Assembly (NCBI GenBank): GCA_013287585.1
Contig: JABDDN010000002.1
Coordinates: forward strand, 1-64,000
From: Nitrososphaerota archaeon
Lineage (GTDB): Archaea > Thermoproteota > Nitrososphaeria > Nitrososphaerales > Nitrosopumilaceae
Direction: 5' to 3'
DNA: 64,000 bases
The position numbers were made by a program, and so were the translations under genes. Within the stretch, counting starts at the first letter, position 1. The number at the start of each line of letters is the position of its first letter. The notes below the pieces were generated by a model that was given only the letters and a program-made list of their open reading frames with translations, did no database searches and was not told the origin of the DNA. This document shows, piece after piece, positions 1 through 64,000 of the stretch.

Positions 1-1100
1 CCTTGAATTTCTGTTGCACCATCTATGTTGGTATGAATACCACCCATCATGTAATGAGATACAGGCCTTACATCAATAGGCTCCTTAGCTGGATCTATAC
101 CTGAAAACTTTAGTGAAATTTCTCTAATTGCTGGTAATTTTTTTATTATTAGTTCATTACCAAGATGTCTCAGGTCCAGCTTTAGGCAATCCACACCTGT
201 TTCGTGCTTAAAACCACGACCTTCATTTATTTCTGTCATCATAGCACGAGACACTACATCTCGTGATGCAAGCTCCAACTTGCTAGGTGCATATTTTTTC
301 ATAAATCTATCTCCATCTTTATTTAAAAGATATCCTCCTTCGCCGCGTGCACCTTCAGTAATGAGAATTCCTGATGGCAATATTCCTGTAGGATGGAATT
401 GAACAAATTCCATGTCTTTTAATGCCATGCCAGCTCGATATGCCATATCAAGACCATCAGGAGTAGAAGAGAGTGCGTATGTAGAATAGCTATAAAGTCT
501 TCCAGCACCGCCTGTTGCTATAATTAGTGCTTTACCTTTTATTGTACAAAATGTTCCAGAAGAAAGCTCGATTGCAGTAATGCCACAAAACTTTTGGCCA
601 TCATGTATTATCGATGTAGTAAACCATTCATTATAAAATTCAATATTGTCAAATTTCTGACATGTATCATACAGAGTTTGCATTTCATAAAATCCCACTT
701 TATCCTGAGCAAATGTTGCACGTGGATAACTATAACCACCAAAATTTCTTTGACCGATTTTTCCATCGTCTCTTCTTGACCAAGGCATTCCCCAATGTTC
801 AAGTTGATATATTTCAGAAGGCATTTCATAGACTAGTTTTTCAATTACATCTTGGTCTCCAAGAAAATCACTTCCTTTTACAGTATCATAGACATGTGAT
901 TCTATACTATCTCCTTCTTCTGGAAAAAGTACAGCAGCTGTTCCACCTTCTGCAGAAACAGAATGTGAACGCATTACTTGTAATTTTGAAATTACTGCAA
1001 TCTTGATATTTGAGCTAGTTTTTGCAGCTTGAATTGCAGCTCTTAGACCTGCAAGACCAGAACCAACAATTAACAGATCATGTTCTATCGTATCAACCAT
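1..1100 (-). CDS. sdhA: Succinate dehydrogenase flavoprotein subunit (3' end cut by window)
   Basis: Translation from the ATG at 1100 gives an FAD-binding GxGxxG-type N-terminus (LLIVGSGLAGLRAA), then the SdhA/FrdA signatures HSVSAEGGTAA near residue 45, ATGGAGRLY, and QFHPTGI with TEGARGEGG. These are the flavin-attachment and dicarboxylate-site regions of the succinate dehydrogenase/fumarate reductase flavoprotein. The gene runs off the left edge; about 366 codons are visible of a usual 570-600. Family knowledge: it oxidises succinate to fumarate at the membrane complex; in ammonia-oxidising archaea it serves the partial citrate/3HP-4HB network. A TATA-like GATAAATAT (read on the minus strand) lies about 30 bp before the ATG, divergent from the PadR gene. 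Confidence 0.93.
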   Translation of the reverse strand, partial: MVDTIEHDLLIVGSGLAGLRAAIQAAKTSSNIKIAVISKLQVMRSHSVSAEGGTAAVLFPEEGDSIESHVYDTVKGSDFLGDQDVIEKLVYEMPSEIYQLEHWGMPWSRRDDGKIGQRNFGGYSYPRATFAQDKVGFYEMQTLYDTCQKFDNIEFYNEWFTTSIIHDGQKFCGITAIELSSGTFCTIKGKALIIATGGAGRLYSYSTYALSSTPDGLDMAYRAGMALKDMEFVQFHPTGILPSGILITEGARGEGGYLLNKDGDRFMKKYAPSKLELASRDVVSRAMMTEINEGRGFKHETGVDCLKLDLRHLGNELIIKKLPAIREISLKFSGIDPAKEPIDVRPVSHYMMGGIHTNIDGATEIQ

Positions 1101-1279
1101 GTTTAGACATCTTCCTTTTCAAATTAGATAAATATGTCTTGTGAAGAATTCATACAATTTTATTTCGAGTTCTGCTGCAAAAATGGCTGATTTTTCTTCG
1201 TGCTGCTGTTCGGCTGATGAAATAATTTCAAAAACTTATTTCGAATCATTAATATATATCGCTAGTGATATCTCTAGTG
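1101..1279. promoter_or_regulatory. Divergent promoter region sdhA / padR with direct repeat
   Basis: For the plus-strand PadR gene, the TATA-like stretch TTAATATATA lies at 1249-1258, about 26 bp before the ATG at 1280, which fits a leaderless message. For sdhA the minus-strand TATA-like element is at 1127-1135. The octamer CTAGTGAT occurs at 1262-1269 and 1274-1281 (12-bp period), straddling the predicted padR start; this could be an autoregulatory operator, which is inference only. Confidence 0.5.
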
Positions 1280-1786
1280 ATGATCTCACAATGGGTGCAA
1301 CGAGTTGGCAGTTCAGTCCCAAGAGGATTCTCCAGATATTTCATACTCGAAGTACTCAAAAAAAATCCAAGTACTGGTAAAGAGATTATCGACAACGCAA
1401 CAATACAAAGTGGTGGGAGATGGAAACCTTCACCAGGTCTAATTTATCCTCTACTTGGAAGACTTTTAGATGAGAATTTAATTGAGGAGACAAAAGACGG
1501 GAAATATCAGATAACCAAAAAGGGCAGATTGATTGCAGATGATCTTGAAACACTAAACAAAATTGTAAAAAACCAAATGGATGTAATGTTCAGGGTAGGT
1601 AATGTAGGCAAATTTGTAGCCATGGATCTTTTAGAACGTGTAACAAGTATAGGAAATTCGCTTAGTTCCAATGTATCCAATATGACAAAAGAAGAAACTG
1701 GAAAATACAAGAAGTTTCTAGAAGCTGAACTTCAAAAGATAGAAACTGCAGAAAAAAGACGCAGTAAAGAAATCAAAGTCAGTTAA
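1280..1786 (+). CDS. PadR-family transcriptional regulator
   Basis: 168 aa from the ATG at 1280; a GTG at 1265 would add five residues but lies closer to the TATA box than a leaderless start should. The winged-helix PadR domain occupies roughly residues 10-90: FSRYFILEVL, TGKEIID, WKPSPGLIYPLLGRLLDENLI and YQITKKG are typical PadR helix-turn-helix and wing segments. The C-terminal 70 residues are helical and charged, as in the PadR dimerisation helix. No ligand-specific feature is visible. It is divergent from sdhA, and the repeat over its own start suggests autoregulation (inference). Confidence 0.85.
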   Translation: MISQWVQRVGSSVPRGFSRYFILEVLKKNPSTGKEIIDNATIQSGGRWKPSPGLIYPLLGRLLDENLIEETKDGKYQITKKGRLIADDLETLNKIVKNQMDVMFRVGNVGKFVAMDLLERVTSIGNSLSSNVSNMTKEETGKYKKFLEAELQKIETAEKRRSKEIKVS

Positions 1787-1819
1787 GCCATAAATAATTG
1801 TAAATATCAATATCAATGA

Positions 1820-2683
1820 TTGCCAAATCTTAGAAAATTACTTTTTGATAATTCAAAACCCCTTGTGGTTCCAGGTGTCTATGATGCAATAGGAGCAAAA
1901 ATTGCTCAAAAAGTTGGTTTTGAAGCCATGTTTCAAACAGGTTATGGAACATCTGCAACTTTACTTGGATTACCGGATTATGGGTTTATTGGAGCAACGG
2001 AAACAACAGAGAATGCACGTAGGATTTGTAGGGCAGTATCTGTTCCTGTAATTGTGGATGCAGATACTGGCTATGGAAATCCACTTAGTGTATGGAAGCT
2101 AGTAACTGAGTTAGAAGCAGTAGGGGCAGCGGGAATTTTTCTTGAGGATCAAAAATGGCCAAAAAGGTGTGGACATATGTCAGGAAAAGAAGTCATTCCA
2201 AAGGAAGAGTATTTTCAGAAATTACAGGCTGCATTAGATGCAAGAAAAAGTAAAGACTTCATCATAGTAGCAAGAACTGATGCAAGAGCACCAGAAGGAT
2301 TGGATGCTGCAATTGAAAGAGGATTTCAGTATAAAAAAATTGGAGCTGATGCAATTTTCGTAGAAGCTCCAAAATCTATTGAAGAGATGAAAAAAATTGG
2401 AAGATCAATTAAAGCTCCTCTAGTTGCAAACATGATAGAAGGAGGTGCAACACCTCTAGTTTCTTCTAAAACATTACATAAGATGGGGTTTAAGCTTATT
2501 CTATATCCGCTCTCAGTTCTTTTTGCAAATGCTTTTGCATCCATGAAAATATTACATGAACTTAGAAAATCAGGAACTACATCTAGATTAAAGAAAAATG
2601 TTGTCAATTTTGATCAGTTTAATGAGATTGTAGACCTTACAAAATTCAAGAAAATGGAAAGAAGATATGTATCAAAAATATAA
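1820..2683 (+). CDS. Isocitrate lyase/PEP mutase superfamily, PrpB-like lyase
   Basis: 287 aa with a TTG start; the nearby ATG at 1816 is followed by an early stop in its own frame. The TIM-barrel family signatures are clear: PGVYDAIGAKIAQ, VDADTGYGNP (metal-binding Asp), the catalytic-loop KRCGHMSGK with the essential Cys of the isocitrate lyase group, IVARTDAR, and ANMIEGG. Overall it reads most like 2-methylisocitrate lyase (PrpB) in length and motifs, but related carboxyphosphonoenolpyruvate mutases and oxaloacetate-type hydrolases share this fold. No methylcitrate synthase or dehydratase lies nearby, so the substrate is unassigned. It follows padR by 33 bp and may be co-transcribed with it. 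Confidence 0.82.
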   Translation: MPNLRKLLFDNSKPLVVPGVYDAIGAKIAQKVGFEAMFQTGYGTSATLLGLPDYGFIGATETTENARRICRAVSVPVIVDADTGYGNPLSVWKLVTELEAVGAAGIFLEDQKWPKRCGHMSGKEVIPKEEYFQKLQAALDARKSKDFIIVARTDARAPEGLDAAIERGFQYKKIGADAIFVEAPKSIEEMKKIGRSIKAPLVANMIEGGATPLVSSKTLHKMGFKLILYPLSVLFANAFASMKILHELRKSGTTSRLKKNVVNFDQFNEIVDLTKFKKMERRYVSKI

Positions 2684-2719
2684 AATAATAAAAAGGAGAA
2701 AAATCCTCCAAGTAGTTAT

Positions 2720-3004
2720 CTAAGTATTGTTTCTTTTTACTTCGATTTCTATAGTAGAAACATTCCTGTCTCGCCCGTCTGTTGATTTTAGCATTTCTGA
2801 GCCGATTGTGATGTTTCCAATAGAATACCCAGCATTTTCTGTTTTACGTGCAATTATTTGTGCAACGTCAACAGCTCGCCCAATACTGAGTCCTCTTGCC
2901 TTGATAGATATTTTTGGTTGGTTTGCCAACTGAATCAGCGTTGAAGTTACATACGCCATCAGTGGTTTTTTGCCTATGTAGATTGTCTCTCTAGACTCGG
3001 ACAT
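2720..3004 (-). CDS. alba: Alba-family DNA/RNA-binding chromatin protein
   Basis: 94 aa, close to the usual Alba length. The N-terminal TIYIGKKPLMAYVTSTL carries the conserved Lys region that is acetylated in Sulfolobus Alba and contacts DNA. IKARGLSIGRAVDVAQII and IGSEMLKSTDGRDRNVSTIEI match the Alba strand-helix core and the extended loop. Family knowledge: a dimeric nucleoid protein that binds dsDNA and RNA. It is convergent with the PrpB-like gene (36 bp apart). Confidence 0.93.
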   Translation of the reverse strand: MSESRETIYIGKKPLMAYVTSTLIQLANQPKISIKARGLSIGRAVDVAQIIARKTENAGYSIGNITIGSEMLKSTDGRDRNVSTIEIEVKRNNT

Positions 3005-3058
3005 GTGACGTTCTACATGTTAGGATAATTTAAATCTAAGAATGAAACACGTGATTCG

Positions 3059-3466
3059 ATGAATTTTGCTATACCTTTTTTTCTGTCTTTTTTTATGATC
3101 GGATTTGGTTACGCTTATGGATACGGTGAAGTTTCTACATCGGATTTTAAGATAGTCAATTCGTTAGGAGAAGATATCAAATCACCAGTAGTAGATCAAC
3201 AGCTTAGTTTGCAAACCTCACTTAAAAATATCAGTGACAAAAATATCAACTGGGCATACATTGTACAAATAATTGATTCTAATGGGGCTATAATAGATCT
3301 AAATTTTGCAACAGGATCTTTTGAAAAAAATCAAACATTAACAGCGGCACTTTCATGGACGCCCCATTCTGCAGGAAATTATAAAATTGAGACTTTTGTA
3401 TGGGACAACCTACGAGATATTGACGCATTAGCCCCAAAATCTTCATTTCCCATAACAGTAACATAA
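3059..3466 (+). CDS. Secreted beta-sandwich-like protein, function unknown
   Basis: 135 aa. The first 20 residues form a hydrophobic signal peptide (MNFAIPFFLSFFMIGFGYAYG). The remainder has an alternating strand pattern with features typical of a CARDB/FlaG-like extracellular beta-sandwich (QLSLQTSLKNISDKNI, LSWTPHSAGNYKIETFVWDN). Such short exported Ig-like proteins are common in ammonia-oxidising archaea, often beside copper or cell-surface proteins; here there is no informative neighbour. The ATG follows an AT-rich promoter-like stretch. Confidence 0.6.
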   Translation: MNFAIPFFLSFFMIGFGYAYGYGEVSTSDFKIVNSLGEDIKSPVVDQQLSLQTSLKNISDKNINWAYIVQIIDSNGAIIDLNFATGSFEKNQTLTAALSWTPHSAGNYKIETFVWDNLRDIDALAPKSSFPITVT

Positions 3467-3665
3467 TTAGAAGCAAGTCTTCAAATGATTGTTTAAAAAA
3501 TTTAATCATTCATTTAGTTTGTATAAAAAATAATTATCTCTTATTATCCTGTGATTCTAAAAATAAATTAGAAGAAATTTTGATTTTACTGTAAACCTTT
3601 TTGCAAAAATATAACGACATAAACTACCAGATGAGATGATTGTTTACGTTAAATTATTAAAAAAG

Positions 3666-3739
3666 TGGACCGGGTGGGATTTGAACCCACGATCTCACCC
3701 ATGCCAAGGGCGTATCCTACTGGGCTAGACGACCGGCCC
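3666..3739 (-). tRNA. tRNA-Ala (anticodon GGC)
   Basis: Read on the minus strand, a 74-nt cloverleaf starts GGGCCGG and ends CCGGTCC plus discriminator A. The seven acceptor pairs include the G3-U70 wobble that marks alanine tRNAs. The anticodon loop is TTGGCAT, giving GGC. The T arm is GTGGG-TTCAAAT-CCCAC. CCA is not encoded and no intron is seen. Confidence 0.94.
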
Positions 3740-3873
3740 AACTTCTACAATCAGAGTGGCATTCTGATTTGCATTAACTTTTTTTGTGAGGTTATTAACG
3801 TTTAGATGGTTCAAGAAATTAGATCAACCAAATCAACATAAGATATTTAACTATCAAATACAGAACTTTTCGC

Positions 3874-4713
3874 GTGGTTGTGGATAATAAAGCAGTTATT
3901 ACTTATGTTCAAATTCAAAAAGAAGATCTAGCAGTTTTTAGAATAGTACCAAAAGAAGGAGATGTACCACAATACAAATCGGGTCAATTCATAACATTAG
4001 GAACACATGTTCCAAGTGAAAATAAAATTATAAGAAGAGCATATTCAATTGCATCCCATCCTGAAAATAGAAAATATGTGGAGTTATACATTAGATGGGT
4101 AAGAAAACCACTTCCAGGACGTCTTACTACACAATTATTTAGTGCAAAGGAAGGAGATGAAATAATTTGGGTAAAACCCACTGGTGCTTTTACAATTGAG
4201 GAGAAAAAACCAAATGGCGAACCTGACAATAGAAGAATAGTTTGCTTGGGCGGAGGAACTGGACTTGCACCTTTTGTTAGTTATGCTCAACATCTACATG
4301 ATACTGGAAGCAACAGAGAGATTGTAGTGCTACATGGAGCAAGTTATGTTGATGAACTTGGTTACAGAGATCTTTTGACAAAGATGGAGGAAGAAAGTCT
4401 TGATAGAGGTAAAAATAAGTGGAATTTCAGATACAGAGCATCAATAAGCAGACCACAAGAATGGTTTAACAGATCATGGAATGGACAAAAAGGAAGAGTG
4501 GAAACATTCTTGCAATCAAAAGATGGAGAGTCATCTCCTCTTGAGAAGCTCGTAGGTGAAAAAATTACCATTGATAATACAGTCTTTTTCATTTGTGGGT
4601 GGCAAGGAACTATAGACGGATGCATGGATGTTCTCACACCAAAGGGTTTTGTAACTGAAAGAAATAAGAGACCAGACAAAAGCTTTGAAATAAAGTACGA
4701 GTCATACGGTTAA
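3874..4713 (+). CDS. Ferredoxin-NADP+ reductase-like FAD/NAD(P)-binding oxidoreductase
   Basis: 279 aa with a GTG start about 27 bp after the TATA-like AGATATTTAA (3841-3850), consistent with a leaderless message. The FAD-binding barrel shows RRAYSIAS (RxYS flavin motif) and PGRLTTQLF; the nucleotide-binding domain shows CLGGGTGLAPFVSYAQ (GxGxxP-type) and the C-terminal FICGWQGTIDG. Length and motif order fit bacterial-type ferredoxin/flavodoxin-NADP+ reductase. Probable role: electron exchange between the 7Fe ferredoxins encoded further on and NADP(H); direction and partner are inferred. It sits between two tRNA genes as a single-gene unit. Confidence 0.85.
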   Translation: MVVDNKAVITYVQIQKEDLAVFRIVPKEGDVPQYKSGQFITLGTHVPSENKIIRRAYSIASHPENRKYVELYIRWVRKPLPGRLTTQLFSAKEGDEIIWVKPTGAFTIEEKKPNGEPDNRRIVCLGGGTGLAPFVSYAQHLHDTGSNREIVVLHGASYVDELGYRDLLTKMEEESLDRGKNKWNFRYRASISRPQEWFNRSWNGQKGRVETFLQSKDGESSPLEKLVGEKITIDNTVFFICGWQGTIDGCMDVLTPKGFVTERNKRPDKSFEIKYESYG

Positions 4714-4764
4714 ATCAAAAACTTCTATTGAAAAGATAATATTGAATATTATTGGCGGGTCTAC

Positions 4765-4839
<75 letters not shown>

Positions 4840-4962
4840 TTTATTGAGAAATTTGAGTAAGTTGTTTTTCTAGTAAAGTTTCAAACATAATTCACTAACG
4901 CGTTTGTCATTTTGTAAAATTGTATCAGCATTGAAATATGACAATATTTGTAAGAGGTATAA

Positions 4963-5559
4963 TTGACTATTGCAATTTATCTAGCTCATTTGAATCCTGT
5001 TACAAAAGCACATGTAGAGATAATTGAAGAACTAAAAGAAAAAAATGAAGTTAGAGTCATGCCTGTTGTATTTATCAATAAAGACAAAGAGATCAATAGC
5101 AAAAGTTTTCCATTTGGATTTGAATTACGAAAAAAGATGCTTCAATCAGTATTTGGTAATTCTATTTCCATACTATCAAATTACTCATTTTATGCACCCT
5201 TTGCAAAATACATGCCACCTCTCCTTTCCCCATTTTCTTGGAGAATAAAAAAACAAATTCTAGGAGGTTTAACAGATGATTATTTCACTTATACTGGAGA
5301 CAAAGCTGAAGGATTTGTGCTAAAACTTTATGGGCTTAACCCTAGAGTTGGAACAAGAAAAACCACCTCCGCCTCTTTTGTAAAACAAAAGATGTTTGAG
5401 GCAGCTCTTGGAAAAGATACAGATTGGGAAAACTATGTTTCACCAGAAGTCGTAAAGATAATTCAAGAGAATTGGAATATTGTAAAAAAATATGCAGCAT
5501 CAAAGGATTGTACCTATAGAGTTCTTGGAATGAAATTTCCAAGTAACGGTTTCTGGTAG
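4963..5559 (+). CDS. Nucleotidyltransferase-fold protein with degenerate HxGH motif
   Basis: 198 aa from a TTG. The N-terminus TIAIYLAHLNPVTKAHVEII resembles the (T/H)xGH phosphate-binding signature of cytidylyl/adenylyltransferases, with TKAH where TxGH is usual. A later TTSASFVKQKM resembles the ISxTxxR motif. The middle section (FAKYMPPLLSPFSWRIKKQI) is not a family feature I recognise. It may be a nucleotidyltransferase related to NMN or pantetheine-phosphate adenylyltransferases, or a non-catalytic relative; no substrate can be assigned. It lies 26 bp upstream of ilvE on the same strand. Confidence 0.55.
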   Translation: MTIAIYLAHLNPVTKAHVEIIEELKEKNEVRVMPVVFINKDKEINSKSFPFGFELRKKMLQSVFGNSISILSNYSFYAPFAKYMPPLLSPFSWRIKKQILGGLTDDYFTYTGDKAEGFVLKLYGLNPRVGTRKTTSASFVKQKMFEAALGKDTDWENYVSPEVVKIIQENWNIVKKYAASKDCTYRVLGMKFPSNGFW

Positions 5560-5585
5560 AAATAGATTAATTACAGACGGCTTCG

Positions 5586-6512
5586 ATGTTTTATATGAAA
5601 TCTTTTAACCCAGAATTTGTTTGGTTTGACGGTAAATTTGTGAAAGATAGTGAAGCAAAGGTTTCTGTGATGACGCATGCAATTCATTATGGAACTTCAG
5701 TATTTGAAGGTCTTAGAGGGTATTGGAATTCAAAAAATCTTTACATCTTCAGACTAGATGATCATATCAAAAGATTCAGAAATTCAGGTAGAATTTATTC
5801 AATTTCTTTAAAATTTACAAATAAGGAAATTGCTAGTGCAATAATTAATCTCTGTAAAAAAAATGCAGTGAAACAATCATGTTACATAAGACCATTTTAT
5901 TTTGTTGGTAGATATGGCATAAACTTGCATGTAACAGAAAATACTCCTACGCACACAGCTATAGTGATATTCCCATTTGGTGATTTATTTAACAAAAATG
6001 GAATAAAAACTGGTGTATCATCTTGGAGACGAATTCATGACATATCAACACCCCCCCTAGCTAAAATGGGAGGAAATTATCTAAACTCAATTTTGGCAAC
6101 ACAAGAATGTAAACGAAATGGGTATGATGAAGCAATTATGTTGGATCAATTAGGAAATGTGAGTGAGGCTCCAGGAGAAAATGTGTTTATTGTAAGAAAC
6201 AACAAATTGATAACCCCTCCAGCAAGCTCATCTGCACTTGAAGGAATAACAAAAGATTCAGTAATAAAAATTGCACAAGATTTAGAATACGATGTTATAG
6301 AAAGAGAGATTACACGTACTGAACTTTACCTAGCAGATGAGATTTTTCTTACAGGTACTGCTGCAGAAATTACACCTATTATTTCTGTTGATGGTAAAAA
6401 GATTGGAATTGGAAAAGCTGGAAATATAGCAAAACAGTTGCGTTCAACATATTCAGAAATAGTCATGGGCAGAAATGAAAAATACTCCAACTGGATAACT
6501 TCGGTGTATTAA
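5586..6512 (+). CDS. ilvE: Branched-chain amino acid aminotransferase
   Basis: 308 aa, the usual length for class IV PLP aminotransferases. Visible signatures: HAIHYGTSVFEGLRGY, YIRPFYFVG, the Schiff-base lysine in PPLAKMGGNYLNS, EAPGENVF and the phosphate-binding LTGTAAEITPI. It transfers the amino group between glutamate and branched-chain 2-oxo acids in Ile/Leu/Val synthesis. An in-frame ATG four codons in (YMK) is an alternative start. The stop codon is followed by one base and then the TTG of the Gfo/Idh gene, so the next three genes probably share its transcript. Confidence 0.93.
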   Translation: MFYMKSFNPEFVWFDGKFVKDSEAKVSVMTHAIHYGTSVFEGLRGYWNSKNLYIFRLDDHIKRFRNSGRIYSISLKFTNKEIASAIINLCKKNAVKQSCYIRPFYFVGRYGINLHVTENTPTHTAIVIFPFGDLFNKNGIKTGVSSWRRIHDISTPPLAKMGGNYLNSILATQECKRNGYDEAIMLDQLGNVSEAPGENVFIVRNNKLITPPASSSALEGITKDSVIKIAQDLEYDVIEREITRTELYLADEIFLTGTAAEITPIISVDGKKIGIGKAGNIAKQLRSTYSEIVMGRNEKYSNWITSVY

Positions 6513-6513
6513 T

Positions 6514-7449
6514 TTGAGAATTATTCAGATAGGAACTGGTGGATGGGGTAAAAACCATGCAAGAATTCTATCACAATTGGGCGCACTTTGTGCAGTTTGT
6601 GATGCAGATTCAACCAGAGCAAAAGAATTAGGAGCAAAATACTCTGTAAATCATTACTCATCTTTAGACACATTATTAAATTCAGAAAAATTTGATGGTG
6701 CTTTTGTTTGTACTCCAACTTCTACACATTTTAAAATTGCAAAAACATTATTAGAGCAAAAGAAAAATGTTTTTGTAGAAAAACCCATGACATATCTTTC
6801 TCATGAGGGAGAAGAACTTCAGAGGCTTGCAGAAAAAAATAAAGTAGTTTTGACATGTGGTTATATTGAAAGATTTAATCCGGCAGTAGCTTTGGTCAAA
6901 GAATACGTTAAATCAAAAAAATATGGAGAACTCATAATGCTAGAATTCCATCGTGAAAATAGAATGCCTCTTCACATAAAGGATGTAGGGATAATTTATG
7001 ATACTTCTGTGCACGATATTGATACAGCGATGTGGTTTTTTGATGACACTCCAGAGGTCGTATTTGCAAGATCAGGAAAGATAAGACATGAACATGAGGA
7101 TTTTGCAACCATAATGCTTGGTTTTAAGGATAATAAAGTGGCAGTTATTGCTTCAAATTGGATAACTCCAACAAGAGTAAGAAAATTTAGTGCAGTATGT
7201 GGGGATGCCATAATATCATCTGATTTTATTTCACAAGAGGTAAAGATTGAGACTAATCACGGTACAGAAATTCCAAGAAAAGAAGTTGAGGAACCACTTC
7301 TTTTAGAAATAAAAAATTTTCTTGCCGCATCTGAAGGTAAAGAAAAAATAATAGTAAAACCTGAACACGCTGTAAATACAACAAAGGTTGCAGAAGCGGC
7401 ACTTTTATCTAGTCAAAAAGGAACTCCAATTTATCTAGATCTTAAATGA
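6514..7449 (+). CDS. Gfo/Idh/MocA-family NAD(P)-dependent sugar dehydrogenase
   Basis: 311 aa from a TTG directly after ilvE. The Rossmann N-terminus IIQIGTGGWGKNHARIL, CTPTSTHFKIA and FVEKPM (the conserved EKP catalytic motif) define the family; YDTSVHDIDTAMWFF contains the second-domain HD motif. Family members act on sugars, inositols or nucleotide-sugars such as UDP-GlcNAcA. It is followed, with a 4-bp ATGA overlap, by a small zinc-ribbon protein and then a WbpD-like acetyltransferase, so a nucleotide-sugar substrate for surface glycan or N-glycan synthesis is a reasonable inference. Confidence 0.85.
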   Translation: MRIIQIGTGGWGKNHARILSQLGALCAVCDADSTRAKELGAKYSVNHYSSLDTLLNSEKFDGAFVCTPTSTHFKIAKTLLEQKKNVFVEKPMTYLSHEGEELQRLAEKNKVVLTCGYIERFNPAVALVKEYVKSKKYGELIMLEFHRENRMPLHIKDVGIIYDTSVHDIDTAMWFFDDTPEVVFARSGKIRHEHEDFATIMLGFKDNKVAVIASNWITPTRVRKFSAVCGDAIISSDFISQEVKIETNHGTEIPRKEVEEPLLLEIKNFLAASEGKEKIIVKPEHAVNTTKVAEAALLSSQKGTPIYLDLK

Positions 7450-7715
7450 ACAAAAAAATGATGGAAATGTTGGCGTGTCCTATAGACAAACATTTTCCTT
7501 TAGAAATTTTTGAATCAAATTCAAAAGAACAATTAGTATTAGAGGGTGCTATATATTGCTCAAAATGTTCTAGATTTTATCCCATAATAGAAGAAATTCC
7601 AATAATGTTGCCTGATGAGTTAAGAAACAAGGATCAAGATATTGAATTTCTAAAAAGAAATCAATCAAAGTTGCCTGAAAAAATAGTTAAACAGGCATCG
7701 CCGTGGCACTTGTGA
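7446..7715 (+). CDS. Trm112/UPF0434-like small zinc-ribbon protein
   Basis: 89 aa. MLACPIDKHFPLEI followed by IYCSKCSRFYPIIEEIPIMLPDE is the Trm112p/YcaR pattern: one Cys in LACP and a CxxC pair preceding the YPI...PIML segment. Trm112 proteins are activating partners for SAM methyltransferases; short relatives also occur in glycan clusters. It overlaps the dehydrogenase before it by 4 bp and the acetyltransferase after it by 13 bp, so it is translationally tied to the sugar genes. Confidence 0.78.
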   Translation: MNKKMMEMLACPIDKHFPLEIFESNSKEQLVLEGAIYCSKCSRFYPIIEEIPIMLPDELRNKDQDIEFLKRNQSKLPEKIVKQASPWHL

Positions 7716-8197
7716 TAACCTTGGTAACAAACTTTGTCTCAGAAAAAGCAAGGATAGGAAAGAATGTCAGAATATGGCATTTTGCATATGTTGGCGATAA
7801 TACAGAAATTGGCGATAATGTGAAAATTGGTTCTCTTGCACATGTTGATTATAACGTAAAGATAGGAGAAAATACAATGATTGAGGGGATGGTTTACATC
7901 CCACCTCTTTCAAGAATAGGAAAAAATGTGTTCATTGGTCCTGCTGCTGCTCTTACAAATGATCCATATCCTGCAAGCAAAAAAATGGTTGGAGTCATTA
8001 TAGAAGATGGTGCAGTGATTGGCTCGCGCGCGGTAATAAAAGCTGGAGTTACAGTTGGAAAGAACAGTGTTGTTGCAATGGGAGCTGTTGTTACGAAAGA
8101 TGTACCCGCTGACATGGTAGTAGTGGGAGTACCTGCTAAAATCAAATATTCCAGAGAAGAGTATGATAAAAAAAAGAAAAAGTGGGAAAATAGTTAA
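7703..8197 (+). CDS. Hexapeptide-repeat (left-handed beta-helix) acyltransferase, WbpD-like
   Basis: 164 aa from GTG 7703; GTG 7712 or TTG 7721 would also keep the domain and are not excluded. Repeated [IV]G-x(4) hexapeptides (RIGKNVRIW, EIGDNVKIGS, KIGENTMIEG, RIGKNVFIGP, TVGKNSVVAMG) build a LbH fold; ALTNDPYP and the C-terminal GVPAKIKY are typical of the UDP-3-amino-sugar N-acetyltransferase WbpD/PglD type. Following a Gfo/Idh dehydrogenase, it probably N-acetylates an amino-sugar nucleotide. The aminotransferase expected in such a pathway (DegT type) is not in the window. Confidence 0.85.
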   Translation: MALVITLVTNFVSEKARIGKNVRIWHFAYVGDNTEIGDNVKIGSLAHVDYNVKIGENTMIEGMVYIPPLSRIGKNVFIGPAAALTNDPYPASKKMVGVIIEDGAVIGSRAVIKAGVTVGKNSVVAMGAVVTKDVPADMVVVGVPAKIKYSREEYDKKKKKWENS

Positions 8198-8427
8198 TTT
8201 TTTATCTGTTTGTGGAAGATCCAATTTTTAATTTTTGAAAGAATAAAAATCCAAACAACCACCAATATCATTGCAATAAGTGCTTTGACTCCAGAATCTA
8301 AGATTGAATCAAATTTACCATGTCCATTAATTGTCAAAGGAGCAATAATTGAAATCAATAATCCACCTCCCACAATAATTAAAACCCACATTACAAATAC
8401 AAATAAAAAAATTTGAGTTCCTTTCAT
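8194..8427 (-). CDS. Small membrane protein, two predicted TM helices
   Basis: 77 aa. Two hydrophobic helices (about residues 5-28 and 48-67) flank a short polar loop containing NGHGKFDSILDSG. Its ATG overlaps the stop of the GlcNAc-1-P transferase-like gene by 4 bp (ATGA), making it the last gene of the GINS-MCM-Hel308 operon. Function unknown; its C-terminus converges on the acetyltransferase with a few bases of overlap. Confidence 0.65.
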   Translation of the reverse strand: MKGTQIFLFVFVMWVLIIVGGGLLISIIAPLTINGHGKFDSILDSGVKALIAMILVVVWIFILSKIKNWIFHKQIKN

Positions 8428-9419
8428 ATTTTTACACCCATCATAAAGGCAGTCACTATTGCAAGTACTGCAGAAAAGATAGCTAGCCTAAAAATTACAA
8501 GCCCAACTTGTTTTTCTGTCATTGGTCCACCTACCAGAATCAATCTTACTAGTGTGACAGGTGCATCTTTATCGGTAGTAGCCATAAGCCTAAAGTCATC
8601 AGTATGAGTAACTGGATTTGATTTTATCTGTCTATGTTCAATTATACGTTTAACACTTGATAAAAATAGAAATGAGTTTATCACTGCTGGCAATAATGCG
8701 ACTGCTGCTATTATTTCCACATGACCAACTATTGCTAAAACTCCATACATTGCACCAAGAGTAAGTGCTCCCGAGTCACCTGGAAATATCCTACTTGGAA
8801 ATTTATGATATTTGTAAAATGCTAATGAAACAAATCCTAATGGAAGACTTGCAAGAGCAATGTCATAATTATGAACTATAAAGAGAGAGATGGTAAGGGC
8901 AAAACTTGCAATAGTCATAAATCCGCTTGCCACGCCATTTAGAACATCAATTGAATTTATGGTATTGCCAGTTACAGGAATCATGAAAATTACTAATGCA
9001 ATATACAACTCAGGAATCCTAACAGAACCGAAGAGCGGAAACGAGAGATGCGGATCATACGTTCCGAGCAAAATAATCGGGATTGCAGAGATAGCAAGTG
9101 CAACAGGCTTAAACCATCCACCAAGAACCTTTCGATCATCTATTAGTCCTACTACAAAGGCAAGCGATGTTGTGATTAGTATGGCCAATATTTCAGCAGT
9201 AGGAAAAAAAGCATACAAAGTGAATTCAGATGCCAAAATTCCAACAAGTATAGAAGGACCTCCAGGTCTTGGCACCATGGCTCCTCCAACTCTATTGTAA
9301 TCTTTTACTGTAAGATTTCTTTTTTCTAATCCTTTTATTAGAAATGGAGTTGTTATGTAAACAGAAAAAAAGGCAATAGCTGAAACTAGGATGGCAAGAA
9401 TGATTTTGTCTAGCATCAC
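8424..9419 (-). CDS. Glycosyltransferase family 4 (polyprenyl-P GlcNAc-1-phosphate transferase type)
   Basis: 331 aa with about ten membrane helices. Diagnostic motifs of the MraY/WecA/Alg7 group are present: GLIDDRKVLGG (Mg-binding DD), GNTINSIDVLNG (NxxDxxNG) and FPGDSGALTLGA. It would load a sugar-1-phosphate from a UDP-sugar onto a polyprenyl phosphate in the cytoplasmic membrane, the first step of archaeal N-glycosylation (AglH-type role inferred). It overlaps hel308 upstream and the 77-aa membrane gene downstream by 4 bp each. Confidence 0.9.
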   Translation of the reverse strand: MMLDKIILAILVSAIAFFSVYITTPFLIKGLEKRNLTVKDYNRVGGAMVPRPGGPSILVGILASEFTLYAFFPTAEILAILITTSLAFVVGLIDDRKVLGGWFKPVALAISAIPIILLGTYDPHLSFPLFGSVRIPELYIALVIFMIPVTGNTINSIDVLNGVASGFMTIASFALTISLFIVHNYDIALASLPLGFVSLAFYKYHKFPSRIFPGDSGALTLGAMYGVLAIVGHVEIIAAVALLPAVINSFLFLSSVKRIIEHRQIKSNPVTHTDDFRLMATTDKDAPVTLVRLILVGGPMTEKQVGLVIFRLAIFSAVLAIVTAFMMGVKI

Positions 9420-11542
9420 CTTATCTTTTGTAGCTGTATCTTTATGTTTTCTGCAATGGTGGAACCTATTTTATCTATGTTTGCCAGTTTCTTAACTGAA
9501 ATTTCAGACAAATCATGCAGGTTTTGTATACCGTTCTTGTAAAGAATTCTTGAACGAATTCTTCCTATTCCACGTATCTTTACCAATTCAACAAGTTCTT
9601 CTTTTATTCCATATGATATTCTCTGTCGCATAATATTCAATTCGTCTAGAATGTCATCTCTAGTTTCGAGCTTTGCTATCTCATATAATGAATGTACAAG
9701 CCAATCTGCATTTTCCACCATTCTATGCATATCACCAGATTCTACGCCTAAATTATCTGAAAGAAAGATCTCGCTTGATTCATTTATCCAAGCATGCATT
9801 GCAAGTAAGCTTCGTGAACAGTCATATTCTGAAATATTTTCAATTAGTTCAGAAGCATTATTCTCAAGAAGGGTTCCTACCATCTCATAGTCTTTGTTTC
9901 GCAGTGAGAATTTTGGGAAGAAATCCGCCGAGATTGTAATAAGATGCAAAAAACCAAGAGTATGATTTTTTCGTTTTGAGATTTTTTGTAATGATTTTTT
10001 GAAATAAACTGCAGTGAGCGGATCTATGTATAACATAGAGGTCTTTTTACCAAATTCAGTTGCTACAAATCTCTCACCTTTTTCTTTTATTAGATTTTCT
10101 AGCTCAAGATAATCCAAGGTTATTTGGATTTTAAATTTTATCGTAGATTTCCTGTCTTGAGAACCAGACAACGTCTCTGAAAAAAATTCTATTATTTCAT
10201 TTCTCTTTATTCCAGGGTTTGTAGATATTAAGCTTAGAACATGAGTTCTTAGTGCTTTATCATCAGTTAATTTTGATTTTATGGGTTCGGGTGTTCCGTT
10301 AATGTAGTAATCAACTAACTCTGTACGATTTGAATTTCCTACAATAATTGCTTCTCCATAACTATCATATTGTGGTCTTCCAGCTCTACCACAAAGCTGT
10401 TTGTATTCCAGAACACTTATTGGTTTATTTCCTCCAAATTTTGCGTCATACCTGTTTATGTTCGAGATAATAACGCGTCTTGCTGGAAGATTCACTCCTG
10501 CTGCCAATGTAGGAGTTGATGCAATTAATTTTATTTTTCCACTTCTAAATTCAGATTCTATTGTCTCACGACAATTCTGATTAAGTCCTGCATGATGAAA
10601 CGCTACTCCTTTTTTTACAAGAGTAGCTAGGTTTTTGATTAGATCAGTATGTTCGTTATCATCAAGAATTTTTTGTGATATCTTGTCTAGTTCTTTTTTT
10701 TCCTCTTCTAACAGACTCTTTCCTATAACATCAGATGCTTTTACAGCAAGTGAGGCAGAACGTGCTCTTGTTTCTGCAAACAAAATTGCTTGACCGCCAT
10801 TTTTTAAAGAATCAATTCCAAGATCTACAGGTGGCCCCCTCATACTCGTTTCTATTTCAAATTTTTTTCCATTTTGCATTGTTACGACTCCTTGATCATA
10901 CACACCTTCCCAAAGAGGTACAGGTCTCCAGTTACTTTCTACTAACTCAGAATCCAGCCATAAAGAAATCTCGTCTGCATTTGTTACGGTGGCACTTAAA
11001 GCAAGTATCTGAGGTTTTTGTTCTAACAGTTTCAATTTTGTCAATACAATTTCAAGTGTAGGTCCTCTATCTTGATCTCCAAGAAGATGAACTTCATCAG
11101 CTATCACAAGCGAGATATCATTTATCCATTCAGCTCCATGACGAATAATAGAATCCATTTTTTCATTAGTAAGAACAAGAATATCATTTTTTCCCAGATT
11201 TTTGTCTGTTAAATCAAAATCACCAGTTGATAGTTCTACTTGTATTTTTCTACCTAAATCAATTAATTCAAGTTTTTTAAATTCAGAAAATTTTTCTGAT
11301 GCTAGAGCTTTAAGAGGACTAAGATAGACTATTTTCCCTTTTTTCTTGTAAATATGATCCAATATAGCAAGTAAAGCAATAAGCGTCTTTCCGCTAGCAG
11401 TGGGTGCTGAAACAAGGATACTTTTTCCTTCTAACAGCCCTGCTTCTACACTAGATTCCTGTGTAGGATAAAGTGTTTCATAGCCTATGGAAGAGAGAAA
11501 TTCAGTGAATTGTTTTGGAAGATCAATTTGCGATACTTTCAT
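9416..11542 (-). CDS. hel308: Hel308-type Ski2-like DNA helicase
   Basis: 708 aa. Motif I APTASGKT near residue 46, DEVHLLGD (DExH), ALSATVTN, and FHHAGLNQ...STPTLAAGVNLPAR and QLCGRAGRPQYDSYGEAII are the Hel308/Ski2 helicase blocks in order. The C-terminal RGIGRIRSRILYKNGI plus IDKIGSTIAENI is the helix-hairpin-helix autoinhibitory domain of Hel308. It unwinds forked DNA with 3'-5' polarity in replication-fork repair. It overlaps mcm by 4 bp (ATGA at 11539-11542), coupling it to the replicative helicase gene. Confidence 0.93.
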   Translation of the reverse strand: MKVSQIDLPKQFTEFLSSIGYETLYPTQESSVEAGLLEGKSILVSAPTASGKTLIALLAILDHIYKKKGKIVYLSPLKALASEKFSEFKKLELIDLGRKIQVELSTGDFDLTDKNLGKNDILVLTNEKMDSIIRHGAEWINDISLVIADEVHLLGDQDRGPTLEIVLTKLKLLEQKPQILALSATVTNADEISLWLDSELVESNWRPVPLWEGVYDQGVVTMQNGKKFEIETSMRGPPVDLGIDSLKNGGQAILFAETRARSASLAVKASDVIGKSLLEEEKKELDKISQKILDDNEHTDLIKNLATLVKKGVAFHHAGLNQNCRETIESEFRSGKIKLIASTPTLAAGVNLPARRVIISNINRYDAKFGGNKPISVLEYKQLCGRAGRPQYDSYGEAIIVGNSNRTELVDYYINGTPEPIKSKLTDDKALRTHVLSLISTNPGIKRNEIIEFFSETLSGSQDRKSTIKFKIQITLDYLELENLIKEKGERFVATEFGKKTSMLYIDPLTAVYFKKSLQKISKRKNHTLGFLHLITISADFFPKFSLRNKDYEMVGTLLENNASELIENISEYDCSRSLLAMHAWINESSEIFLSDNLGVESGDMHRMVENADWLVHSLYEIAKLETRDDILDELNIMRQRISYGIKEELVELVKIRGIGRIRSRILYKNGIQNLHDLSEISVKKLANIDKIGSTIAENIKIQLQKIR

Positions 11543-13623
11543 ACACGGTTATAATGACCGGGTTTTGATTCATAAATAGCTGACTCTCGTTGCAATTTTT
11601 TGAGATATTTACGAGCTTCTTCTTCTGTAAATTTGCCAGTCTTTACCAATTCTTTAACAAATGTCTTTTCTTCAACTGGTCTTTTTTCATCTCCTTCAAG
11701 TGACTTCATCACGTCCATAAACAACTGCATCTTTGATACTTCACTATGTGGTCTTCCCTGTAGAACTCCAAGATCAACTTGTCCAGTATTAACATCTACT
11801 CCAGCATCTTCAAGCATACTTTGTATCAAAAAGATAGCCCTTTCAGCATCTTCTACTTCTACTTGGGTCTTCATCAACAACCTAGCCCTTGCTGTTGCTA
11901 ATCTTACCAAGCCTTCAAGCTGTCTTGGGGTTACTGTTATCATTCCTTCAGATTCAACATTTCTCATCTTCATATAATATTCTAGGATTTTTTCCTCTGC
12001 CTCTGGAGTAATTACGGGTTCAATTCTTTTAGCATATGAGAGATATTTTGTGAGAATATCCACGTCAATTAGTGATTTTGTATCAGCACCAGAAGTACGA
12101 TGAAGGCTAAGAATATGCCTAGCTATTCTATTATCTCTCTCTTTAGATGGTATATCGCGTACAACAAAAATGAGATCAAATCTAGTAAGAAGAGGTATTG
12201 GGAGATTTACATTTTCTGTAATATTCTTGAAAGGATCATATTTTCCATACATTGGGTTTGCTGCCGCTAAAATCGAAGTCCTAGCATTTAGCGTAGCAAC
12301 AATTCCACCTTTTGCAATACTAGCAGATTGTTGTTCCATTACTTCATGGAGTGCACTTCTATCTTCTGGTTTCATTTTATCAAATTCATCAATACATACA
12401 AGGCCCTGATCACCAAGAACAACTGCACCTGCTTCTAGCATCATAATACCAATTTTATCACGTACTACTGCTGCTGTAAGTCCAGCTGCAGTAGAACCTC
12501 TACCAGAGGTATACAGACCCCTTGGAGCTATTCTTGCACAAAATTTTAGCATTTCACTTTTTGCAGTACCAGGATCTCCCACAAGAAAGATGTTAATGTC
12601 GCCACGAATCTTGGCACCATCAGCAAGCACTCTTTGAGTAGAACCAACAATTAAAAGCAAAATTGATTCTTTAATTATTTCATGTCCATGTATGTGAGGT
12701 GCAAATGATGCCACCAACCTATCATAAATATCAGTATTTGTTGCAAGAGATTTAATTATTTTTTCTTCATCTGGTGAAATTTCTTCTCTTTCTGTACTTC
12801 TAGAAGTTTTACCACCTCTTCCTCCAAGAAATTCTATATTGTTTCCCTGTATTCGCAATCTGTAGATTCCAGTTTTTCCGCGCATTGATGGAATGTGTTC
12901 TTGTTCAATTCGTACTAGTCCTGTAAGAATTACACGATCCCCAGGTCTTGCATTATCAACTAGATCCTGTAATACTGTAACATCTACATAATGCGGTAGC
13001 TGCCCAGGTGGCAGATCTTCTGGCAATTCTTGTAGTCTTACCATTTGAAAATCTATGAAGCGGCTCTTCTCAGGACTAATTTCCAAGTCCCTATGAGTAC
13101 ATTTTCCATCACTACACTTCAATGGTGCATTAAACTCAAGTCCTTTTTCTTGAACTATATGAGTTTCGTGAGCGTCGGGACAAATGTATACAAGTTCTTT
13201 TGCAAGTGGTTTTATTTCAGATGATCTTACTACCATTCCCGATACACTTGTCATTTTTCCAATGACTTCGGCGTTTATCTCACGTAAGCTACGTTGTGCA
13301 GGATAGTTTGCAATTCTTACTCTAACATCATGTCTAATTTTTTCCGCATATTGTGGAAATCTCTCCTTAAGAATATCTTTTATCGCACCAGCAAACATGG
13401 TTAGAATTTCATCTGGATCAGTATTAAAAACAGATTCGATCTCTGGAACAGATACGAGATCATTATAATCAACTACAAGATATTGTATTTTCTTTGCCAT
13501 CATCTGATCTATTTCGTCTACATATTTGTAAGTGCCAGATTTGTCTTTGAATTGAGTTAGAAATTCTTTTACCCGATCTGTACGATTTTCTTTAGAGTGT
13601 ATTGATTCAGATTGTGCTGTTAT
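11539..13623 (-). CDS. mcm: Replicative helicase MCM, probable AUA start
   Basis: Conserved MCM blocks are present: the N-terminal zinc/OB region (YICPDAHETH, CSDGKCTHRD), Walker A GDPGTAKSEML, Walker B VCIDEFDKM, the arginine-finger segment LTRFDLIFVV and a C-terminal winged helix. The first ATG (13503) would give 654 aa but cuts the conserved N-terminal helix: the frame remains open to 13630 and codes for RVKEFLTQFKDKSGTYKYVD just before IDQMM. No ATG, GTG or TTG exists in that extension. An ATA at 13621-13623 overlaps the TAA of the GINS gene (ATAA), mirroring the ATGA overlaps of the rest of the operon, and would give 694 aa. The exact start is inference; the N-terminal extension is strongly supported. 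Confidence 0.88.
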   Translation of the reverse strand: MTAQSESIHSKENRTDRVKEFLTQFKDKSGTYKYVDEIDQMMAKKIQYLVVDYNDLVSVPEIESVFNTDPDEILTMFAGAIKDILKERFPQYAEKIRHDVRVRIANYPAQRSLREINAEVIGKMTSVSGMVVRSSEIKPLAKELVYICPDAHETHIVQEKGLEFNAPLKCSDGKCTHRDLEISPEKSRFIDFQMVRLQELPEDLPPGQLPHYVDVTVLQDLVDNARPGDRVILTGLVRIEQEHIPSMRGKTGIYRLRIQGNNIEFLGGRGGKTSRSTEREEISPDEEKIIKSLATNTDIYDRLVASFAPHIHGHEIIKESILLLIVGSTQRVLADGAKIRGDINIFLVGDPGTAKSEMLKFCARIAPRGLYTSGRGSTAAGLTAAVVRDKIGIMMLEAGAVVLGDQGLVCIDEFDKMKPEDRSALHEVMEQQSASIAKGGIVATLNARTSILAAANPMYGKYDPFKNITENVNLPIPLLTRFDLIFVVRDIPSKERDNRIARHILSLHRTSGADTKSLIDVDILTKYLSYAKRIEPVITPEAEEKILEYYMKMRNVESEGMITVTPRQLEGLVRLATARARLLMKTQVEVEDAERAIFLIQSMLEDAGVDVNTGQVDLGVLQGRPHSEVSKMQLFMDVMKSLEGDEKRPVEEKTFVKELVKTGKFTEEEARKYLKKLQRESAIYESKPGHYNRV

Positions 13624-14135
13624 TTCTTGTCACCTAAGATTTGTTTGTTAAAAGCAACGCTCTGTAAATGTATCGCATTAAATAATGCACGTTCTTCTAT
13701 TGATAGTTTTTTTGCAAGATCAGATGTCATCTTTGAAGAGTCTCCAAGTCTGATTATTTTCCCTTGTCTTTTTCTCATAAGAGTATTTAACATACTTTCT
13801 ACTTTGTCACGATCTTGTTGTGGAAGCCTTTGTATGTATGAATTTAGTTTAATATAAAAATCAGAATCAAGAGTGGATAAATCAAAGTCACCTTGAACAT
13901 TTTCCTTTACTAGTGCTTGTTTCAAAGCAACAATCATGTCAGTATCCTGAATATCTACAAGTTTTTCCATTGCTAATACTTCTGCTACCCAACGTGATAT
14001 GCTCAAAATTTCGCCATGTTTTGCTTCTATTGATACGTCTGGTGTATCGATCTTTATATCGCGATTAAAAGTAACTTTAACATCTTGTAGGCGATATCCA
14101 ATGGTATGAAGTTGAGTCAGATCTAATATATTCAA
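13620..14135 (-). CDS. GINS complex subunit (probably Gins23-type)
   Basis: 171 aa from a TTG. An N-terminal short domain with KHGEILSISRWVAEVL resembles the GINS B domain. The C-terminal helical part with LMRKRQGKIIRLG and LSIEERALFNAIH resembles the A domain. The B-then-A order and position immediately before mcm match the Gins23 arrangement described in Sulfolobus; similarity is weak, as usual for GINS, so the subtype is tentative. GINS joins MCM (and archaeal Cdc45/RecJ) in the replicative CMG helicase. It heads the operon and is divergent from rfcS. Confidence 0.75.
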   Translation of the reverse strand: MNILDLTQLHTIGYRLQDVKVTFNRDIKIDTPDVSIEAKHGEILSISRWVAEVLAMEKLVDIQDTDMIVALKQALVKENVQGDFDLSTLDSDFYIKLNSYIQRLPQQDRDKVESMLNTLMRKRQGKIIRLGDSSKMTSDLAKKLSIEERALFNAIHLQSVAFNKQILGDKK

Positions 14136-14258
14136 TATGCGTCAAGCATGCTCCGTTCAGGCATTTAACTAATGCGATCGATCAATTCTGTTAACAACTT
14201 GCTTTGATCATTTGATCTTAGCCGTAATTTTATTAGTGAGAGAGAAACGTTACAGCCT

Positions 14259-15212
14259 ATGACTGAGACTTCTATGTGGGTAGAAAAGTACCGTCCCATG
14301 AAGCTTTCTTCTATAATAAACCAAAAGGAGATCATTGGAAGTCTGAAATCCCTTTTGAAAAATACCGCTGAAATGCCACATCTTATGTTTTCTGGATCTG
14401 CAGGCGTTGGCAAAACTACCACGGCATTATGTCTGGCAAGAGAAATTCTAGGGGATAATTGGAAAGATCACACCCTTGAGCTGAATGCCTCAGATGAACG
14501 TGGCATAAACATGGTAAGAGATAGAGTGAAAAAATTTGCACGTTTTTCAGGACTTGATACAAAAATTCCATTCAAATTAATAATTTTAGACGAAGCAGAT
14601 GAAATGACCTCGGATGCACAAACAGCCTTACGTAGAATTATAGAAGATACTGCCAGATATTGCAGGTTTATCTTAATTGCAAATAATATATCAAAAATCA
14701 TAGATCCACTTCAGAGTAGATGTGCTGTTTTCAAGTTTACAAGAATCTCTGAAGGGGATATAGTATCACATCTAGAGGAAATTTGTAAAAAAGAGAAAAT
14801 AAAGTTTGAACAAAAGGGACTTGAAACCATACAAGATTATTCTGAAGGAGACATGCGTCATTCCATCAACATATTACAAGCAACAGCAAGCCTTGGAATC
14901 GTAAATGAGTCAAATGTAAAAGCAGCATCTGGCCTTACAAAGACAAATGATGTTGGTGAGATCTTGAGTCTTGCCATAGCAGGGAAATTATCTGATGCTA
15001 GAAACAAAATGATTGAATTAATCAAAGTCTATGGAATGTCAGAATCAGACTTTTTGAAATATTTGAATGAATATGCATACAAAATCAAAACCACTCATCT
15101 TTCTGAAATATTAGAATCAATAGCAAAATATGATTACAGATTAATTATTGGTGCAAATCCAGAAATTCAGTTATCTGCACTTTTAGCAGAGCTTGGAAAA
15201 ATAGGAAAATAA
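14259..15212 (+). CDS. rfcS: Replication factor C small subunit
   Basis: 317 aa, standard RfcS length. WVEKYRPMKLSSII, Walker A SGSAGVGKTTTAL, Walker B ILDEADEM, the sensor-1/SRC region DPLQSRCAVFKF and YSEGDMRHSINILQA are all present. It forms the clamp loader for PCNA with the large subunit (not in this window). The ATG at 14259 is followed by MTETSMWVEKYRP, a usual start. It is divergent from the GINS-mcm-hel308 operon, so the intergenic 14136-14258 probably drives both replication transcripts. Confidence 0.95.
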   Translation: MTETSMWVEKYRPMKLSSIINQKEIIGSLKSLLKNTAEMPHLMFSGSAGVGKTTTALCLAREILGDNWKDHTLELNASDERGINMVRDRVKKFARFSGLDTKIPFKLIILDEADEMTSDAQTALRRIIEDTARYCRFILIANNISKIIDPLQSRCAVFKFTRISEGDIVSHLEEICKKEKIKFEQKGLETIQDYSEGDMRHSINILQATASLGIVNESNVKAASGLTKTNDVGEILSLAIAGKLSDARNKMIELIKVYGMSESDFLKYLNEYAYKIKTTHLSEILESIAKYDYRLIIGANPEIQLSALLAELGKIGK

Positions 15213-15215
15213 TAG

Positions 15216-15299
15216 CGCAGAGAGAGGGATTTGAACCCCCGCGTGCTTGCGCACATAGGCTCTCAAGGCCCACGCCATGCCGGGCTAGGCGACCTCTGC
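15216..15299 (-). tRNA. tRNA-Ser (anticodon UGA)
   Basis: 84-nt class II tRNA with acceptor GCAGAGG/TCTCTGC and discriminator G, as expected for serine. The anticodon stem TGGGC/GCCTA encloses CTTGAGA, so the anticodon is TGA. A long variable arm (TGTGCGCAAGCACGC) forms its own hairpin. CCA is not encoded. The gene starts three bases after the rfcS stop on the opposite strand. Confidence 0.93.
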
Positions 15300-15434
15300 A
15301 GTTTCTGTTCATAAAAACTAGTTAAAATTTGTTTAAAACATCATACAGTTTTTGTTATCAATTATAACAATACAAAAATAAAAATTGGTACCTACTAGAA
15401 ATACAAATTAAAAATAAATAAAGAATTGAAAAGT

Positions 15435-15968
15435 TTAGTGGTGTGCGTGTGGATTGACAGAACCTGTTTCCATTTTTGTAAAGGTTCCTGCTGCCTTCTC
15501 ATGAGCTTCAAGATTTGACTGATCAACTTTGATTGCTTGTGGAGGACAAACGGAGACGCAAGCCATGCACCAAATGCAATCATGTTCTCTTATAGGATCT
15601 GCCTTGTCTGTGAAATCTGCACGATGTTCTTTTTCAGAACTTCCAGTTCCAGCAAATTTTTGATCTTTAGCTTTGACTGCTGGAACATCTTTTTCAGTTC
15701 TATACCACTGAAAAACTTGTACTGGGCAAGCTTCAATGCATGCACCATCTGCAACACAAGAATCCCAGTCTACTGCGACCATTGTGCCACTTACACCTAT
15801 TGGTTCTAGTTTCTCACCACGGGCCTTGTATGAAGCGATAACTTCAGCGTTTTCAGCTGCTTCTGCCTTTCTACCTGGGCCCCACATAAAGTGGAAATGT
15901 TCACCATCTTCAAGCGCTATTTTTCCAATTGGTTTCAATCCTTTTGGAAAATCTTCTGGTATTGGCAT
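15435..15968 (-). CDS. Sulfolobus-type dicluster (7Fe/8Fe) ferredoxin
   Basis: 177 aa. An N-terminal extension precedes [29 protein letters not shown]. The first cluster motif is CxxDxxCxxxCP, with Asp where the second Cys would be, as in archaeal [3Fe-4S] sites; the second, [12 protein letters not shown], is a complete [4Fe-4S] site. Both the extension and the Asp pattern match the zinc-containing ferredoxins of Sulfolobus. It ends in an NPHAHH tail. The ATG at 15968 lies about 27 bp from a TATTTAAA box (15991-15998), so it is leaderless and transcribed separately from its paralogue upstream. Confidence 0.88.
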
Positions 15969-16019
15969 AGGAAGTTGTCGATTAATATGTTATTTAAACC
16001 TAGACAATATTAGTTTAAA

Positions 16020-16466
16020 CTAACTGAACCTTGCGATCTCTTTTTCATGAATATCCATGATTGCTTGATCAACTTTGATTGCTTTTGTTGGACAGACTTC
16101 TACACATGCCATACACCATATACAATCTGCCTCTTTAACTGGGCTTGCCTTATCTGTATAGTCTTTCCTGTCATTTCTTCCAGTTTCTCCAGGATTTTTG
16201 TACCATTCAAATACTTTAACAGGACAACTAAGAAGACAAACCCCATCAGCTATACAAGAATCCCAATCTACTGCAACAAAAGTGCCATGAATTCCCATTG
16301 GTTTGATTTCTTCTCCATTTTCTGCATATGCTGCCTTGACTTTTTGATCAGAAGCAGCTTCAGCAAGTCTTCCTGGACCCCAAACAAGGTGAAAGTTATC
16401 GCTTAGAGGATCTTTAAATTTTTCAATAGCAATATGGTTTTTTGGAAAATTTGAATCTATAGGCAT
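16020..16466 (-). CDS. Second Sulfolobus-type dicluster ferredoxin
   Basis: 148 aa from ATG 16466; a GTG three codons earlier (16475) is less likely because a TTTAAATA box lies about 26 bp before 16466. The architecture equals that of the neighbouring paralogue: [29 protein letters not shown] (CxxDxxCxxxCP) then [13 protein letters not shown] likely electron carrier between 2-oxoacid:ferredoxin oxidoreductases, the FNR-like flavoprotein and other redox enzymes. The tandem paralogues differ mainly in the linker between clusters and in the tail. Confidence 0.88.
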   Translation of the reverse strand: MPIDSNFPKNHIAIEKFKDPLSDNFHLVWGPGRLAEAASDQKVKAAYAENGEEIKPMGIHGTFVAVDWDSCIADGVCLLSCPVKVFEWYKNPGETGRNDRKDYTDKASPVKEADCIWCMACVEVCPTKAIKVDQAIMDIHEKEIARFS

Positions 16467-16543
16467 GAAGATCACGTTATGGTTTACTTATTTAAAGTGT
16501 ATACAAGATAAATTCATATCTTCACTTCCGTTGTCTTGACTCA

Positions 16544-17215
16544 ATGGGAATTTTCAAATACGATGTTTATCGCAGTCCTAACGTAGGAATATACACTAAA
16601 TGTAATGATAATTTTGTTTTTTTACCCAACGGCTTTGCAACATCAAAAGCAAAAAACCTATCAGAATTTCTACAAACTGATTACGTTTTTACTTCAGTAG
16701 CAAACACAAGATTGCTTGGACCTCTCATGGTTGTTAACAATAAGGGAATGTTATTACCACGTAATTGTTTAGAAGAAGAACTTTTACATCTCAAAAAATC
16801 AACTGGTCTTAATATAGATATTTTAGAAACCAAACATACTGCGATTGGGAATTTGATCTGTGTTAATGATAAAGGCGGAATAATGTCTCCTTTGATTCCA
16901 AATGAATTTGTAAAGAAGGTAGAAGACGTATTAGGAATAGAGGTATTGCAGAAAAGGGTTGCAGGCTATCACCAAGATGGCGCTATGGCTATTGCTACAT
17001 CACATGGAGGAATTATTCATCCAAATACCGAAGAAGATGACATCAAAGTTTTTTCTGAAGTGTTAGGAGTAGAACTTGAACCTGCAACAATAAACGGTGG
17101 CTCTCCATATCTTGCATCAGGCATACTAGCAAATAACAAATCGCTTGTAGTAGGAACCTTGACGAATGGGCCTGAACTTGTAATGCTTACAAGAGCATTT
17201 AGAGTTGAAGACTAG
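16544..17215 (+). CDS. eif6: Translation initiation factor 6 (aIF6)
   Basis: 223 aa, full length for aIF6. The pentein-repeat pattern is clear (NVGIYTKCND, LLGPLMVVNNKGMLLP, TAIGNLICVNDKGGIMSP, GAMAIATSHGGIIHP, ASGILANNKSLVVGTLTNGPEL). It binds the large ribosomal subunit and prevents premature subunit joining. The last 17 bases overlap the convergent hisS gene. Confidence 0.95.
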   Translation: MGIFKYDVYRSPNVGIYTKCNDNFVFLPNGFATSKAKNLSEFLQTDYVFTSVANTRLLGPLMVVNNKGMLLPRNCLEEELLHLKKSTGLNIDILETKHTAIGNLICVNDKGGIMSPLIPNEFVKKVEDVLGIEVLQKRVAGYHQDGAMAIATSHGGIIHPNTEEDDIKVFSEVLGVELEPATINGGSPYLASGILANNKSLVVGTLTNGPELVMLTRAFRVED

Positions 17216-18479
17216 ACTTTGGATCAGATAATATAGATTCAATCGGAACTTGTTTTTCAGTTCCATCTTTCATGTCACGCAATACAACAGATTTTGTAGA
17301 ATATTCTTTTGGGGCCACAATGATCACATATTTTGAGTTTGATGCCATTTCCATTTGTTTTTTCAGGGGTTTTCCACCCAGATCTGCTTCTGCACGTATG
17401 CCTTTTTGTCTTAGTTGAGACACTATGTCAAGTGCAATTTTTTGCATTTCTTCATTAATATATGCAACCCAAATCTGTGATGTTTTTGTATCAACATCAA
17501 TTCCTTGTTTTTCAAGAGAATTAACTATACGTTCAACACCACCTGCCACTCCAGTTGCACCCAAATCCTCTCGTCCAAAAGCTTTTGTCAAATTGTCATA
17601 TCTACCTCCACCTACAAGCGCCCCAAGATCAGATGTTGAATCAAACGCTTCAAACACTATACCAGAATAATAATCAAGACCTCTTACAATACCAAAGTTT
17701 ATTCTGATATTGTCAACATGCCTATTTTTTAATGAGGTAAAGAGGAGTCGTAGTTTATTCCAGTTTTTTAATTCTTTTACATCTAATTTTTCTTCTATTT
17801 CTTCAGGTGATCCTTTAATTTGAGAAAATTCAAGTATTTTTTCTAGATCAGAACTAGAATAACCTTTTTCACTATACTCTTTAATTATTTCATGTTTTTT
17901 CTTTTTTTGAATCTTATCTACGGCTCTTAGTATGTCACCTACAAGATTTGGTGAATCAGATTGGAAGATTTTGTGAACATGTGATTCTACAAGTTCACGA
18001 TCGCATATGTCTATGATTATATTTTGTAATTTTAGATTATCTAGAAATTTAGATGTAAATTCAATTATTTCTGCATCAGATTCTATGTTGGGTTGACCAT
18101 AAATTTCAACATCCCATTGGTGAAAGAATCGGTATCTTCCTTTTTGTGGCTCATCATATCTCCATACACCACCAAAGGCAGAAAGTTTAGCAGGTAATTT
18201 CATTGATTTTTGTGATACTGCGTATCTAGTAAGTCCAATAGTGAAATCAAATCTTAATGCGACCTCCCGATCACCTTTATCAGTAAAATAATAAATTTCA
18301 TTTTTAATAGAAGGACCACTTTTTGTCTCTATTACTGAAACTAATTCAATTGGAGACGGTTCCATGAAGTGGAATCCAAAAAGGTTTGAAGTTTGGATAA
18401 ATTTTTGTCGTATATATTCAATTTTAGTGGTTTCCTGAAATTCTATATCCCTCATTCCCCGTGGTAAATCCAAATTCAA
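17199..18479 (-). CDS. hisS: Histidyl-tRNA synthetase
   Basis: 426 aa class II synthetase. Motif 1/2 region ALRFDFTIGLTRYAV and FGGVWRYDEPQKGRYRFFHQWDVEIYG, the HisA motif RGLDYYSGIVFE and motif 3 GALVGGGRYDNL...ATGVAGGVERI are present, followed by the anticodon-binding domain. Its last codons overlap eif6 by 17 bp tail to tail. Confidence 0.96.
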   Translation of the reverse strand: MNLDLPRGMRDIEFQETTKIEYIRQKFIQTSNLFGFHFMEPSPIELVSVIETKSGPSIKNEIYYFTDKGDREVALRFDFTIGLTRYAVSQKSMKLPAKLSAFGGVWRYDEPQKGRYRFFHQWDVEIYGQPNIESDAEIIEFTSKFLDNLKLQNIIIDICDRELVESHVHKIFQSDSPNLVGDILRAVDKIQKKKKHEIIKEYSEKGYSSSDLEKILEFSQIKGSPEEIEEKLDVKELKNWNKLRLLFTSLKNRHVDNIRINFGIVRGLDYYSGIVFEAFDSTSDLGALVGGGRYDNLTKAFGREDLGATGVAGGVERIVNSLEKQGIDVDTKTSQIWVAYINEEMQKIALDIVSQLRQKGIRAEADLGGKPLKKQMEMASNSKYVIIVAPKEYSTKSVVLRDMKDGTEKQVPIESILSDPKSSLQL

Positions 18480-18588
18480 GAATCATTCTTTTTCTAATGC
18501 ATTTAGACTTTCTGATTACAACTATCTGTTAGAACAACTATCTTAATTTTACAAGGGATTAATAGATGAGATTTGCATCATAAAATCA

Positions 18589-19005
18589 ATGGCATATAGA
18601 GATTTGGAACACATGACAGATGCCTTTATCGAAGTCGCTGGAAACACACTTGAAGAAGCTTTTGAAAATGCTGGCATATCAGTTGTTGATACAATGATAG
18701 ATATCAATTCAGTCGAAGAAAAGAGGCATAAAAAAATTGAAATTGTTGCAAAAGATCTTAATAACTTACTTTACAATTGGCTTGAAGAGATCATCATACT
18801 TACAATAACAGAAGGATTTGCAACAAGAAGATTTTCTGTAACATTAACAAAAAATGGCGAATATAGTCTTGTAGCAAACATAGATGGTGAAGAAATAGAT
18901 TTTAAAAAACATCATTTCAAATTAGAGATAAAATCACCCACCTTTCATCTAATGGAAATAAAACAGGAAAAACCCATCATGATGAGATTTCTTCTTGATT
19001 TATAG
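18589..19005 (+). CDS. Archease
   Basis: 138 aa. AYRDLEHMTDAFIEVAGNTLEEAFENAG is the archease N-terminal signature with the metal-binding acidic residues. LYNWLEEIIILTITEGFATRRF and the C-terminal metal-binding Asp region (LLDL) complete the fold. It activates the RtcB tRNA-splicing ligase; rtcB itself is not in the window. In many archaea the metal-binding first helix has HTAD; here HMTD occupies that place. Confidence 0.9.
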   Translation: MAYRDLEHMTDAFIEVAGNTLEEAFENAGISVVDTMIDINSVEEKRHKKIEIVAKDLNNLLYNWLEEIIILTITEGFATRRFSVTLTKNGEYSLVANIDGEEIDFKKHHFKLEIKSPTFHLMEIKQEKPIMMRFLLDL

Positions 19006-19044
19006 ATTAAATTATTAAATAGTATTTACTTCTTTGACTTTCTG

Positions 19045-19425
19045 TTGGTAGATAAAGAACTTGAAGAAATAATGAAAAAGAAAATGACAGAAATGACAAC
19101 TCAAAAAGAACCAGAAATTCTGGAACTAACAGATGCGAATTTTGATAATGCTATTACTGGTGATAAACCAGTACTTGTTGATTTTTGGGCTACCTGGTGT
19201 GGTCCATGCCAATACATGCTCCCAATATTTACCAGATTATCTAAAAAATATAAAACTATCAAATTTGCTCGAGTAAATGTTGATGATGCCCAAGGGATTT
19301 CTGCAAGATATGGTGTGTATGCAATTCCAACCTTTATCATTTTTAAAAATGGTCAACTAGTAGACAAGGCTATTGGTGCAGTTGGCGAACCAGGTATTCA
19401 TATGCTTGCACAGAAATATGCCTAA
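19045..19425 (+). CDS. Thioredoxin with N-terminal extension
   Basis: 126 aa from TTG 19045, placed by a TTATTAAAT box about 30 bp upstream. A charged 25-residue N-terminal extension (KELEEIMKKKMTEM) precedes the fold with VDFWATWCGPCQYMLPIF (WCGPC active site), the cis-Pro segment YAIPTFIIFKNG and a C-terminal helix. A redox partner for cytosolic disulfides. It converges on aIF5B with a 4-bp overlap. A second thioredoxin without the extension is at 34171-34503. Confidence 0.92.
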   Translation: MVDKELEEIMKKKMTEMTTQKEPEILELTDANFDNAITGDKPVLVDFWATWCGPCQYMLPIFTRLSKKYKTIKFARVNVDDAQGISARYGVYAIPTFIIFKNGQLVDKAIGAVGEPGIHMLAQKYA

Positions 19426-21203
19426 TACCCATACATAGGATTTAGCTTTCTTTGTATTTGCACTATCTCTTGTAATACTTGGAATTCTTCAGGATTTAAT
19501 TTGTGAGCAAATTGTTTGATCAAAAGCTTTACCTCAGGTGCCGGTGGAAAAGAATAGAAAACTTCCTCCTCTGATATTTGTCTGTCAATTGTTATGTTTT
19601 GGATTGAAACCGCAACTTCTTGTCCTTTTTTAGCCTCTTGAATACTTTTACCACTGTCTTGCAGTTGATGAATTACTCCTATTTTTCTTCCAGATGCATT
19701 CATTATTGGAACTTTTTGTCTTAGAATACCTACATCTATATGAACCCCAAAGACTGCAGGATTGCTTTTTCGAAATATGTATCCTTTTAGAAATGTAAAT
19801 TTGCACAATGGGGTAATCTCCGAAAAAACAGCATTTTCTTCATTTGCTGTGTCTTCATCCACCCAATGAGTATAGTTATCAATTAAACTGTAAATTACTT
19901 GATCATGGAAAATTCGTATATGATTTGCATCAGCTTCATCCTGGGCATCTTGTAAAATTTTAACATTAAATGCAATTACAACACCCAGATGTCTGTCCTT
20001 TTCTTTTATTGAAAGTGCTTCAACTACATCACGTCTTGTAACAGGTCCAATATCTGCCATGGATATCGGTACGTTTTGGCGTTTTAATAGATCAGTTAAA
20101 GCTTCAAGAGAACCAATTGTATCACATTTTAGAATAACTCCTTTTGTATCTGTTTTAACAAAAACAGATTTCATCTCAGATTCAACTAATTTTTTCAGTT
20201 CCTCTACCTGAGAATCGTCAGAAGTGGCATATACAGGACTTCCTGGAAGAACACCATCAAGATCAGGCGAAGCGATTTTGACACCTGCCGCAGCCGTAAC
20301 TTCATTAACAGGCTTGAATTTATCTCGTGGATCCCTCATCTCATCAAGCGGTTTTGGCAAAAGTATTGCTTTTGCTTTTGTAGCAATTACAGAATCCCTT
20401 TTTGCTAGGACGATGGTATCGCCTTTTTTGAGGTTACCATCAATTAAAATAATGTTTGCAGTTACACCTAAACCAATTTCTTCTTTGACTTCAAGTACAA
20501 TGCCTTTTGTGGATTTTTCTTCTTGTTCTAGTTTTTTTTGCATGTATTGTTGGGTTAAACCGACTAACACAGCAAGTAGTTCTGGAATTCCTTCTCCAGT
20601 TCGTGCACTCACTGGCACTATGGATATTTCTTTTGTAAAGTCTTTAACCCTGTAAAATGCCTCAGAATTGTAACCTAGTATTGACAATGTTCCTACAACG
20701 TTGTAAAGTAGTTCATCAAGTGCAGTCTGTATAAATGCATCTTGTTCTTTTATTGATTGTGAAATAAATTTTGTATTAGTTTTTTTCCAACCAGAAATCT
20801 GATCTACTTTGTTTAATGCTATTACAAATGGTACTTTTCTGCTCTGCAATATTTTCAAACTTTCATTAGTTTGTGGTTGAAATCCTCTGTTTACATCAAC
20901 AACCAATATTGCAATATCTGCTGCAGATCCTCCACGAGCTCGCAGGTTTGTAAAAACCTCATGTCCTGGTGTATCAATTACTAAAAGACCAGGAATCTCA
21001 TCCTTTCCGCCACTTAGTTTAGCAAAGAGTGGACCACAGATATTCTTTATTGTATCAGATGGAAGAAAACTTGCTCCAATGTGTTGGGTAATACCACCCG
21101 CTTCTCTTCCTTGGACTCCAGTTCCACGAATTTTGTCAAGTAATGAAGTCTTACCGGAATCTACATGACCAAGAACTACCACGATTGGCTGTCGTATTTG
21201 CAA
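19422..21203 (-). CDS. infB: Translation initiation factor aIF5B (IF-2 family GTPase)
   Basis: 593 aa from a TTG. G1 GHVDSGKTSLLDKI, switch I GGITQHIGA, G3 DTPGHEVF, G4 ALNKVDQI and G5 VSARTGEG are present, followed by the aIF5B domains II-IV ending LNPMYGY. It promotes subunit joining and initiator tRNA handling. It lies 6 bp after ndk and forms the end of an L7Ae-S28e-L24e-NDK-aIF5B translation operon. Confidence 0.95.
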   Translation of the reverse strand: MQIRQPIVVVLGHVDSGKTSLLDKIRGTGVQGREAGGITQHIGASFLPSDTIKNICGPLFAKLSGGKDEIPGLLVIDTPGHEVFTNLRARGGSAADIAILVVDVNRGFQPQTNESLKILQSRKVPFVIALNKVDQISGWKKTNTKFISQSIKEQDAFIQTALDELLYNVVGTLSILGYNSEAFYRVKDFTKEISIVPVSARTGEGIPELLAVLVGLTQQYMQKKLEQEEKSTKGIVLEVKEEIGLGVTANIILIDGNLKKGDTIVLAKRDSVIATKAKAILLPKPLDEMRDPRDKFKPVNEVTAAAGVKIASPDLDGVLPGSPVYATSDDSQVEELKKLVESEMKSVFVKTDTKGVILKCDTIGSLEALTDLLKRQNVPISMADIGPVTRRDVVEALSIKEKDRHLGVVIAFNVKILQDAQDEADANHIRIFHDQVIYSLIDNYTHWVDEDTANEENAVFSEITPLCKFTFLKGYIFRKSNPAVFGVHIDVGILRQKVPIMNASGRKIGVIHQLQDSGKSIQEAKKGQEVAVSIQNITIDRQISEEEVFYSFPPAPEVKLLIKQFAHKLNPEEFQVLQEIVQIQRKLNPMYGY

Positions 21204-21209
21204 CTAGTT

Positions 21210-21611
21210 TCACTTGAATACTACAGATACTTCCTTTTCAAAACTTTTCTTAGAATCGGAGGCATGAATTATGTTGTCGGTAAATCCAAGTCCAAAATCA
21301 CCTCTAATTGAGCCTGGAGATGCCTCGAAAGATTTTGTGGAACCAATCATGAGTCTAGTTGTAATGATTGCATTATTACCTTCTATTACTGCTGCCACGA
21401 CTCTGCCCGATGTTATAAAAGACACGAGTTCACCAAAAAACGGTTTTGATTTATGGTCTGAATAAAATTCTTCGGCCATTTCTTTTGTAAAAGTAAACAT
21501 CCTTAGTTTTACAATTTTGAATCCTTTATTTTCAAACCTTGACAAAATTTGACCGACCAATTTTCGTTCCACTCCGTCTGGCTTTACAATAAAAAGCGAT
21601 TGCTCAGACAT
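21210..21611 (-). CDS. ndk: Nucleoside diphosphate kinase
   Basis: 133 aa, standard length. [35 protein letters not shown] and the catalytic-histidine segment NIIHASDS are the NDK signatures. It equilibrates NTP and NDP pools through a phospho-His intermediate. Located 1 bp after rpl24e, in the ribosomal operon, a common archaeal arrangement. Confidence 0.96.
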
Positions 21612-21612
21612 T

Positions 21613-21816
21613 TTATTTTTTGACCTTTATTCCGCCTTTAACGTATTTGTTAGTCCACTTGAGTCTTCTTGGATCTCGTTTTAAAACAAGCATGTTTTTT
21701 TTGCACTTTGACGAACAAAACCAGAAAACAGTGCCGTCGTTTTTAACAAGCATTGTTCCGGATCCTTTTGCTACTGGCCTATTACAAAAACTGCATGGTT
21801 TTACTAGTACACTCAA
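21613..21816 (-). CDS. rpl24e: Ribosomal protein L24e
   Basis: 67 aa with one zinc finger: [13 protein letters not shown] and [11 protein letters not shown] supply four cysteines; DPRRLKWT is the conserved L24e segment. Large-subunit protein. It lies between S28e and NDK with almost no spacing. Confidence 0.94.
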
Positions 21817-21822
21817 TTATAA

Positions 21823-22029
21823 TCACTTTATTTTTCTAGCTTCACGTTCAGTTTCGCGTAACATCAAAATGTCAGACATTCGTACTGAACCTTTTACATT
21901 TCTTGTTAAGATTCTTCCTTTGTCTTTTCCATCCATTATTTTTACTCTAACTTGAATAACTTCACCAGCAATACCAGTTCTGCCAACTATTTGTATGACT
22001 TCTGCCGGAATAACTCCTTCACTGCTCAT
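21823..22029 (-). CDS. rps28e: Ribosomal protein S28e
   Basis: 68 aa. [24 protein letters not shown] and [20 protein letters not shown] are characteristic, with the terminal ETEREARKI. Small-subunit protein near the mRNA exit. Its ATG overlaps the L7Ae stop (ATGA), indicating translational coupling. Confidence 0.95.
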
Positions 22030-22412
22030 TTACTAGCTTGCCCACCCTTAATCTGTGAAAGCGATGCTATGATTTGATCTACTATGTGCTGAGCATCTCC
22101 TGCATCAATTATTGATGCAGCTGCAGAAGTAACGTCTATTCCAAGAGCTTTACCTAAATCTTGCCTGCTTGGAACGAATGCATATGCTGCACCATGTTCC
22201 TCACAAAGTATTGGAAGGTGTGCCACTACTTCTGGAGGTTCCACGTCTTCGGCAATAATAACAAGTTTACTTATTCCGCGTTCAATTGCTTTTGTAACCT
22301 CGTTTGTACCCTTCTTTACCTTTCCACTCTGATGGGCTACTCGTAGTGCCTCATAGATTGGACTGACCAAGTCCTCAGGTACCTGAAACTTCACATAATA
22401 AGCCTTAGCCAC
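22026..22412 (-). CDS. rpl7ae: Ribosomal protein L7Ae
   Basis: 128 aa from GTG 22412 ([15 protein letters not shown]), preceded by the Shine-Dalgarno-like GGTGAT five to seven bases upstream; an earlier GTG at 22421 would add three residues. [26 protein letters not shown] is the kink-turn-binding signature. Besides being a ribosomal protein, archaeal L7Ae is a core protein of C/D and H/ACA sRNPs and RNase P. First gene of the operon. Confidence 0.95.
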
Positions 22413-22472
22413 ATGTATCACCCATTGGGATCATTTCCATCCCTAGAGTGCTTCCAATTGGTTTTAAAAGTG

Positions 22473-23822
22473 TTATCTGCCAAGAATTGATTTTATTTTT
22501 GACATATATTTTGCAAAAAGATCATGAAGCTTTTCTATGGAATCAGATTCTGCATAAATTCTTATTATTGGTTCCGTTCCACTTGGCCTAATCATCACCC
22601 AATTTGATTTGTCAAAGATTATTTTGATTCCATCAGTTGTATCCTTCTTTTGATTTTCTTTCATCAGAGTCTGAATTATTTTTCTTGCTTCTTGTTTTGA
22701 GCATTCAATTTTACCTTTTGTAGTAAATGATGAAGGTAAAAGTTCCAATTCTTCTGACATGTTTTTGTTGGAATGTGCAAGTAAATCTAATGCTAATGCC
22801 ATAGTCATTGCACCATCTCTGACTTGATTATGTTTTCCATACATAAATCCGCCATTTTCTTCAAATCCAATCATTGCTTTTGTGGCAATCATTTCTCGTG
22901 AAACTTCTACACTTCCTACTTTTGTTCTTAAAACTTGAGAATTTGTTTTTTCTGCAATATCTTCTATTCCAGATGTAGAATTAATTGTTGTAATCAATTT
23001 TGATTTCGGATTTTTGTTCAGGATGAATTTAGAAATAAGAAGTGCGGATCTGTCACCAGTTAAAATTTTTCCATTGTTATCGCAAAAAATACTTCTATCG
23101 CCATCTCCATCAAATGCAATTCCTAGATCTGCTTTGGTTTTAACTACTTTGTTTGATAGATCCTGTAAGTTTTCCGGAGTTGGTTCAGATCCTCTTCCAG
23201 GAAATGACCCGTTAATTTCTTCGTTAATAGTTATCACCTCACACCCAAGATCATGACATAATCTTGGAGCGGTTATTGCCTGAGCCCCATTACCCAGATC
23301 TATGACTATTCTAAATTTTTTAGACTTGATTTTTTTAGTATCAACCTGTGTCTTTATTCCATCTAGATAGGTTCGGATAGCCTTTTCTTCCCTTTTTGTT
23401 TTGCCAAAATTCTTTGGGTTTATTTTCCATTTCTTTTTAAAAAAAATTGCTTCTACTTTTAGTTCGTCTTTTCTTGAAATTTCTACACCATCTTTTGCAG
23501 TTGGCTTTATTCCGTTATATTGTGGTGGATTATGTGAAGCTGTTATCATTATACCTCCATTGTAACCAAGCTTTTTTGTAGCAAATTGTAGGCACGGTGT
23601 AGGAACTAATCCAGCAATAGCACAATCAAGTCCAGCCGAATTCAAAGAAGAACATATTATTTTTGAAATTATAATACTAGAATCTCTGCCATCATATCCT
23701 ATAAGAATGGGACCTTTTTTAAAAAAATTTGCGAGTGATAATGTAATTTCAGATGCAAAACCTAGCGTAAAATTTTCTCCGAATACACCTCTGATTCCAT
23801 TTGTTCCGAATAGCTTTGCCAT
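22473..23822 (-). CDS. glmM: Phosphoglucosamine/phosphomannomutase (GlmM type)
   Basis: 449 aa from ATG 23822, which lies about 26 bp after an AAATTTATC box. The frame is open for 20 more codons, but that would run into the tRNA-Leu gene and past the promoter. KLFGTNGIRGVFGE, the phosphoserine loop GIMITASHNPPQYNGIK, the metal site GIAFDGDGDRSIF, and the C-terminal phosphate-binding VMIRPSGTEPIIRIYAE are all present. It interconverts hexosamine-6-P and -1-P toward UDP-GlcNAc, the donor used by the GlcNAc-1-P transferase-like enzyme at 8.4-9.4 kb. Confidence 0.93.
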   Translation of the reverse strand: MAKLFGTNGIRGVFGENFTLGFASEITLSLANFFKKGPILIGYDGRDSSIIISKIICSSLNSAGLDCAIAGLVPTPCLQFATKKLGYNGGIMITASHNPPQYNGIKPTAKDGVEISRKDELKVEAIFFKKKWKINPKNFGKTKREEKAIRTYLDGIKTQVDTKKIKSKKFRIVIDLGNGAQAITAPRLCHDLGCEVITINEEINGSFPGRGSEPTPENLQDLSNKVVKTKADLGIAFDGDGDRSIFCDNNGKILTGDRSALLISKFILNKNPKSKLITTINSTSGIEDIAEKTNSQVLRTKVGSVEVSREMIATKAMIGFEENGGFMYGKHNQVRDGAMTMALALDLLAHSNKNMSEELELLPSSFTTKGKIECSKQEARKIIQTLMKENQKKDTTDGIKIIFDKSNWVMIRPSGTEPIIRIYAESDSIEKLHDLFAKYMSKIKSILGR

Positions 23823-23868
23823 ATTACCATCAACAATAGATAAATTTGTCTTAAAAGTCATGGTGCAT

Positions 23869-23953
23869 GCGGGAGTTGCCAAGCCTGGTCAAAGGCGCAG
23901 GGCTTAGGACCCTGTCTTTTAGGAGTTCGTGGGTTCAAATCCCACCTCCCGCA
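23869..23953 (+). tRNA. tRNA-Leu (anticodon UAG)
   Basis: 85-nt class II tRNA with acceptor GCGGGAG/CTCCCGC and discriminator A. The anticodon stem CAGGG/CCCTG encloses CTTAGGA, giving TAG. A long variable arm follows, and the T arm is GTGGG-TTCAAAT-CCCAC. CCA is not encoded. It is divergent from glmM. Confidence 0.94.
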
Positions 23954-23954
23954 C

Positions 23955-24140
23955 CTACTGTGCTACACAAAGTTGCATTTCTTTGTGGTTTGTAAAATGA
24001 GAACCGCAAAAGTCTTTGGAGCATTCATAACAATGCCAATCACCTAAAGTTGAACATACTGTACAAATTCTTACTGGATTATTATGATCATAACTTTTTC
24101 CTCTATTACGGTTTTTTTCTGAGCCTCTAGATCTATCCAT
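23955..24140 (-). CDS. Small B-box-like zinc-finger protein
   Basis: 61 aa. A basic N-terminus is followed by CTVCSTLGDWHCYECSKDFC then GSHFTNH: a C-x2-C-x7-C-x2-C-x4-C-x2-H-x3-H arrangement resembling B-box or AN1-like fingers. Function unknown. It ends two bases from the tRNA-Leu 3' end on the opposite strand. Confidence 0.6.
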   Translation of the reverse strand: MDRSRGSEKNRNRGKSYDHNNPVRICTVCSTLGDWHCYECSKDFCGSHFTNHKEMQLCVAQ

Positions 24141-24296
24141 TATTTTTCCTCAGTTTTGCATAATATTAAAAAACTCAACTCATCGCTCACGCATTATAGA
24201 ATTGGAAATTTATAGCATCCACGCATTTTATCACTACGAGATATCTCAAAAGGGTATTTAAGCATTAATAAAGTACGGCTTTACAACAAATTTAGA

Positions 24297-25154
24297 ATGA
24301 ACAAAACAAGAATAGAGATAACTGTAGTAGGTAGAGATCATGAGGGAGTAGTAGCAGGCTTTACAAATTTTATATTTCAAAAAGGGGGTAATGTTGAAAA
24401 AATTAATCAGAATGTAATTAGGGGTTTGTTTGGAATGTATCTTGAATCGTCATTTACACAAAAAATTAACATAAAAAAATTTAATCATGAAGTAGAACAG
24501 CTAGCAAAAAATCTAAAGATGGAAGTAAATGTACATCATGAAGCTGCACTTAGAAAGAGAGTAGCAATTCTTGTTACAAAAGAAGCACATTGTCTTCAAG
24601 CTATTCTTGAAGCTAGAACAAAAAACCAGTTAAAAGGTGAGATTATAGTAATTATTGGTACAGAAAATACACTGGCTTCCATTGCAAAAAGAGCAAAGAT
24701 CCCATTTGTACTTGTTAAAGATGCTGATCAGTCAAAATCTGAAGAAAAAATACTTGCAATTACAAAACAATACGATATTGACTTGATAGTTTTAGCAAGA
24801 TACATGAGAATTTTATCACCAAACTTTGTTTGGAGATATCCTAATAGAATAATCAATATACATCCATCACTTTTACCAGCATTTCCAGGGGCTTTTGCAT
24901 ATATGCAAGCATATGAACGCGGTGCAAAGATAGTTGGTTGTACTGCACATTATGTAACCGAAGATTTGGATCAAGGTCCAATAATTTTCCAAGATGCATT
25001 TGCAATAGATTCAGATGAAACTGTAGAATCCCTAAAAAATAAAGGGCAAAGAATCGAAGCGAAAACGCTTTTGGAAGCAGTAAAAATGCACCTAGAGGGA
25101 AGATTAGAAGTCTACTGGGGAAAAGTCCATGTGAAACCTAAGCGATCTAGATGA
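24297..25154 (+). CDS. purU: Formyltetrahydrofolate deformylase / formyltransferase-fold protein
   Basis: 285 aa. An N-terminal ACT domain (ITVVGRDHEGVVAGFTNFIF) is followed by a formyltransferase domain with INIHPSLLPAFPGA (catalytic Asn-His pair) and AHYVTEDLDQGPII (catalytic Asp). This is the PurU architecture: hydrolysis of 10-formyl-THF to formate and THF. Archaeal members may instead use tetrahydromethanopterin-type or other formyl donors, so the substrate is not certain. The stop overlaps the creatininase-family gene by 4 bp (ATGA). Confidence 0.85.
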   Translation: MNKTRIEITVVGRDHEGVVAGFTNFIFQKGGNVEKINQNVIRGLFGMYLESSFTQKINIKKFNHEVEQLAKNLKMEVNVHHEAALRKRVAILVTKEAHCLQAILEARTKNQLKGEIIVIIGTENTLASIAKRAKIPFVLVKDADQSKSEEKILAITKQYDIDLIVLARYMRILSPNFVWRYPNRIINIHPSLLPAFPGAFAYMQAYERGAKIVGCTAHYVTEDLDQGPIIFQDAFAIDSDETVESLKNKGQRIEAKTLLEAVKMHLEGRLEVYWGKVHVKPKRSR

Positions 25155-25858
25155 TCGAAGTTAAAGATCTTTCAGATCCCGCTTTAAGCAAGTTAATTAA
25201 AACTAAGAGACGTGTTGCTCTCATTCCGGTGGGTTCCATAGAACAACACGGTCCTCATCTACCAGTTTCTACCGATTCAGATATTGTATCTGAGATTGCA
25301 AAACGTCTTTCAGAAAAAACGGACTTTATGCTTCTACCTACAATAAATTATGGAGTTTCATTTGAACATCACCCGCGCTTTAATCTGAGTATACCAAAGT
25401 CAACATTACGAAAATTTATTATAGATTTGTGTACATCTTTATCAAAAAATAGAATCAATCATATCATAATACTTAATGGTCATCACGGTAATCAACCATC
25501 TTTAAAAAATATTCCTGAAATAATGAATAAAATTACAAGAGGAAAAGTACAAGTTTCAGTGTTTTCCTACTGGCATTTTATGAAAAGAAAGTTTGATCAT
25601 GCCGGTTTTGTTGAAACATCAATAATGCTTGCAATATCAAAAAGAGTAGCGATGAAAAAGGCACGAAAAGGATTCAATATTGACAAATATTCTGAAAAAC
25701 AAAAAAATCGATTAAACAAACTTGCATCTAGATCATTTTTAGCTATAGCAAAAAATGGTGTGTGGGGAGATCCTACTAAAGCAACTGTAAAAGATGGTAA
25801 GATGATCTTATCAGAGATTGTACAGAATCTCCTAAAAGAGTCAAACTTGCCTTACTGA
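25151..25858 (+). CDS. Creatininase-family amidohydrolase (ArfB-like candidate)
   Basis: 235 aa. ALIPVGSIEQHGPHLPVSTDSD carries the metal-binding Glu/His/Asp; YGVSFEHHPRF and ILNGHHGNQ are further family motifs. Known family members include creatininase and the archaeal ArfB/FAPy-type deformylase of riboflavin and F420 synthesis (2-amino-5-formylamino-6-ribosylaminopyrimidinone phosphate deformylase). ammonia-oxidising archaea make F420, so the ArfB role is favoured, but this is inference. Translational coupling to purU puts two formyl-releasing enzymes together. Confidence 0.78.
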   Translation: MIEVKDLSDPALSKLIKTKRRVALIPVGSIEQHGPHLPVSTDSDIVSEIAKRLSEKTDFMLLPTINYGVSFEHHPRFNLSIPKSTLRKFIIDLCTSLSKNRINHIIILNGHHGNQPSLKNIPEIMNKITRGKVQVSVFSYWHFMKRKFDHAGFVETSIMLAISKRVAMKKARKGFNIDKYSEKQKNRLNKLASRSFLAIAKNGVWGDPTKATVKDGKMILSEIVQNLLKESNLPY

Positions 25859-25928
25859 TAAAAGCCGAAAATTACACCAATGAAATTTTAATATATACCC
25901 TCGATACATGGAGTAATAAGTGAAATAA

Positions 25929-26159
25929 ATGTCAGTAGACATGGCAGTAAAAGTATTGGATGAAAGCCTCAACAAAGTCGTTCTTATCAAACTAAAGGGC
26001 GGCAAAGTAATTAGAGGAAACCTACATGGTTTTGACCAACACATGAACCTGCTACTTGACTCTTCAGAAGAGATCCCTTCGGAGGGCGAGTCAAAAAGTC
26101 TTGGAACCATAGTTGTCCGAGGAGACAATGTGGTAATCATATCTCCGCCACCAAAGTGA
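25929..26159 (+). CDS. Lsm (Sm-like) RNA-binding protein
   Basis: 76 aa. The Sm1 motif ([27 protein letters not shown]) and Sm2 motif ([15 protein letters not shown]) are complete. Forms a ring that binds U-rich RNA. It precedes rpl37e by 7 bp, the typical archaeal Lsm-L37e pairing. Confidence 0.95.
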
Positions 26160-26166
26160 TTGTATA

Positions 26167-26334
26167 ATGACTAAAGGAACAACCTCAATGGGTGGGTATA
26201 CAAAAAAGCATACTCACATCAGATGTAGGAGATGTGGAAAAAACGCATATCATGCACGACACAAACGTTGTGCTAGCTGCGGATATCCAGATGCAAGAAT
26301 AAGAAAATACACTTGGATCAAATGGTATACCTAG
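26167..26334 (+). CDS. rpl37e: Ribosomal protein L37e
   Basis: 55 aa, too short for many gene finders. [29 protein letters not shown] and [15 protein letters not shown] give the four-Cys zinc finger (CxxC...CxxC) of L37e. Starts 7 bp after the Lsm gene; its TAG is followed immediately by the ATG of the next gene. Confidence 0.93.
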
Positions 26335-27276
26335 ATGGAAGAATTAGTTTTGGTTTTAGGTTCAGTTGCAGGAGCCTGTACGGCAGTTGCCATGGACAAA
26401 ATCCCAAAACGAAGAAATAACAAACAAATTATCGGAACAAGTTCAACTATCAAAAGCCAGATTCAATCATTAAAAATAGAAAAAGAAATCCTTACAAAAA
26501 CAATATCCAGATTATATCAGCAGGAATCTGAACTCTCAAAAGTACATCGTGACAGATTGTTACTCAGATATCAACATCAGCTTGGTATTGTAATAACTAG
26601 AATCGAGAAACTAGAGATAGCTAGTAAGCATCCAGATCTTGGACCACTTGGAGATGGATTGATAACATTAATGGATCAAAAGCTATCACATTTAGATCAA
26701 AGACTAAACGAAATTTCTTCCAAGATTGCAATTACTATTATTCCTGCACCCCAAACAAAACAACCAGAACCAATCAAAGAAATTGTTTATGAAAAACCAC
26801 AAATGAAGAAAGTTGAAACAAAAACTGAGATACAAAAACCAAAAGAAGAATATGTTTCAAAACCGTTTATTGAAATTCCAATTCCAGAGAATCATAGATC
26901 AGTAGAGATTACAACGCTGACAGAGATCCCAAATAGAATTCCAGAATTTCCATTAGAGTTTGTAAAACCAGCCGTTGCCACACCAAAACAAATTGCCAAA
27001 CAAGAAGTGATCAATCCAGTTGTGGAAATCGAACAACCAAAACAAGTTGAAATTCAACCATTGGAAATCCCAAAACCAGTCATAGAGACACCACAGCCAG
27101 TCATAGAAACTCCCCATCTTGAACAACAAACACCTACTGAGAAAAAAATTCAGATTCCTACTGCGTTAAAAATTCCAGAGGAAGAAAAACTGGAAGAAGA
27201 TGACAAAGATATTGATAAGATTAAAAGCGAAATAATGAAAGCACTTTCAAAGCTAGAACAAGTAGAGGTAGAATAG
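26335..27276 (+). CDS. Coiled-coil / proline-rich protein with N-terminal hydrophobic segment, unknown function
   Basis: 313 aa. Residues 3-20 (ELVLVLGSVAGACTAVAM) are hydrophobic and could be a membrane anchor. Residues 35-130 are a predicted coiled coil rich in Lys/Glu/Leu heptads. From about 145 to 285 comes a low-complexity region rich in Pro, Glu, Lys, Val and Ile with repeated PKPVIETP / PQPVIETP units. The C-terminus is acidic (EEEKLEEDDKDIDKI). Domain order suggests an envelope-attached scaffold. It abuts rpl37e and rpiA with zero spacing, so it is certainly in their operon. No family recognised. Confidence 0.65.
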   Translation: MEELVLVLGSVAGACTAVAMDKIPKRRNNKQIIGTSSTIKSQIQSLKIEKEILTKTISRLYQQESELSKVHRDRLLLRYQHQLGIVITRIEKLEIASKHPDLGPLGDGLITLMDQKLSHLDQRLNEISSKIAITIIPAPQTKQPEPIKEIVYEKPQMKKVETKTEIQKPKEEYVSKPFIEIPIPENHRSVEITTLTEIPNRIPEFPLEFVKPAVATPKQIAKQEVINPVVEIEQPKQVEIQPLEIPKPVIETPQPVIETPHLEQQTPTEKKIQIPTALKIPEEEKLEEDDKDIDKIKSEIMKALSKLEQVEVE

Positions 27277-27951
27277 TTGACATTAGATGATGCCATTAAG
27301 GCATTGTCAAGCGATGCATTAAGGTTGATTAAAGACAACTATGTTTTGGGACTCGGTAGTGGAAGGGCTGCGACTACTATAGTTAGATTAATTGGTCCTT
27401 ATCTAAAAAAAAATAAAATCAAGATAAAAGCAATTCCCACATCTTTACAAATCAAGATAGAAGCAGAGAAAGCAGGAATACCAATAATTGAAGCAGATCA
27501 AATCGAACACATAGATCTTGTTTTTGATGGTGCAGATCAAATAGATGAAAATAAAAATATGATAAAAGGTGGGGGTGGAGCATTATTGCGCGAAAAAATT
27601 CTAATAAATACCGCAAAGAAAGTTGTCATTATTGCTGATGAATCAAAATTTGTTAAAAAATTAAACCGAAGTGTTCCAGTTGAAGTATATCCCTTTGCGA
27701 GAAATATTGCAGTAAAACAAATTAAGAAATATGGCGGAAAACCAAACCTGCGTATTATAGAAAGAGGGTATCCTTTTGTGACAGAAAATGGAAACATAAT
27801 TTTGGATTGTGATTTTGGCAACATACTAAAACCAAAAGAATTGGCTACAAAACTCATAGAAATTCCAGGTGTTATAGAAGTTGGACTCTTTACAAAACCA
27901 GACATAATATACAAAGTAAAAGAAAATGGAAAATTTGATGTTTTAACTTAG
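27277..27951 (+). CDS. rpiA: Ribose-5-phosphate isomerase A
   Basis: 224 aa from a TTG immediately after the previous stop. VLGLGSGRAATTIVRLIG (phosphate loop), IPTSLQIK, VFDGADQIDENKNMIKGGGGALLREKI (catalytic Asp/Lys loop) and ADESKFV are RpiA signatures. Converts ribulose-5-P and ribose-5-P, supplying ribose for nucleotides. It converges on the amidohydrolase gene with a few bases of overlap. Confidence 0.95.
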   Translation: MTLDDAIKALSSDALRLIKDNYVLGLGSGRAATTIVRLIGPYLKKNKIKIKAIPTSLQIKIEAEKAGIPIIEADQIEHIDLVFDGADQIDENKNMIKGGGGALLREKILINTAKKVVIIADESKFVKKLNRSVPVEVYPFARNIAVKQIKKYGGKPNLRIIERGYPFVTENGNIILDCDFGNILKPKELATKLIEIPGVIEVGLFTKPDIIYKVKENGKFDVLT

Positions 27952-29337
27952 AACAGGTCTAGTAACAAATTTTCCATAACCTGGTTTACCTAGTATTTCA
28001 AAGTCTTCTGCTACAATCTCTCCTCTTACTAATGTTTTAACAGGCCAACCTTTCAGATTCCAACCCTCATATACAGTATAATCTGAAAAACCGTCGAGTA
28101 GTTGACTGGAAACCTTGTTCTCTTTTTTCAAGTCAATAATAGCAATATCAGCATCTGAGCCATTTTGAAGGCTTCCCTTTTTTGGAAACATTCCAAATAT
28201 TTTTGCAGTATTAACACTTGTTAAAGAGACAAGTTGTTCTAATGTCATCCTACCTTTGTTTACACCTTCACTAATCAAGATTGGCAACATTGTTCCTATT
28301 CCAGGAAAGCCGGCAAGTGCATCCCATACCGCATTTCCTGCCAGTTTAAGATTTAGTCTATTTGCAACATGATCTGTCCCTATTGAATTAACAGTACCTA
28401 ACTGGATTTCTTTCCATATTGCACCTACATCATTTGATGTTCTAATTGGTGGCATTACTTTTGCCAGATAACCTTCTTGTGATTCATATGACAATGTAAG
28501 ATAATGAGGACAAGTTTCAACAAAAATTTTTGTGCCGTTCTTTTTTTCATCTTTTATAGCATTCATAGCTCCTTGTGATCCAATATGTACAAAGTATAAA
28601 ACACATCCAACTTTTCGGGCAATTTTAGAAATAGTTCTAATAGATTTTATCTCAGATTCAACTGATCTGCTCTCCGACCATGCTCCAAGCCCATCTTTCT
28701 TTTTTTCTTTTCCTTCTCTTATACCACATGAACACATTTTATAATCCTCAGCATGAACCAAGACAGGACATTGTAGAGATGCTGCAGTTGAAACTATTTT
28801 CTCAATCATGTCTAAATCTATTTCCACTTTTTCTTCGTCTAAGGAACTTGATCTAGGATCCATATCCATATAGACATGACCTACATCATCACCCAAGTTC
28901 ATGTAAACTTTAAATGAGTTAATTCCTTTTTTTGTACAAAATTCCATTTCTTCAATTTGATTTTTCTGAAGAATTGATGCGTGAATAGTATAATCAATAT
29001 AATGAGAAGTAGAACTCTCCGAAAGATGCAAATCAAGAAGCTTTTTGTATGAACCTCCCAACCTTAACATTCGCATCATTGTAGTAACTCCTCCAATAGC
29101 TGCTACTCTTGATTCTGTAATTGCAGCTTTTCCTATTGGTGAATAAACACCATAATGTACATGTGGATCTATAACTCCAGGCATAGATATCAAACCTCTA
29201 GCGTTAATTCTTGTATTACATTGTGGAACTTCAGTTGTAAAATCAACAATCTTACCATCATCAATTACAATGTTTTTTTCTATCATTCCGCTTGGTAAAA
29301 GTACATGTGAATCAGTAATTATCGTATCAAAAGTCAT
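27943..29337 (-). CDS. Cyclic amidohydrolase (dihydropyrimidinase/dihydroorotase superfamily)
   Basis: 464 aa. Metal-binding DPHVHYG, the segment FKVYMN with the Lys expected to be carbamylated, VLVHAED, FVHIGS and GTDHV are present in order in a TIM barrel. The length and HAED spacing favour the D-hydantoinase/dihydropyrimidinase/allantoinase branch over short dihydroorotases, but dihydroorotase (PyrC) activity is possible since no other pyrC is in view. It would hydrolyse a cyclic amide or ureide; a link to urea metabolism cannot be shown here. Confidence 0.82.
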   Translation of the reverse strand: MTFDTIITDSHVLLPSGMIEKNIVIDDGKIVDFTTEVPQCNTRINARGLISMPGVIDPHVHYGVYSPIGKAAITESRVAAIGGVTTMMRMLRLGGSYKKLLDLHLSESSTSHYIDYTIHASILQKNQIEEMEFCTKKGINSFKVYMNLGDDVGHVYMDMDPRSSSLDEEKVEIDLDMIEKIVSTAASLQCPVLVHAEDYKMCSCGIREGKEKKKDGLGAWSESRSVESEIKSIRTISKIARKVGCVLYFVHIGSQGAMNAIKDEKKNGTKIFVETCPHYLTLSYESQEGYLAKVMPPIRTSNDVGAIWKEIQLGTVNSIGTDHVANRLNLKLAGNAVWDALAGFPGIGTMLPILISEGVNKGRMTLEQLVSLTSVNTAKIFGMFPKKGSLQNGSDADIAIIDLKKENKVSSQLLDGFSDYTVYEGWNLKGWPVKTLVRGEIVAEDFEILGKPGYGKFVTRPVLS

Positions 29338-29415
29338 CAGTGATTTTCTTCAGAATCCTAGTATTATTCTTTGAGAGTAAATGAATAAAAACAGATAACA
29401 TTCTTGATAACAAAA

Positions 29416-29488
29416 GGGCCGGTAGTCTAGTGGTAGTGATGCCGCGTTCGCAACGCGGATGTCGGGGGTTCAAATCCCCCTCGGTCCA
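29416..29488 (+). tRNA. tRNA-Ala (anticodon CGC)
   Basis: 73 nt. Acceptor GGGCCGG/TCGGTCC with G3-U70, discriminator A. The anticodon stem CCGCG/CGCGG encloses TTCGCAA, so the anticodon is CGC. T arm GGGGG-TTCAAAT-CCCCC. A second alanine isoacceptor besides the GGC tRNA at 3.7 kb; CCA not encoded. Confidence 0.94.
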
Positions 29489-29600
29489 CCTCCACTGTTG
29501 GTGCAAATTGGAGTGTCTAAACCATGACGAGTAGAAATTCAAGTTATTTCCAAATGTGGCAAACCATTTTTTTATAGATCTTTCAAGCAAATAACGTGAT

Positions 29601-29792
29601 ATGAGTATAATATCCTACTTCAGAAAAAATCATGCTGAAAAATTAGCTGTTAGGGCAAAATGCAAGACAATTAATTGTGGATTTAATGGAGTTGTTCTTA
29701 CATCCAAGAAAAAAACCAGACAGGAAAGTTTGAAAGATGAAATGTGTCCTTTCTGCCACAATTTTGGTCTGTTGGAATTAGTTTTGTATTAG
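29601..29792 (+). CDS. Small zinc-ribbon protein, unknown
   Basis: 63 aa. CKTINC and CPFCHNF supply two cysteine pairs about 30 residues apart, with a basic linker (TSKKKTRQESLKDE), which suggests a zinc ribbon. A strong start MSIISYFRKNH follows an AT-rich upstream. No family recognised. Confidence 0.55.
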   Translation: MSIISYFRKNHAEKLAVRAKCKTINCGFNGVVLTSKKKTRQESLKDEMCPFCHNFGLLELVLY

Positions 29793-29877
29793 TTTGCTAT
29801 GAAAAATGACTAGTTTTACAGGATTCTAATCATGATTCAGAAATTATAACTATTTCATATGATGGAAAAAGCCTCAG

Positions 29878-30519
29878 CTAGGTCACGATAAGCAACATCA
29901 CTAACGCCAATACTGCCATGCCGAAATCTTCGACAACAGTAATTTTTGTCAATGGTACTTTCAGGATAGTTCCCAAGCAGGCACATTGGAATTTTTCCTT
30001 CTTCCTCAGCTTTATTGCTACACCTAATCCGCTGAAGCTCATGACCAAGATCTCCGCTAGCAGAAGTGACTTTGAAGTTGGATTTAATATCATTACCAAT
30101 CCAAAAAACAGTTCAATGAATGGGTAAACATATCCATATGCGAAAATTCTTCTTGCCAAAAGATCATAAGTAGAATACCCTTCTGCAAAGCCCTTCAAAC
30201 CTATCAGCTTAAAGCCAGCGAAAACAAGAAAAAATCCTATCATAAAGTAAGACATGGTTGTTGAGATTGCAAAATTACCAAGTTGGGAATCCCTGAAGGA
30301 CAGAATAATTGTTGTTACTGATATCAAACCAATTATTATTGCCAGAGGTATGTAATTTTTCCACGTTGATGAGCCAACACCTCCATTCTCATTATTTTTG
30401 GAAACAACTTTAGCTTTCAAGGAATCTAAAGGCACAAGTTTCATACCACCACATTTAGGGCAATTGCCAGCCTTGTCTTGTCTCACTTCTAGATGCATGG
30501 GACAAGTGTATATTTCCAT
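29878..30519 (-). CDS. Heavy-metal-binding domain fused to MauE/DoxX-like membrane protein
   Basis: 213 aa from ATG 30519; a start eight codons earlier is possible. Residues 1-30 (IYTCPMHLEVRQDKAGNCPKCGG) are the YHS-like 'heavy metal binding domain' seen in copper-efflux and CusB-type proteins (CPMH plus CPKCGM). After a linker come five predicted membrane helices; GFFLVFAGFKLIGLKGFAEGYSTYDLLARRI and VYPFIELFFGLVMI resemble MauE/DoxX, proteins linked to periplasmic disulfide chemistry. Near the C-terminus CACLGTILKVP has two cysteines in a loop, also MauE-like. Possibly a copper or thiol-redox membrane factor (inference). An HTH regulator lies 106 bp upstream on the same strand. Confidence 0.75.
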   Translation of the reverse strand: MEIYTCPMHLEVRQDKAGNCPKCGGMKLVPLDSLKAKVVSKNNENGGVGSSTWKNYIPLAIIIGLISVTTIILSFRDSQLGNFAISTTMSYFMIGFFLVFAGFKLIGLKGFAEGYSTYDLLARRIFAYGYVYPFIELFFGLVMILNPTSKSLLLAEILVMSFSGLGVAIKLRKKEKFQCACLGTILKVPLTKITVVEDFGMAVLALVMLLIVT

Positions 30520-30624
30520 TTGTTTCAATAATCGTTTAAGCAATTTGTAGGTTCTCTTTTGCTTAGTTAAAATAAAAAATTTGAAAAGGAATTTGTAGAG
30601 AGTCTTGCAGGACTAGAACCAAGA

Positions 30625-31044
30625 TTAGGTTGACGATGATTCTTTTGTAGGCAGAATTTTGATAACAATCTTGTTTTTTTCAATGTTAATTTCTACATTT
30701 TCAAAAATTGATCTATATTTTTTTACTTGTTTTCCATCAAATGTATTAACATATCCTTGAACCATCAATAAACCGTTATCAATCAAGGTGTTTACTTTTC
30801 TATAACCAGAGGTTTGTGGCATCTCTGCAATTTGAAGGATTTCTGAAATAATTCTTGGCTGGTCTAAAACAGCATTTAGAATGTTTTTCGTATCCCTATC
30901 TCCCAAGGCTTCGAAAATTAATTTGACATAAGATGGATCTTGTATCGTAATCCAACCTGAATTTAGAGTTTTTGATTCTTGTGCAATGATATTTTTCAAA
31001 AACTGGTTCTCAACTCGTTCATGCATTTTGTGTGTTTGACTCAT
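30625..31044 (-). CDS. ArsR/MarR-like winged-helix regulator
   Basis: 139 aa. LIFEALGDRDTKNILNAVLDQPRIISEILQ and PQTSGYRKVNTLIDNGLL form a winged helix-turn-helix; the C-terminal wing (KKYRSIFENVEINIEKNKIVIKI) is typical of archaeal ArsR-like regulators. No Cys pair for metal sensing is visible. It precedes the metal-binding/MauE fusion and may regulate it (inference). Confidence 0.75.
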   Translation of the reverse strand: MSQTHKMHERVENQFLKNIIAQESKTLNSGWITIQDPSYVKLIFEALGDRDTKNILNAVLDQPRIISEILQIAEMPQTSGYRKVNTLIDNGLLMVQGYVNTFDGKQVKKYRSIFENVEINIEKNKIVIKILPTKESSST

Positions 31045-31494
31045 AATTGTAATTCATCACATGATCTCATAAGCAGGCTGGAATTTTTGTGAAAAAATGC
31101 GTTCCTTTTTGGCATTATGTTATGGATTTCCAACAAATCATAACGTAAGCAAGCCTTACAGTTTTTGAACTAACAGTTGGTACGAGTCCAAGAGATTTTG
31201 TTTATAAAGATTAATCATGCTTTGGTGCAAATTATATAAATAAAAAATTTAGGAAAGGAGTTTTGTAGCTACTCCGATAAGCTTACTGCCCTTTTGTATG
31301 AATTTTTGCTGACAAGACGTCATATCCAAACCCTCTGTGGCTAGACAAATCCTTGGTCCACCATTTTTCCAAAAATAACAATAACATACTAATGATTACC
31401 TATGAATAAAACAGGAAATTTAGAAATAATTAGAAAACATTAAGGAAAAAGAATTGTTTTCTTGATCCAATTTGAGACAACGAGTCTGTTTTTC
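31045..31494. other. 450-bp AT-rich intergenic stretch with weak small ORF
   Basis: No confident gene. On the minus strand a 34-codon ORF (31283-31387) encodes KWWTKDLSSHRGFGYDVLSA and ends at TAA; its composition looks coding-like but I recognise nothing. Just beyond its stop, GGAGTAGCTACAAAACTCC (minus strand, about 31266-31284) can form a short hairpin followed by a T-rich run (around 31240-31255), so this could be a terminated small transcript or a gene remnant. Confidence 0.3.
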
Positions 31495-32898
31495 TTATTG
31501 TGGAGTGATTACAGCTGTTGGAGGCAAGTTTGGATTCACTACTGTGATTTTCACAGAAGCACTGCTTTGTCCATTTTCATTACTAACTGTCAGTGTAAAC
31601 TCTAGCACCTTTGCTTCACTAACATTAACGTCTGGTGCAAAGAATACTGGATGTGCTGTATTAGCAAAGAGTATTGTCACAGGATCTCCTCCAGTTTGTT
31701 TCCAAGAATATGTCAGATGTTTACCAGTACTTGCACTACCATCCAAGATAACTTGGATATTATTATTAACAGTTTGATCAGGACCTGCATTTGCTACTGG
31801 TGGCAATACCTGTACTGGTAATGGATTTACAGTAACTGTAATTTGACATGATTGAACATCTAATAGACCATCAGTAACATCAACTTGGAATTTAAGTTCG
31901 TTACCAGCTGCATTATAAGCTGGTGCAGTAAATGTTGGGCTTACATCAGTAGTAGATGACAATGCTACTGGTTGACCTGAAATTTGTTTCCAAGCATATG
32001 ACAATGTATCGTTATCTGGGTTTGTTACTGTAGATGAAAGCGTTACTTGAGAGTTCGCACTAACTGTCATATCTTGGCATACTACTGTTGGGGTATGATG
32101 AGTGCTTACAACATTAACTGTTACTGTAGCACTTGATTTACCTCCATGTCCATCATCTGCTGTAAGCATAAACAATAGAACTTTGTTTGTATCAGGATAA
32201 ATTATTGGTGCAGTAAATGTTGTAGTTGTATCAGAATAAGATGCTAATTTTACATGTGGCCCTGATGATTGTCCCCATGCATATGATAACTGATCATTGT
32301 CTGGGTCAGTTGCAGAACCTGAAAGTGTTACCTGGGTTCCTTCATTAACTGTAAGAGGAGTAGTTACAGTCACAACTGGTGGGCGATTATGATGAATAAC
32401 TATAACGTTGATTGAAGTTTGATCTGTTCCACCATGTGCATCGTTTACATCTAGTACAATTCGCAATAATTTTACTTGATCTACATTAACTGCTGGTGCA
32501 ACAAATGATATTATAGGATCAGTAGTAGAAGATAATTTTACCATATCACCGGCGGTTTGTGTCCAAGCGTAAGACAATATATTCTCCGGAATTGGTGATG
32601 TTGATTTTAAACCTGAAAGTGTTATGTTTGTTTGTTCAGTAACTATCAAAGTATCTGCCGGTATGACATTACCTTTTGTCAACATGAAACGATCATAATG
32701 CAAACCAAGGTATGCCATTTGTTGTATGTAATAGCAATCTGGTGTCAATTGACCGCTATCGTATTGGTTAACACATGCATCAATCGATCTATCAACACCT
32801 GTAGAGGGTACAGTTTGTGCATGTGCCATAAGACTTGGCATCGTAGCAGAAAAAACCACCATTAACGATAATAGGGTAATAGAAAATTTGTAATCCAA
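31495..32898 (-). CDS. Secreted protein with tandem PKD/cadherin-like repeats
   Basis: 467 aa. A signal peptide (about residues 1-27, ending AHAQ) is followed by a unique region with two Cys (IDACVNQY, TPDCYY), then at least four Ig-like repeats of about 85-95 residues, each with the pattern LSGS.TDPDNDQLSYAW.Q.SG..V and F.AP....L.F.L.V.D..G. This is the PKD/REJ/cadherin-like fold of surface proteins. It stops abruptly after PPTAVITPQ, the usual opening of another repeat, with no visible C-terminal anchor. Such proteins form sheath or adhesion structures; the partner is unknown. Confidence 0.82.
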   Translation of the reverse strand: MDYKFSITLLSLMVVFSATMPSLMAHAQTVPSTGVDRSIDACVNQYDSGQLTPDCYYIQQMAYLGLHYDRFMLTKGNVIPADTLIVTEQTNITLSGLKSTSPIPENILSYAWTQTAGDMVKLSSTTDPIISFVAPAVNVDQVKLLRIVLDVNDAHGGTDQTSINVIVIHHNRPPVVTVTTPLTVNEGTQVTLSGSATDPDNDQLSYAWGQSSGPHVKLASYSDTTTTFTAPIIYPDTNKVLLFMLTADDGHGGKSSATVTVNVVSTHHTPTVVCQDMTVSANSQVTLSSTVTNPDNDTLSYAWKQISGQPVALSSTTDVSPTFTAPAYNAAGNELKFQVDVTDGLLDVQSCQITVTVNPLPVQVLPPVANAGPDQTVNNNIQVILDGSASTGKHLTYSWKQTGGDPVTILFANTAHPVFFAPDVNVSEAKVLEFTLTVSNENGQSSASVKITVVNPNLPPTAVITPQ

Positions 32899-33179
32899 TT
32901 CAGTAAAAGTGGTAATTTACACTGATTAAAACCTTTCTCTTTATTGTTTTGTTAGTTGAAATAAAAAATTACAACCAACCCATTTCCGATCCTTTTTACT
33001 TACATCTTAAGGGAATATTCCTGTTTTCCAGACATTTTTCCTTTTTATCTTTATTGTAGATATCATATGAAAATCATTTTGGCGTTTAATCTTTAATTTA
33101 TCATATAATCTATTTTCCACAAATAGCATCCTTTTAGGTCATAAAACGTACAAAAAACAATATACAGCTACAGGTAATA

Positions 33180-33557
33180 ATGCAAATAATGAAAGTGTTC
33201 AATGGAAAAGCAGCTGCCGAAGACTATATGTCAAATCATACATTGACCTTTTCTACACCTGAACTTACACTAACAAGGTTTGCATTTTGGTTGGGAGACA
33301 TGGTGCCAGATCCTAAAAATCCAGGTCAGACAATACCAAGAATAATGACTCTCATAGAAGAGAAAGATTTTGCGCCAGTACCAATTATTGATGATGATAC
33401 GTTTGTACCTACAGGTGCAGTAAAATCAGTCGGTGGCGGAATTTATGGAAGCGTACAAACTGAGACTGGTTCTACCACAAAATTCTGTCTAGAATGTGGT
33501 TTCAAGCTTTCATTGAATGCAAAGTTTTGTACTCAATGTGGAGCAAATCAAGACTAA
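33180..33557 (+). CDS. Protein with C-terminal zinc ribbon, unknown
   Basis: 125 aa. The N-terminal 90 residues are unique (FNGKAAAEDYMSNHTLTF, MVPDPKNPGQTIPRIMTL). The last 30 residues are a double-zinc-ribbon half: KFCLECGFKLSLNAKFCTQCG (CxxC-x12-CxxC). A start at the second ATG (33189) is equally plausible. Convergent with another zinc-ribbon gene ending 30 bp away. Confidence 0.6.
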   Translation: MQIMKVFNGKAAAEDYMSNHTLTFSTPELTLTRFAFWLGDMVPDPKNPGQTIPRIMTLIEEKDFAPVPIIDDDTFVPTGAVKSVGGGIYGSVQTETGSTTKFCLECGFKLSLNAKFCTQCGANQD

Positions 33558-33587
33558 ATTTCTAAATTCAATTTTATAATAAGATCA

Positions 33588-34106
33588 CTAGACTTTTTTC
33601 CCGCACTTTGTACAGAATTTTGCTGTTGATTTTAGTGGTGTACCACAAGAAGAACAACTTGGTCCACTGAAAGATTGTGGCATCAGACTGGGATCTGGTG
33701 TCGGAAGTGTTCCAGGATTACCAAATGCTGAAGCAGCAGAAACTATTGAAGGTGGTCTACCAGGCCCTGGCATTGTTGCAGACGAGATATGTGTAGGTGA
33801 TGGACTACCAAATCCCCCCATAGATACAGAACCAGTTACTTGTGTAGCACCTAGTGCAGAACCTCCAGCAATTTTATCAACTGATTTTTTTAATTCAAAA
33901 ATTACTTTTACTGCAAGAAATTCTAATGCAGAATATGCAACAACATAATCACCAAGTTTTTCAAAAAATTCTTTGTCAGACATCTTTCCCTGTTTGTATA
34001 GGTTGTTAGCATCAAGAAATGATTCATAATATCCTTGAGAGTCGTTTAAAAGATTCTGAAGTTTATCAAAAAGGAGGTTAAATGTATCTACGTCTCCAAA
34101 TGACAT
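33588..34106 (-). CDS. Helical protein with C-terminal zinc ribbon, unknown
   Basis: 172 aa. An N-terminal helical domain (FNLLFDKLQNLLND, KMSDKEFFEKLGDYVVAYSALEFLAVKVI), a Gly/Pro/Ser-rich linker, and a C-terminal ribbon CSSCGTPLKSTAKFCTKCG. The ribbon resembles that of the convergent neighbour, so the pair may have a shared origin or interact (inference). Confidence 0.6.
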   Translation of the reverse strand: MSFGDVDTFNLLFDKLQNLLNDSQGYYESFLDANNLYKQGKMSDKEFFEKLGDYVVAYSALEFLAVKVIFELKKSVDKIAGGSALGATQVTGSVSMGGFGSPSPTHISSATMPGPGRPPSIVSAASAFGNPGTLPTPDPSLMPQSFSGPSCSSCGTPLKSTAKFCTKCGKKV

Positions 34107-34170
34107 GTAAAAAGTTGCGTTGACCGTTATTAATTATTTTAGATTAAATCTTAGGTTTAGTTTTTTATGG

Positions 34171-34503
34171 CTAGGCCTTCTCTAGCGCTTTATCAATCAT
34201 GTTTTTGTAAGAGGACTTTGAGGCTGCACCTACTTGCTGAGAAATTACTTCACCTTTGTGGAATATAGCAAGCGTGGGTATACTAAAGACATTATATTTT
34301 GAAGCAAGCTCATTGCTTTCGTCCACATTGACTTTGACAAAGTTGACTTTTCCAGCATATTCACCGGCAAGTTCTTCAATAACTGGACCAACCATTCTGC
34401 ACGGACCGCACCATTCTGCCCAGAAGTCTACAAATACTGGGATCTGTGAGTTGATTACTTCAGTTTGCCAAGTTTTTGCGTTTACAGGTTTTGCTTTTTC
34501 CAT
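34171..34503 (-). CDS. trxA: Thioredoxin
   Basis: 110 aa, standard length. VFVDFWAEWCGPCRMVGPVIEEL contains the WCGPC active site; FSIPTLAIFHKGE has the cis-Pro. Cytosolic disulfide reductase; no reductase gene adjacent. Confidence 0.95.
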   Translation of the reverse strand: MEKAKPVNAKTWQTEVINSQIPVFVDFWAEWCGPCRMVGPVIEELAGEYAGKVNFVKVNVDESNELASKYNVFSIPTLAIFHKGEVISQQVGAASKSSYKNMIDKALEKA

Positions 34504-34567
34504 TTTTATCTAAATTAATTAATTATAATATCCCTAAATATATTGAGCGATTTATTTGTGAGTTTTT

Positions 34568-35887
34568 TTACCATCTACTTCGTAAACCATAATAGTGTTT
34601 ACCGCCACCTGAATGTCTTTCTCCATGTTCAGATCTGCCTTCAGATCTACCTCCATATCTTCGGCCTCCGCCACCGCCTCCACCACCATAACGACTTCTT
34701 CCGGTGTATCTGCGACTGCCAACAAATCCTCTATGACCAGTTTCTCTTTTTAGTGTATCAGGAATTTTTACTTCAATTCCTAGTTCTTTGTTAAGATCTG
34801 TCATCTGTACTTTTGTCTGTCTAGCTATTGCTCTAAAATCTCCAACTGAAGAATAAGATACTAGTGTAATTGCCCTTCCTTTAGCGCCGGCTCGTGCAGT
34901 TCGTCCAATTCTGTGAAAGTAAACCATATCCTGATTTGGAACATCATAATTTATTACAAGTGCAACTTCTGGTACATCTATTCCTCTAGCAGCAACATCA
35001 GTTGCCACTAGAATGTCAGCTTTCCCTTTTTTGAACAGGAACATTGATTTATCACGTCTAAATTGTGACAAATCTCCTTGGATTGTTACAACATTAAAGT
35101 TTGCCTTGGTAAGTTCATGTGAAACTCGTCTTGTTCTATCTTTTGTAGAACAGAATACTATAGTTTGACCAGTCTTGTTTTCTTTTATAAATTTCATTAA
35201 ATAATCAGTTTTTTCTCGATCTTTGATGATTAAGAATGCTTGATCTATTCCCTCTCCGCTCAAGTCGTCAGCATCTATAAAGATCTGCTGTGGATGTCTC
35301 ATGTATTTTTCTGCAAGTCTGAGTATTTCTGCTGGCATGGTAGCAGAAAAGAGTGCAGTTATTTTACGTTCAGGAGCTAGATCTAAGATGAATTTAATGT
35401 CATCAATGAAACCCATGTCAAGCATTGTATCAGCCTCATCAAGTATTACAAACTTGATATCATTCAGTTCAATTGAACCTCGTTTCAAATGATCAATAAG
35501 TCTACCCGGAGTTGCAACAACAATCTCTACACCTCTATCAAGATCATTGAATTGAACATTAATGCTTTGTCCACCGTAAATGGTAACATTTCTTATTCCT
35601 GTGTATTTAGCAAATTTATTAATCTCACCAGAAATTTGAACTGCAAGTTCTCTTGTTGGAGCTAAAATTAGTGCTTGTATCCCTCCTTTTGGAACAATAT
35701 TTTGTAAAATGGGTAACGAAAATGCGGCAGTCTTACCTGTTCCAGTATGTGCCTGTCCAATAACATCCTGACCTGAAAGAAGAACTGGTATTGCAGCTGC
35801 TTGTATCGGAAAAGGTTCCTGGAAATTCATATCCTTTAGTCCATCGAGTATGGATTTTTTAATTCCTAATTCTTCAAATTTTTTCAA
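34568..35887 (-). CDS. DEAD-box RNA helicase with RGG-rich tail
   Basis: 439 aa. Q motif FPIQAAAIPVLLSGQ, motif I AHTGTGKT, PTRELA, TPGRL, DEAD (VILDEADTMLDMGF), SAT, and C-terminal ARGIDVPEV and HRIGRTARAG are all present. The last 45 residues are Arg/Gly-rich with Ser/Tyr (RSRYGGGGGGGGRRYGGRSE), a nucleic-acid-binding tail. Likely in RNA remodelling or ribosome assembly, as for cold-inducible archaeal homologues. Confidence 0.94.
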   Translation of the reverse strand: MKKFEELGIKKSILDGLKDMNFQEPFPIQAAAIPVLLSGQDVIGQAHTGTGKTAAFSLPILQNIVPKGGIQALILAPTRELAVQISGEINKFAKYTGIRNVTIYGGQSINVQFNDLDRGVEIVVATPGRLIDHLKRGSIELNDIKFVILDEADTMLDMGFIDDIKFILDLAPERKITALFSATMPAEILRLAEKYMRHPQQIFIDADDLSGEGIDQAFLIIKDREKTDYLMKFIKENKTGQTIVFCSTKDRTRRVSHELTKANFNVVTIQGDLSQFRRDKSMFLFKKGKADILVATDVAARGIDVPEVALVINYDVPNQDMVYFHRIGRTARAGAKGRAITLVSYSSVGDFRAIARQTKVQMTDLNKELGIEVKIPDTLKRETGHRGFVGSRRYTGRSRYGGGGGGGGRRYGGRSEGRSEHGERHSGGGKHYYGLRSRW

Positions 35888-36122
35888 TTTCTTTCATCAT
35901 CTTCTTAAGCAATGACAGAGAAAGCTCATTGCTTATTCCGTCATTATTTTCGATGTATTAGCTCAGTTTTTGCCTCTATTAACCCTTTCCAATTTATTGA
36001 AAAAAATGGCATGATTTTTTAAATTTGTATAATATTTGAAATACAGATGAGCCATTTCAAGTTAATTTTTTGTAATATTTAGATCTGAACATACTTAAAT
36101 GACTTTTTTATTATCCTAAACT

Positions 36123-36851
36123 ATGAGTAATGATTTACGATTAAAAAAATTAAGAGGTTCGGGCGGGTACATCATGGCATCTGTTACAGATGATCAACAG
36201 AGAAAAGGAAACCTCGGTGGTCCAGATCTATTTCTGGCTCCAGTAGGTAGAATAGATGTAGATAGGATTTCAAAATATTTTTGTAACACATGCGAAAAAG
36301 ATTATGAAGGTAGTCCAAAGATCGATTATGAAACACCAAATGAAATTGTAGCAGACAATTTGGTCCTTTTGGAAAAAGGTCAGTATGTTTGTACAACTTG
36401 TGGTTCTATCCTTTCAGAGTACAGAAATTTTAGCAAGCCAAACGAGAGTGCAGAGGTTGGATTAGCAAAACAACAATCATTTACAAGTCAGAATATAGTT
36501 GAACCTTCTGTTCCTAGTTATACACCATCACAGGCAAGTTATCAATCAGAACTTGCTTCATCAGGAGTAACAACTTTTAATTCTATAACTGGAATATCTG
36601 TTTACGATTCTGAAGCGCGAAAAATTGGCATTGTAAAACAGATTGGGATTCAGACGGGACAAGCTGGAGTTGTTCTTATAGTTACAAAAAACGATGGAAG
36701 TGATGTAGCAATAAAGTGGGATGAAATAAAAAAAATTGGTGAAATTGTGTTATTAGGTAGAATAGAATCAAATACTACAAAATGTGATGGATGTGGTTAT
36801 GTAAATAACCCTGATTCAAAATTCTGTGAAAGTTGCGGTAAAAAGACATAG
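36123..36851 (+). CDS. Zinc-ribbon / PRC-barrel-like protein
   Basis: 242 aa. The N-terminal half has a treble-clef-like four-Cys arrangement (YFCNTCEKDYEG ... YVCTTCGSIL); a Ser/Thr/Gln-rich linker; then GISVYDSEARKIGIVKQIGI ... WDEIKKIGEIVLL, a PRC-barrel-like domain; and a C-terminal ribbon CDGCGYVNNPDSKFCESCG. The start at 36123 fits an ACTTAAAT box about 28 bp upstream. Probably a nucleic-acid- or protein-binding adaptor; function unknown. The signal peptidase gene follows after 8 bp. Confidence 0.65.
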   Translation: MSNDLRLKKLRGSGGYIMASVTDDQQRKGNLGGPDLFLAPVGRIDVDRISKYFCNTCEKDYEGSPKIDYETPNEIVADNLVLLEKGQYVCTTCGSILSEYRNFSKPNESAEVGLAKQQSFTSQNIVEPSVPSYTPSQASYQSELASSGVTTFNSITGISVYDSEARKIGIVKQIGIQTGQAGVVLIVTKNDGSDVAIKWDEIKKIGEIVLLGRIESNTTKCDGCGYVNNPDSKFCESCGKKT

Positions 36852-36859
36852 ACAGCATA

Positions 36860-37564
36860 ATGTTAAGTAAGATTTATCTTACTAACTTTGAGAGTAAAAT
36901 ACGATTGAAAAAGCATTCTGGAACTAAAGCAATTGTAAAGGATGTAGTAATAGTTGCAGTAGGCATTGCAATCATATGGATTGGTTTACGCGTAACATTT
37001 GGAACAGAAAATCCATTTTATGTGGTTTCAAGTGGTAGCATGATACCCAATCTCAATGTTTTTGATGTCATTGTTGTACAGGGTAATGTTCCTTTCGATC
37101 ATATCAAAGTAGGCGACATCATAGTTTTCAATAGACCAAATGGTCATGACAGGGTAATAGTGCATAGAGTGGCTGAGATTTTACAGAACAGCCCCCTTGT
37201 CATTAGAACAAAGGGAGATGCAAATCCAGGCTCAATTCCAGGAACCGATTTTCCAATAACCAAACAAGATTACATAGGTAAGGTAGAATATGTAATACCA
37301 CAGATAGGATATGTTACAAGAATACTTACTCCTCCCATAAATTACATCATAATTGCAGTAATTATTGGGATAATGCTTGTTAAACAATTTGGAAAAAAAT
37401 CGGAATCAGGGGCTCTTTCGGATAAGCCTGTTGGCGAGGATCCCAAAATATCACCTACTGAAGATTCCAAAATGCACGACTCTACAACTTCAAATGAGTT
37501 TGATAGAACTCCTGATAAGGAGTATACAAATACTAGTACAGAAAATAAAGATTTAAAAAAATAA
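36860..37564 (+). CDS. Signal peptidase I (archaeal Sec11 type)
   Basis: 234 aa. An N-terminal membrane helix (VVIVAVGIAIIWIGLRV), catalytic Ser in VVSSGSMIPNL, VGDIIVFNRP, and the catalytic His in VIVHRVAEI (Sec11-type Ser-His catalysis) with TKGDANPG are present. A second helix (NYIIIAVIIGIMLV) and an acidic 55-residue cytoplasmic tail follow. It removes signal peptides from exported proteins such as the secreted ones in this window. Confidence 0.92.
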   Translation: MLSKIYLTNFESKIRLKKHSGTKAIVKDVVIVAVGIAIIWIGLRVTFGTENPFYVVSSGSMIPNLNVFDVIVVQGNVPFDHIKVGDIIVFNRPNGHDRVIVHRVAEILQNSPLVIRTKGDANPGSIPGTDFPITKQDYIGKVEYVIPQIGYVTRILTPPINYIIIAVIIGIMLVKQFGKKSESGALSDKPVGEDPKISPTEDSKMHDSTTSNEFDRTPDKEYTNTSTENKDLKK

Positions 37565-37591
37565 TTAATTTTGTAAAAACGATTACTAAAT

Positions 37592-39106
37592 TTAGTTTTG
37601 AGTTTTACTTAATTTGAATACCCGCTCAAAATAATCTGCTTGTTCTACAGTAAGATCAGTAGCATCATCTTTTACACTAGCAAGATTCTTTGCAAGCTTT
37701 TTCTTATATTCAAGTTGCATTAGACGTGCAATGTTTATTCGCTGTGCTTGTGGAGATCCTGCCCCATGCATTGATTCTGTTAGGTACCCTACAGCATTTC
37801 TTCCCATGGTCATGTTTTCGATTAATCTAAGAATTCTCATTCTGTTTTCAACATCTACACCTTTTCTTCCTTTTAGGTACTTTCGAAGTATTGGTCCTGT
37901 TTCGGGATTTCTAAAGTCTTTTTCTGATGGAAGTGTTACCATAAGACCACCAGCAATATCCTGAGCTAGTCTACCTATTTCATATGGAAATCTTGTAACG
38001 TTATGTTTACACACGTTAGCAAGCATATCATCATTTAACCATGCTCCAGATTTCGTTCTATGAGCTTGGTATGAGGAAGCAATTCCTGCAGCATATATGC
38101 TCTCATTTAGATGAGTCATTTCTACAAGCTTGTCTTTTATGTGAGATACACTTGGAATTCCGTTATAGTCAGCAATAGCTGCAGCGGCCCCAATTAGTAC
38201 ATCTCCAAGACCCGTTTTACAAACATAGCTTCTCCTATGATAACAGGTAAATCTTTCAACAAGCATTGAAGCATATTCAAATTCACCGTTCATAAAAACA
38301 TGTTCCCATGGAATGAAAACATTATCAAAAATTATCATAGCTTCCTGCCCCGAAAACTTTGCATTTCCAGAATCAATATCTCCTTCTTCCATACTTCTTG
38401 TGTCACACGACTGACGGCCATAAATATAGGTTATTCCAGGATCATCTGCTTTTACAGCTCCTACTATTGCAAAGTCTTTATCATTTTCTTGTAATCTCAT
38501 AGTTGGCATGACAATTATCCAGTGAGAGTTGATGCAACCTGTCTGATGCGCTTTTGCTCCTTTTACTGTAACTCCTTTGTCATTTTTTTCTACTACATGT
38601 AAGTACATGTCAGGATCCTCTTGTTCATGTGGAGCTTTACTTCTATCTCCTTTTGGATCAGTCATAGCACCACCGATCACAAGATTTTCGTTTTGTATTA
38701 TTTTTATAAAATCAATTAATCGTTTATGATAATTTGTTTTATATTTTTCATCTATTTCATAAGTAACAGAGTAAAGAGAGTTTAATGCATCCATACCAAC
38801 ACATCTTTGGAAGCACGTTCCAGTATTTTGTCCAAGTTTCCTTTGCATCTTATTTTGATTGACAAGATCTTCTGGGCTTTGAACAATATGCAAAAATCTA
38901 TTAATTTTTTGTCCAGTTATTGATGATTTGGCAGTAGCAAGATCTTCTTCTCTTACTGCTAAATCATAAGTTTCGGCAACTGCATTAATAGAAGGCCTAA
39001 TTATTGGATGATCTACCGGTTCTTTGACTAGTTCACCAAAAAGATAGACTTTGAGATTTCTTCCCCTTAGACTGTCAATATACTCAGCACCAGTCCTTAT
39101 TGGCAT
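37592..39106 (-). CDS. abfD: 4-hydroxybutyryl-CoA dehydratase
   Basis: 504 aa from ATG 39106, placed by an AATATTTATATT box at 39129-39139. [4Fe-4S] ligand regions TGTCFQRCVG and FTCYHRRSYVCK match the Cys/Cys and His/Cys ligands of the Clostridium enzyme. KAHQTGCINSHW and IPWEHVFMNGE are flavin-domain segments. It converts 4-hydroxybutyryl-CoA to crotonyl-CoA, the signature step of the 3HP/4HB carbon-fixation cycle. It lies directly downstream of the ADP-forming ligase that supplies its substrate, the same gene pair as Nmar_0206/Nmar_0207 of Nitrosopumilus. Confidence 0.95.
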   Translation of the reverse strand: MPIRTGAEYIDSLRGRNLKVYLFGELVKEPVDHPIIRPSINAVAETYDLAVREEDLATAKSSITGQKINRFLHIVQSPEDLVNQNKMQRKLGQNTGTCFQRCVGMDALNSLYSVTYEIDEKYKTNYHKRLIDFIKIIQNENLVIGGAMTDPKGDRSKAPHEQEDPDMYLHVVEKNDKGVTVKGAKAHQTGCINSHWIIVMPTMRLQENDKDFAIVGAVKADDPGITYIYGRQSCDTRSMEEGDIDSGNAKFSGQEAMIIFDNVFIPWEHVFMNGEFEYASMLVERFTCYHRRSYVCKTGLGDVLIGAAAAIADYNGIPSVSHIKDKLVEMTHLNESIYAAGIASSYQAHRTKSGAWLNDDMLANVCKHNVTRFPYEIGRLAQDIAGGLMVTLPSEKDFRNPETGPILRKYLKGRKGVDVENRMRILRLIENMTMGRNAVGYLTESMHGAGSPQAQRINIARLMQLEYKKKLAKNLASVKDDATDLTVEQADYFERVFKLSKTQN

Positions 39107-39128
39107 ACAGCTATTCTCTCTCAAAGCA

Positions 39129-39139
39129 ATATAAATATT
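39129..39139 (-). promoter_or_regulatory. TATA box of abfD
   Basis: AATATTTATATT-like element about 26-28 bp before the abfD ATG at 39106. It decides the start against the TTG at 39124, which would lie too close to the box, and implies a promoter separate from the upstream ligase. Confidence 0.55.
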
Positions 39140-39178
39140 CTAAACTAGTTTTATTCAACAGTAAGAAAACACTTGGTA

Positions 39179-41284
39179 TCAGACAAGACCAATTCTTACA
39201 TCTACTACCTTACAACCTTTACCCTTTTCAAAAACTAAAACCGGATTCATATCAAGTTCTTTTATTTCTTTAAAGTCACTAACAAGTTGTGATATTCTCT
39301 GTAAACACTCGGATAATTTTTTGGTGTCAGATGGTTTTTCACCGCGAACACCTTGCAATAGTTTGTTTGTTTTTATAGAGGAGATCATTTCATCTGCTTC
39401 TGAATCAGTAATTGGAGCAAGTCTGAATGTAACATCTTTTAGAACTTCAACATAAATTCCTCCCATACCAAACATTACAACAGGTCCAAATCCTGATTCA
39501 AGTTTTGAACCAATGATTGTTTCTTTTCCTCCTTTTACCATTTCTTGTACCAAAACACCTTTGATGATAGCTTTTTTGTTGTATTTTTTTGCATTCTTAA
39601 TTATTTCTTTGAAAGCAGTTCTTACTTCCTGTGAATTTTTTAATCCTACCTTTACTCCACCTGCATCTGACTTGTGAATGATTTGTGGAGATACTATTTT
39701 CATTACAATTGGATATCCAATTTTCTTTGCAGCTTGGATTGCATCTTTGTCTTTTTTAGCTAGGATACTTTTAGGAATTGGGAAACCATATGCACGTAAA
39801 ACTTCTTGTCCTTCTTCTTCAAGAAGATTTTTTCTCCCTTCTTCTTTTACTTTTTCAAATACTTTTTCAACTTTCTTTTTGTTGACGGCAAACTTGTGTA
39901 TTTTTCCTTCAGGTGTTTTTGACCATTCCGTAAACCTCAGCATTGCCTTTAGAGACCTTATTGCAGTTTCTGCATATCTATAATGAGGTACCCCGCCTTC
40001 TGCAAGAATTTCTTTGTTCCTTATTCCTTCATCAGAACCCATCAGGCTTGCAAGTATAGTTTTGTTGTATTTTTTGGAAACTCTAACAATAACTTCAGCA
40101 AGCTTGTTGTAGTCCAAAGTTGCAGAAGGTGTACACATTGCGATAACTGAACCCACGTTTGGGTGTGCAAGAACTTCGTTTAGTACATTATCAAATCTAT
40201 TAAAATCTGCATCACCTACAATATCAACTGGGTTTCTAGAAGAACCCCATGGTGGAATGACCGCATTTATTTTTGGTCGTATGTCCTCAATGGTTGCCAT
40301 TTTTATTCCAAGTTTAGAACAGGCATCTGTAGAGATTATTGCAGGTCCTCCAGCATTAGAAACTATAACTAAATCTCCTTTTGTTGGAAGAGGTTGTTTT
40401 GAAAATGCAGTGGCATAATCAAACAATTCTTCCATTGTATCCACTCTTATGGCTCCTGATTGTTTTAATAATGCATCATAAATTTCGTCGGAGCCCATCA
40501 ATGCACCAGTATGCGACATCGCAGCCTTTGCACCTTCAGGACTACGACCAGATTTTAAAACAATGACTGGTTTTTTTACAGAATTAAGACGTGTTATCTG
40601 TTTACATATTTTCAAGAATTCTTGACCATTTCCCAAGTCTTCAAGATACATTACTATTACTTTGGTTTGTTCGTGTTCGGCTAGCATCTTAAGTATGTCA
40701 ACCTCATTGAGATCTACTTTGTTTCCCATACTAATTACTGAAGAAAATCCAATTCCTTGTGCACTTGCATCCTCTACTAATGCAGCACATATTGCACCGC
40801 TTTGTGAGACAAGTGCTATTTCTCCTGACTTTGGAGTAACTTTAAGGAAAGTAGAATTCATCATTGTTTGTGGAGCAAGATTCATCACTCCAAGACAATT
40901 TGGGCCAATAATTCTCAAATTGTATTGTTTTGCAATTTCTCCTAATCTTTTTTCAAGTGCGGCACCTTCCTCATTTACTTCTTTAAAGCCAGCAGTGATT
41001 ACAATAACACCTTTCAGTTTCTTTTTACCACATTCTTCAAGCACTGATGATACTACATCGTTTTTTGTTACAACTACAGCAAGATCAATTTCTTCAGGAA
41101 CATCCAAAACGCTTTTGTATGCTTTTTTATCAAAAATTGTTTCTCTAGTTGGATTGATAGGAAAAATTTTACCTGTATATCCTTTCAATATGTTAGATGT
41201 AATAGCACGACCAACACTGCCTTCTTTATCAGATGCACCTATTATTGCAATAGATTTTGGAGAAAGGAAAACAGAATCAGTCAT
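39179..41284 (-). CDS. ADP-forming acyl-CoA ligase, 4-hydroxybutyrate-CoA ligase candidate
   Basis: 701 aa fusion of the alpha and beta parts of NDP-forming acyl-CoA synthetases. CoA-binding SIAIIGASDKEGSVGRAI, PNCLGVMN, the phospho-His segment AMSHTGALMG, then an ATP-grasp domain (YPIVMKIVSPQIIHKSDAGGVKVG, MFGMGGIYVEVLKDV, ELDMNPVLV). The pairing with abfD matches the characterised Nitrosopumilus 4-hydroxybutyrate-CoA ligase; the energy-saving ADP-forming reaction is a hallmark of the thaumarchaeal cycle. Substrate assignment rests on this context. Confidence 0.88.
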   Translation of the reverse strand: MTDSVFLSPKSIAIIGASDKEGSVGRAITSNILKGYTGKIFPINPTRETIFDKKAYKSVLDVPEEIDLAVVVTKNDVVSSVLEECGKKKLKGVIVITAGFKEVNEEGAALEKRLGEIAKQYNLRIIGPNCLGVMNLAPQTMMNSTFLKVTPKSGEIALVSQSGAICAALVEDASAQGIGFSSVISMGNKVDLNEVDILKMLAEHEQTKVIVMYLEDLGNGQEFLKICKQITRLNSVKKPVIVLKSGRSPEGAKAAMSHTGALMGSDEIYDALLKQSGAIRVDTMEELFDYATAFSKQPLPTKGDLVIVSNAGGPAIISTDACSKLGIKMATIEDIRPKINAVIPPWGSSRNPVDIVGDADFNRFDNVLNEVLAHPNVGSVIAMCTPSATLDYNKLAEVIVRVSKKYNKTILASLMGSDEGIRNKEILAEGGVPHYRYAETAIRSLKAMLRFTEWSKTPEGKIHKFAVNKKKVEKVFEKVKEEGRKNLLEEEGQEVLRAYGFPIPKSILAKKDKDAIQAAKKIGYPIVMKIVSPQIIHKSDAGGVKVGLKNSQEVRTAFKEIIKNAKKYNKKAIIKGVLVQEMVKGGKETIIGSKLESGFGPVVMFGMGGIYVEVLKDVTFRLAPITDSEADEMISSIKTNKLLQGVRGEKPSDTKKLSECLQRISQLVSDFKEIKELDMNPVLVFEKGKGCKVVDVRIGLV

Positions 41285-41361
41285 TTTTAATGAATTGGGA
41301 TCAAATTGATTTGTATAATAAGTTTATCCGTATTGCAGAAGATAAATTGTTTGACTATTAC

Positions 41362-41718
41362 TCAGCTTCCAAGCATCTTTCCTGCAAGATTTTCATTTCT
41401 TGGAATCCATTTTATCTTAAGATGTATGTATTTGCCTATTAAGTTCCAGGCTTCCATTGCCAAAGTTCGAAGTTGGTCACTATTAATGGCGTATTCATGA
41501 TTCAGTTGGGCTACAGTATTTTTAGAATCACTGTAAATGTTTATCTCATCGTTATTTCCTAGAAATTTTTTTAAAACCATAATTATTGCCATGTATTCTG
41601 CCTGATTATTTGTTATGTTTGGTTCTTTTTGATAAAACGATTCTCCTGTCTCTTTTACAAAGAATCCAAAACCAGAATTCGGCCCACCAGAACCATCCAC
41701 GTATATGTTAAGTGACAT
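41362..41718 (-). CDS. RNase HI-like protein lacking the last catalytic Asp
   Basis: 118 aa. YVDGSGGPNSGFGFF (first Asp), NNQAEYMAIIMVL (Glu) and IYSDSKNTVAQL (second Asp) match RNase HI. At the C-terminus, WIPRNENLAGKMLGS sits where family members have N-x-x-A-D-x-L-A, so the fourth carboxylate is Gly and the protein ends early. It may have reduced activity or bind hybrids only. Starts with ATG 41718. Confidence 0.8.
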   Translation of the reverse strand: MSLNIYVDGSGGPNSGFGFFVKETGESFYQKEPNITNNQAEYMAIIMVLKKFLGNNDEINIYSDSKNTVAQLNHEYAINSDQLRTLAMEAWNLIGKYIHLKIKWIPRNENLAGKMLGS

Positions 41719-41767
41719 TTTTGTATAATCTTATTAATTTTGTACTCAAATTTACAATTATCTAAAT

Positions 41768-42052
41768 CTACTGTAATGTTATCTTAAGAAGTATCAGAAT
41801 ACCAGCAAGTTCTGCAACATGAACTGCAAGTAAATAAGGTAAAAGAGCAACTGCATAAAGTTCCATCATTGCAAAATAAGCATATACACCTATTACATTA
41901 TGCAAAAATAATAATCCAGCAAAAAATATCATTCCAAGTGGAAGTTGTGCTTTTGTTCTTGAATAAATTTTTATAAAAACTCCAACTAACACTCCCAATA
42001 CAACTAGATTAGCTCCTGATACGATAGTACTTGCAGTCATTATTGGTTCCAT
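41768..42052 (-). CDS. Three-TM membrane protein, unknown
   Basis: 94 aa with three hydrophobic helices (about 8-28, 39-60, 64-91): GANLVVLGVLVGVFI, LGMIFFAGLLFLHNVIGVYAYF, LPYLLAVHVAELAGILILL. Ten bases after the ArsR-like gene on the same strand, so the two form a regulator-membrane protein pair, a frequent archaeal arrangement of unknown purpose. Confidence 0.65.
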   Translation of the reverse strand: MEPIMTASTIVSGANLVVLGVLVGVFIKIYSRTKAQLPLGMIFFAGLLFLHNVIGVYAYFAMMELYAVALLPYLLAVHVAELAGILILLKITLQ

Positions 42053-42062
42053 TTAAAAAAAT

Positions 42063-42380
42063 TCAACCTCTCTTAGCATATTTACTTTGTTCCAATTTAG
42101 TTACAATTTCATCAAATGTTTCTAAATTAACCTCTAAAAATGTAGAAATAAAAAAAGTTGCTCCATATTTCTCTCCAACTCGAGTTATGAGATTATTTTT
42201 TTCAAGAACGTTAACATGATGCTGAATTGCCTTATAATCTAATCCTAGTTCCTTGGCAAGCTGATTCGCATTAAGCGGTGTCTTTCTAATAACTGATATC
42301 AATCGAATTCTGTTCAAGCCGCCTTTTGAGCCTGTAAATACAAACCACAACAGACGTTTAGCATATGGATCACCTGCCAT
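42063..42380 (-). CDS. ArsR-like winged-helix regulator
   Basis: 105 aa. GGLNRIRLISVIRKTPLNANQLAKELGLDYKAIQHHVNVLEKNNLIT is a complete ArsR/HTH_5 winged helix. No metal-binding Cys pair. It is divergent from the radical SAM gene, and an exact 15-bp tandem repeat lies in the space between them (42476-42507), a plausible operator. Confidence 0.82.
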   Translation of the reverse strand: MAGDPYAKRLLWFVFTGSKGGLNRIRLISVIRKTPLNANQLAKELGLDYKAIQHHVNVLEKNNLITRVGEKYGATFFISTFLEVNLETFDEIVTKLEQSKYAKRG

Positions 42381-42475
42381 TTGTTAATCAGCTTCGTGTA
42401 CCGTTGAATAATTAAAAGGTGTTATGGATTATCATTTTGATAATTATAAAGTTAGCATGTAGGGTATTTCTTTGT

Positions 42476-42507
42476 ATAACAAAAAATATGTTATAACAAA
42501 AAATATG
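42476..42507 (+). repeat. Tandem 15-bp direct repeat upstream of radical SAM gene
   Basis: ATAACAAAAAATATG occurs exactly at 42476-42490 and 42493-42507, a 17-bp period including the dinucleotide spacer. It lies about 70-100 bp before the radical SAM start and about 96 bp from the start of the divergent ArsR-like gene. Possible operator; AT-richness makes a chance duplication less surprising than in GC-rich DNA. Confidence 0.6.
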
Positions 42508-42577
42508 AAAAAAATCTATGAGGGAGAATTTCAAGAACTTGATAACTGATAAATTGAACAAAGTATCATAGAATTTC

Positions 42578-43456
42578 ATGCTTGATTACGTTTATCCTTT
42601 ATACAGACCGCCATCGGAGGCAAAATCTCTCATATTTCAAGTAACTTTAGGGTGTTCATTTAACGTCTGTTCTTACTGTAACATGTATCGTACAAAAGAA
42701 TATGTTGAAAGATCTTGGGATGAGATTAAAATAGAAATTGATTTAGCATCAAAACACATGCAAGATACAAATAGAATTTTTCTGGCAGATGGTGACGCAT
42801 TAAATCTTCCAACAGATAGAATGATTCAGATACTTGATTACATAAATCAAAAGTTTCCAAAACTAGAACGCATATCTTGTTATGCAATGCCAAAGAATAT
42901 ACTAGAAAAATCTTTTGATGATTTAAAAAAAATTCGTGATGCAGGGCTTACAATGTTCTATATCGGTATAGAGAGTGGTTCTGATAAAATTCTAAAAAAG
43001 ATAACAAAGGGAGCCACATCTCAGACAATAATCAAGGCTTGCCAAAAAGCAAAGGATGCAGGATATACAATCTCATGCATGATAATACTAGGCCTTGGTG
43101 GAAAGACCTACACAAAAGAACACATAGATGAAACGGCCAAAGTGCTCAGTATTACTGCACCGGACTATGTAGGAACTCTTACCTTACATCTTGAAGAGGG
43201 AATAAGGGATGAATTTTTGACTAAATTCAAAGAGCCTTTTGAATTAATTGATGATGCTGATGCATTAATCGAGCTTGAAAACCTTGTAAGTAAAATGAAT
43301 CCCAAAAGTCCAGTAATTTTCAGAGCAAACCATGGTTCAAACGCATATCCTATTGGCGGTACTTTTCCTGAAGACAAAGAAGCAATACTAGAAAAAATTT
43401 CATATCTTAAAGAACATCCAGAACTTTGTAGACCAATAGGGTTTAGAGGGTTTTAG
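42578..43456 (+). CDS. Radical SAM protein (COG1032-like)
   Basis: 292 aa. QVTLGCSFNVCSYCNMYRT carries the cluster motif as Cx4Cx2C rather than Cx3Cx2C, a spacing known in a subgroup of COG1032 proteins whose N-terminus also begins YRPPSEA.SLI. IFLADGDALNLPTDRM and FYIGIESGSDKIL are the next family blocks. The reaction is unknown. Twelve bases separate it from the zinc alcohol dehydrogenase gene, so they are probably co-transcribed. Confidence 0.85.
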   Translation: MLDYVYPLYRPPSEAKSLIFQVTLGCSFNVCSYCNMYRTKEYVERSWDEIKIEIDLASKHMQDTNRIFLADGDALNLPTDRMIQILDYINQKFPKLERISCYAMPKNILEKSFDDLKKIRDAGLTMFYIGIESGSDKILKKITKGATSQTIIKACQKAKDAGYTISCMIILGLGGKTYTKEHIDETAKVLSITAPDYVGTLTLHLEEGIRDEFLTKFKEPFELIDDADALIELENLVSKMNPKSPVIFRANHGSNAYPIGGTFPEDKEAILEKISYLKEHPELCRPIGFRGF

Positions 43457-43468
43457 TAATCAGATTTC

Positions 43469-44539
43469 ATGAAGGCATTAGTATACGAAGAATATGCGCC
43501 TGATGATAATTATGAACGAATTTTAAAATTAAAAGAAATTTCTGATCCTGTACCAAAATCAAATGAAGTTGTTTTCAAAGTAAAAGCAACAGGTCTCAAT
43601 TATGATGACATTTGGGGTATGAGAGGTAAACCAATCCAAATACCAATGCCACACATTTCTGGTACTGATGCGGCAGGAGAAATAATTGCAGTTGGTGAAG
43701 ATGTAACAACTATCAAAGTAGGAGATAGAATAGTTTCACATGGAAATATTTCGTGCAGAGTTTGTAATGCATGCACTGATGGAAGAGAGTATGATTGCAG
43801 GGAACGTAAAGTTTGGGGATTTCAGACAGGACCATTATGGGGAGGATATTGCGAAATAACTCATCTCCCAGAGGTAAATGTTGCAAAGATTCCAGACAAC
43901 ATCAGCTATGAAGAAGCTGCAGCTGCTTCCATGGTTCTTACGACTTCTTGGCACATGCTAGTTGGTAGGGCCAAAATCAAGCCAGGTCAAACTATTCTAA
44001 TTATGGGAGGAGGTTCTGGAATGGGAACATTTGGAATACAAATTGCAAAATTATTTGATTGTGATGTTATCACTACAGCTAGTCCAGATAAACTTGATAG
44101 ATGTTTGAAGATTGGTGCAGATTATGCCGTGGATCATAGAAAAGAAGATTGGCACAAAGAGGTTTTTACTATCACAAAAGAACTTGGTAAAAAGAAGAAT
44201 CAATCACCTGGAGTCGATATAATTTTTGAACATATTGGAGGTTCTCACTGGAACAAGGAATTAACTTTACTAAAGTATGGAGCTACACTTGTTACAACTG
44301 GTGCAACAACTGGATATGATGTCAAATCTGATCTAAGACATATCTTTTTCAAAGGAACAAACATTTTGGGTTCCACTCAAGGAACAAAAACAGAGCTAGA
44401 AGAATCCATATATTGGATGTCAAAAGGAAAAATCAAATCAATAATTGATTCTGTTTACACTTTTGAAAATGCTGCTAATGCTCACAAAAAAATGCTTAAA
44501 GGAAACATCTTTGGCAAGATCCTAATGAAACCAGATTGA
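43469..44539 (+). CDS. Zinc-dependent medium-chain alcohol dehydrogenase/enoyl reductase family protein
   Basis: 356 aa MDR-family protein. GLNYDDIWGMRG and GTDAAGEIIAVGEDVTTIKVGDRI belong to the catalytic domain; CRVCNACTDGREYDCRER gives the structural zinc loop; ILIMGGGSGMGTFGIQIAKL is the dinucleotide fold. The NYDD segment resembles crotonyl-CoA reductase/acryloyl-CoA reductase relatives. Since the thaumarchaeal acryloyl-CoA reductase is not firmly assigned as far as I know, this carbon-cycle neighbour is a candidate; an ordinary alcohol or aldehyde dehydrogenase is equally possible. Confidence 0.8.
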   Translation: MKALVYEEYAPDDNYERILKLKEISDPVPKSNEVVFKVKATGLNYDDIWGMRGKPIQIPMPHISGTDAAGEIIAVGEDVTTIKVGDRIVSHGNISCRVCNACTDGREYDCRERKVWGFQTGPLWGGYCEITHLPEVNVAKIPDNISYEEAAAASMVLTTSWHMLVGRAKIKPGQTILIMGGGSGMGTFGIQIAKLFDCDVITTASPDKLDRCLKIGADYAVDHRKEDWHKEVFTITKELGKKKNQSPGVDIIFEHIGGSHWNKELTLLKYGATLVTTGATTGYDVKSDLRHIFFKGTNILGSTQGTKTELEESIYWMSKGKIKSIIDSVYTFENAANAHKKMLKGNIFGKILMKPD

Positions 44540-44556
44540 GTAAGAATAACGTAAAA

Positions 44557-45009
44557 TTAATTTTTGTCTTTGTACAATCTTACCGATCTAGCTATAAGAT
44601 TCACACAGACCAAATAAACTACAAACGATATTGATTGGGCCAAAGCAGACGAAAGGTACGCTTCATAGTTATTGATTAATAGATAATATTGTATCAGCCA
44701 TCTGCATATAACATAAATTACTTCACTCAATCCTAGCGAAGCAATAATTTTTAGTAGATCTGTTTTAAGTCTAGGTTTGTCTAACTTGCCTGATTCTAAG
44801 AGATACTTCTTTCTATTATCAATATAAAAAAAACCTGAAAATGCTGCATAATAAACTGATAAATCAACTGCAAGAGTTGCTGAGCTATTGACATATTTTG
44901 CTTGAATTGAGAATATTTGTGAGGCTATAGCGGAAATTGTGACAGATGTAAGGAAGGCAAGAAAAATATTCTTGTTTAGCATCAGATATTCTTTATACTG
45001 TTTTTTCAC
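44557..45009 (-). CDS. Four-TM membrane protein, unknown
   Basis: 150 aa. Hydrophobic segments near 15-33, 45-62, 85-110 and 118-140; a basic N-terminus and C-terminus suggest an even number of crossings. No recognisable motif. Convergent with the alcohol dehydrogenase gene. Confidence 0.6.
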   Translation of the reverse strand: MKKQYKEYLMLNKNIFLAFLTSVTISAIASQIFSIQAKYVNSSATLAVDLSVYYAAFSGFFYIDNRKKYLLESGKLDKPRLKTDLLKIIASLGLSEVIYVICRWLIQYYLLINNYEAYLSSALAQSISFVVYLVCVNLIARSVRLYKDKN

Positions 45010-45091
45010 ATATTGTCTTTTTGTATGTTACAAATAAATCACATCACAAAATCAAAATAAGATTTTTGTATGATGAAGTAGGCTAATCCTT

Positions 45092-45214
45092 ATGGTTAAA
45101 CTAAGTGATCTGAGAGCCTGTAAACAGTGCCACATGGTATATTTTAAAACACCATCAGAAAAATGTGCACACTGTAACGCTTCAACACAACAAGAAGAAG
45201 TAAAATTTGATTAA
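45092..45214 (+). CDS. 40-aa zinc-ribbon protein
   Basis: MVKLSDLRACKQCHMVYF then EKCAHCNAST: two CxxC knuckles 16 residues apart in a 40-aa protein. Resembles the N-terminal ribbon of Spt4/RpoE2-type proteins in layout but is too short to be Spt4. The ATG at 45092 has an upstream purine-poor leader; start not decided by a clear signal. Confidence 0.55.
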   Translation: MVKLSDLRACKQCHMVYFKTPSEKCAHCNASTQQEEVKFD

Positions 45215-45459
45215 AACTTCTTTCGTTATGAATTTTTGATCTTTGTTATTTTAGATCTGATATTATCATAATTTTATGTGTAATTTACTAATTTTAGTTA
45301 AATTTGAATAATTGTCTAGAAATGGTGTTTAACGATCAAATTATAAAAATTATTTTTTCACAGATCTGATTTCATGAAATTTTTCTGCAGTTAGAATCAA
45401 AATTTGAATCTTATAGAATAGTATCATTTTATATTATAATGATCTTACATCGCATTTGA

Positions 45460-45618
45460 ATGATAATAGAAACATTAGAAATAGGAGCAATTTTTGCCTC
45501 TTGTGGTCTTCTCACATGGAAAGCAATGAAGAAATATCATCCAAAGATTGAAAGAAGGTTTCAAGAAATTGAATCTAGTACTGAACTTAAAGTGACAGAA
45601 AAAAGATTCAAAAAATAG
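45460..45618 (+). CDS. 52-aa single-TM protein, unknown
   Basis: MIIETLEIGAIFASCGLLTW forms one N-terminal hydrophobic helix; the rest is a charged tail (KKYHPKIERRFQEIESS). A TTTATATTA box at 45429-45437 lies about 26 bp before the ATG, which supports real leaderless expression. It converges on the nickel permease gene. Confidence 0.55.
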   Translation: MIIETLEIGAIFASCGLLTWKAMKKYHPKIERRFQEIESSTELKVTEKRFKK

Positions 45619-45643
45619 ATTCTCCAGAACTATTTAGATATCC

Positions 45644-46462
45644 CTATGAATTATTTTCTTCTTTTTCTTTAATATGATGATTATCTACATTTGTCTTCTT
45701 TCTTGTTACAAACGCATACCCAAAGGAAATAGAGATTATAGTTACAGCAAGAACAGGTCCTGCCCATTCTGGCAATATGTTCTTACTAGTAATGGTTCCA
45801 TACGATTCAAGTGAAGCAATAGTTACGGCAGCGCCACTTAGAGCATAAGCCATGTATCTAAAACCTTTAATATTGAATATTCTAGAAAATGCAGAACGGA
45901 GAATGATGCTGTCTAAGGTATCAACAGGTATCATTCCCATTGCAAAGAATCCAGCCAGAATCAGTGCTGTTTGAATTCCTACAGTAGCTGATGCAACAGC
46001 AGACAAGGCGATTGCAGAAATTTGTGTAGCAGTATCAAAACCTAAACCAAAAACTAAACCAGTAACAAGAGCAGAACCAATTGGCCCTAGCATTCCAGTT
46101 CTGTTTAGAACCTTGCTAGCAAGTATGGCTGAACCACTTCTTCCCCATTTTTTCATTGCATAGATATTGACAGCTCCGATAGTTCCTAGTGCTATAGCTC
46201 CTATTACACCACCCCAAAATGCAAGATTGTTAATATTTGTGATGCTACCAATTACATATATTATAAAAATCATTTCGGCTAGAACAGATATCATGTGACC
46301 AGAACTAAATCCTGCCCCTACCAAGCGAGATTTTTTTGTAGCATTATGTAGTCTGACCAAATTATCAATTGCAGTTATGTGATCTACGTCAAGACCATGT
46401 CTTATTCCGAGTATGAGCATAGTTGGCATTGATAACAAAACAAATGACCAAGCATCTACCAC
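45644..46462 (-). CDS. NiCoT-family nickel/cobalt permease
   Basis: 272 aa with about eight membrane helices. The NiCoT signature RHGLDVDHITAIDN (Hx4DH) is in helix II, GHMISVLAEMIF is the second signature, and LVFGLGFDTATQ the third. Imports Ni2+ (and Co2+) across the cytoplasmic membrane. Its position 4-9 kb from the urease genes fits nickel supply to urease; the His-containing tail (DNHHIKEKEE) is cytoplasmic. Two GTAAACT(A/G)C elements lie 110-150 bp upstream. Confidence 0.92.
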   Translation of the reverse strand: MVDAWSFVLLSMPTMLILGIRHGLDVDHITAIDNLVRLHNATKKSRLVGAGFSSGHMISVLAEMIFIIYVIGSITNINNLAFWGGVIGAIALGTIGAVNIYAMKKWGRSGSAILASKVLNRTGMLGPIGSALVTGLVFGLGFDTATQISAIALSAVASATVGIQTALILAGFFAMGMIPVDTLDSIILRSAFSRIFNIKGFRYMAYALSGAAVTIASLESYGTITSKNILPEWAGPVLAVTIISISFGYAFVTRKKTNVDNHHIKEKEENNS

Positions 46463-46572
46463 GATGAAAAACCTCCATCAGATGTTCTTGACATGATTAC
46501 AAAACTTGATAGTAATACTATTTGCATGAAAATAATGTGAAATCTTTGTATAAAAATATGCCCTTAAAAAAC

Positions 46573-46614
46573 GTAAACTACAAAATTTCTCTCACAAAGT
46601 TATACGTAAACTGC
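46573..46614 (+). promoter_or_regulatory. Paired GTAAACT(A/G)C elements, 33 bp apart
   Basis: GTAAACTAC at 46573-46581 and GTAAACTGC at 46606-46614, both in ACGTAAACT(A/G)CAAAA context, spaced exactly 33 bp (three helical turns). They lie between the divergent nickel permease and deoxyhypusine synthase-like genes. The same 33-bp pairing occurs at 56921/56954. Confidence 0.45.
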
Positions 46615-46746
46615 AAAAATAATTTTGTATAACAAATTTTTATACAATAATCTCCAAATGTGTAGATATCTTTGTTTAACAAAATTTCATCGAAATAGTT
46701 GGCAACATTAGAAAATATTATCTAGTAGAGTCTTGATTACGGACTA

Positions 46747-47823
46747 ATGGATTATCATAATTTTCATGGAAAAAACATTCCTCACATAGAAGTAAACCCA
46801 GACATGAAAATAGATGATCTTGTAGAAATTTATGCAAACTCGGGTTACAACGCAAGACAGCTTGGCGAAGCTGCAAAACTGTTCGTCAAGATGATTGAAG
46901 ATGATGCAACAATATGTCTTACTATTGCTGGTGCCATGACCCCAGTTGGATTTGGAGGTCTGTTCAAATCTCTTATTGAAAAAGGATTTGTAGATTGGAT
47001 AATATCTACAGGTTCTAACTTGTACCATGAGGATCATTTTGCATGGAATCTACCTGTAAAACAAGGGCATTTTGAAGTAGATGATATGATTCTTTATCAA
47101 AAAGATATCGTTAGGATAAGAGACGTCTATATCAAAGGGGAAGAAACGCTCAAGAAACAAGATTTGATTGTACAAAAAATGTTTGAAAATAACTCTATGG
47201 AAAAACCATTCACTACTGCAGAATTTGCAAACTGGATGGGTAAATATTCAAAAGAACATTCAAAACATCCAGAGAGAAGCTTTGTTGTTTCTGCGTATGA
47301 TTATGATGTACCGCTCTACATTTCAACATTAAAAGACTCTTCGCTTGCACTTGATCTTGCGCCTCTTAGACTTGCCAACAAACCATTTGCATTAGATTTT
47401 GTAAGAGAAATAATTGAACAGGCAGCAATTTTGTACAATTCAAAAAAGGCAGGAATTGTAGAGATAGGCGGCGGTGTACCCAAAAATACTGCACAGCAGA
47501 CAGGTCCACTATTAGATCAGATTTTAGGTCTAGGTCATGGAGGACAAAATTATATCATTCAGATTACTGACGCTAGACCAGATACCGGAGGTTTATCTGG
47601 TGCAACACTTCAAGAAGGCAAGAGTTGGGGCAAGGTAAAAGATTCTCATGAGGATGTCATTGTAGTTTATGCAGATGCCACCATAGCATTTCCAGTTCTG
47701 TGTTTGTATGCACTAAGTAAGGAAAGTCCACGAAAGCCAAAACGGTTGTACAAGAAGTTAGGACAATATTATGAGGAACTTTCTAAAAGTTATTTTAACA
47801 AAAAGAAATCAGGTAAACCATAA
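46747..47823 (+). CDS. Deoxyhypusine synthase-like protein
   Basis: 358 aa. NSGYNARQLGEAAKLFVKMI, TGSNLYHEDH, GGGVPKN, QITDARPDTGGLSGATLQEGKSWGKV and VYADATIAFPVL match deoxyhypusine synthase, including the active-site Lys in SWGK. The family transfers the butylamine group of spermidine to a lysine of aIF5A; some members are homospermidine synthases. It sits next to arginine decarboxylase, so it acts in or consumes polyamines. Which of the two activities applies is not decidable from sequence alone. Confidence 0.85.
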   Translation: MDYHNFHGKNIPHIEVNPDMKIDDLVEIYANSGYNARQLGEAAKLFVKMIEDDATICLTIAGAMTPVGFGGLFKSLIEKGFVDWIISTGSNLYHEDHFAWNLPVKQGHFEVDDMILYQKDIVRIRDVYIKGEETLKKQDLIVQKMFENNSMEKPFTTAEFANWMGKYSKEHSKHPERSFVVSAYDYDVPLYISTLKDSSLALDLAPLRLANKPFALDFVREIIEQAAILYNSKKAGIVEIGGGVPKNTAQQTGPLLDQILGLGHGGQNYIIQITDARPDTGGLSGATLQEGKSWGKVKDSHEDVIVVYADATIAFPVLCLYALSKESPRKPKRLYKKLGQYYEELSKSYFNKKKSGKP

Positions 47824-47855
47824 GCAGTGTTAATTGTTATTAAAGAAAGATTATT

Positions 47856-48407
47856 TTAAAGAATCAAGACCGCAGCAGCAAAGACTGTAGTCCACCTTCC
47901 CCTGGAATCTCCAATTGCACTCTGAGTGATGTTTCTAGTCTTGTATATCTGGCCAGACACTTTCCACTGTTGTCTTTTCTCATCCCAATTCTTGTCTACA
48001 TCAAATGGTATTCCTAGAGATGAGGCTAACATCTGTGCGGCAATATCTTCAGCATAATCACCAGCTTCTTTTCCTGTTTCACCAAAAGAATGATATTCAG
48101 ATAGATATCCCCATTTTTTCTTGTCACTTGGTTCTGATAATCCAACTGAAGCTGCCATCAGTCTATGTGGTTCATTGGATTGTTGTCGTGCATAGATTAC
48201 AAATTGAACGCTGCCTGGACGTATAAGCTTCAATCCTTCTGCACGTGAAATTATTTTTGCTCCTGGTGGAAATATACTTGAAATTAACACCAAATTCGTA
48301 TTTGGAATGCCAGCATCTCGTAATGCATATTCAAAACTTGTAAGCTGGTCTTGATGTACTCCTTTACCACTTGTAAGGAACATTTTTTTTGCAACTAAAT
48401 CTAGCAT
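47856..48407 (-). CDS. Pyruvoyl-dependent arginine decarboxylase
   Basis: 183 aa proenzyme. VLISSIFPPGAKII contains the Ser-Ser self-cleavage site that produces the pyruvoyl group; SVGLSEPSDKKKWGYLSEYHSFGETG and a Glu-bearing strand complete the active site. Makes agmatine from arginine, feeding the agmatinase at 60.9 kb. Convergent with the deoxyhypusine synthase-like gene (32 bp apart). An alternative start at M9 would shorten it slightly. Confidence 0.92.
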   Translation of the reverse strand: MLDLVAKKMFLTSGKGVHQDQLTSFEYALRDAGIPNTNLVLISSIFPPGAKIISRAEGLKLIRPGSVQFVIYARQQSNEPHRLMAASVGLSEPSDKKKWGYLSEYHSFGETGKEAGDYAEDIAAQMLASSLGIPFDVDKNWDEKRQQWKVSGQIYKTRNITQSAIGDSRGRWTTVFAAAVLIL

Positions 48408-48524
48408 AGCATCAGTCAGATTATAGATATATAAAATCTATCTAAATCAAAAATGAAATTTTAAGAAATTTATACTACATATAAAATTGGGAATGATGAA
48501 AGACCACCGTCCAGTAGATATATT

Positions 48525-50222
48525 TTAATAATAATGATGAGATGGTCGTTGCATCTTACCAAGCTTATCAAAGTGATCATGTGACTTGTTTCCTTTTGCA
48601 TGAGAATGAGTAGTACCATCACCATGGGTGTGAGTGTACATGGCAGGTTTTTTCATAACAACTTCATCTACACGAATTAATAGTGACGCTACTTCAACGG
48701 CTGTTTTAATTATTTGTTCTTTTACCACAAGAGGTTCTATAACGCCTTTTGAGTACATTTCTCCAACTTTTCTCTCAATTGCATCTATTCCGTACCATGA
48801 GTGAACACTTCCATTGTTGTGTTCAGAGTTTTTGTTTCTCAATTGAGCAATTGAGTCAACTAGATTCATTCCAGAATTTCTAGCTAAGGTTAATGGAATT
48901 TCTTCTAGAGCTTCAGCAAAATTTTGAATTACGGTTTGTTCTCTTCCTTCAATCAAAAATGATCTTTTTCTAAGCTCATTTGCAATAATTGTTTCAGTGG
49001 AACCTCCACCAGCTACTATTGATGGACTGATAAAGAAGTCGTTTAGAACCATAATAGCATCAAGTACTGAACGATGATACTCATCAAGTATTCTTTTAGA
49101 AGTTGCTCTCAATAAGATAGTAACTGATTTTGGGTTTTTACATCCCTCTACAAATACCATTTTGTCATCGCCTACGAATTTTTCATAAACTTTGCCTGCA
49201 AACCCCAGATGTTTTTCAGTTATGTTATCAAGATCATTTGTTATTAGACCACCACTTGCTTTTGATAGCCAATGGAGATCATTTTCTTTTACTCGACGAA
49301 GTGATATTATGCCTGCCCTAGACAAATAGTGTTGAGCCAATAGACTGATCCCTTTTTGGGAAATTACAACATTTGTACCAGAATTGATTATCTTTTGAGT
49401 TTTTTCCTTGACATCATCATTTTCTTTTGAAATGTATGTTTGCATTTCTTGTGGAGTGTTGATTGTTATTTCTGCATCAGTTTTGGTTCTCTCATTATCA
49501 AGTTCTTCGTTAATCAAAAGAATCTTGGCATTCTCAATTAATCTTGGCATAGCAGAATTATCTATTGTTTTGTCAATAACTACTCCTCTGACTAGTTCAA
49601 TATCTGATGTATTGCCAGGTTTTTCTTCTATCTTTATATCATCTAGCTCAACTTTTTTATTTGCAAAATCTGTTATTGTACAAAATGCCTCAGTCACTAA
49701 TTCCGCTACAGATTTTTTTTCACATAGTATCGAAATAGCCTTTGATCGTAAACATGTTTCAGCTAATCTAATCATCACTTCTTTATTTTTATGATTAGAT
49801 GATTTCGCAATTGATCTTACAATATCAAGTGACTGTTCTGCTGCTTTTTTGTATCCTGCCTCAATTGTAGAAGGAGACATACCAAAATCCAATAATTTTT
49901 CTGCTTTTTCAAGAAGAGAACCAGCTAAAACAACTACAGATATTGTTCCATCTCCTACTTCATTATCAACTGAATTTGATGCGTCTATCATCGCCTTGGC
50001 GGCAGGGTGCTCAACGTCAATTTTGCGTAACATTGTAGAACCACTTTTAGTAAGAGTAACTTCACCCAAAAGATCAATGTACATTTTTTCAAATCCTCTT
50101 GGTCCGAATGAACTTTTGATGAGATCTGCAATCAATTTGCCTGCAAGTAGATTGTATCTTCTAACCTCATCTCCTACAGAATATTGTGTATCGTCTCCAA
50201 GCAAGTCTCCTGTAGAACTCAT
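48525..50222 (-). CDS. Divergent thermosome (group II chaperonin) paralogue with His-rich tail
   Basis: 565 aa, full-length group II chaperonin. LLGEVTLTKSGSTML stands where typical thermosomes have TNDGATIL, so the catalytic Asp (GroEL Asp52 equivalent) is Ser. NEVGDGTISVV is the P-loop-like motif (usually GDGTTT), and SIVAGGGSTETIIA and HRSVLDAI keep the second Asp. The last 36 residues are YTHTHGDGTTHSHAKGNKSH and DHF...SHHYY, eight histidines, instead of the usual GGM-rich tail. It has its own TATA box (TTTATAATTA, about 50246-50255) and lies 75 bp from ureD. It may be a structural or specialised chaperonin subunit; a nickel-linked role is inference. Confidence 0.88.
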   Translation of the reverse strand: MSSTGDLLGDDTQYSVGDEVRRYNLLAGKLIADLIKSSFGPRGFEKMYIDLLGEVTLTKSGSTMLRKIDVEHPAAKAMIDASNSVDNEVGDGTISVVVLAGSLLEKAEKLLDFGMSPSTIEAGYKKAAEQSLDIVRSIAKSSNHKNKEVMIRLAETCLRSKAISILCEKKSVAELVTEAFCTITDFANKKVELDDIKIEEKPGNTSDIELVRGVVIDKTIDNSAMPRLIENAKILLINEELDNERTKTDAEITINTPQEMQTYISKENDDVKEKTQKIINSGTNVVISQKGISLLAQHYLSRAGIISLRRVKENDLHWLSKASGGLITNDLDNITEKHLGFAGKVYEKFVGDDKMVFVEGCKNPKSVTILLRATSKRILDEYHRSVLDAIMVLNDFFISPSIVAGGGSTETIIANELRKRSFLIEGREQTVIQNFAEALEEIPLTLARNSGMNLVDSIAQLRNKNSEHNNGSVHSWYGIDAIERKVGEMYSKGVIEPLVVKEQIIKTAVEVASLLIRVDEVVMKKPAMYTHTHGDGTTHSHAKGNKSHDHFDKLGKMQRPSHHYY

Positions 50223-50296
50223 GCAAGTACACTGGATTTAGTAATTATAAAACTTCTGATCAGCAGCTCTAAAAATTTTAGAAGCAGAAAAAATTT

Positions 50297-51202
50297 TTAT
50301 GCAACGTCTATTGATGAATTTGAAATTGTGGGTTCTATTTTATAATTTTTTTTGGTAACACTTCTAAGAATACCAGATACAGATTCTGTTAGAGATATGA
50401 TTTCAGAAACAGAATCAGCAAGTATTCTCACAATAATACCAGAATTATGAGGTAAAGACGAACAACTAGCTAAAAGAGAAATATTTTTGGTAGCTAAATT
50501 AATTTCATCTACAATTCTTTCTATTTGAATAGAACTACCAATTATGTAAATGGTGGAAAAGATATCCTTTCCTCCAAATATAGATTCAAGATTTGCTTTA
50601 TCTTTATGACTCAAACTCATGACATCTGTAAATAGCATCTGACCATTCCTATGAGCTGAAGTGCGAAGGAAACAAAGATCAAAATCAAATTTTTCACCAG
50701 ATGCAATCCTACCAGCAGATATAATTTCAGAGTATACCAGAACCGCATTTCCCTCAACTTCAAGATTTACTTCCTGATAAAATCGAGATGACTTGAATGG
50801 TATGATCTGATGTGGAATAAATTCCAGATAGCTTCCTTCTTGATTATGTATACTAATGTATTGAGAAGCATAACCATCCTCCATCTTGTAAATTTTGGTT
50901 GCTGATTGAGTGGTAATTCTTGCTGCAGAATTTGTACCCATGACAACATCAATTTTCTGTTCATCTCCCTGCAAAATACCTCCAGAAGATGACATCATGT
51001 AGATGTGAGCAAAATTTGGATAATCTGTATCAGGGTATATCGCTTTTTGAATCAAAAATGGTGCTTTTGACAGTAGTGATTTAATGTATGTTTTAGAATC
51101 ATCATTTACTTGAAGCTCTATCTCTATGGTACCATTCTGACCTGGCATCTTTAATTTCTTGTTTACATAATTCTTGAAAATATCTGGAATTTGCGAATTC
51201 AT
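50297..51202 (-). CDS. ureD: Urease accessory protein UreD (UreH)
   Basis: 301 aa. SSGGILQGDEQKIDVVMGTNSAARITTQSATKIYKM is the UreD signature region, and YLEFIPHQIIPFKSSRFYQ follows. UreD docks on the urease apoprotein and recruits UreF/UreG for nickel insertion. Its ATG overlaps the ureG stop (ATGA). Last gene of ureEFGD. Confidence 0.93.
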   Translation of the reverse strand: MNSQIPDIFKNYVNKKLKMPGQNGTIEIELQVNDDSKTYIKSLLSKAPFLIQKAIYPDTDYPNFAHIYMMSSSGGILQGDEQKIDVVMGTNSAARITTQSATKIYKMEDGYASQYISIHNQEGSYLEFIPHQIIPFKSSRFYQEVNLEVEGNAVLVYSEIISAGRIASGEKFDFDLCFLRTSAHRNGQMLFTDVMSLSHKDKANLESIFGGKDIFSTIYIIGSSIQIERIVDEINLATKNISLLASCSSLPHNSGIIVRILADSVSEIISLTESVSGILRSVTKKNYKIEPTISNSSIDVA

Positions 51203-51864
51203 CTGATTCGATCCTTTTTGACAATTGGTTTTTTGTCAAACAGTATTGATTTGATTATGTTTTCGGCAACAAGCTCTATGCCCTCACCTGTTTGACAGTT
51301 AACAAACACGTAAGATTTCTCTGCTCGTATTTTTTTTGCATCTCTTTCCATTACAGCAAGATCTGCTCCTACATGTGCTGCAAGATCAATCTTGTTGATT
51401 ACAAGCAAATCACTACTTTCTATTCCCAATCCACCTTTTCTTGGATACTTGTCTCCACCAGCCACATCTATTATGTAAATGAAATAATCTGCAAGAGCGG
51501 GGCTAAAAGTAGTCATGACATTGTCGCCACCACTTTCAATGATAATCAAATCAAGACTAGGATCCTTTTTTTCGATCTCATCAATTACTGCTAAATTTAT
51601 TGTCGGATCTTCACGTATAGCAGTATGAGGACACCCACCAGTAGCTATTCCTATGATCATATTTTCAGGCATAACTTTCAACTCTGTAGATAACGTTCGC
51701 TGCATTCTTTCTGCATCTTCCTTTGATATTACATCATTTGATATTATACAACATCTGTAACCTCTTTTTATGAGAATGGGTACCACTCTCTCAATTAGAC
51801 GTGTTTTTCCTGATCCTACCGGCCCGCCAATTCCAAGTTTTGGTATTTTTTTATTTTTTAACAT
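51199..51864 (-). CDS. ureG: Urease accessory GTPase UreG
   Basis: 221 aa. GIGGPVGSGKTRLIERV (P-loop), IATGGCPHTAIREDP (the CPH nickel-binding motif), LIIIESGGDNVMTTF and VINKIDLAAHVGADL are the UreG/SIMIBI signatures. No His-rich N-terminal extension as found in some bacterial UreG. It delivers nickel with GTP hydrolysis. Located between ureF and ureD. Confidence 0.95.
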   Translation of the reverse strand: MLKNKKIPKLGIGGPVGSGKTRLIERVVPILIKRGYRCCIISNDVISKEDAERMQRTLSTELKVMPENMIIGIATGGCPHTAIREDPTINLAVIDEIEKKDPSLDLIIIESGGDNVMTTFSPALADYFIYIIDVAGGDKYPRKGGLGIESSDLLVINKIDLAAHVGADLAVMERDAKKIRAEKSYVFVNCQTGEGIELVAENIIKSILFDKKPIVKKDRIR

Positions 51865-51881
51865 CTAGATTTACCTCTAAA

Positions 51882-52583
51882 TTATGTAATGAACATTTTA
51901 GAATCATCATGCTCATGAATCATTTGAAAAATATCTGTCACAGGCGTTAGTTGCCAAAGACTGTTTAACGATTCTTTCTTAATGCTCTCTGAAATAGAAT
52001 TAATCTTGTCAGCAAGCGTTGTTAGAATTATCTGACCGCTTATGTGTTCTATTATTCCCAATCTAATTGCTGCTGCTATGACACTTTGGCTAAATGAATA
52101 AAGCATCATGCGTACACCGCTTTTAGCTGGAATGTCCAAAAGATTTGCAGCTATTCCTAAACAAACAGGATACGTCCCAACAGTTTCATTAGATGTTATT
52201 TTCTTTTGAAAATTTTTTGCAATGTTGTTTTTCTTTTTGTCAAATGTCATTTGAATAATACAATTCAGTATTTGGGAACCAGTTCTAACAGATGTGTTTC
52301 TTACTTCTCGTATGAGTCTCATCGAATAGAATCTATTATCTGCTTCCACAAGTTCTTCAATGTTTTCATTCTTTGCAGCCTCCATAGCAATCAAGAAAAC
52401 CATGCAATCGCAAGGTACAAGTTGAAATTCTATCTGCTGTTCAATAAAATTCAAAACATCTTGTTTGTTTTTGATTCTGTCATGCTTTACAAGTGACTCT
52501 AGACCATTTGATAGCCCAAACATGCCAGACGGAAAAAAAGAATCTGCCAGCTGCATTAAAAAAAACTCGTGATCAGTGTTCAT
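51882..52583 (-). CDS. ureF: Urease accessory protein UreF
   Basis: 233 aa from ATG 52583 (MNTDHEFFLMQLADSFFPSG); an ATG at 52598 would add five residues. DSFFPSGMFGLSNGLESLV is the UreF N-terminal motif, and helical segments including TYPVCLGIAANLL follow. Bridges UreD and UreG in the activation complex. Overlaps ureE by 11 bp from the chosen start. Confidence 0.9.
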   Translation of the reverse strand: MNTDHEFFLMQLADSFFPSGMFGLSNGLESLVKHDRIKNKQDVLNFIEQQIEFQLVPCDCMVFLIAMEAAKNENIEELVEADNRFYSMRLIREVRNTSVRTGSQILNCIIQMTFDKKKNNIAKNFQKKITSNETVGTYPVCLGIAANLLDIPAKSGVRMMLYSFSQSVIAAAIRLGIIEHISGQIILTTLADKINSISESIKKESLNSLWQLTPVTDIFQMIHEHDDSKMFIT

Positions 52584-53079
52584 GCATATACATTCCATGT
52601 TGAGGTTGAAAAATCTGCTCCCCTACCTCAATCTCTAGATTATTCATAACACCAACCAGTAGTTTCTTAAATATTTCAACTTCAGAATATGCCTGAATTG
52701 GAAAGTATAGGACATCATCACTGATCACAATTGGTTTGTGCCTGTTTCCTATAATATGACCTAGAGTAACTAATCCAGTTGGGTTTTTCTTTAATTTCTT
52801 TATTCTTATAGAAATCACTTTCTCTGGCAACTGTTCAATTATAATGAATTTTTTGAGATTTGATACTATAACATCGCCATGATGCAATCTTGTTCCAGAA
52901 TCAAGAATAAGACCTATATCTGTACCAAGATCTGTTTTCTTTCTAATTCTACTTCTTTCTAACTCAAGACGTGCTATTTTTAGTCTTTCACATCTTTTTT
53001 TGGATTCCATTTGTTTGAATTTAGTCATTAGTTTTTTGTCATCAAAAATATTTCCTATTACAGATATTATGGTAAGCAT
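52573..53079 (-). CDS. ureE: Urease nickel metallochaperone UreE
   Basis: 168 aa. An N-terminal peptide-binding-like domain (ERLKIARLELERSRIRKKT, TRLHHGDVI) is followed by the metal-binding domain with LGHIIGNRHKPIVI, whose GNxH is the conserved nickel site. The tail HGMYMHEH has only three His, so it lacks the long His-rich nickel store of many bacterial UreE. A TATA box at 53101-53110 gives a leaderless start. Confidence 0.93.
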   Translation of the reverse strand: MLTIISVIGNIFDDKKLMTKFKQMESKKRCERLKIARLELERSRIRKKTDLGTDIGLILDSGTRLHHGDVIVSNLKKFIIIEQLPEKVISIRIKKLKKNPTGLVTLGHIIGNRHKPIVISDDVLYFPIQAYSEVEIFKKLLVGVMNNLEIEVGEQIFQPQHGMYMHEH

Positions 53080-53154
53080 GACAGTCTAGATAATACTATG
53101 AAATTATATTTTGTGATCACAGTAATTTATTATAAATATTAAATACAACAGGTC
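53080..53154. promoter_or_regulatory. Divergent ureE / ureA promoter with 10-bp palindrome
   Basis: Only 75 bp separate the two start codons. The ureA TATA box (TTTATTATAAATATT, centre near 53131) and the ureE TATA box (AAATATAATTT on the minus strand, centre near 53106) each lie about 26 bp from the ATG, so both messages are leaderless. Exactly between them sits the perfect palindrome TGTGATCACA (53112-53121), overlapping the upstream BRE position of both promoters; one factor bound there could control both operons. Confidence 0.6.
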
Positions 53155-53472
53155 ATGATAGATATTGATATGATGCTTACCCCTAGAGAAATTGATAAAC
53201 TCTATATTTTTATGACGGCTGAAGTTGCACGAAGAAGAAAGGCAAGAGGGTTGAAGCTCAATTATGTAGAAGCTTTAGCGCTTATTGCAGATCACATCGT
53301 TGAGGGAGCTAGAGATGGAAAATCTGTTTCAGAACTAATGAGCTCAGGAAGAAAAGTGTTAACAAAAGATGATGTGTTACCTGGTGTTCCTGAGTTGATT
53401 AAAACAGTACAAACTGAAGCAACTTTTGATGATGGAACTAAGCTTGTCACAGTTCACGATCCCATAGTATAG
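53155..53472 (+). CDS. ureA: Urease gamma subunit
   Basis: 105 aa, typical Ure[43 protein letters not shown] and the C-terminal [18 protein letters not shown] are family signatures. First gene of ureABC, 2 bp before ureB. Urease hydrolyses urea to ammonia and carbamate; in an ammonia oxidiser the ammonia fuels energy metabolism. Confidence 0.97.
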
Positions 53473-53474
53473 CA

Positions 53475-53846
53475 ATGATCCCTGGAGAATATTTCTTAAA
53501 TGATACGCCTATTATTGCAAATAAAGGTAAGAAAACAATAAAGATCAAGATCAGTAATTCTGGAGACAGACCAATACAGGTAGGTTCTCATACACATTTC
53601 TTTGAAACTAACAAGGCTCTTGTCTTTTCTCGTGAGAAGGCATACGGTTATCATTTGAACATACCAGCAGGAACATCAGTTAGATTTGAACCAGGTGACA
53701 CAAAAGGGGTAGAACTAACAGAGTATGGTGGCATAAAAACAGTATATGGATTCAACGGTCTTGTTAATGGTAAACTCATTACTAAAAAGCAGACTGCATT
53801 AAAAAAAATGCGAAAAAAAGGATTCAAAAATATTGATCAGAAATGA
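53475..53846 (+). CDS. ureB: Urease beta subunit
   Basis: 123 aa. [39 protein letters not shown] and [10 protein letters not shown] are UreB signatures. Slightly longer than bacterial UreB because of a basic tail. Overlaps ureC by 4 bp (ATGA). Confidence 0.97.
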
Positions 53847-55555
53847 CATTGATAATTCCTAGAAAACAATATGTTGATCTTTATGGTCCTACCAAGGGTG
53901 ACAAAATTAGGCTAGCTGATACTGATCTTATAATTGAAATTGAAAAAGATTTTCAAAATTATGGAGACGAGATAGTTTTTGGTGGTGGTAAAAGTGCCAG
54001 AGATGGAATGGGACAAGCAAGTGGTGTTACTAGTAGAGGTGCACTTGATCTAGTAATAACAAATGCAATTATTATGGATCCTGTTCTTGGGATTATCAAA
54101 GTAGATATTGGTATTAAAAATGGGTTAATATTCGGAATAGGAAAAGCAGGTAATCCAAACGTTATGGATGGAGTAGACATGATAATATCTGCAAACACGG
54201 AGGTAATAGCTGGAGAACATACCATATGCACTCCTGGAATAATTGATACTCACATTCATTTTATTTCTCCACAACAAGTCGTAGAAGCAATTTGTAGTGG
54301 AACTACAACAATGATAGGTGGTGGCACAGGACCTGCTGATGGTACTAAAGCAACAACATGTACTCCCGGTCCTTGGAATATTCACAGAATGCTTGAAGCT
54401 CTTGATGACCTGCCACTAAATTTCGGTCTATTAGGAAAAGGAAATGATTCCATGGAACCTGCACTAATAGAACAAATTGCTGCAGGAGCTTGTGGTTTGA
54501 AATTACATGAAGATTGGGGTTCTACTCCTGCCACTATTGATGCAGCATTACGTGTTGCGGATAAAACTGACACTCAGGTAGCTATCCATACAGACACGCT
54601 AAATGAATGCGGTTTCGTTGATGATACTATTGAAGCAATAGCCGGAAGAACAATTCATACTTATCACACCGAAGGGGCTGGTGGTGGACATGCACCTGAT
54701 ATCATGAAAATAGCAGGTAAGAAAAACATCCTTCCTTCTTCTACAACTCCAACAAGACCGTTTACGGTTAATACTCTAGATGAGCACATAGATATGATGA
54801 TGGTTTGTCATCATCTAAATCCCTCTGTAAGAGAGGATGTGGCTTTTGCAGAGTCGAGAATCAGAGGTGAAACAATAGCTGCGGAAGATGTACTACATGA
54901 CATTGGTGCTCTAAGCATGTATTCCTCTGATAGTCAAGCAATGGGTAGAGTTGGAGAAGTAAGCATTAGAACATGGCAAACAGCCGATAAAATGAAAAAA
55001 ATGTCTGGTAGTTTAACAGAAGAATTAGGAGATAATGATAATCTTCGTGTGAAAAGATATCTTTCAAAGATCACCATCAACCCAGCAATAACACATGGAA
55101 TCTCTGATTATGTGGGTTCTTTAGAGCCAGGAAAATTAGCTGATATCGTGATTTGGAGTCCTGAGTTCTTTGGAGTGAAACCTAAAATGGTAATAAAAGG
55201 CGGGTTTATAGCTTATTCTTTAATGGGTGATCCCAATGCATCAATTCCAACACCTGAGCCAGTGTATTACCGTCCAATGTTTGGTGCACTTGGAAAGGCA
55301 ATACATACTACATCTGTAACTTTTACTTCAAAACTAGCAATACGAAATGGCCTATCAAAAAAAATAGGTTTGAAAAAGAAATTACTTCCAGTTAAAAATT
55401 GTAGAAAGATTGGTAAGAAAAATATGCTTTACAATAATCTAGTTCCAAAAATAGAGATTGATCCTGAAACTTACAAAGTTACAGTTGATGGAAAACTAGC
55501 GACAACAGAACCATCTCAAAAACTAGCCATGGCAAGATTGTATCACTTGTTTTAG
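53843..55555 (+). CDS. ureC: Urease alpha (catalytic) subunit
   Basis: 570 aa. Nickel ligands and catalytic residues are all recognisable: HIHFISP, the carbamylated Lys in [37 protein letters not shown]-type segment (here [17 protein letters not shown]), MVCHHLNP (flap His) and [12 protein letters not shown] (Asp ligand). Length and motif spacing are normal, so an active urease is expected. The stop TAG is followed at once by a TTCGACAATCGAA palindrome. Confidence 0.98.
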
Positions 55556-55568
55556 TTCGACAATCGAA
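55556..55568. promoter_or_regulatory. Palindrome TTCGA-CAA-TCGAA (copy 1)
   Basis: TTCGACAATCGAA starts at the base after the ureC stop and lies about 6 bp before the TATA region (55574-55588) of the following 84-aa gene. 5-bp perfect arms with a 3-bp spacer. Identical to the copy after the parB-like gene. Confidence 0.5.
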
Positions 55569-55608
55569 AATCAATATATTTTTATATTTACTAAGTATAA
55601 ATTATATC

Positions 55609-55863
55609 ATGAATCCTGTCAATACACGTGATGAAGTTGAAAAAGCTGCCAAGAAAGCAACAGAATCACTCTATGGTACAGAAATCCAAGATTTCAAGAT
55701 AAGAGAACTCTTTGCATTACCAGAAAAGGGCCCCCAAGATTCATGGGATGTACAAGTGACTTTTCTGTTAAACAAATTGAAACACACTGTAGATTTGGTC
55801 ATTCAACAAAAAGACGGTCACATAACGAATGCAAGACTCATTGACACAATGGTTCCTTTATAG
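55609..55863 (+). CDS. 84-aa protein downstream of ureC, unknown
   Basis: Alpha-beta pattern: an N-terminal helix (TRDEVEKAAKKATESLYG), then strands (DFKIRELFALP, SWDVQVTFLLNKLKHTVDLVI, HITNARLIDTMVPL). Compact and probably cytosolic. A TATTTTTATATTT box (55574-55588) lies about 26 bp before the ATG, so it is a separate leaderless gene, with the TTCGA palindrome just upstream of its promoter. No family recognised; a urease-linked role is only positional. Confidence 0.6.
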   Translation: MNPVNTRDEVEKAAKKATESLYGTEIQDFKIRELFALPEKGPQDSWDVQVTFLLNKLKHTVDLVIQQKDGHITNARLIDTMVPL

Positions 55864-56013
55864 AATCATTGTCAAAAAATATTTTTAATTATTTTTTATA
55901 CAATCAATTTTTTCTCATATCTACAGAAAATCATCAAACGGAGGCAATCAAATCGTTGGTTTTATTTAAATACTAATTAAAGATTTTTAAAATAACCAAT
56001 TGATCACATCCTC

Positions 56014-56535
56014 ATGCCAAGTCAGGGATATGGAACCATAGGACTAAAACCTGCGATCATATCTGAACTACAAAAGGATACGGATGAATATTATCCTGGG
56101 ATGTTTCTTCCTAGCGCCTTGATAATTATGATGAATGAGGTAAAACGGAAGTACTATACAGTAGGGATGTATAACATAAAGATCGACTTCTCAGGAAGAT
56201 ATACTTCTTTAACAGTAAGATCAGATGTTAAAGAATGGTTTGAGGCAAATTATGAGATACTAAAGGAAAAATATGAAAAAAAATATAGAGCAAATAACTT
56301 TACAAAATTTGCAAGCATTTTCATGCTTAATATGTTTGAATCCAAGTCAGTCTCTCAAAACAACATCATCAAGCTAAAAGAGGCCGACTTTACATGGTTG
56401 ATTTCAGAATATATCCAAAGAAAGAAGGAATACGAAACAAAATACGGTATAAAAACATTCGAGCATTTTGCAGATATGTTTCTTAAAGACTTGTTAGAAA
56501 GAATCAACTCCGCAAAAAAAATATTAACGTTATAA
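56014..56535 (+). CDS. RHH-like / duplicated helical protein, unknown
   Basis: 173 aa. The N-terminus GYGTIGLKPAIISELQKDTD ... FLPSALIIMMNEVK resembles a ribbon-helix-helix DNA-binding unit. Two similar helical halves follow: EWFEANYEILKEKYEKKYRA..FTKFASIFMLNMFE and SEYIQRKKEYETKYG..TFEHFADMFLKDLLE, an internal duplication. Possibly a DNA-binding regulator; not identified. It has a TATTTAAATA-type promoter region upstream. Confidence 0.6.
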   Translation: MPSQGYGTIGLKPAIISELQKDTDEYYPGMFLPSALIIMMNEVKRKYYTVGMYNIKIDFSGRYTSLTVRSDVKEWFEANYEILKEKYEKKYRANNFTKFASIFMLNMFESKSVSQNNIIKLKEADFTWLISEYIQRKKEYETKYGIKTFEHFADMFLKDLLERINSAKKILTL

Positions 56536-56577
56536 AGTTCTGATTTTTCTACATTGTAGTATAAACAAAAACTACAC

Positions 56578-56871
56578 TTAATTTGACAAAGCAGGAAGAT
56601 CAAGAGTCATTTTCTCACCCAATCCTGCCTTTAGGAGCAGTCTGAAAGTTAATGAGATATCACTTCTTGTTATGTCTGGCATGTGAGTTACTCCTCCCTC
56701 ATGCTTTAGATCATTTATGAAATCAAATATTTCGTCTACTGTAACAGGTTCATTTTCAAATCCTAATTCATTGTTTACAGCATTATACGTTGCAATGTAA
56801 TAACTTAGAACAGATGCTTTGCTTAGAAATTCTTCAGTTTTTGTATCAAATCCAATACTGATTCTTTCCAT
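56578..56871 (-). CDS. 97-aa helical protein, unknown
   Basis: IGFDTKTEEFLSKASVLSYYIATYNAVNN, PVTVDEIFDFINDLKHEGG and SDISLTFRLLLKAGLGEKM suggest an all-helical fold. No family recognised. Upstream, GTAAACTAC (56921) and GTAATCTAC (56954) lie 33 bp apart, the same pair seen before the nickel permease, so it may belong to the same regulon. Confidence 0.5.
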   Translation of the reverse strand: MERISIGFDTKTEEFLSKASVLSYYIATYNAVNNELGFENEPVTVDEIFDFINDLKHEGGVTHMPDITRSDISLTFRLLLKAGLGEKMTLDLPALSN

Positions 56872-56920
56872 AGTTCAAACTACTACTTTCAAAAATGATT
56901 TAAAGTTTAGGGTAAAAAAT

Positions 56921-56962
56921 GTAAACTACTGATTTACAGCGGAAAAATGATGCGTAATCTAC
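56921..56962 (+). promoter_or_regulatory. Paired GTAA(A/T)CTAC elements, 33 bp apart
   Basis: GTAAACTAC at 56921-56929 and GTAATCTAC at 56954-56962. The second is part of TGCGTAATCTAC, whose exact 12-bp reverse complement occurs before agmatinase at 60728-60739. They lie 50-91 bp before the 97-aa gene and about 105-145 bp before the parB-like gene. Confidence 0.45.
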
Positions 56963-57065
56963 ATTTTACTTGAAAGTTGTTGTAAATATTGCATATTTGA
57001 GTGATAAAACGGTCTAAAACAAAGAGAAGGAAATTATAAATAGATTTAGTAATCAAATAGAATTT

Positions 57066-57815
57066 GTGAAGATCAAAAATATTCCTCTTAAGCTTATAGA
57101 TATAGCAGATGAAAATGTTCGAAAAGATCATCCTTTTGGAAAAGATGCTAGAGATCAATTAATTAAAGAACATTTGTCCAAGTTCGAACTACTGCAACCA
57201 GTGGTTGTTAGATTTGATAATGCAAGTAAGAGATACAAGCTGCTAATTGGTCGTAGAAGATTTCTATCACTAAGTGCAAAGGGATCAAGAGAGATACCTG
57301 CAGTAATAACTGAGCTTGAAGGTGCAGAAGCAGAAGCTGCATCATTGTTTGAAAATCTAATCCGTAAAGATCTACCACCAATTGAAAAAGCAAAGATGGT
57401 AAAGAAATTGGTGGATTCAACGGAATCAGGCATTACAGGTGTCTCTAAAAAATATGGATTATCAAAGAGTACGGTTAGTGAATGGCTAAGCGTTCTCACA
57501 TTAGCAGAACCATTGCAGCAAGCAATAGAAAGTGGAGAAATAACACTTTATGAAGCAATACAAATTGCAAGAAAGCCAAAATCACTGCAAGATAAATTGG
57601 TAAATGCAGTATCTAATGGAAAGCTTCAAGAAGTAATGATAAAAAGTGGAGTAAAACGTGGAGCACCAAAAGGTCTCTTGACCATCCGTCTTGTTTTCAA
57701 TCCTAAGAAGAAATTTGACAAAAAGATTTGGGATCAATTAAATGAACAAGCGTCTGAAAATGGACTTGAAGTCACTGATTATGTCAAGAATTTACTAGTA
57801 AAGCGTCTTAATTAG
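57066..57815 (+). CDS. ParB-like DNA-binding protein
   Basis: 249 aa from a GTG. ParB N-domain: LQPVVVRF, YKLLIGRRRFLS (GxRR of the CTP-binding motif), and LFENLIRKDLPPIEKAKMVKKLVD (the ENxxRxDLxPIE motif). Then a helix-turn-helix, ITGVSKKYGLSKSTVSEWLSVLTL, about residues 122-145. The C-terminus (FDKKIWDQLNEQASENGLEVTDYVKNLLVKRL) looks like a ribbon-helix-helix or dimerisation unit. No parA partner is nearby. It ends directly before a 17-bp palindrome, the place plasmid parS sites often occupy relative to parB. A partition, nucleoid or regulatory role is possible. Confidence 0.85.
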   Translation: MKIKNIPLKLIDIADENVRKDHPFGKDARDQLIKEHLSKFELLQPVVVRFDNASKRYKLLIGRRRFLSLSAKGSREIPAVITELEGAEAEAASLFENLIRKDLPPIEKAKMVKKLVDSTESGITGVSKKYGLSKSTVSEWLSVLTLAEPLQQAIESGEITLYEAIQIARKPKSLQDKLVNAVSNGKLQEVMIKSGVKRGAPKGLLTIRLVFNPKKKFDKKIWDQLNEQASENGLEVTDYVKNLLVKRLN

Positions 57816-57830
57816 TTCGACAATCGAACT
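57814..57830. promoter_or_regulatory. Palindrome AGTTCGA-CAA-TCGAACT (copy 2)
   Basis: AGTTCGACAATCGAACT has 7-bp perfect arms and begins inside the stop codon of the parB-like gene. The core TTCGACAATCGAA (57816-57828) is identical to copy 1. It is not followed by a clear T-run, and lies between convergent genes, which favours a protein-binding site over a promoter element. Confidence 0.5.
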
Positions 57831-57939
57831 CGTCGTTTAAGAGCAATTTTATGGTCATCTACATTGTACAGTATTGATAGTTACATTCTTTTGCGATATT
57901 TTTTATTATCATTACGTTTGAGAGTCTAAAATCGTCATT

Positions 57940-59532
57940 TTATGCTGCTCCTCCGTGATTACCTCTACCAACTTGTCTTATGTCAATAGGGTTAACCCAA
58001 TCTTTTACATCTGCACCGGTAACAACATCAGAATCATTTGGTATGAGATACACAACTTCATGTCGCGGTTGGTATCTCTTTTGTGTTGCAAGGCTTACCA
58101 ATATGAAAATTGGAAGCGAAACTAATGGTGGAATAATTGTATCTAGTCCAGCATAAGCTACATATGGACTAGTACTAGGAGCATTAGTGATAAGGAAGAA
58201 TAGGATTAATCTCAACACAGAACCTACAACAATTGATGCTACAGCTCCAGCTGCGTTTGATTTTTTCCAGAATGTTCCAAAGACTAGAGGTACAAGACAG
58301 CCTGCCAAGACAATATCAAATGCTAGTATCAAATAAACACCAGGTCTTGGAATTAGATAACCTAATGCAAAGGCAGTAAAGAACATCGGAATAACGAAAA
58401 GTCTAGTAGATAGCAACAATTGTCTGTCAGTTAGTTTTTCTCTTTTCAAAAATCTTGTAACTATGTTACGTTGTAACATGTTTCTTGCTAGCACACTAGC
58501 AATTGCTAACGTTCCTCCATTTGCTGTAGACATACCACAACTTATTGTACTTACAAGCATCAAGATACCAATTACTGCTGGCAGGTGCTTTATAGCTATA
58601 ATTGGATAGAGAGTGTACGGATCATCTTTGACAACCTGCGGTTCAAGCGTAAGTCCAATTATTCCCATCATTGTAGTAGGAATAAGTATCAAGAGAGTTA
58701 ATCCTGCAGCCATGTAAGAGCCCTTTTGAGCTGTTCGTCCACCATCTGCAGCAAATACACGTTCCATAAAGTCTAGTGCAACAATGTCTCCCACACCTAA
58801 CGATATTATGCTTGCCCAATTAACTAACGCACCATTACCAAGATCATACAGACCAGACATGTCCATGAAGTTACCAGGTGCATTTGCCACTATGGTTTCC
58901 AGTCCACCTGGAATAGGCGACCATGGGCCAATGAAAAAGATAAAGCCTGCCCAGAATCCAACCACTGCCAGATAGATGTGGAAGATATCAGTGTACGCAC
59001 ATGAGAATAACCCACCAAAATACGTATACAACAATACTACAACAGTAGAAATCAACATAGCATAAATCAACGGTATACCCAAAACTACAGATAGAATGTA
59101 ACCACTTGCACCAAGGTTTCCAGCTACAAGTACTATGAAACTTATTGACATCAAAGTGCCTGACATGACTTCAGTAACATTTCCATAACGCCTATAGTAG
59201 AAATCTGCTAGCGTAATCATATTCATTCGATTAAATCTTTTTCCAAAGAAAGCACCTGTTAAAACAAGACAAATCGCCAAACCAAGCGGTATGACTGCAC
59301 CGCCCCAGAACCCAAACGAAGCTGACAACGACACATTTCCAAGCGATGCATTACCATCAACTGCTTCAGAAACCAACATTGTGCCAATAAAAAATAATGG
59401 CAAGCTCTTACCTGCTACAATGTAACGTTTACTACTTTTCTTAACAAATTTTACTGCAAGAACACCAATGGCAGCAGTAGCAGCGACGAATAATAGAACT
59501 ATAACTGGATAATAGAGAGGTATATCCGCCAT
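57940..59532 (-). CDS. SSS-family sodium:solute symporter, urea transporter (DUR3-like) candidate
   Basis: 530 aa from ATG 59532 (MADIPLYYPVIVLLFV), placed by a TATA-rich element at 59553-59566; the open frame continues to 59619 but past the promoter. About 13-15 membrane helices. SKRYIVAGKSLPLFFIGTML, NMITLADFYYRRYGN, VSTISCGMSTANGGTLAIASVLARN and GSYMAAGLTLL are family blocks. The 'GLAFSSADG/SCGMSTANGGT' region and a soluble C-terminus fit DUR3-type urea permeases; proximity to urease supports urea, but other solutes cannot be excluded. Confidence 0.82.
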   Translation of the reverse strand: MADIPLYYPVIVLLFVAATAAIGVLAVKFVKKSSKRYIVAGKSLPLFFIGTMLVSEAVDGNASLGNVSLSASFGFWGGAVIPLGLAICLVLTGAFFGKRFNRMNMITLADFYYRRYGNVTEVMSGTLMSISFIVLVAGNLGASGYILSVVLGIPLIYAMLISTVVVLLYTYFGGLFSCAYTDIFHIYLAVVGFWAGFIFFIGPWSPIPGGLETIVANAPGNFMDMSGLYDLGNGALVNWASIISLGVGDIVALDFMERVFAADGGRTAQKGSYMAAGLTLLILIPTTMMGIIGLTLEPQVVKDDPYTLYPIIAIKHLPAVIGILMLVSTISCGMSTANGGTLAIASVLARNMLQRNIVTRFLKREKLTDRQLLLSTRLFVIPMFFTAFALGYLIPRPGVYLILAFDIVLAGCLVPLVFGTFWKKSNAAGAVASIVVGSVLRLILFFLITNAPSTSPYVAYAGLDTIIPPLVSLPIFILVSLATQKRYQPRHEVVYLIPNDSDVVTGADVKDWVNPIDIRQVGRGNHGGAA

Positions 59533-59552
59533 GTTCTTTGTAATTAGTAATT

Positions 59553-59566
59553 GTATATTATTAAAT
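59553..59566 (-). promoter_or_regulatory. TATA element of the SSS transporter gene
   Basis: Minus-strand TTTAATAATATA-type element about 26 bp before the ATG at 59532. It decides the start against longer in-frame options. A TTCGA palindrome lies about 37 bp further upstream, in the position of an activator site. Confidence 0.5.
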
Positions 59567-59593
59567 ATGACGGTTTTGAGTCTTTTCAGATAG

Positions 59594-59606
59594 TTCGACT
59601 GTCGAA
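59594..59606. promoter_or_regulatory. Palindrome TTCGA-CTG-TCGAA (copy 3)
   Basis: TTCGACTGTCGAA, same arms as copies 1 and 2 with a different 3-bp spacer, about 62-74 bp before the transporter start codon. It also lies about 110 bp after the end of the zinc-finger gene, so a role for that gene is less likely. Confidence 0.5.
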
Positions 59607-59718
59607 TATCAATATACAAAATTCAAAAAAAAGGCTAAGAAATTGTGTTTTTTGTGGATTTGTCAATTGTTCAAACACTCAACATGAGCAATAACAGATT
59701 AGAACCAGAAAAGGAAAA

Positions 59719-59901
59719 TTATATTCTATGATCTCTGGCCATGTGCATTCGAAATGCGGATTCATTTTCAAATGATTCATCACATGTTATACACAAATAG
59801 GTAGTTTTTTTATCATGCAAGTCTTGAGCGTGTTTTAAAAGATCTTCCCTATCTTTGAAAATAGCACCACATGCTCCACAGCCATATTTTGTGCCAAACA
59901 T
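59719..59901 (-). CDS. Two-finger C2H2 zinc-finger protein
   Basis: 60 aa. CGACGAIFKDREDLLKHAQDLH and CITCDESFENESAFRMHMARDH are two classical C2H2 fingers (C-x2-C-x12-H-x3/4-H). Such tiny C2H2 proteins are widespread in ammonia-oxidising archaea and probably bind nucleic acid. Single-gene unit. Confidence 0.75.
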   Translation of the reverse strand: MFGTKYGCGACGAIFKDREDLLKHAQDLHDKKTTYLCITCDESFENESAFRMHMARDHRI

Positions 59902-59998
59902 TCTCTTAATAGCAAGTTCTCAATTAATAAATTTCTTCTTCATGTAGTTAAGACAGATTCTTTATGTTCATGGGCTATTGTACTAGGTAAATAAATAA

Positions 59999-60508
59999 TT
60001 ATGTCATTTTCTTTAGCTTTGAATAAAGGAATGGATCAAGTTTCCTTGCTGTATCAAAACACTTTTGTCCTTCATTAGCTTTATTTAGCATTGCTAACGC
60101 CCTACCTTTGTTATACCAAGCTTTTGCGTACTTTTCATTGTTCTCTATTGCTCTATCAAAGCATTCAATTGCTTCCACTAACCTTTTTAATTTAATCAAT
60201 GTCAATCCTTTATTATGCCATGTAATAGGATTGGTAGAATCAATTGCAATTGCATGAGAAAATGATTCTAAAGCCTCATCTGTTCTTCCCAATTTATCTA
60301 AAATCAAACCTTTATCACCCCATGCAAAATCATTGTTTGGTGAAACCTGTATAGCTTTATCAAAATATTCCAAGGCTTTCTCTGGTTGTCTTTGATTTGC
60401 CAGATCTTCACCATACTTGACATATTCTTCAGAAGCTTCTTTTCTGCTATGCCTAAATTTGTATTCTGGAGAAGATAAATTATTTTTTTTTCTTAACCAG
60501 CTAAACAT
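59999..60508 (-). CDS. TPR-repeat protein
   Basis: 169 aa with three to four tetratricopeptide repeats: ALEYFDKAIQVSPNNDFAWGDKGLILDKLGR, ALESFSHAIAIDSTNPITWHNKGL, AIECFDRAIENNEKYAKAWYNKGRALAML. The N-terminus is short and basic. A protein-interaction adaptor; partner unknown. Confidence 0.85.
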   Translation of the reverse strand: MFSWLRKKNNLSSPEYKFRHSRKEASEEYVKYGEDLANQRQPEKALEYFDKAIQVSPNNDFAWGDKGLILDKLGRTDEALESFSHAIAIDSTNPITWHNKGLTLIKLKRLVEAIECFDRAIENNEKYAKAWYNKGRALAMLNKANEGQKCFDTARKLDPFLYSKLKKMT

Positions 60509-60519
60509 ATTGAATAACT

Positions 60520-60651
60520 CTATGTATTTTCTGTTTTATGCAATTCATCTTCTTTTTTGTCCCCCTTAAGGCCTACAGTTCCCATGAACAAAAAGAAACC
60601 GCTTGCAACTAATATTGCTGCAAACATTGCATAAACTCCTGTTAAATCCAT
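60520..60651 (-). CDS. 43-aa single-TM protein
   Basis: MDLTGVYAMFAAILVASGFF is one hydrophobic helix, followed by a charged tail (GDKKEDELHKTENT). A TTTTAAATAC box (minus strand, about 60672-60681) lies 26 bp before the ATG, which supports expression as a leaderless small gene. Function unknown. Confidence 0.55.
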   Translation of the reverse strand: MDLTGVYAMFAAILVASGFFLFMGTVGLKGDKKEDELHKTENT

Positions 60652-60727
60652 TAGGACATTATTAATTCTAATGTATTTAAAATTTTATTGCATCAAGTTT
60701 TCAGACAAATTTTTTCTGAAATAACAC

Positions 60728-60736
60728 GTAGATTAC
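60728..60736 (-). promoter_or_regulatory. GTAATCTAC element (minus strand) before agmatinase, distal
   Basis: Reads GTAGATTAC on the plus strand at 60728-60736, inside GTAGATTACGCA, the 12-bp reverse complement of 56951-56962. About 120 bp before the agmatinase ATG. Confidence 0.4.
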
Positions 60737-60775
60737 GCAGTATTCACCATAATTTGAAAATCAAATACGAAAAAG

Positions 60776-60788
60776 TTCGACTGCAGAA
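60776..60788. promoter_or_regulatory. Degenerate TTCGA palindrome (copy 4)
   Basis: TTCGACTGCAGAA matches copy 3 at 11 of 13 positions, with the right arm altered. It lies about 70-80 bp before the agmatinase start, similar to copy 3 before the transporter. Confidence 0.35.
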
Positions 60789-60800
60789 CTATTCGAAAAC

Positions 60801-60809
60801 GTAGATTAC
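60801..60809 (-). promoter_or_regulatory. GTAATCTAC element (minus strand) before agmatinase, proximal
   Basis: Plus-strand GTAGATTAC at 60801-60809, 73 bp from the distal copy, just upstream of the TATA-like ATTTAAGT (about 60818-60825) and 47 bp before the ATG. Confidence 0.4.
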
Positions 60810-60855
60810 TTAGACAAATTTAAGTAGATACTAATCTATTACTAAATCGATAAAT

Positions 60856-61974
60856 ATGGGAATGGAATTCTATGGAGATTCATACAAGGGTAATGATGAA
60901 CCAATTTTTGTTGGTATACCAACGTTCTTGAAATTGCCTTGGTTAAGAAGTAAAGCAGAGTTGGAAAAGGTACGACCAGATGTAGCGGTAATAGGTGAAC
61001 CTTTTGATTTTGGAACAACTATCAGACCAGGTGCCAGATATGGACCAAGAGCTATAAGAGCAGCTTCAACTGTACCTTCTCCTCCATACGAACATTTCAA
61101 CATAGAAACAGGTGTTGACCCATTTGGAGTTTTCAGAACAGTTGATTATGGAGATGTTAATATTTCACCAGGCGATGTAGTAGAATCCCACAGAAGAATG
61201 ACTGACAAAGTCAAAGAAGTATTAGACGTTGATGGAATTCCAGTCATGCTTGGTGGTGATCACTCTATTACTTTTGCAAATGTACGAGCATTTGCAAAAA
61301 AGTACAAAAACATAGGAATGATTCACATTGATACACATGCTGATTGTGCCCCACAGGGTCTGTGCGGTTTCAAGTATGATCATGGAGCTCACATTAGAAG
61401 AATAATGGAATTAGGATGTCTGAAAGGAAAAAATTACACCCTAATTGGACCTCGAGGCTATTGGCCTGGACCAGATCTATACAAGTGGATGGCAGATCAA
61501 GACTTTCAATGGTTTACTATGCTAGATGTTGAGGAGTTAGGAATTGATAGGATTGCAAAAGAAGCGGCAGATAGAGCTAACGATAATGTCGATGCAGTGT
61601 ATATCAGCTGGGATATTGATACGTTTGATCCAGCATATGCCCCAGGAACAGGAGAACCTGAGCCAAACGGCTTGACATCAAGAGAAGGAATGAGATTAAT
61701 GAGATTGCTTTCCACATCATTTGATCCAGACAAGTTTGCATTTGATCTTGTAGAAGTTGCACCAAACTATGATGTAAGTGATGGAAACTCTTACAATGGA
61801 GGAATTACATCAGGCCTAGCAAACAGATTGATCGTAGAACTTCTCGCAGGATTATCTCTTACTAAGAAAGGCCAAACTGAAGGCAAACCGGTAAGACCAC
61901 ATGCGTATCGTGGAAAAAATCACACATATGACTTTGGAAATGGTCCAAAGGCACAGATTCCAAAAAGAAATTGA
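60856..61974 (+). CDS. Agmatinase-family ureohydrolase
   Basis: 372 aa, longer than usual agmatinase (about 290-320). GIPTFLKLP, IRPGARYGPRAIRAAS, GGDHSIT (metal His136), HIDTHADC (Asp159, His161, Asp163) and SWDIDTFDPAYAPGTGEPE (Asp253, Asp255) give the full two-metal site. The family hydrolyses guanidino compounds to release urea: agmatine, guanidinobutyrate, arginine or, in a nickel-dependent branch, guanidine. The presence of arginine decarboxylase favours agmatine; the N-terminal 40-residue and C-terminal 40-residue extensions leave other substrates open. Its TGA overlaps the start of a urease-gamma-like gene (TTGA). Confidence 0.88.
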   Translation: MGMEFYGDSYKGNDEPIFVGIPTFLKLPWLRSKAELEKVRPDVAVIGEPFDFGTTIRPGARYGPRAIRAASTVPSPPYEHFNIETGVDPFGVFRTVDYGDVNISPGDVVESHRRMTDKVKEVLDVDGIPVMLGGDHSITFANVRAFAKKYKNIGMIHIDTHADCAPQGLCGFKYDHGAHIRRIMELGCLKGKNYTLIGPRGYWPGPDLYKWMADQDFQWFTMLDVEELGIDRIAKEAADRANDNVDAVYISWDIDTFDPAYAPGTGEPEPNGLTSREGMRLMRLLSTSFDPDKFAFDLVEVAPNYDVSDGNSYNGGITSGLANRLIVELLAGLSLTKKGQTEGKPVRPHAYRGKNHTYDFGNGPKAQIPKRN

Positions 61975-62369
61975 TTAGAATTGAGATAGTGGTAAAGGGA
62001 GAATCGGATCTTTCCTTTACCAAATTGTTTGAATTCAGAAATGAAGACGATGCAATTTTTCATAATGTCGTAGAATTAGTCAAGGACAAACTCTCGAAAA
62101 ATTTGAAACTAAACGTCAATGAAGCTTTGTCAGTATATTGTGCGTACATAGTAAGTGAAATACGTTCAAACAAATCTGAATCAGAAATAGTAAATAATTC
62201 ATCAAAAATTTTAACAAGAGATAATGTTTTAATCGGAGTTCCAGAAACATTAAGAGAAATTACATTCAATATCACTTTAGATAATTTTCCAAAAAAGATA
62301 ATTAAATATATTGAACCAATTCCAACTGCAAATTACATAATGGTAGATTCTGAAGCAAATGAGAATTAA
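61971..62369 (+). CDS. Urease gamma (UreA)-like orphan protein coupled to agmatinase
   Basis: 132 aa from a TTG that overlaps the agmatinase stop. Residues 45-118 align with UreA residues 31-104 with about 28-29 identities in 74 positions by eye, without gaps: NLKLNVNEALS vs [17 protein letters not shown] vs KSVSEL, KILTRDNVLIGVPE vs [14 protein letters not shown]. The N-terminal 30 residues and the C-terminal 15 differ. The real ureA is 8 kb away in a complete operon, so this is a second, diverged copy in an operon with a urea-producing enzyme. No ureB/ureC-like partner follows. Role unknown. Confidence 0.8.
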   Translation: MIRIEIVVKGESDLSFTKLFEFRNEDDAIFHNVVELVKDKLSKNLKLNVNEALSVYCAYIVSEIRSNKSESEIVNNSSKILTRDNVLIGVPETLREITFNITLDNFPKKIIKYIEPIPTANYIMVDSEANEN

Positions 62370-62397
62370 TCAGTTATGAAAAGAAAGAAAAATTGAT

Positions 62398-62568
62398 GTG
62401 AATTTGAAGGAGATATACTGTCGTAACTGTAAAAAATCATTTGGTAGGTACAATGAAAAATATTTTAATGATAAATCTATTGAAAAAATGATAAACGAGT
62501 ATTGTTCGTTACATGTATTTTACGGGCATTATATAATTATTAGAAAGATGTCTGAGATGCTCACATAG
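62398..62568 (+). CDS. 56-aa zinc-finger-like protein
   Basis: From GTG 62398: IYCRNCKKSFGRYNEKYF and EYCSLHVFYGHY give a CxxC ... CxxH set, likely one zinc site. It follows the UreA-like gene by 28 bp on the same strand and could be in that operon. Short and without a clear promoter or ribosome-binding site, so expression is uncertain. Confidence 0.4.
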   Translation: MNLKEIYCRNCKKSFGRYNEKYFNDKSIEKMINEYCSLHVFYGHYIIIRKMSEMLT

Positions 62569-62645
62569 ATGCACACAAAAACCATCAGTCACTAAAAATG
62601 GAAAATTTAGTCATTTTTCTATTGGATTTATGCGGTATGTAAGTA

Positions 62646-62719
62646 TGGGTCCACAGGGATTCGAACCCTGGATCTTCGCCGTGTAAGGGCGACGTCATAA
62701 CCGGCTGGACTATGAACCC
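62646..62719 (-). tRNA. tRNA-Val (anticodon UAC)
   Basis: 74 nt. Acceptor GGGTTCA/TGGACCC with discriminator A, anticodon stem TCGCC/GGCGA enclosing CTTACAC, so the anticodon is TAC. T arm CAGGG-TTCGAAT-CCCTG. CCA not encoded. Confidence 0.94.
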
Positions 62720-62808
62720 AAGCAAATTCCAATTAGAAATGCATTTAAACTTTGAGAATTTTATATGAAAAGAAAAACGCAGAAATTATCACCAACTGAA
62801 TTCAAAAT

Positions 62809-63822
62809 ATGAATGAGATTGTTTTCTTTTCAAGTCCAATAGGTCTTGGACATACAACACGAGACATAGCTATTGCTCAATATCTTGATAAAAATTCTAT
62901 AAAATTTATCAGTGGTAAGGGAGGATCAAAGTTATTTTCAGAATATGGTTTTGATATAGAAGACTTGTACCATCCTCCTCCTTTTGCAATCAATAACGGT
63001 AAATTACAAAAGCCATTAAATTGGCTTTTCAAATATTATTCATATTATAAGGAATGTAAGGCCATATCATCAAATATAATAGAAAAAGAAAAACCAAATC
63101 TCATAGTTAGTGATGAGGATTTTGCATCACTTACAATAGGACAGGAAAAAAAACTAAGAACAGTATTGATTACCGATATTTTAGAAACAAAATTTGTACG
63201 TGGAATTGGTTCTTTAATTGAAAAAAGGATGAATCGTTCAATGAAAGAGATAATTCAAAAATGTGATCTTGTAATTTTACCGGAAAATGGTCCTAATGAA
63301 GACAACATTGTAAGAGTTGGACCAATAGTAAGAAGTATCATACAGACAAGAGAAGAATTAAGAAAGAAGTTTTTGTTCAATAAAAAAACAATTGTTGTAA
63401 GCATAGGAGGAACAAATGCAGGAAAATTTTTAATTGATATAGTGATTGATATATTTGAAAAAATAAAATTAGATGCAGAACTTGTCATTGTCTCAGGACC
63501 ATCATTAAAAATTCACAATGATAAGATACGAAATCTTGGTTTTGTAAATAATTTACATGAAATCATTTACGCGGCAGATTTGATAATTTCTCTTGCAGGC
63601 AAATCAACAATTGATGAATCTAAAAACTATGGAACACCCGGTATTTTCATACCAATAAAGGGACATTTTGAACAAGAAGAAAATGCAAAAAAAGCTGGTT
63701 TTTCTTTTGATGATCTTTTCCGTTTAGAATCTTTGATTCCAGAAAAAATTAATGAGAAAAGAATTCAAACAAATTTTGATGGTGCTCAGAAAGCTGCAAA
63801 TCTGATAAAAAAGATATTATGA
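62809..63822 (+). CDS. MurG/GT28-like glycosyltransferase
   Basis: 337 aa GT-B fold. The N-terminal FSSPIGLGHTTRDIAIAQYL is the GxGH acceptor motif. The C-terminal half has VSIGGTNAGKFLIDI, LGFVNNLHEIIYAADLIISLAGKSTIDESKNYGTPGIFIPI (donor-binding segment) and HFEQEENA. Similar archaeal proteins transfer sugars from UDP donors to lipids or glycans. Single-gene unit here; acceptor unknown. Confidence 0.85.
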   Translation: MNEIVFFSSPIGLGHTTRDIAIAQYLDKNSIKFISGKGGSKLFSEYGFDIEDLYHPPPFAINNGKLQKPLNWLFKYYSYYKECKAISSNIIEKEKPNLIVSDEDFASLTIGQEKKLRTVLITDILETKFVRGIGSLIEKRMNRSMKEIIQKCDLVILPENGPNEDNIVRVGPIVRSIIQTREELRKKFLFNKKTIVVSIGGTNAGKFLIDIVIDIFEKIKLDAELVIVSGPSLKIHNDKIRNLGFVNNLHEIIYAADLIISLAGKSTIDESKNYGTPGIFIPIKGHFEQEENAKKAGFSFDDLFRLESLIPEKINEKRIQTNFDGAQKAANLIKKIL

Positions 63823-63966
63823 TTAGTTGTTTTGTTGAAAATTAATACAGCCAGTTATTTCCTTACATAACGATTCATTATGCACTAAACCTACCTCAGG
63901 AACATATTGTAAAATATGATTTGTATTTTTGTCTTTGAATAGTTCACCTTGTATAAGGTCACTCAA
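63823..63966 (-). CDS. 47-aa protein, unknown
   Basis: From TTG 63966: SDLIQGELFKDKNTNHILQY and VGLVHNESLCKEITGCI. A GATAAATTTT-like box lies about 22-26 bp before the TTG. It is tail-to-tail with the glycosyltransferase gene with no gap. Coding potential rests on composition and the promoter position only. The last 34 bases of the window hold nothing else I can support. Confidence 0.38.
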   Translation of the reverse strand: MSDLIQGELFKDKNTNHILQYVPEVGLVHNESLCKEITGCINFQQNN

Positions 63967-64000
63967 TTGAATTCATCTCAAAATTTATCACAAATGACAT

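Follow-up and report, generated by a model that had tools for sequence, protein, structure and literature searches.

Many ammonia-oxidising archaea encode an extra chaperonin subunit with a histidine-rich C-terminal tail. This subunit occurs together with a ureohydrolase gene cassette, not with urease itself, and its link to urease is mostly indirect. We analysed a window of 64,000 nucleotides (the whole stretch of DNA considered here) from an archaeon of the Nitrosopumilaceae, in which the cassette lies 5–14 kb from the chaperonin gene; the sequence-only reading of this DNA had not mentioned the cassette. The genes of interest are as follows, with their frequency among 80 chaperonin loci and, for two of them, among 16 urease loci that lack the chaperonin:

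45644-46462, minus strand: NicO/NiCoT-type nickel-cobalt transporter (PF03824, 71.7 bits; 11/80 loci)
48525-50222, minus strand: His-tailed group II chaperonin paralogue, 565 aa, tail at residues ~529-565
50297-53079, minus strand: urease accessory genes ureD, ureG, ureF and ureE
53155-55555, plus strand: urease subunit genes ureA, ureB and ureC
55609-55863, plus strand: conserved 84-aa cassette protein (61/80 chaperonin loci; 2/16 chaperonin-less urease loci)
56014-56535, plus strand: conserved 173-aa cassette protein (48/80 chaperonin loci; 1/16 chaperonin-less urease loci)
57940-59619, minus strand: SSS-family symporter, 559 aa (PF00474; at most 9 kb from the chaperonin in 67/80 loci)
59999-60508, minus strand: TPR-repeat cassette protein (38/80 loci)
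60856-61974, plus strand: arginase/agmatinase-family ureohydrolase, 372 aa (PF00491, 267 bits)
61971-62369, plus strand: divergent urease gamma (UreA)-like paralogue (PF00547, 47 bits, above cut-off; 47/80 chaperonin loci)

The chaperonin gene is one open frame, and its translation confirmed the features first read from the letters: TKSG at residues 58–61, GDGTIS at residues 90–95 and eight histidines among the last 36 residues of a protein that ends in YTHTHGDGTTHSHAKGNKSHDHFDKLGKMQRPSHHYY. The Cpn60_TCP1 domain (PF00118; 494.7 bits, E 3.7e-148) and the NCBIfam thermosome models (NF041082, 540 bits against a cut-off of 450; TIGR02339, 531 bits, below its cut-off of 671) put the protein among the group II chaperonins, or thermosomes. 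An AlphaFold2 model built with 30 homologues (mean pLDDT 84.1, pTM 0.80) predicts the three-domain fold with its apical lid region (TM 0.86/0.93 to 1q3r over 527 columns), and its top Foldseek matches in the PDB were the thermosome of Thermococcus KS-1 (1q3r) and Mm-cpn of Methanococcus maripaludis (3rus). Residues 542–565 fall under a pLDDT of 50, which predicts disorder for most of the tail. By modelled fold and by clade (see below), the window protein is a group II chaperonin and a putative chaperonin ATPase. The same genome encodes two ordinary thermosome subunits, 44–46% identical to it, with TNDG and with tails that are Gly/Met-rich or short.

We searched 400 genomes of the class with the window protein and then with a 30-sequence profile. 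A score gap separated the tailed family (at least 678 bits) from ordinary thermosomes (at most 625 bits), and reading of the loci gave 80 distinct tailed sequences from Nitrosopumilaceae and Nitrososphaeraceae; one further family member (G210) is a truncated gene. Genome G318 carries two copies (L077 and L107), and each copy has a separate set of SSS, 84-aa and ureohydrolase genes close by. The phylogeny with other thaumarchaeal thermosomes that the sequence-only reading had called for, computed with the tail removed, grouped the tailed chaperonins together (SH-aLRT 99, stem 0.85), separate from ordinary thermosomes. The family is real and conserved, and apparently undescribed so far: a literature search covering open-licence papers only returned no account of this chaperonin tail or gene cassette.

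A different chaperonin homologue, an Hsp60, has been described in urease loci of Nitrosocaldus and Nitrososphaerales and was not found in Nitrosopumilales (Abby et al. 2018, PMC5797428). The Hsp60 encoded between ureC and ureE in loci L109–L112 fits that protein by gene position and taxon; it has 515–518 aa, scores 114–126 bits against the window protein and sits on a stem of 3.12. Although both proteins are chaperonin homologues in urease loci of ammonia-oxidising archaea, the Hsp60 retains NDG, lacks a His tail and falls far from the tailed chaperonins in the tree (separate groups, SH-aLRT 100 and 99). Tree and gene position thus reject the identity of the two, which belong to different families.

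The tail follows the pattern [T/S]H[TCS]H-x-[D/N]G-xx-H[S/A]H-...-H[D/N]H[F/W]-...-G-xx-QR-xx-H[H/Q]YY. Six of its histidines (H531, H533, H539, H541, H548 and H562) are invariant in 80/80 homologues, as are G555, Q558 and R559, and H550 and H563 are kept in 79/80 and 75/80. Mean pairwise identity is higher in the tail (66%) than in the body (54%), and in 82% of random pairs it is the tail that is better conserved. Because 80 distinct homologues carry the tail with invariant residues, it is not a product of chance. Its histidines are conserved and clustered, as in metal-binding His-rich proteins, and from the invariant HxH...HxH...HxH...HH pattern we can soundly infer that the tail binds metal. 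A DNA signature of the last codons of the chaperonin, searched in 80 genomes, recovered 13/14 known carriers and only two other genomes: G193, which has the cassette ureohydrolase, and G362, which is 72% complete and belongs to the same genus as known carriers. Could the protein instead be an ordinary thermosome paralogue whose tail serves assembly or localisation, with no metal bound in the cell? Its fold and lid resemble those of ordinary thermosomes and the conserved aromatic HHYY terminus could serve in docking, but the spaced HxH pairs are invariant across two families and the distribution described below is cassette-specific, which makes this explanation very unlikely.

The sequence-only reading had also proposed a possibly impaired ATPase. 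With residue numbering relative to GroEL and Mm-cpn that we take from the spacing to the GGG motif and from general knowledge, the catalytic Asp triad of GroEL (D52, D87, D398) corresponds to S60, D91 and D388 in the window protein, in which the triad is therefore incomplete by the Asp52 equivalent only. Across the 80 members, the D87 equivalent is Asp in 80/80, 30 members have Asp at residue 60, with His (37), Asn (8) or Ser (5) in the others, and 34 have Asp at residue 388 (Mm-cpn D386), with Asn (39) or Ser (7) in the others. This second catalytic Asp, absent from the sequence-only reading, is thus replaced in 46/80 homologues. Both variable Asp are lost in 38/80 members and the triad is complete in 22/80, with several losses of either residue in the family. 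Impairment is therefore plausible for the window protein, with Ser at its Asp52 equivalent, but it is no family property; ATP hydrolysis is probably reduced in many members, through separate losses. The motifs for nucleotide binding (GPxG, GDGT and GxG) are retained. Loss of the catalytic Asp in many members suggests that the subunit's own ATP hydrolysis is often dispensable, as would fit one subunit among ATPase-competent partners. An EDG-to-xxP change before GGG was considered as the loss of GroEL D398 and rejected: in a control alignment, ordinary thaumarchaeal thermosomes have EKP there, and the true position is D388.

The cassette was recognised by clustering the neighbouring genes of chaperonin loci. 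It comprises the SSS symporter, the arginase-family ureohydrolase, the UreA-like paralogue and the 84-aa, 173-aa and TPR proteins. Within 9 kb of the chaperonin in the 80 loci, many of which are cut by contig ends, we counted the SSS gene in 67, the 84-aa gene in 61, the ureohydrolase gene in 56, ureC in 30 and ureD in 26. The 84-aa and 173-aa proteins are nearly confined to chaperonin-bearing loci and had no match in Pfam or NCBIfam. The UreA-like gene lies outside the urease operon and shares 4 bases with the end of the ureohydrolase gene; its product could connect ureohydrolase with urease as an adaptor. The cassette symporter belongs to a subfamily distinct from the 650–920-aa DUR3-type transporters of chaperonin-less urease loci, a label based on size and position rather than on a model match. 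With DUR3-type transporters in those loci, the substrate of the cassette symporter is probably not urea.

Gene order varies between lineages. In the window, the chaperonin gene follows ureD by 75 bases on the same strand, so it probably forms one operon here with the ureD, ureG, ureF and ureE genes, and the order ureEFGD-chaperonin recurs in the window genus and in Nitrosotalea-like genomes with gaps of 73–134 bp. In many marine lineages the chaperonin gene comes 32–111 bp after the SSS gene on the same strand, and in soil lineages it adjoins ureA, the UreA-like gene or the 84-aa gene.

We scored genomes for the chaperonin, ureC and the cassette ureohydrolase, whose orthologues share at least 77% identity (about 29–38% for other agmatinases); genera and completeness classes were typed from printed tables. 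With only three candidates scored in each genome, the search overlooked several chaperonins; reading of the loci together with the DNA signature served as a check, by which six genomes first scored as negative proved positive. Among 172 genomes of the two families with at least 90% completeness, 57 have both chaperonin and ureohydrolase, 1 the chaperonin only, 2 the ureohydrolase only and 112 neither. The corresponding figures for the 87 urease-positive near-complete genomes are 55, 1, 2 and 29, so that the chaperonin is present in 55/57 genomes with the ureohydrolase and in 1/30 without it. The exceptions (G194, chaperonin only; G037 and G185, ureohydrolase only) are fragmented assemblies, with the genes on short contigs or the genomes incomplete. 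Because 11 genera hold both-gene genomes as well as neither-gene genomes, the concordance recurs within genera and shared ancestry alone is insufficient to explain it; these within-genus contrasts are better evidence than the P values of co-occurrence, which assume independence.

These figures bear on the role first proposed for the chaperonin, namely that it binds nickel and helps UreEFGD to activate urease. Urease is present in 56/58 near-complete chaperonin genomes, the ureEFGD-chaperonin order noted above places the gene among urease accessory genes in some lineages, and a NicO gene lies nearby. The converse did not hold: the chaperonin is absent from 31/87 urease-positive genomes, where a urease accessory factor should co-occur with urease regardless of other genes, and 29/30 near-complete urease-positive genomes without the cassette also lack it. 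Thus, archaeal urease does not need the tailed chaperonin. UreE, correctly read earlier as lacking a long His tail (it has a short ...HEH end), lacks one whether the chaperonin is present or absent and so does not explain the chaperonin; compensation for chaperonin absence by the His content of UreE or UreG was rejected, as no difference was seen. With marine lineages pairing the chaperonin with the SSS gene instead, a urease maturation factor is unlikely. We met no convincing case of the tail without urease among the genomes scored: the tail without a detected urease gene was seen only in G232, G277 and G353, which belong to a single genus and have fragmented assemblies, and ureC is present in the two remaining members of that genus. 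Since the cassette enzyme is expected to release urea, urease is probably required as a downstream step.

Alternatively, the protein could be a general store or buffer for nickel or another metal, comparable to Hpn or the tail of Helicobacter HspA, for which chaperonin activity would be of secondary importance. The invariant multi-His tail, the loss of catalytic Asp in many members and the nearby NicO genes would all agree with a store, which should however track urease or nickel import in all lineages, yet the chaperonin tracks the cassette. The apical domain, the lid region and the ATP-site glycines are moreover well preserved, and we regard a mere store as quite unlikely.

Which cassette protein would be the client? 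Co-occurrence does not tell the ureohydrolase apart from its partners, the SSS, UreA-like, 84-aa and 173-aa proteins. The ureohydrolase retains GGDH, DxHAD and DIDxFD in essentially all sequences, and the window enzyme has all metal ligands. Its nearest PDB entries are guanidinobutyrase 3nio and then guanidine hydrolase 7esr. Known guanidinases such as the guanidine hydrolase GdmH have GTGWPEP near the active site; the cassette enzyme has GTGEPEP, with Glu in place of the Trp in 72/72 cassette sequences covering the site. Mn2+ is the metal of most arginase-family enzymes, and the ureohydrolase sequence does not distinguish nickel from manganese. In none of 16 cassette genomes was HypA or HypB found above cut-off; what matched hypB was UreG or weaker GTPases. 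Known Ni-dependent ureohydrolases of the superfamily need HypA/HypB (PMC11399263), and Ni-ureohydrolase loading in Nitrospira inopinata, where HypA/HypB are absent, has been called unclear (PMC11410670). Two studies state that ammonia-oxidising archaea lack a guanidinase (PMC11410670; PMC12625717, the latter for its floodplain genomes), and a third notes that most of these archaea have 2–3 speB copies, whose role it left unassigned (PMC10753782).

The most direct hint comes from a single genome, G112, which has the cassette and, by profile and signature, no tailed chaperonin. Its ureohydrolase (L123, 12521-13837) carries a His-rich C-terminal extension, with GRTHIHSHKHGHHAHNH near the C-terminus, unlike all other cassette ureohydrolases read, and this hints that the His tail may serve the ureohydrolase. 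A search for further genomes of this kind found one other genome in its family, which lacks the enzyme. A NicO-like transporter with a His-rich loop adjoins the G112 enzyme (L123, 11441-12199). A different member of the cassette could also be the client, such as the UreA-like paralogue alone or in complex with the ureohydrolase, since the gene of this paralogue overlaps that of the ureohydrolase or comes right after it, and adjoins the chaperonin in many soil lineages. Such a client seems distinctly unlikely: UreA-like proteins are divergent (28–57 bits to UreA by phmmer), the ureohydrolase is about 80–100% conserved, and the G112 His tail sits on the ureohydrolase.

With the clade, the invariant histidines, the cassette and the co-occurrence established, we favour, at a probability of roughly 45%, a chaperonin chamber that folds and/or metal-loads (perhaps with nickel) the cassette ureohydrolase, as part of a cassette leading from guanidino import to urease. 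The SSS symporter would import a guanidino-type compound, the ureohydrolase would split it to urea and the urea would be passed to urease, the specialised thermosome-type subunit folding and/or metal-loading the ureohydrolase. C-terminal tails of group II chaperonins point into the central cavity. The 36-residue His-rich tails would turn the chamber into a multivalent binding site beside its client, for Ni2+ or some other divalent metal, whether the subunit forms homo-oligomers or joins the two ordinary subunits. Against this reading count the use of Mn2+ by most of the arginase family, the G112 case being one genome, the equal fit of the co-occurrence to the other cassette proteins, and the position of the chaperonin after ureEFGD, not the ureohydrolase, in the window lineage. 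A more specific version, in which the caged His tails give nickel to a new Ni-dependent ureohydrolase, replace HypA/HypB and so open a guanidino nitrogen source via symporter, ureohydrolase and urease, is possible but doubtful.

How does the tailed chaperonin compare with known systems? It shares with archaeal thermosomes (1q3r, 3rus) the full-length three-domain fold and lid, the GPRG, GDGT, GGG and nucleotide-site residues and about 40% identity, but its tail is His-rich, not Gly/Met-rich, the catalytic Asp is substituted in most members, and it forms a fast-evolving separate clade linked to a catabolic cassette. By analogy it resembles His-tailed metal-handling components, yet is group II by sequence and fold. 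Helicobacter pylori HspA, a GroES with a His/Cys-rich Ni-binding C-terminus, likewise gained its tail within a chaperonin system and serves a nickel enzyme, hydrogenase rather than urease (PMC3856676); unlike the archaeal protein, it is a bacterial co-chaperonin in a single essential copy, and archaeal group II chaperonins work without GroES. Mycobacterial GroEL1 is a chaperonin paralogue whose Gly/Met tail turned His-rich and is reported to bind Cu(II) (PMC10170517); it is a bacterial group I protein, concerned with copper and not with a Ni/Mn enzyme, and has no known ureohydrolase/urease cassette. HypA/HypB, which load nickel into GdmH and metformin hydrolase (PMC11399263), are also dedicated ureohydrolase helpers encoded with a nickel transporter and urea genes, but they are a metallochaperone and a GTPase, not a chaperonin. 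Our results suggest that a chaperonin has been adapted to a single metabolic cassette, and they bear on how Ni-ureohydrolases are loaded where HypA/HypB are absent. The cassette, with its symporter, highly conserved ureohydrolase and UreA-like protein, may give abundant ammonia-oxidising archaea nitrogen beyond ammonia and urea.

Several neighbouring features were also observed. In the complete Nitrosotalea-like genome G079 (L066), low-scoring ureG and ureD remnants lie beside the chaperonin and ureC is ~115 kb away, which we read as local decay with relocation or replacement of urease. The cassette ureohydrolase frame at L091 12456 has 700 aa, of which only the first ~239 residues match the family before unrelated sequence, a possible misassembly or fusion. 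Beside the window chaperonin lie a homospermidine/deoxyhypusine-synthase-like gene (46747-47823, plus strand) and a pyruvoyl-dependent arginine decarboxylase gene (47856-48407, minus strand), possibly representing polyamine metabolism tied to urea release, and many related loci hold a second synthase-like gene.

What the first reader, a model, noticed from the sequence alone, without database searches (positions are those of the whole stretch)
60856..62369. A second, diverged urease gamma-like protein encoded in one operon with an agmatinase-family ureohydrolase
Seen: the TTG of the 132-aa gene overlaps the TGA of the ureohydrolase (TTGA), and its residues 45-118 align ungapped with UreA of this same genome (about 39 % identity by eye). 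Known: ureohydrolases release urea; UreA has no known role apart from UreB/UreC. Inference: the UreA-like protein could bridge the urea-producing enzyme and urease, regulate one of them, or be a stabilising partner of the hydrolase. I know of no described UreA homologue that works with an agmatinase.
Basis: partly seen in the sequence, partly recalled or inferred. Interest (0 to 1): 0.85.

Follow-up and report, generated by a model that had tools for sequence, protein, structure and literature searches.

The report
Urease-gamma paralogue partnered with a ureohydrolase
In ammonia-oxidizing archaea a duplicated and much-changed copy of urease's smallest subunit is always encoded directly after an enzyme that releases urea, often followed by a nickel-transporter gene, which suggests that a urease part was re-used to help a second urea-related enzyme, probably with its nickel supply.

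Summary
The 132-aa protein (61971-62369) passes the Pfam urease-gamma cut-off (47 bits, E 3e-12) and its AlphaFold model (pLDDT 88) matches solved UreA structures, with an added N-terminal beta-hairpin. It is an extra paralogue: the genome also has a normal UreA. In 400 genomes of the order, 80 carry this paralogue. In 79 of them it lies directly downstream of the same ureohydrolase; the 80th is a fragment in a genome without the hydrolase. Purifying selection holds on it (omega 0.15-0.44), about ten times more weakly than on the hydrolase. All 41 hydrolase-bearing genomes that are at least 95% complete and at most 5% contaminated have urease. The wider island has a sodium-solute symporter and, in 33 of 68 loci, a NicO-type nickel transporter just downstream. 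Best reading: UreA2 is a dedicated accessory or subunit of a probably nickel-dependent ureohydrolase of unknown guanidino substrate, perhaps letting it use urease's nickel-insertion proteins. Partnership is well supported; the mechanism is inferred. The hydrolase lacks the guanidine-hydrolase tryptophan, so it is not filed as one. A few lineages lost UreA2 but keep the hydrolase. A joint model failed.

The parts
60856..61974 (+). arginase-superfamily ureohydrolase (372 aa); all six metal ligands and the catalytic Glu present; Glu267 where guanidine hydrolase has Trp305
   Evidence: PF00491; PDB relatives; residue counts
61971..62369 (+). UreA2: urease-gamma paralogue (132 aa, TTG start overlapping the hydrolase stop) with an added N-terminal beta-hairpin (strands 2-9 and 16-22)
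   Evidence: conserved adjacency; selection
57940..59619 (-). sodium:solute symporter family (SSS) transporter, found near the hydrolase in AOA (45 of 46 loci with at least 5 kb upstream) and also beside the haloarchaeal homologue
   Evidence: PF00474; synteny
59999..60508 (-). TPR-repeat protein upstream of the hydrolase, conserved in the island
53155..55555 (+). ureA (53155-53472), ureB (53475-53846), ureC (53843-55555): the true urease
50297..53079 (-). urease accessory genes ureD (50297-51202), ureG (51199-51864), ureF (51882-52598), ureE (52573-53079)
45644..46462 (-). NicO-family nickel transporter of the urease cluster (in many relatives a NicO-type gene lies directly after UreA2 instead)
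   Evidence: relatives
48525..50222 (-). thermosome (Cpn60/TCP-1) paralogue with His-rich C-terminal tail, recurrent in the island

Best explanation
UreA2 is a duplicated urease gamma subunit that has become a dedicated partner of one ureohydrolase in ammonia-oxidizing archaea. The hydrolase, probably nickel-dependent, splits an imported guanidino compound of unknown identity and releases urea; the neighbouring urease turns that urea into ammonia. UreA2 is made by coupled translation with the hydrolase and most likely binds it. The proposed mechanism is that UreA2 keeps enough of the urease gamma fold to present the hydrolase, or its folding intermediate, to urease's nickel-insertion proteins (UreD/UreF/UreG), in place of the HypA/HypB pair that bacterial nickel ureohydrolases use. 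Shown: homology and fold, strict adjacency, purifying selection, co-occurrence with urease, frequent adjacency to a nickel transporter. Inferred: physical binding, nickel dependence, recruitment of UreDFG, substrate.
For: Adjacency: in all 79 genomes with both genes, UreA2 lies immediately 3' of the hydrolase on the same contig (match gap 2-61 bp in 78 of them; Fisher p 2e-68, which overstates independence because genomes are related); overlapping stop/start in many. Purifying selection on UreA2: omega 0.15-0.44 in 21 pairs, against 0-0.05 for the hydrolase. Urease link: hydrolase and UreC co-occur (79 of 92, p 1e-28), and all 41 hydrolase genomes at least 95% complete and at most 5% contaminated have UreC (counted from the tables). 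Nickel link: a NicO-type transporter starts within 700 bp downstream in 33 of 68 AOA loci with enough sequence (one of the two such proteins scanned passes PF03824, the other has no Pfam match but shares its motifs); a chaperonin with a conserved His-rich tail is in the island; the hydrolase of G398 (L115) ends in a His-rich tail (HIHSHKHGHHAHNH) next to a UreA2 that is intermediate in sequence between UreA and the rest. Precedent: the metformin and guanidine hydrolases of this superfamily need Ni2+ and HypA/HypB, and the metformin operon carries a HupE nickel transporter (PMC11399263). No HypA was found in 9 of 11 AOA genomes, only sub-threshold fragments in two. In the urease-UreFD structures the gamma domain is coloured as part of the UreD-contacting surface (PMC10121161).
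Against: UreA2 is genuinely absent downstream in at least six surveyed genomes that keep the hydrolase (G374, G584, G642 with NicO directly after it; G475, G481, G503), so the hydrolase can work without it there. Its haloarchaeal homologues have no UreA2 nearby although two such genomes have urease. About 20 positions invariant in UreA vary in UreA2, so any mimicry is partial; the UreD contact proven by mutation in H. pylori (Glu177 of HpUreA) lies in the beta, not the gamma, part of that fusion (the assignment to beta is my own knowledge of the 238-aa fusion). In the window's own lineage NicO is not next to UreA2. The six metal ligands do not distinguish Ni from Mn. Nothing shows a physical contact: the joint model failed.
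Confidence: 0.4

Rival explanations
1. UreA2 is a structural or regulatory subunit of the ureohydrolase itself (solubility, oligomer assembly or substrate gating), with no part in nickel delivery or urease contact; co-occurrence with urease only reflects the need to use the released urea.
For: Tight translational coupling is typical of subunits. The added N-terminal hairpin and UreA2-specific conserved residues (Gly10, Asp13, a Pro near 15, Arg95, Phe99, Tyr122) could be a new interface. Metformin hydrolase shows that a ureohydrolase may depend on a second, non-catalytic subunit (PMC11399263).
Against: The gene is lost in several lineages without loss of the hydrolase, and UreA2 evolves about ten times faster than the hydrolase, odd for an obligate interface. 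It does not explain why the recruited protein is a urease subunit or why a nickel transporter follows.
Confidence: 0.27
2. UreA2 docks the hydrolase onto urease (into or beside the UreA position) so that urea is handed over directly or the two enzymes are co-regulated: the first reader's bridge.
For: UreA fold kept (TM-score up to 0.83 normalised to UreA); hydrolase always with urease in near-complete genomes; shared gene island.
Against: Most UreA invariant positions, including the G-A-R-D-G stretch, are not kept, so incorporation into the urease trimer by the UreA interface is doubtful. Urea is small and diffuses freely, so the gain from channelling is unclear. Lost in some urease-plus-hydrolase genomes such as G374.
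Confidence: 0.18
3. UreA2 is a nickel or urea sensor, or acts apart from the hydrolase, the operon being only a shared expression unit.
For: Fast evolution and occasional loss; a further, even more divergent UreA-like protein occurs in some Nitrosopumilus-type urease clusters without the hydrolase, so UreA paralogues can live apart from it.
Against: Never found away from the hydrolase; the only case without it is a C-terminal fragment (G386). No conserved His/Cys cluster in the alignment.
Confidence: 0.1

Closest known systems
Urease gamma subunit UreA (PF00547; for example 1a5k, 4fur, 5a6t)
   Same: Fold and core motifs (LKLN..E, the GVPE motif, PI near the end); 58 of 61 UreA2 proteins match PF00547.
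   Different: Not next to ureB/ureC; below equivalog cut-offs; added N-terminal hairpin in place of the LTPRE start; about 20 UreA-invariant positions free to vary; evolves fast; lies outside the UreA clade in a tree (UreA 97/97).
Ni-dependent guanidine hydrolase GdmH (7esr/7oi1, 9fek) and metformin hydrolase MefH (8snf, 8ryi)
   Same: Ureohydrolase superfamily, among the best PDB hits; accessory genes and a nickel transporter nearby in the bacterial operons.
   Different: Trp305 of GdmH is replaced by an almost invariant Glu (position 267; 73 of 74 sequences); no HypA found; urease-gamma paralogue instead; metal and substrate unmeasured.
Guanidinobutyrase / guanidinopropionase / agmatinase (3nio, 3nip, SpeB)
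   Same: Best PDB hit by sequence is guanidinobutyrase 3nio, E 9e-52; AOA literature annotates this type of gene as SpeB and notes its clustering with an SSS transporter (PMC11131427).
   Different: Below both agmatinase family cut-offs; two other PF00491 proteins exist in this genome; urease-linked; no report found that mentions the UreA-like partner.

Membership tests
Urease gamma subunit (UreA) | Significant match to PF00547 and urease-gamma fold | tested here: met
   47 bits against cut-off 23.9; 58 of 61 relatives match; Foldseek top 18 hits all urease
Urease gamma subunit (UreA) | Equivalog-level score (TIGR00193, PRK13241) | tested here: not met
   43.1 against 82.3 and 42.3 against 123 bits
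Urease gamma subunit (UreA) | Encoded with ureB and ureC; part of the UreABC enzyme | tested here: not met
   Encoded with the hydrolase; a separate true ureA lies in ureABC; physical incorporation not testable here
Ni-dependent guanidine hydrolase (GdmH) | Specificity residues Thr97 and Trp305 of Synechocystis GdmH (PMC11410670) | tested here: not met
   Thr equivalent present in 74 of 74; Trp305 equivalent is Glu in 73 of 74 and Gln in one
Ni-dependent guanidine hydrolase (GdmH) | Ni2+ in the active site | not testable with these tools
   The six metal ligands are present but do not tell Ni from Mn; only the gene context points to Ni
Agmatinase (TIGR01230) | Equivalog score | tested here: not met
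   154.8 against 174.3 bits
Arginase/ureohydrolase superfamily (PF00491) | PF00491 match and conserved binuclear metal site | tested here: met
   267 bits; His136, Asp159, His161, Asp163, Asp253, Asp255 and Glu300 invariant in 74 sequences

The most novel reading that the evidence does not exclude
A urease structural subunit was duplicated and turned into an adaptor that lets an unrelated metalloenzyme fold, a ureohydrolase, borrow urease's nickel-insertion machinery: a new way of sharing a metallochaperone between two consecutive enzymes of one pathway.
Probability: 0.33. Interest if true: 0.87.

Novelty: new variant of a known kind. Interest (0 to 1): 0.7.

Why it matters
UreA has had no known role apart from UreB/UreC. 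A conserved urease-gamma paralogue tied to a ureohydrolase would be the first repurposed urease subunit that I know of. It would also mark a dedicated guanidino-nitrogen route in ammonia-oxidizing archaea, organisms central to the nitrogen cycle whose use of organic nitrogen is under study, and it makes a testable prediction about how archaea without HypA load nickel into a second enzyme. If only a stabilising subunit, it is still a new protein family and a corrected annotation for many 'agmatinases'.

Tried and rejected
Joint model of hydrolase plus UreA2: a few loci have the two genes in frame with one stop between them, so a read-through translation could be folded. Chance similarity of the 132-aa protein to UreA: rejected. 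Second ureA of a second urease: rejected. Pseudogene: rejected (omega below 0.45). Guanidine riboswitch near the hydrolase: no Rfam match in 52000-64000 other than a tRNA and an antisense match within ureC. Parallel hydrolase substitutions in UreA2-less lineages as an interface pointer: only position 284 (Leu to Gln in three of four, possibly one event), too weak. UreA2 in haloarchaea: none found near ten homologues.

Full report
Observation. The window holds a 372-aa ORF at 60856-61974 and a 132-aa ORF at 61971-62369, both on the + strand, the TTG start of the second sharing bases with the TGA stop of the first. The 132-aa protein matches Pfam urease gamma (PF00547) with 47.0 bits (cut-off 23.9, E 3.4e-12) over residues 23-105, and the true UreA of the same window (53155-53472) with 36% identity over 83 residues, E 2e-17. 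It is well below the equivalog cut-offs for UreA. The genome, 77% complete, has just these two PF00547 loci. I call the paralogue UreA2.

Fold. An AlphaFold2 model from 61 relatives has mean pLDDT 88.3 and pTM 0.81, with only the last ten residues disordered. Foldseek finds urease gamma subunits and only those at the top (best E 1.8e-6, TM-score 0.83 by target). Residues 2-9 and 16-22 form a beta-hairpin ahead of the helices that UreA lacks; in UreA this stretch is the short LTPRE start. Of positions near-invariant in UreA, only a core is kept (Asn48, Glu51, Leu81, Val86, Val90, Pro116, Ile117, with Gly89, Pro91 and Glu92 also strong in UreA2), while about twenty, including most of the G-A-R-D-G stretch, vary.

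Conservation of the pair. In a survey of 400 genomes of the order, the UreA2 profile separates from UreA (UreA about 50 bits, almost all UreA2 60-198 bits). The hydrolase is in 92 genomes, UreC in 148 and UreA2 in 80. UreA2 and hydrolase occur together in 79 genomes and in all 79 are neighbours on one contig; the remaining genome, G386, has only a C-terminal UreA2 fragment and no hydrolase. Thirteen genomes have the hydrolase but no UreA2 match: in G374, G584, G642, G475, G481 and G503 the gene is really absent; the others end at a contig edge, are partial or chimeric, or have masked bases inside the gene (G507 and G708 judged from match coordinates). Overlapping or nearly touching genes are the rule, and named records span Nitrosopumilaceae, Nitrosotalea, Nitrososphaeraceae, Nitrosocosmicus and Cenarchaeum. 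Nei-Gojobori estimates for 21 pairs give omega 0.15-0.44 for UreA2 and at most 0.05 for the hydrolase: UreA2 is a real, selected, but fast-changing protein. In a tree, UreA is one clade (97/97) and UreA2 lies outside it; the UreA2 of G398 (L115) is an intermediate (72.5 bits to PF00547) nearest to UreA. The backbone among UreA2 lineages is poorly resolved, so one ancient duplication is likely but not proven.

The island. Upstream of the hydrolase in the window lie a TPR protein, a small zinc-finger-like protein and an SSS transporter; further upstream the whole urease cluster, ureABC with ureE, ureF, ureG and ureD, a thermosome paralogue with a His-rich tail, pyruvoyl arginine decarboxylase, deoxyhypusine synthase and a NicO nickel transporter. 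In relatives the same genes recur in varying order. The SSS gene is on 45 of 46 AOA loci with at least 5 kb upstream, and beside the 53% identical haloarchaeal hydrolase, which has no UreA2. A NicO-type transporter begins within 700 bp downstream in 33 of 68 AOA loci with enough sequence, three of them lacking UreA2. The thermosome with its conserved His-rich tail is on 49 loci. Hydrolase and UreC co-occur (79 of 92; the other 13 are drafts), and all 41 hydrolase genomes at least 95% complete and at most 5% contaminated have UreC (my count from the tables). P-values treat genomes as independent, which they are not; the clean adjacency across two families is the stronger argument.

The hydrolase. 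It is a member of the arginase superfamily with the metal ligands His136, Asp159, His161, Asp163, Asp253, Asp255 and the catalytic Glu300 invariant in 74 relatives. Its best solved relatives are guanidinobutyrase (3nio), then guanidine hydrolase GdmH (7esr, 9fek) and others. Of the two residues said to set guanidine specificity, Thr97 and Trp305 (PMC11410670), the first is present and the second is Glu267, also in haloarchaea. It falls below agmatinase cut-offs, and the genome has two other superfamily members. Its substrate is therefore open; the transporter and urease suggest catabolism of an imported guanidino compound. A survey of soil AOA noted the SSS-'SpeB' clustering (PMC11131427) without mention, in the passages read, of a UreA-like partner; searches of the held library found no description of one.

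Mechanism. Bacterial metformin and guanidine hydrolases in this superfamily require Ni2+ and HypA/HypB, and the metformin operon carries a nickel transporter (PMC11399263). AOA genomes with the pair lack HypA (none in 9 of 11; sub-threshold fragments in two) but have urease's UreEFGD. In the urease-UreFD structures the gamma domain is coloured as part of the UreD-contacting surface (PMC10121161). Together with the NicO gene, the His-tailed chaperonin and the His-rich tail of one hydrolase (L115), the simplest reading that explains why a urease subunit, of all proteins, was recruited is that UreA2 links the hydrolase to urease's nickel delivery. This last step is inference (about 0.4). A plain subunit of the hydrolase (0.27) and a bridge to urease (0.18) remain. 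Loss of UreA2 in several lineages shows that it is helpful rather than indispensable. I could not test any contact: the joint model failed for want of a deep hydrolase alignment.

Verdict. Observation confirmed; the interpretation of a conserved functional pairing is supported, the specific roles are not. A new, conserved variant of the urease gamma family with a new association; interest 0.7.

Noticed in passing
window 48525-50222 (-): Thermosome paralogue beside ureD with a His-rich C-terminal tail (THTHGDGTTHSHAKGNKSHDH...HHYY); homologues with the same kind of tail are on 49 related loci, suggesting a chaperonin dedicated to nickel enzymes.
   Followed up: partly
L033:9239-9634, L034:3118-3516, L035:7901-8272: A third, even more divergent UreA-like protein (about 22-25% identity to UreA2) in some Nitrosopumilus-type urease clusters, between a putative secreted protein and a Dur3-like symporter, also in genomes without the hydrolase.
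   Followed up: partly
L115 (G398), reverse strand about 5150-6774: Hydrolase with a long His-rich C-terminal extension, followed by a UreA2 intermediate between UreA and the other UreA2 proteins and a NicO transporter.
   Followed up: partly
L117:6570-6701 (G386): C-terminal remnant of UreA2 left next to a NicO gene in a genome without the hydrolase: the pair seems to decay together.
   Followed up: partly
L195:7364-8473: Hydrolase with an internal TAG at codon 227 in one draft genome; sequencing error or decay, UreA2 intact.
   Followed up: no
window 53997-54284 (-): Rfam 5_ureB_sRNA (RF02514, 45.6 bits, gathering 40) antisense to ureC; may only reflect conserved ureC coding sequence.
   Followed up: no
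window 46747-48407: Deoxyhypusine synthase and pyruvoyl-dependent arginine decarboxylase next to the urease accessory genes: a possible agmatine source near the urea genes.
   Followed up: no
L199:7022-11089 and L200:7093-11089: In haloarchaea the SSS transporter and a PhoU/AbrB-like gene precede the 53% identical hydrolase, with no UreA2.
   Followed up: partly
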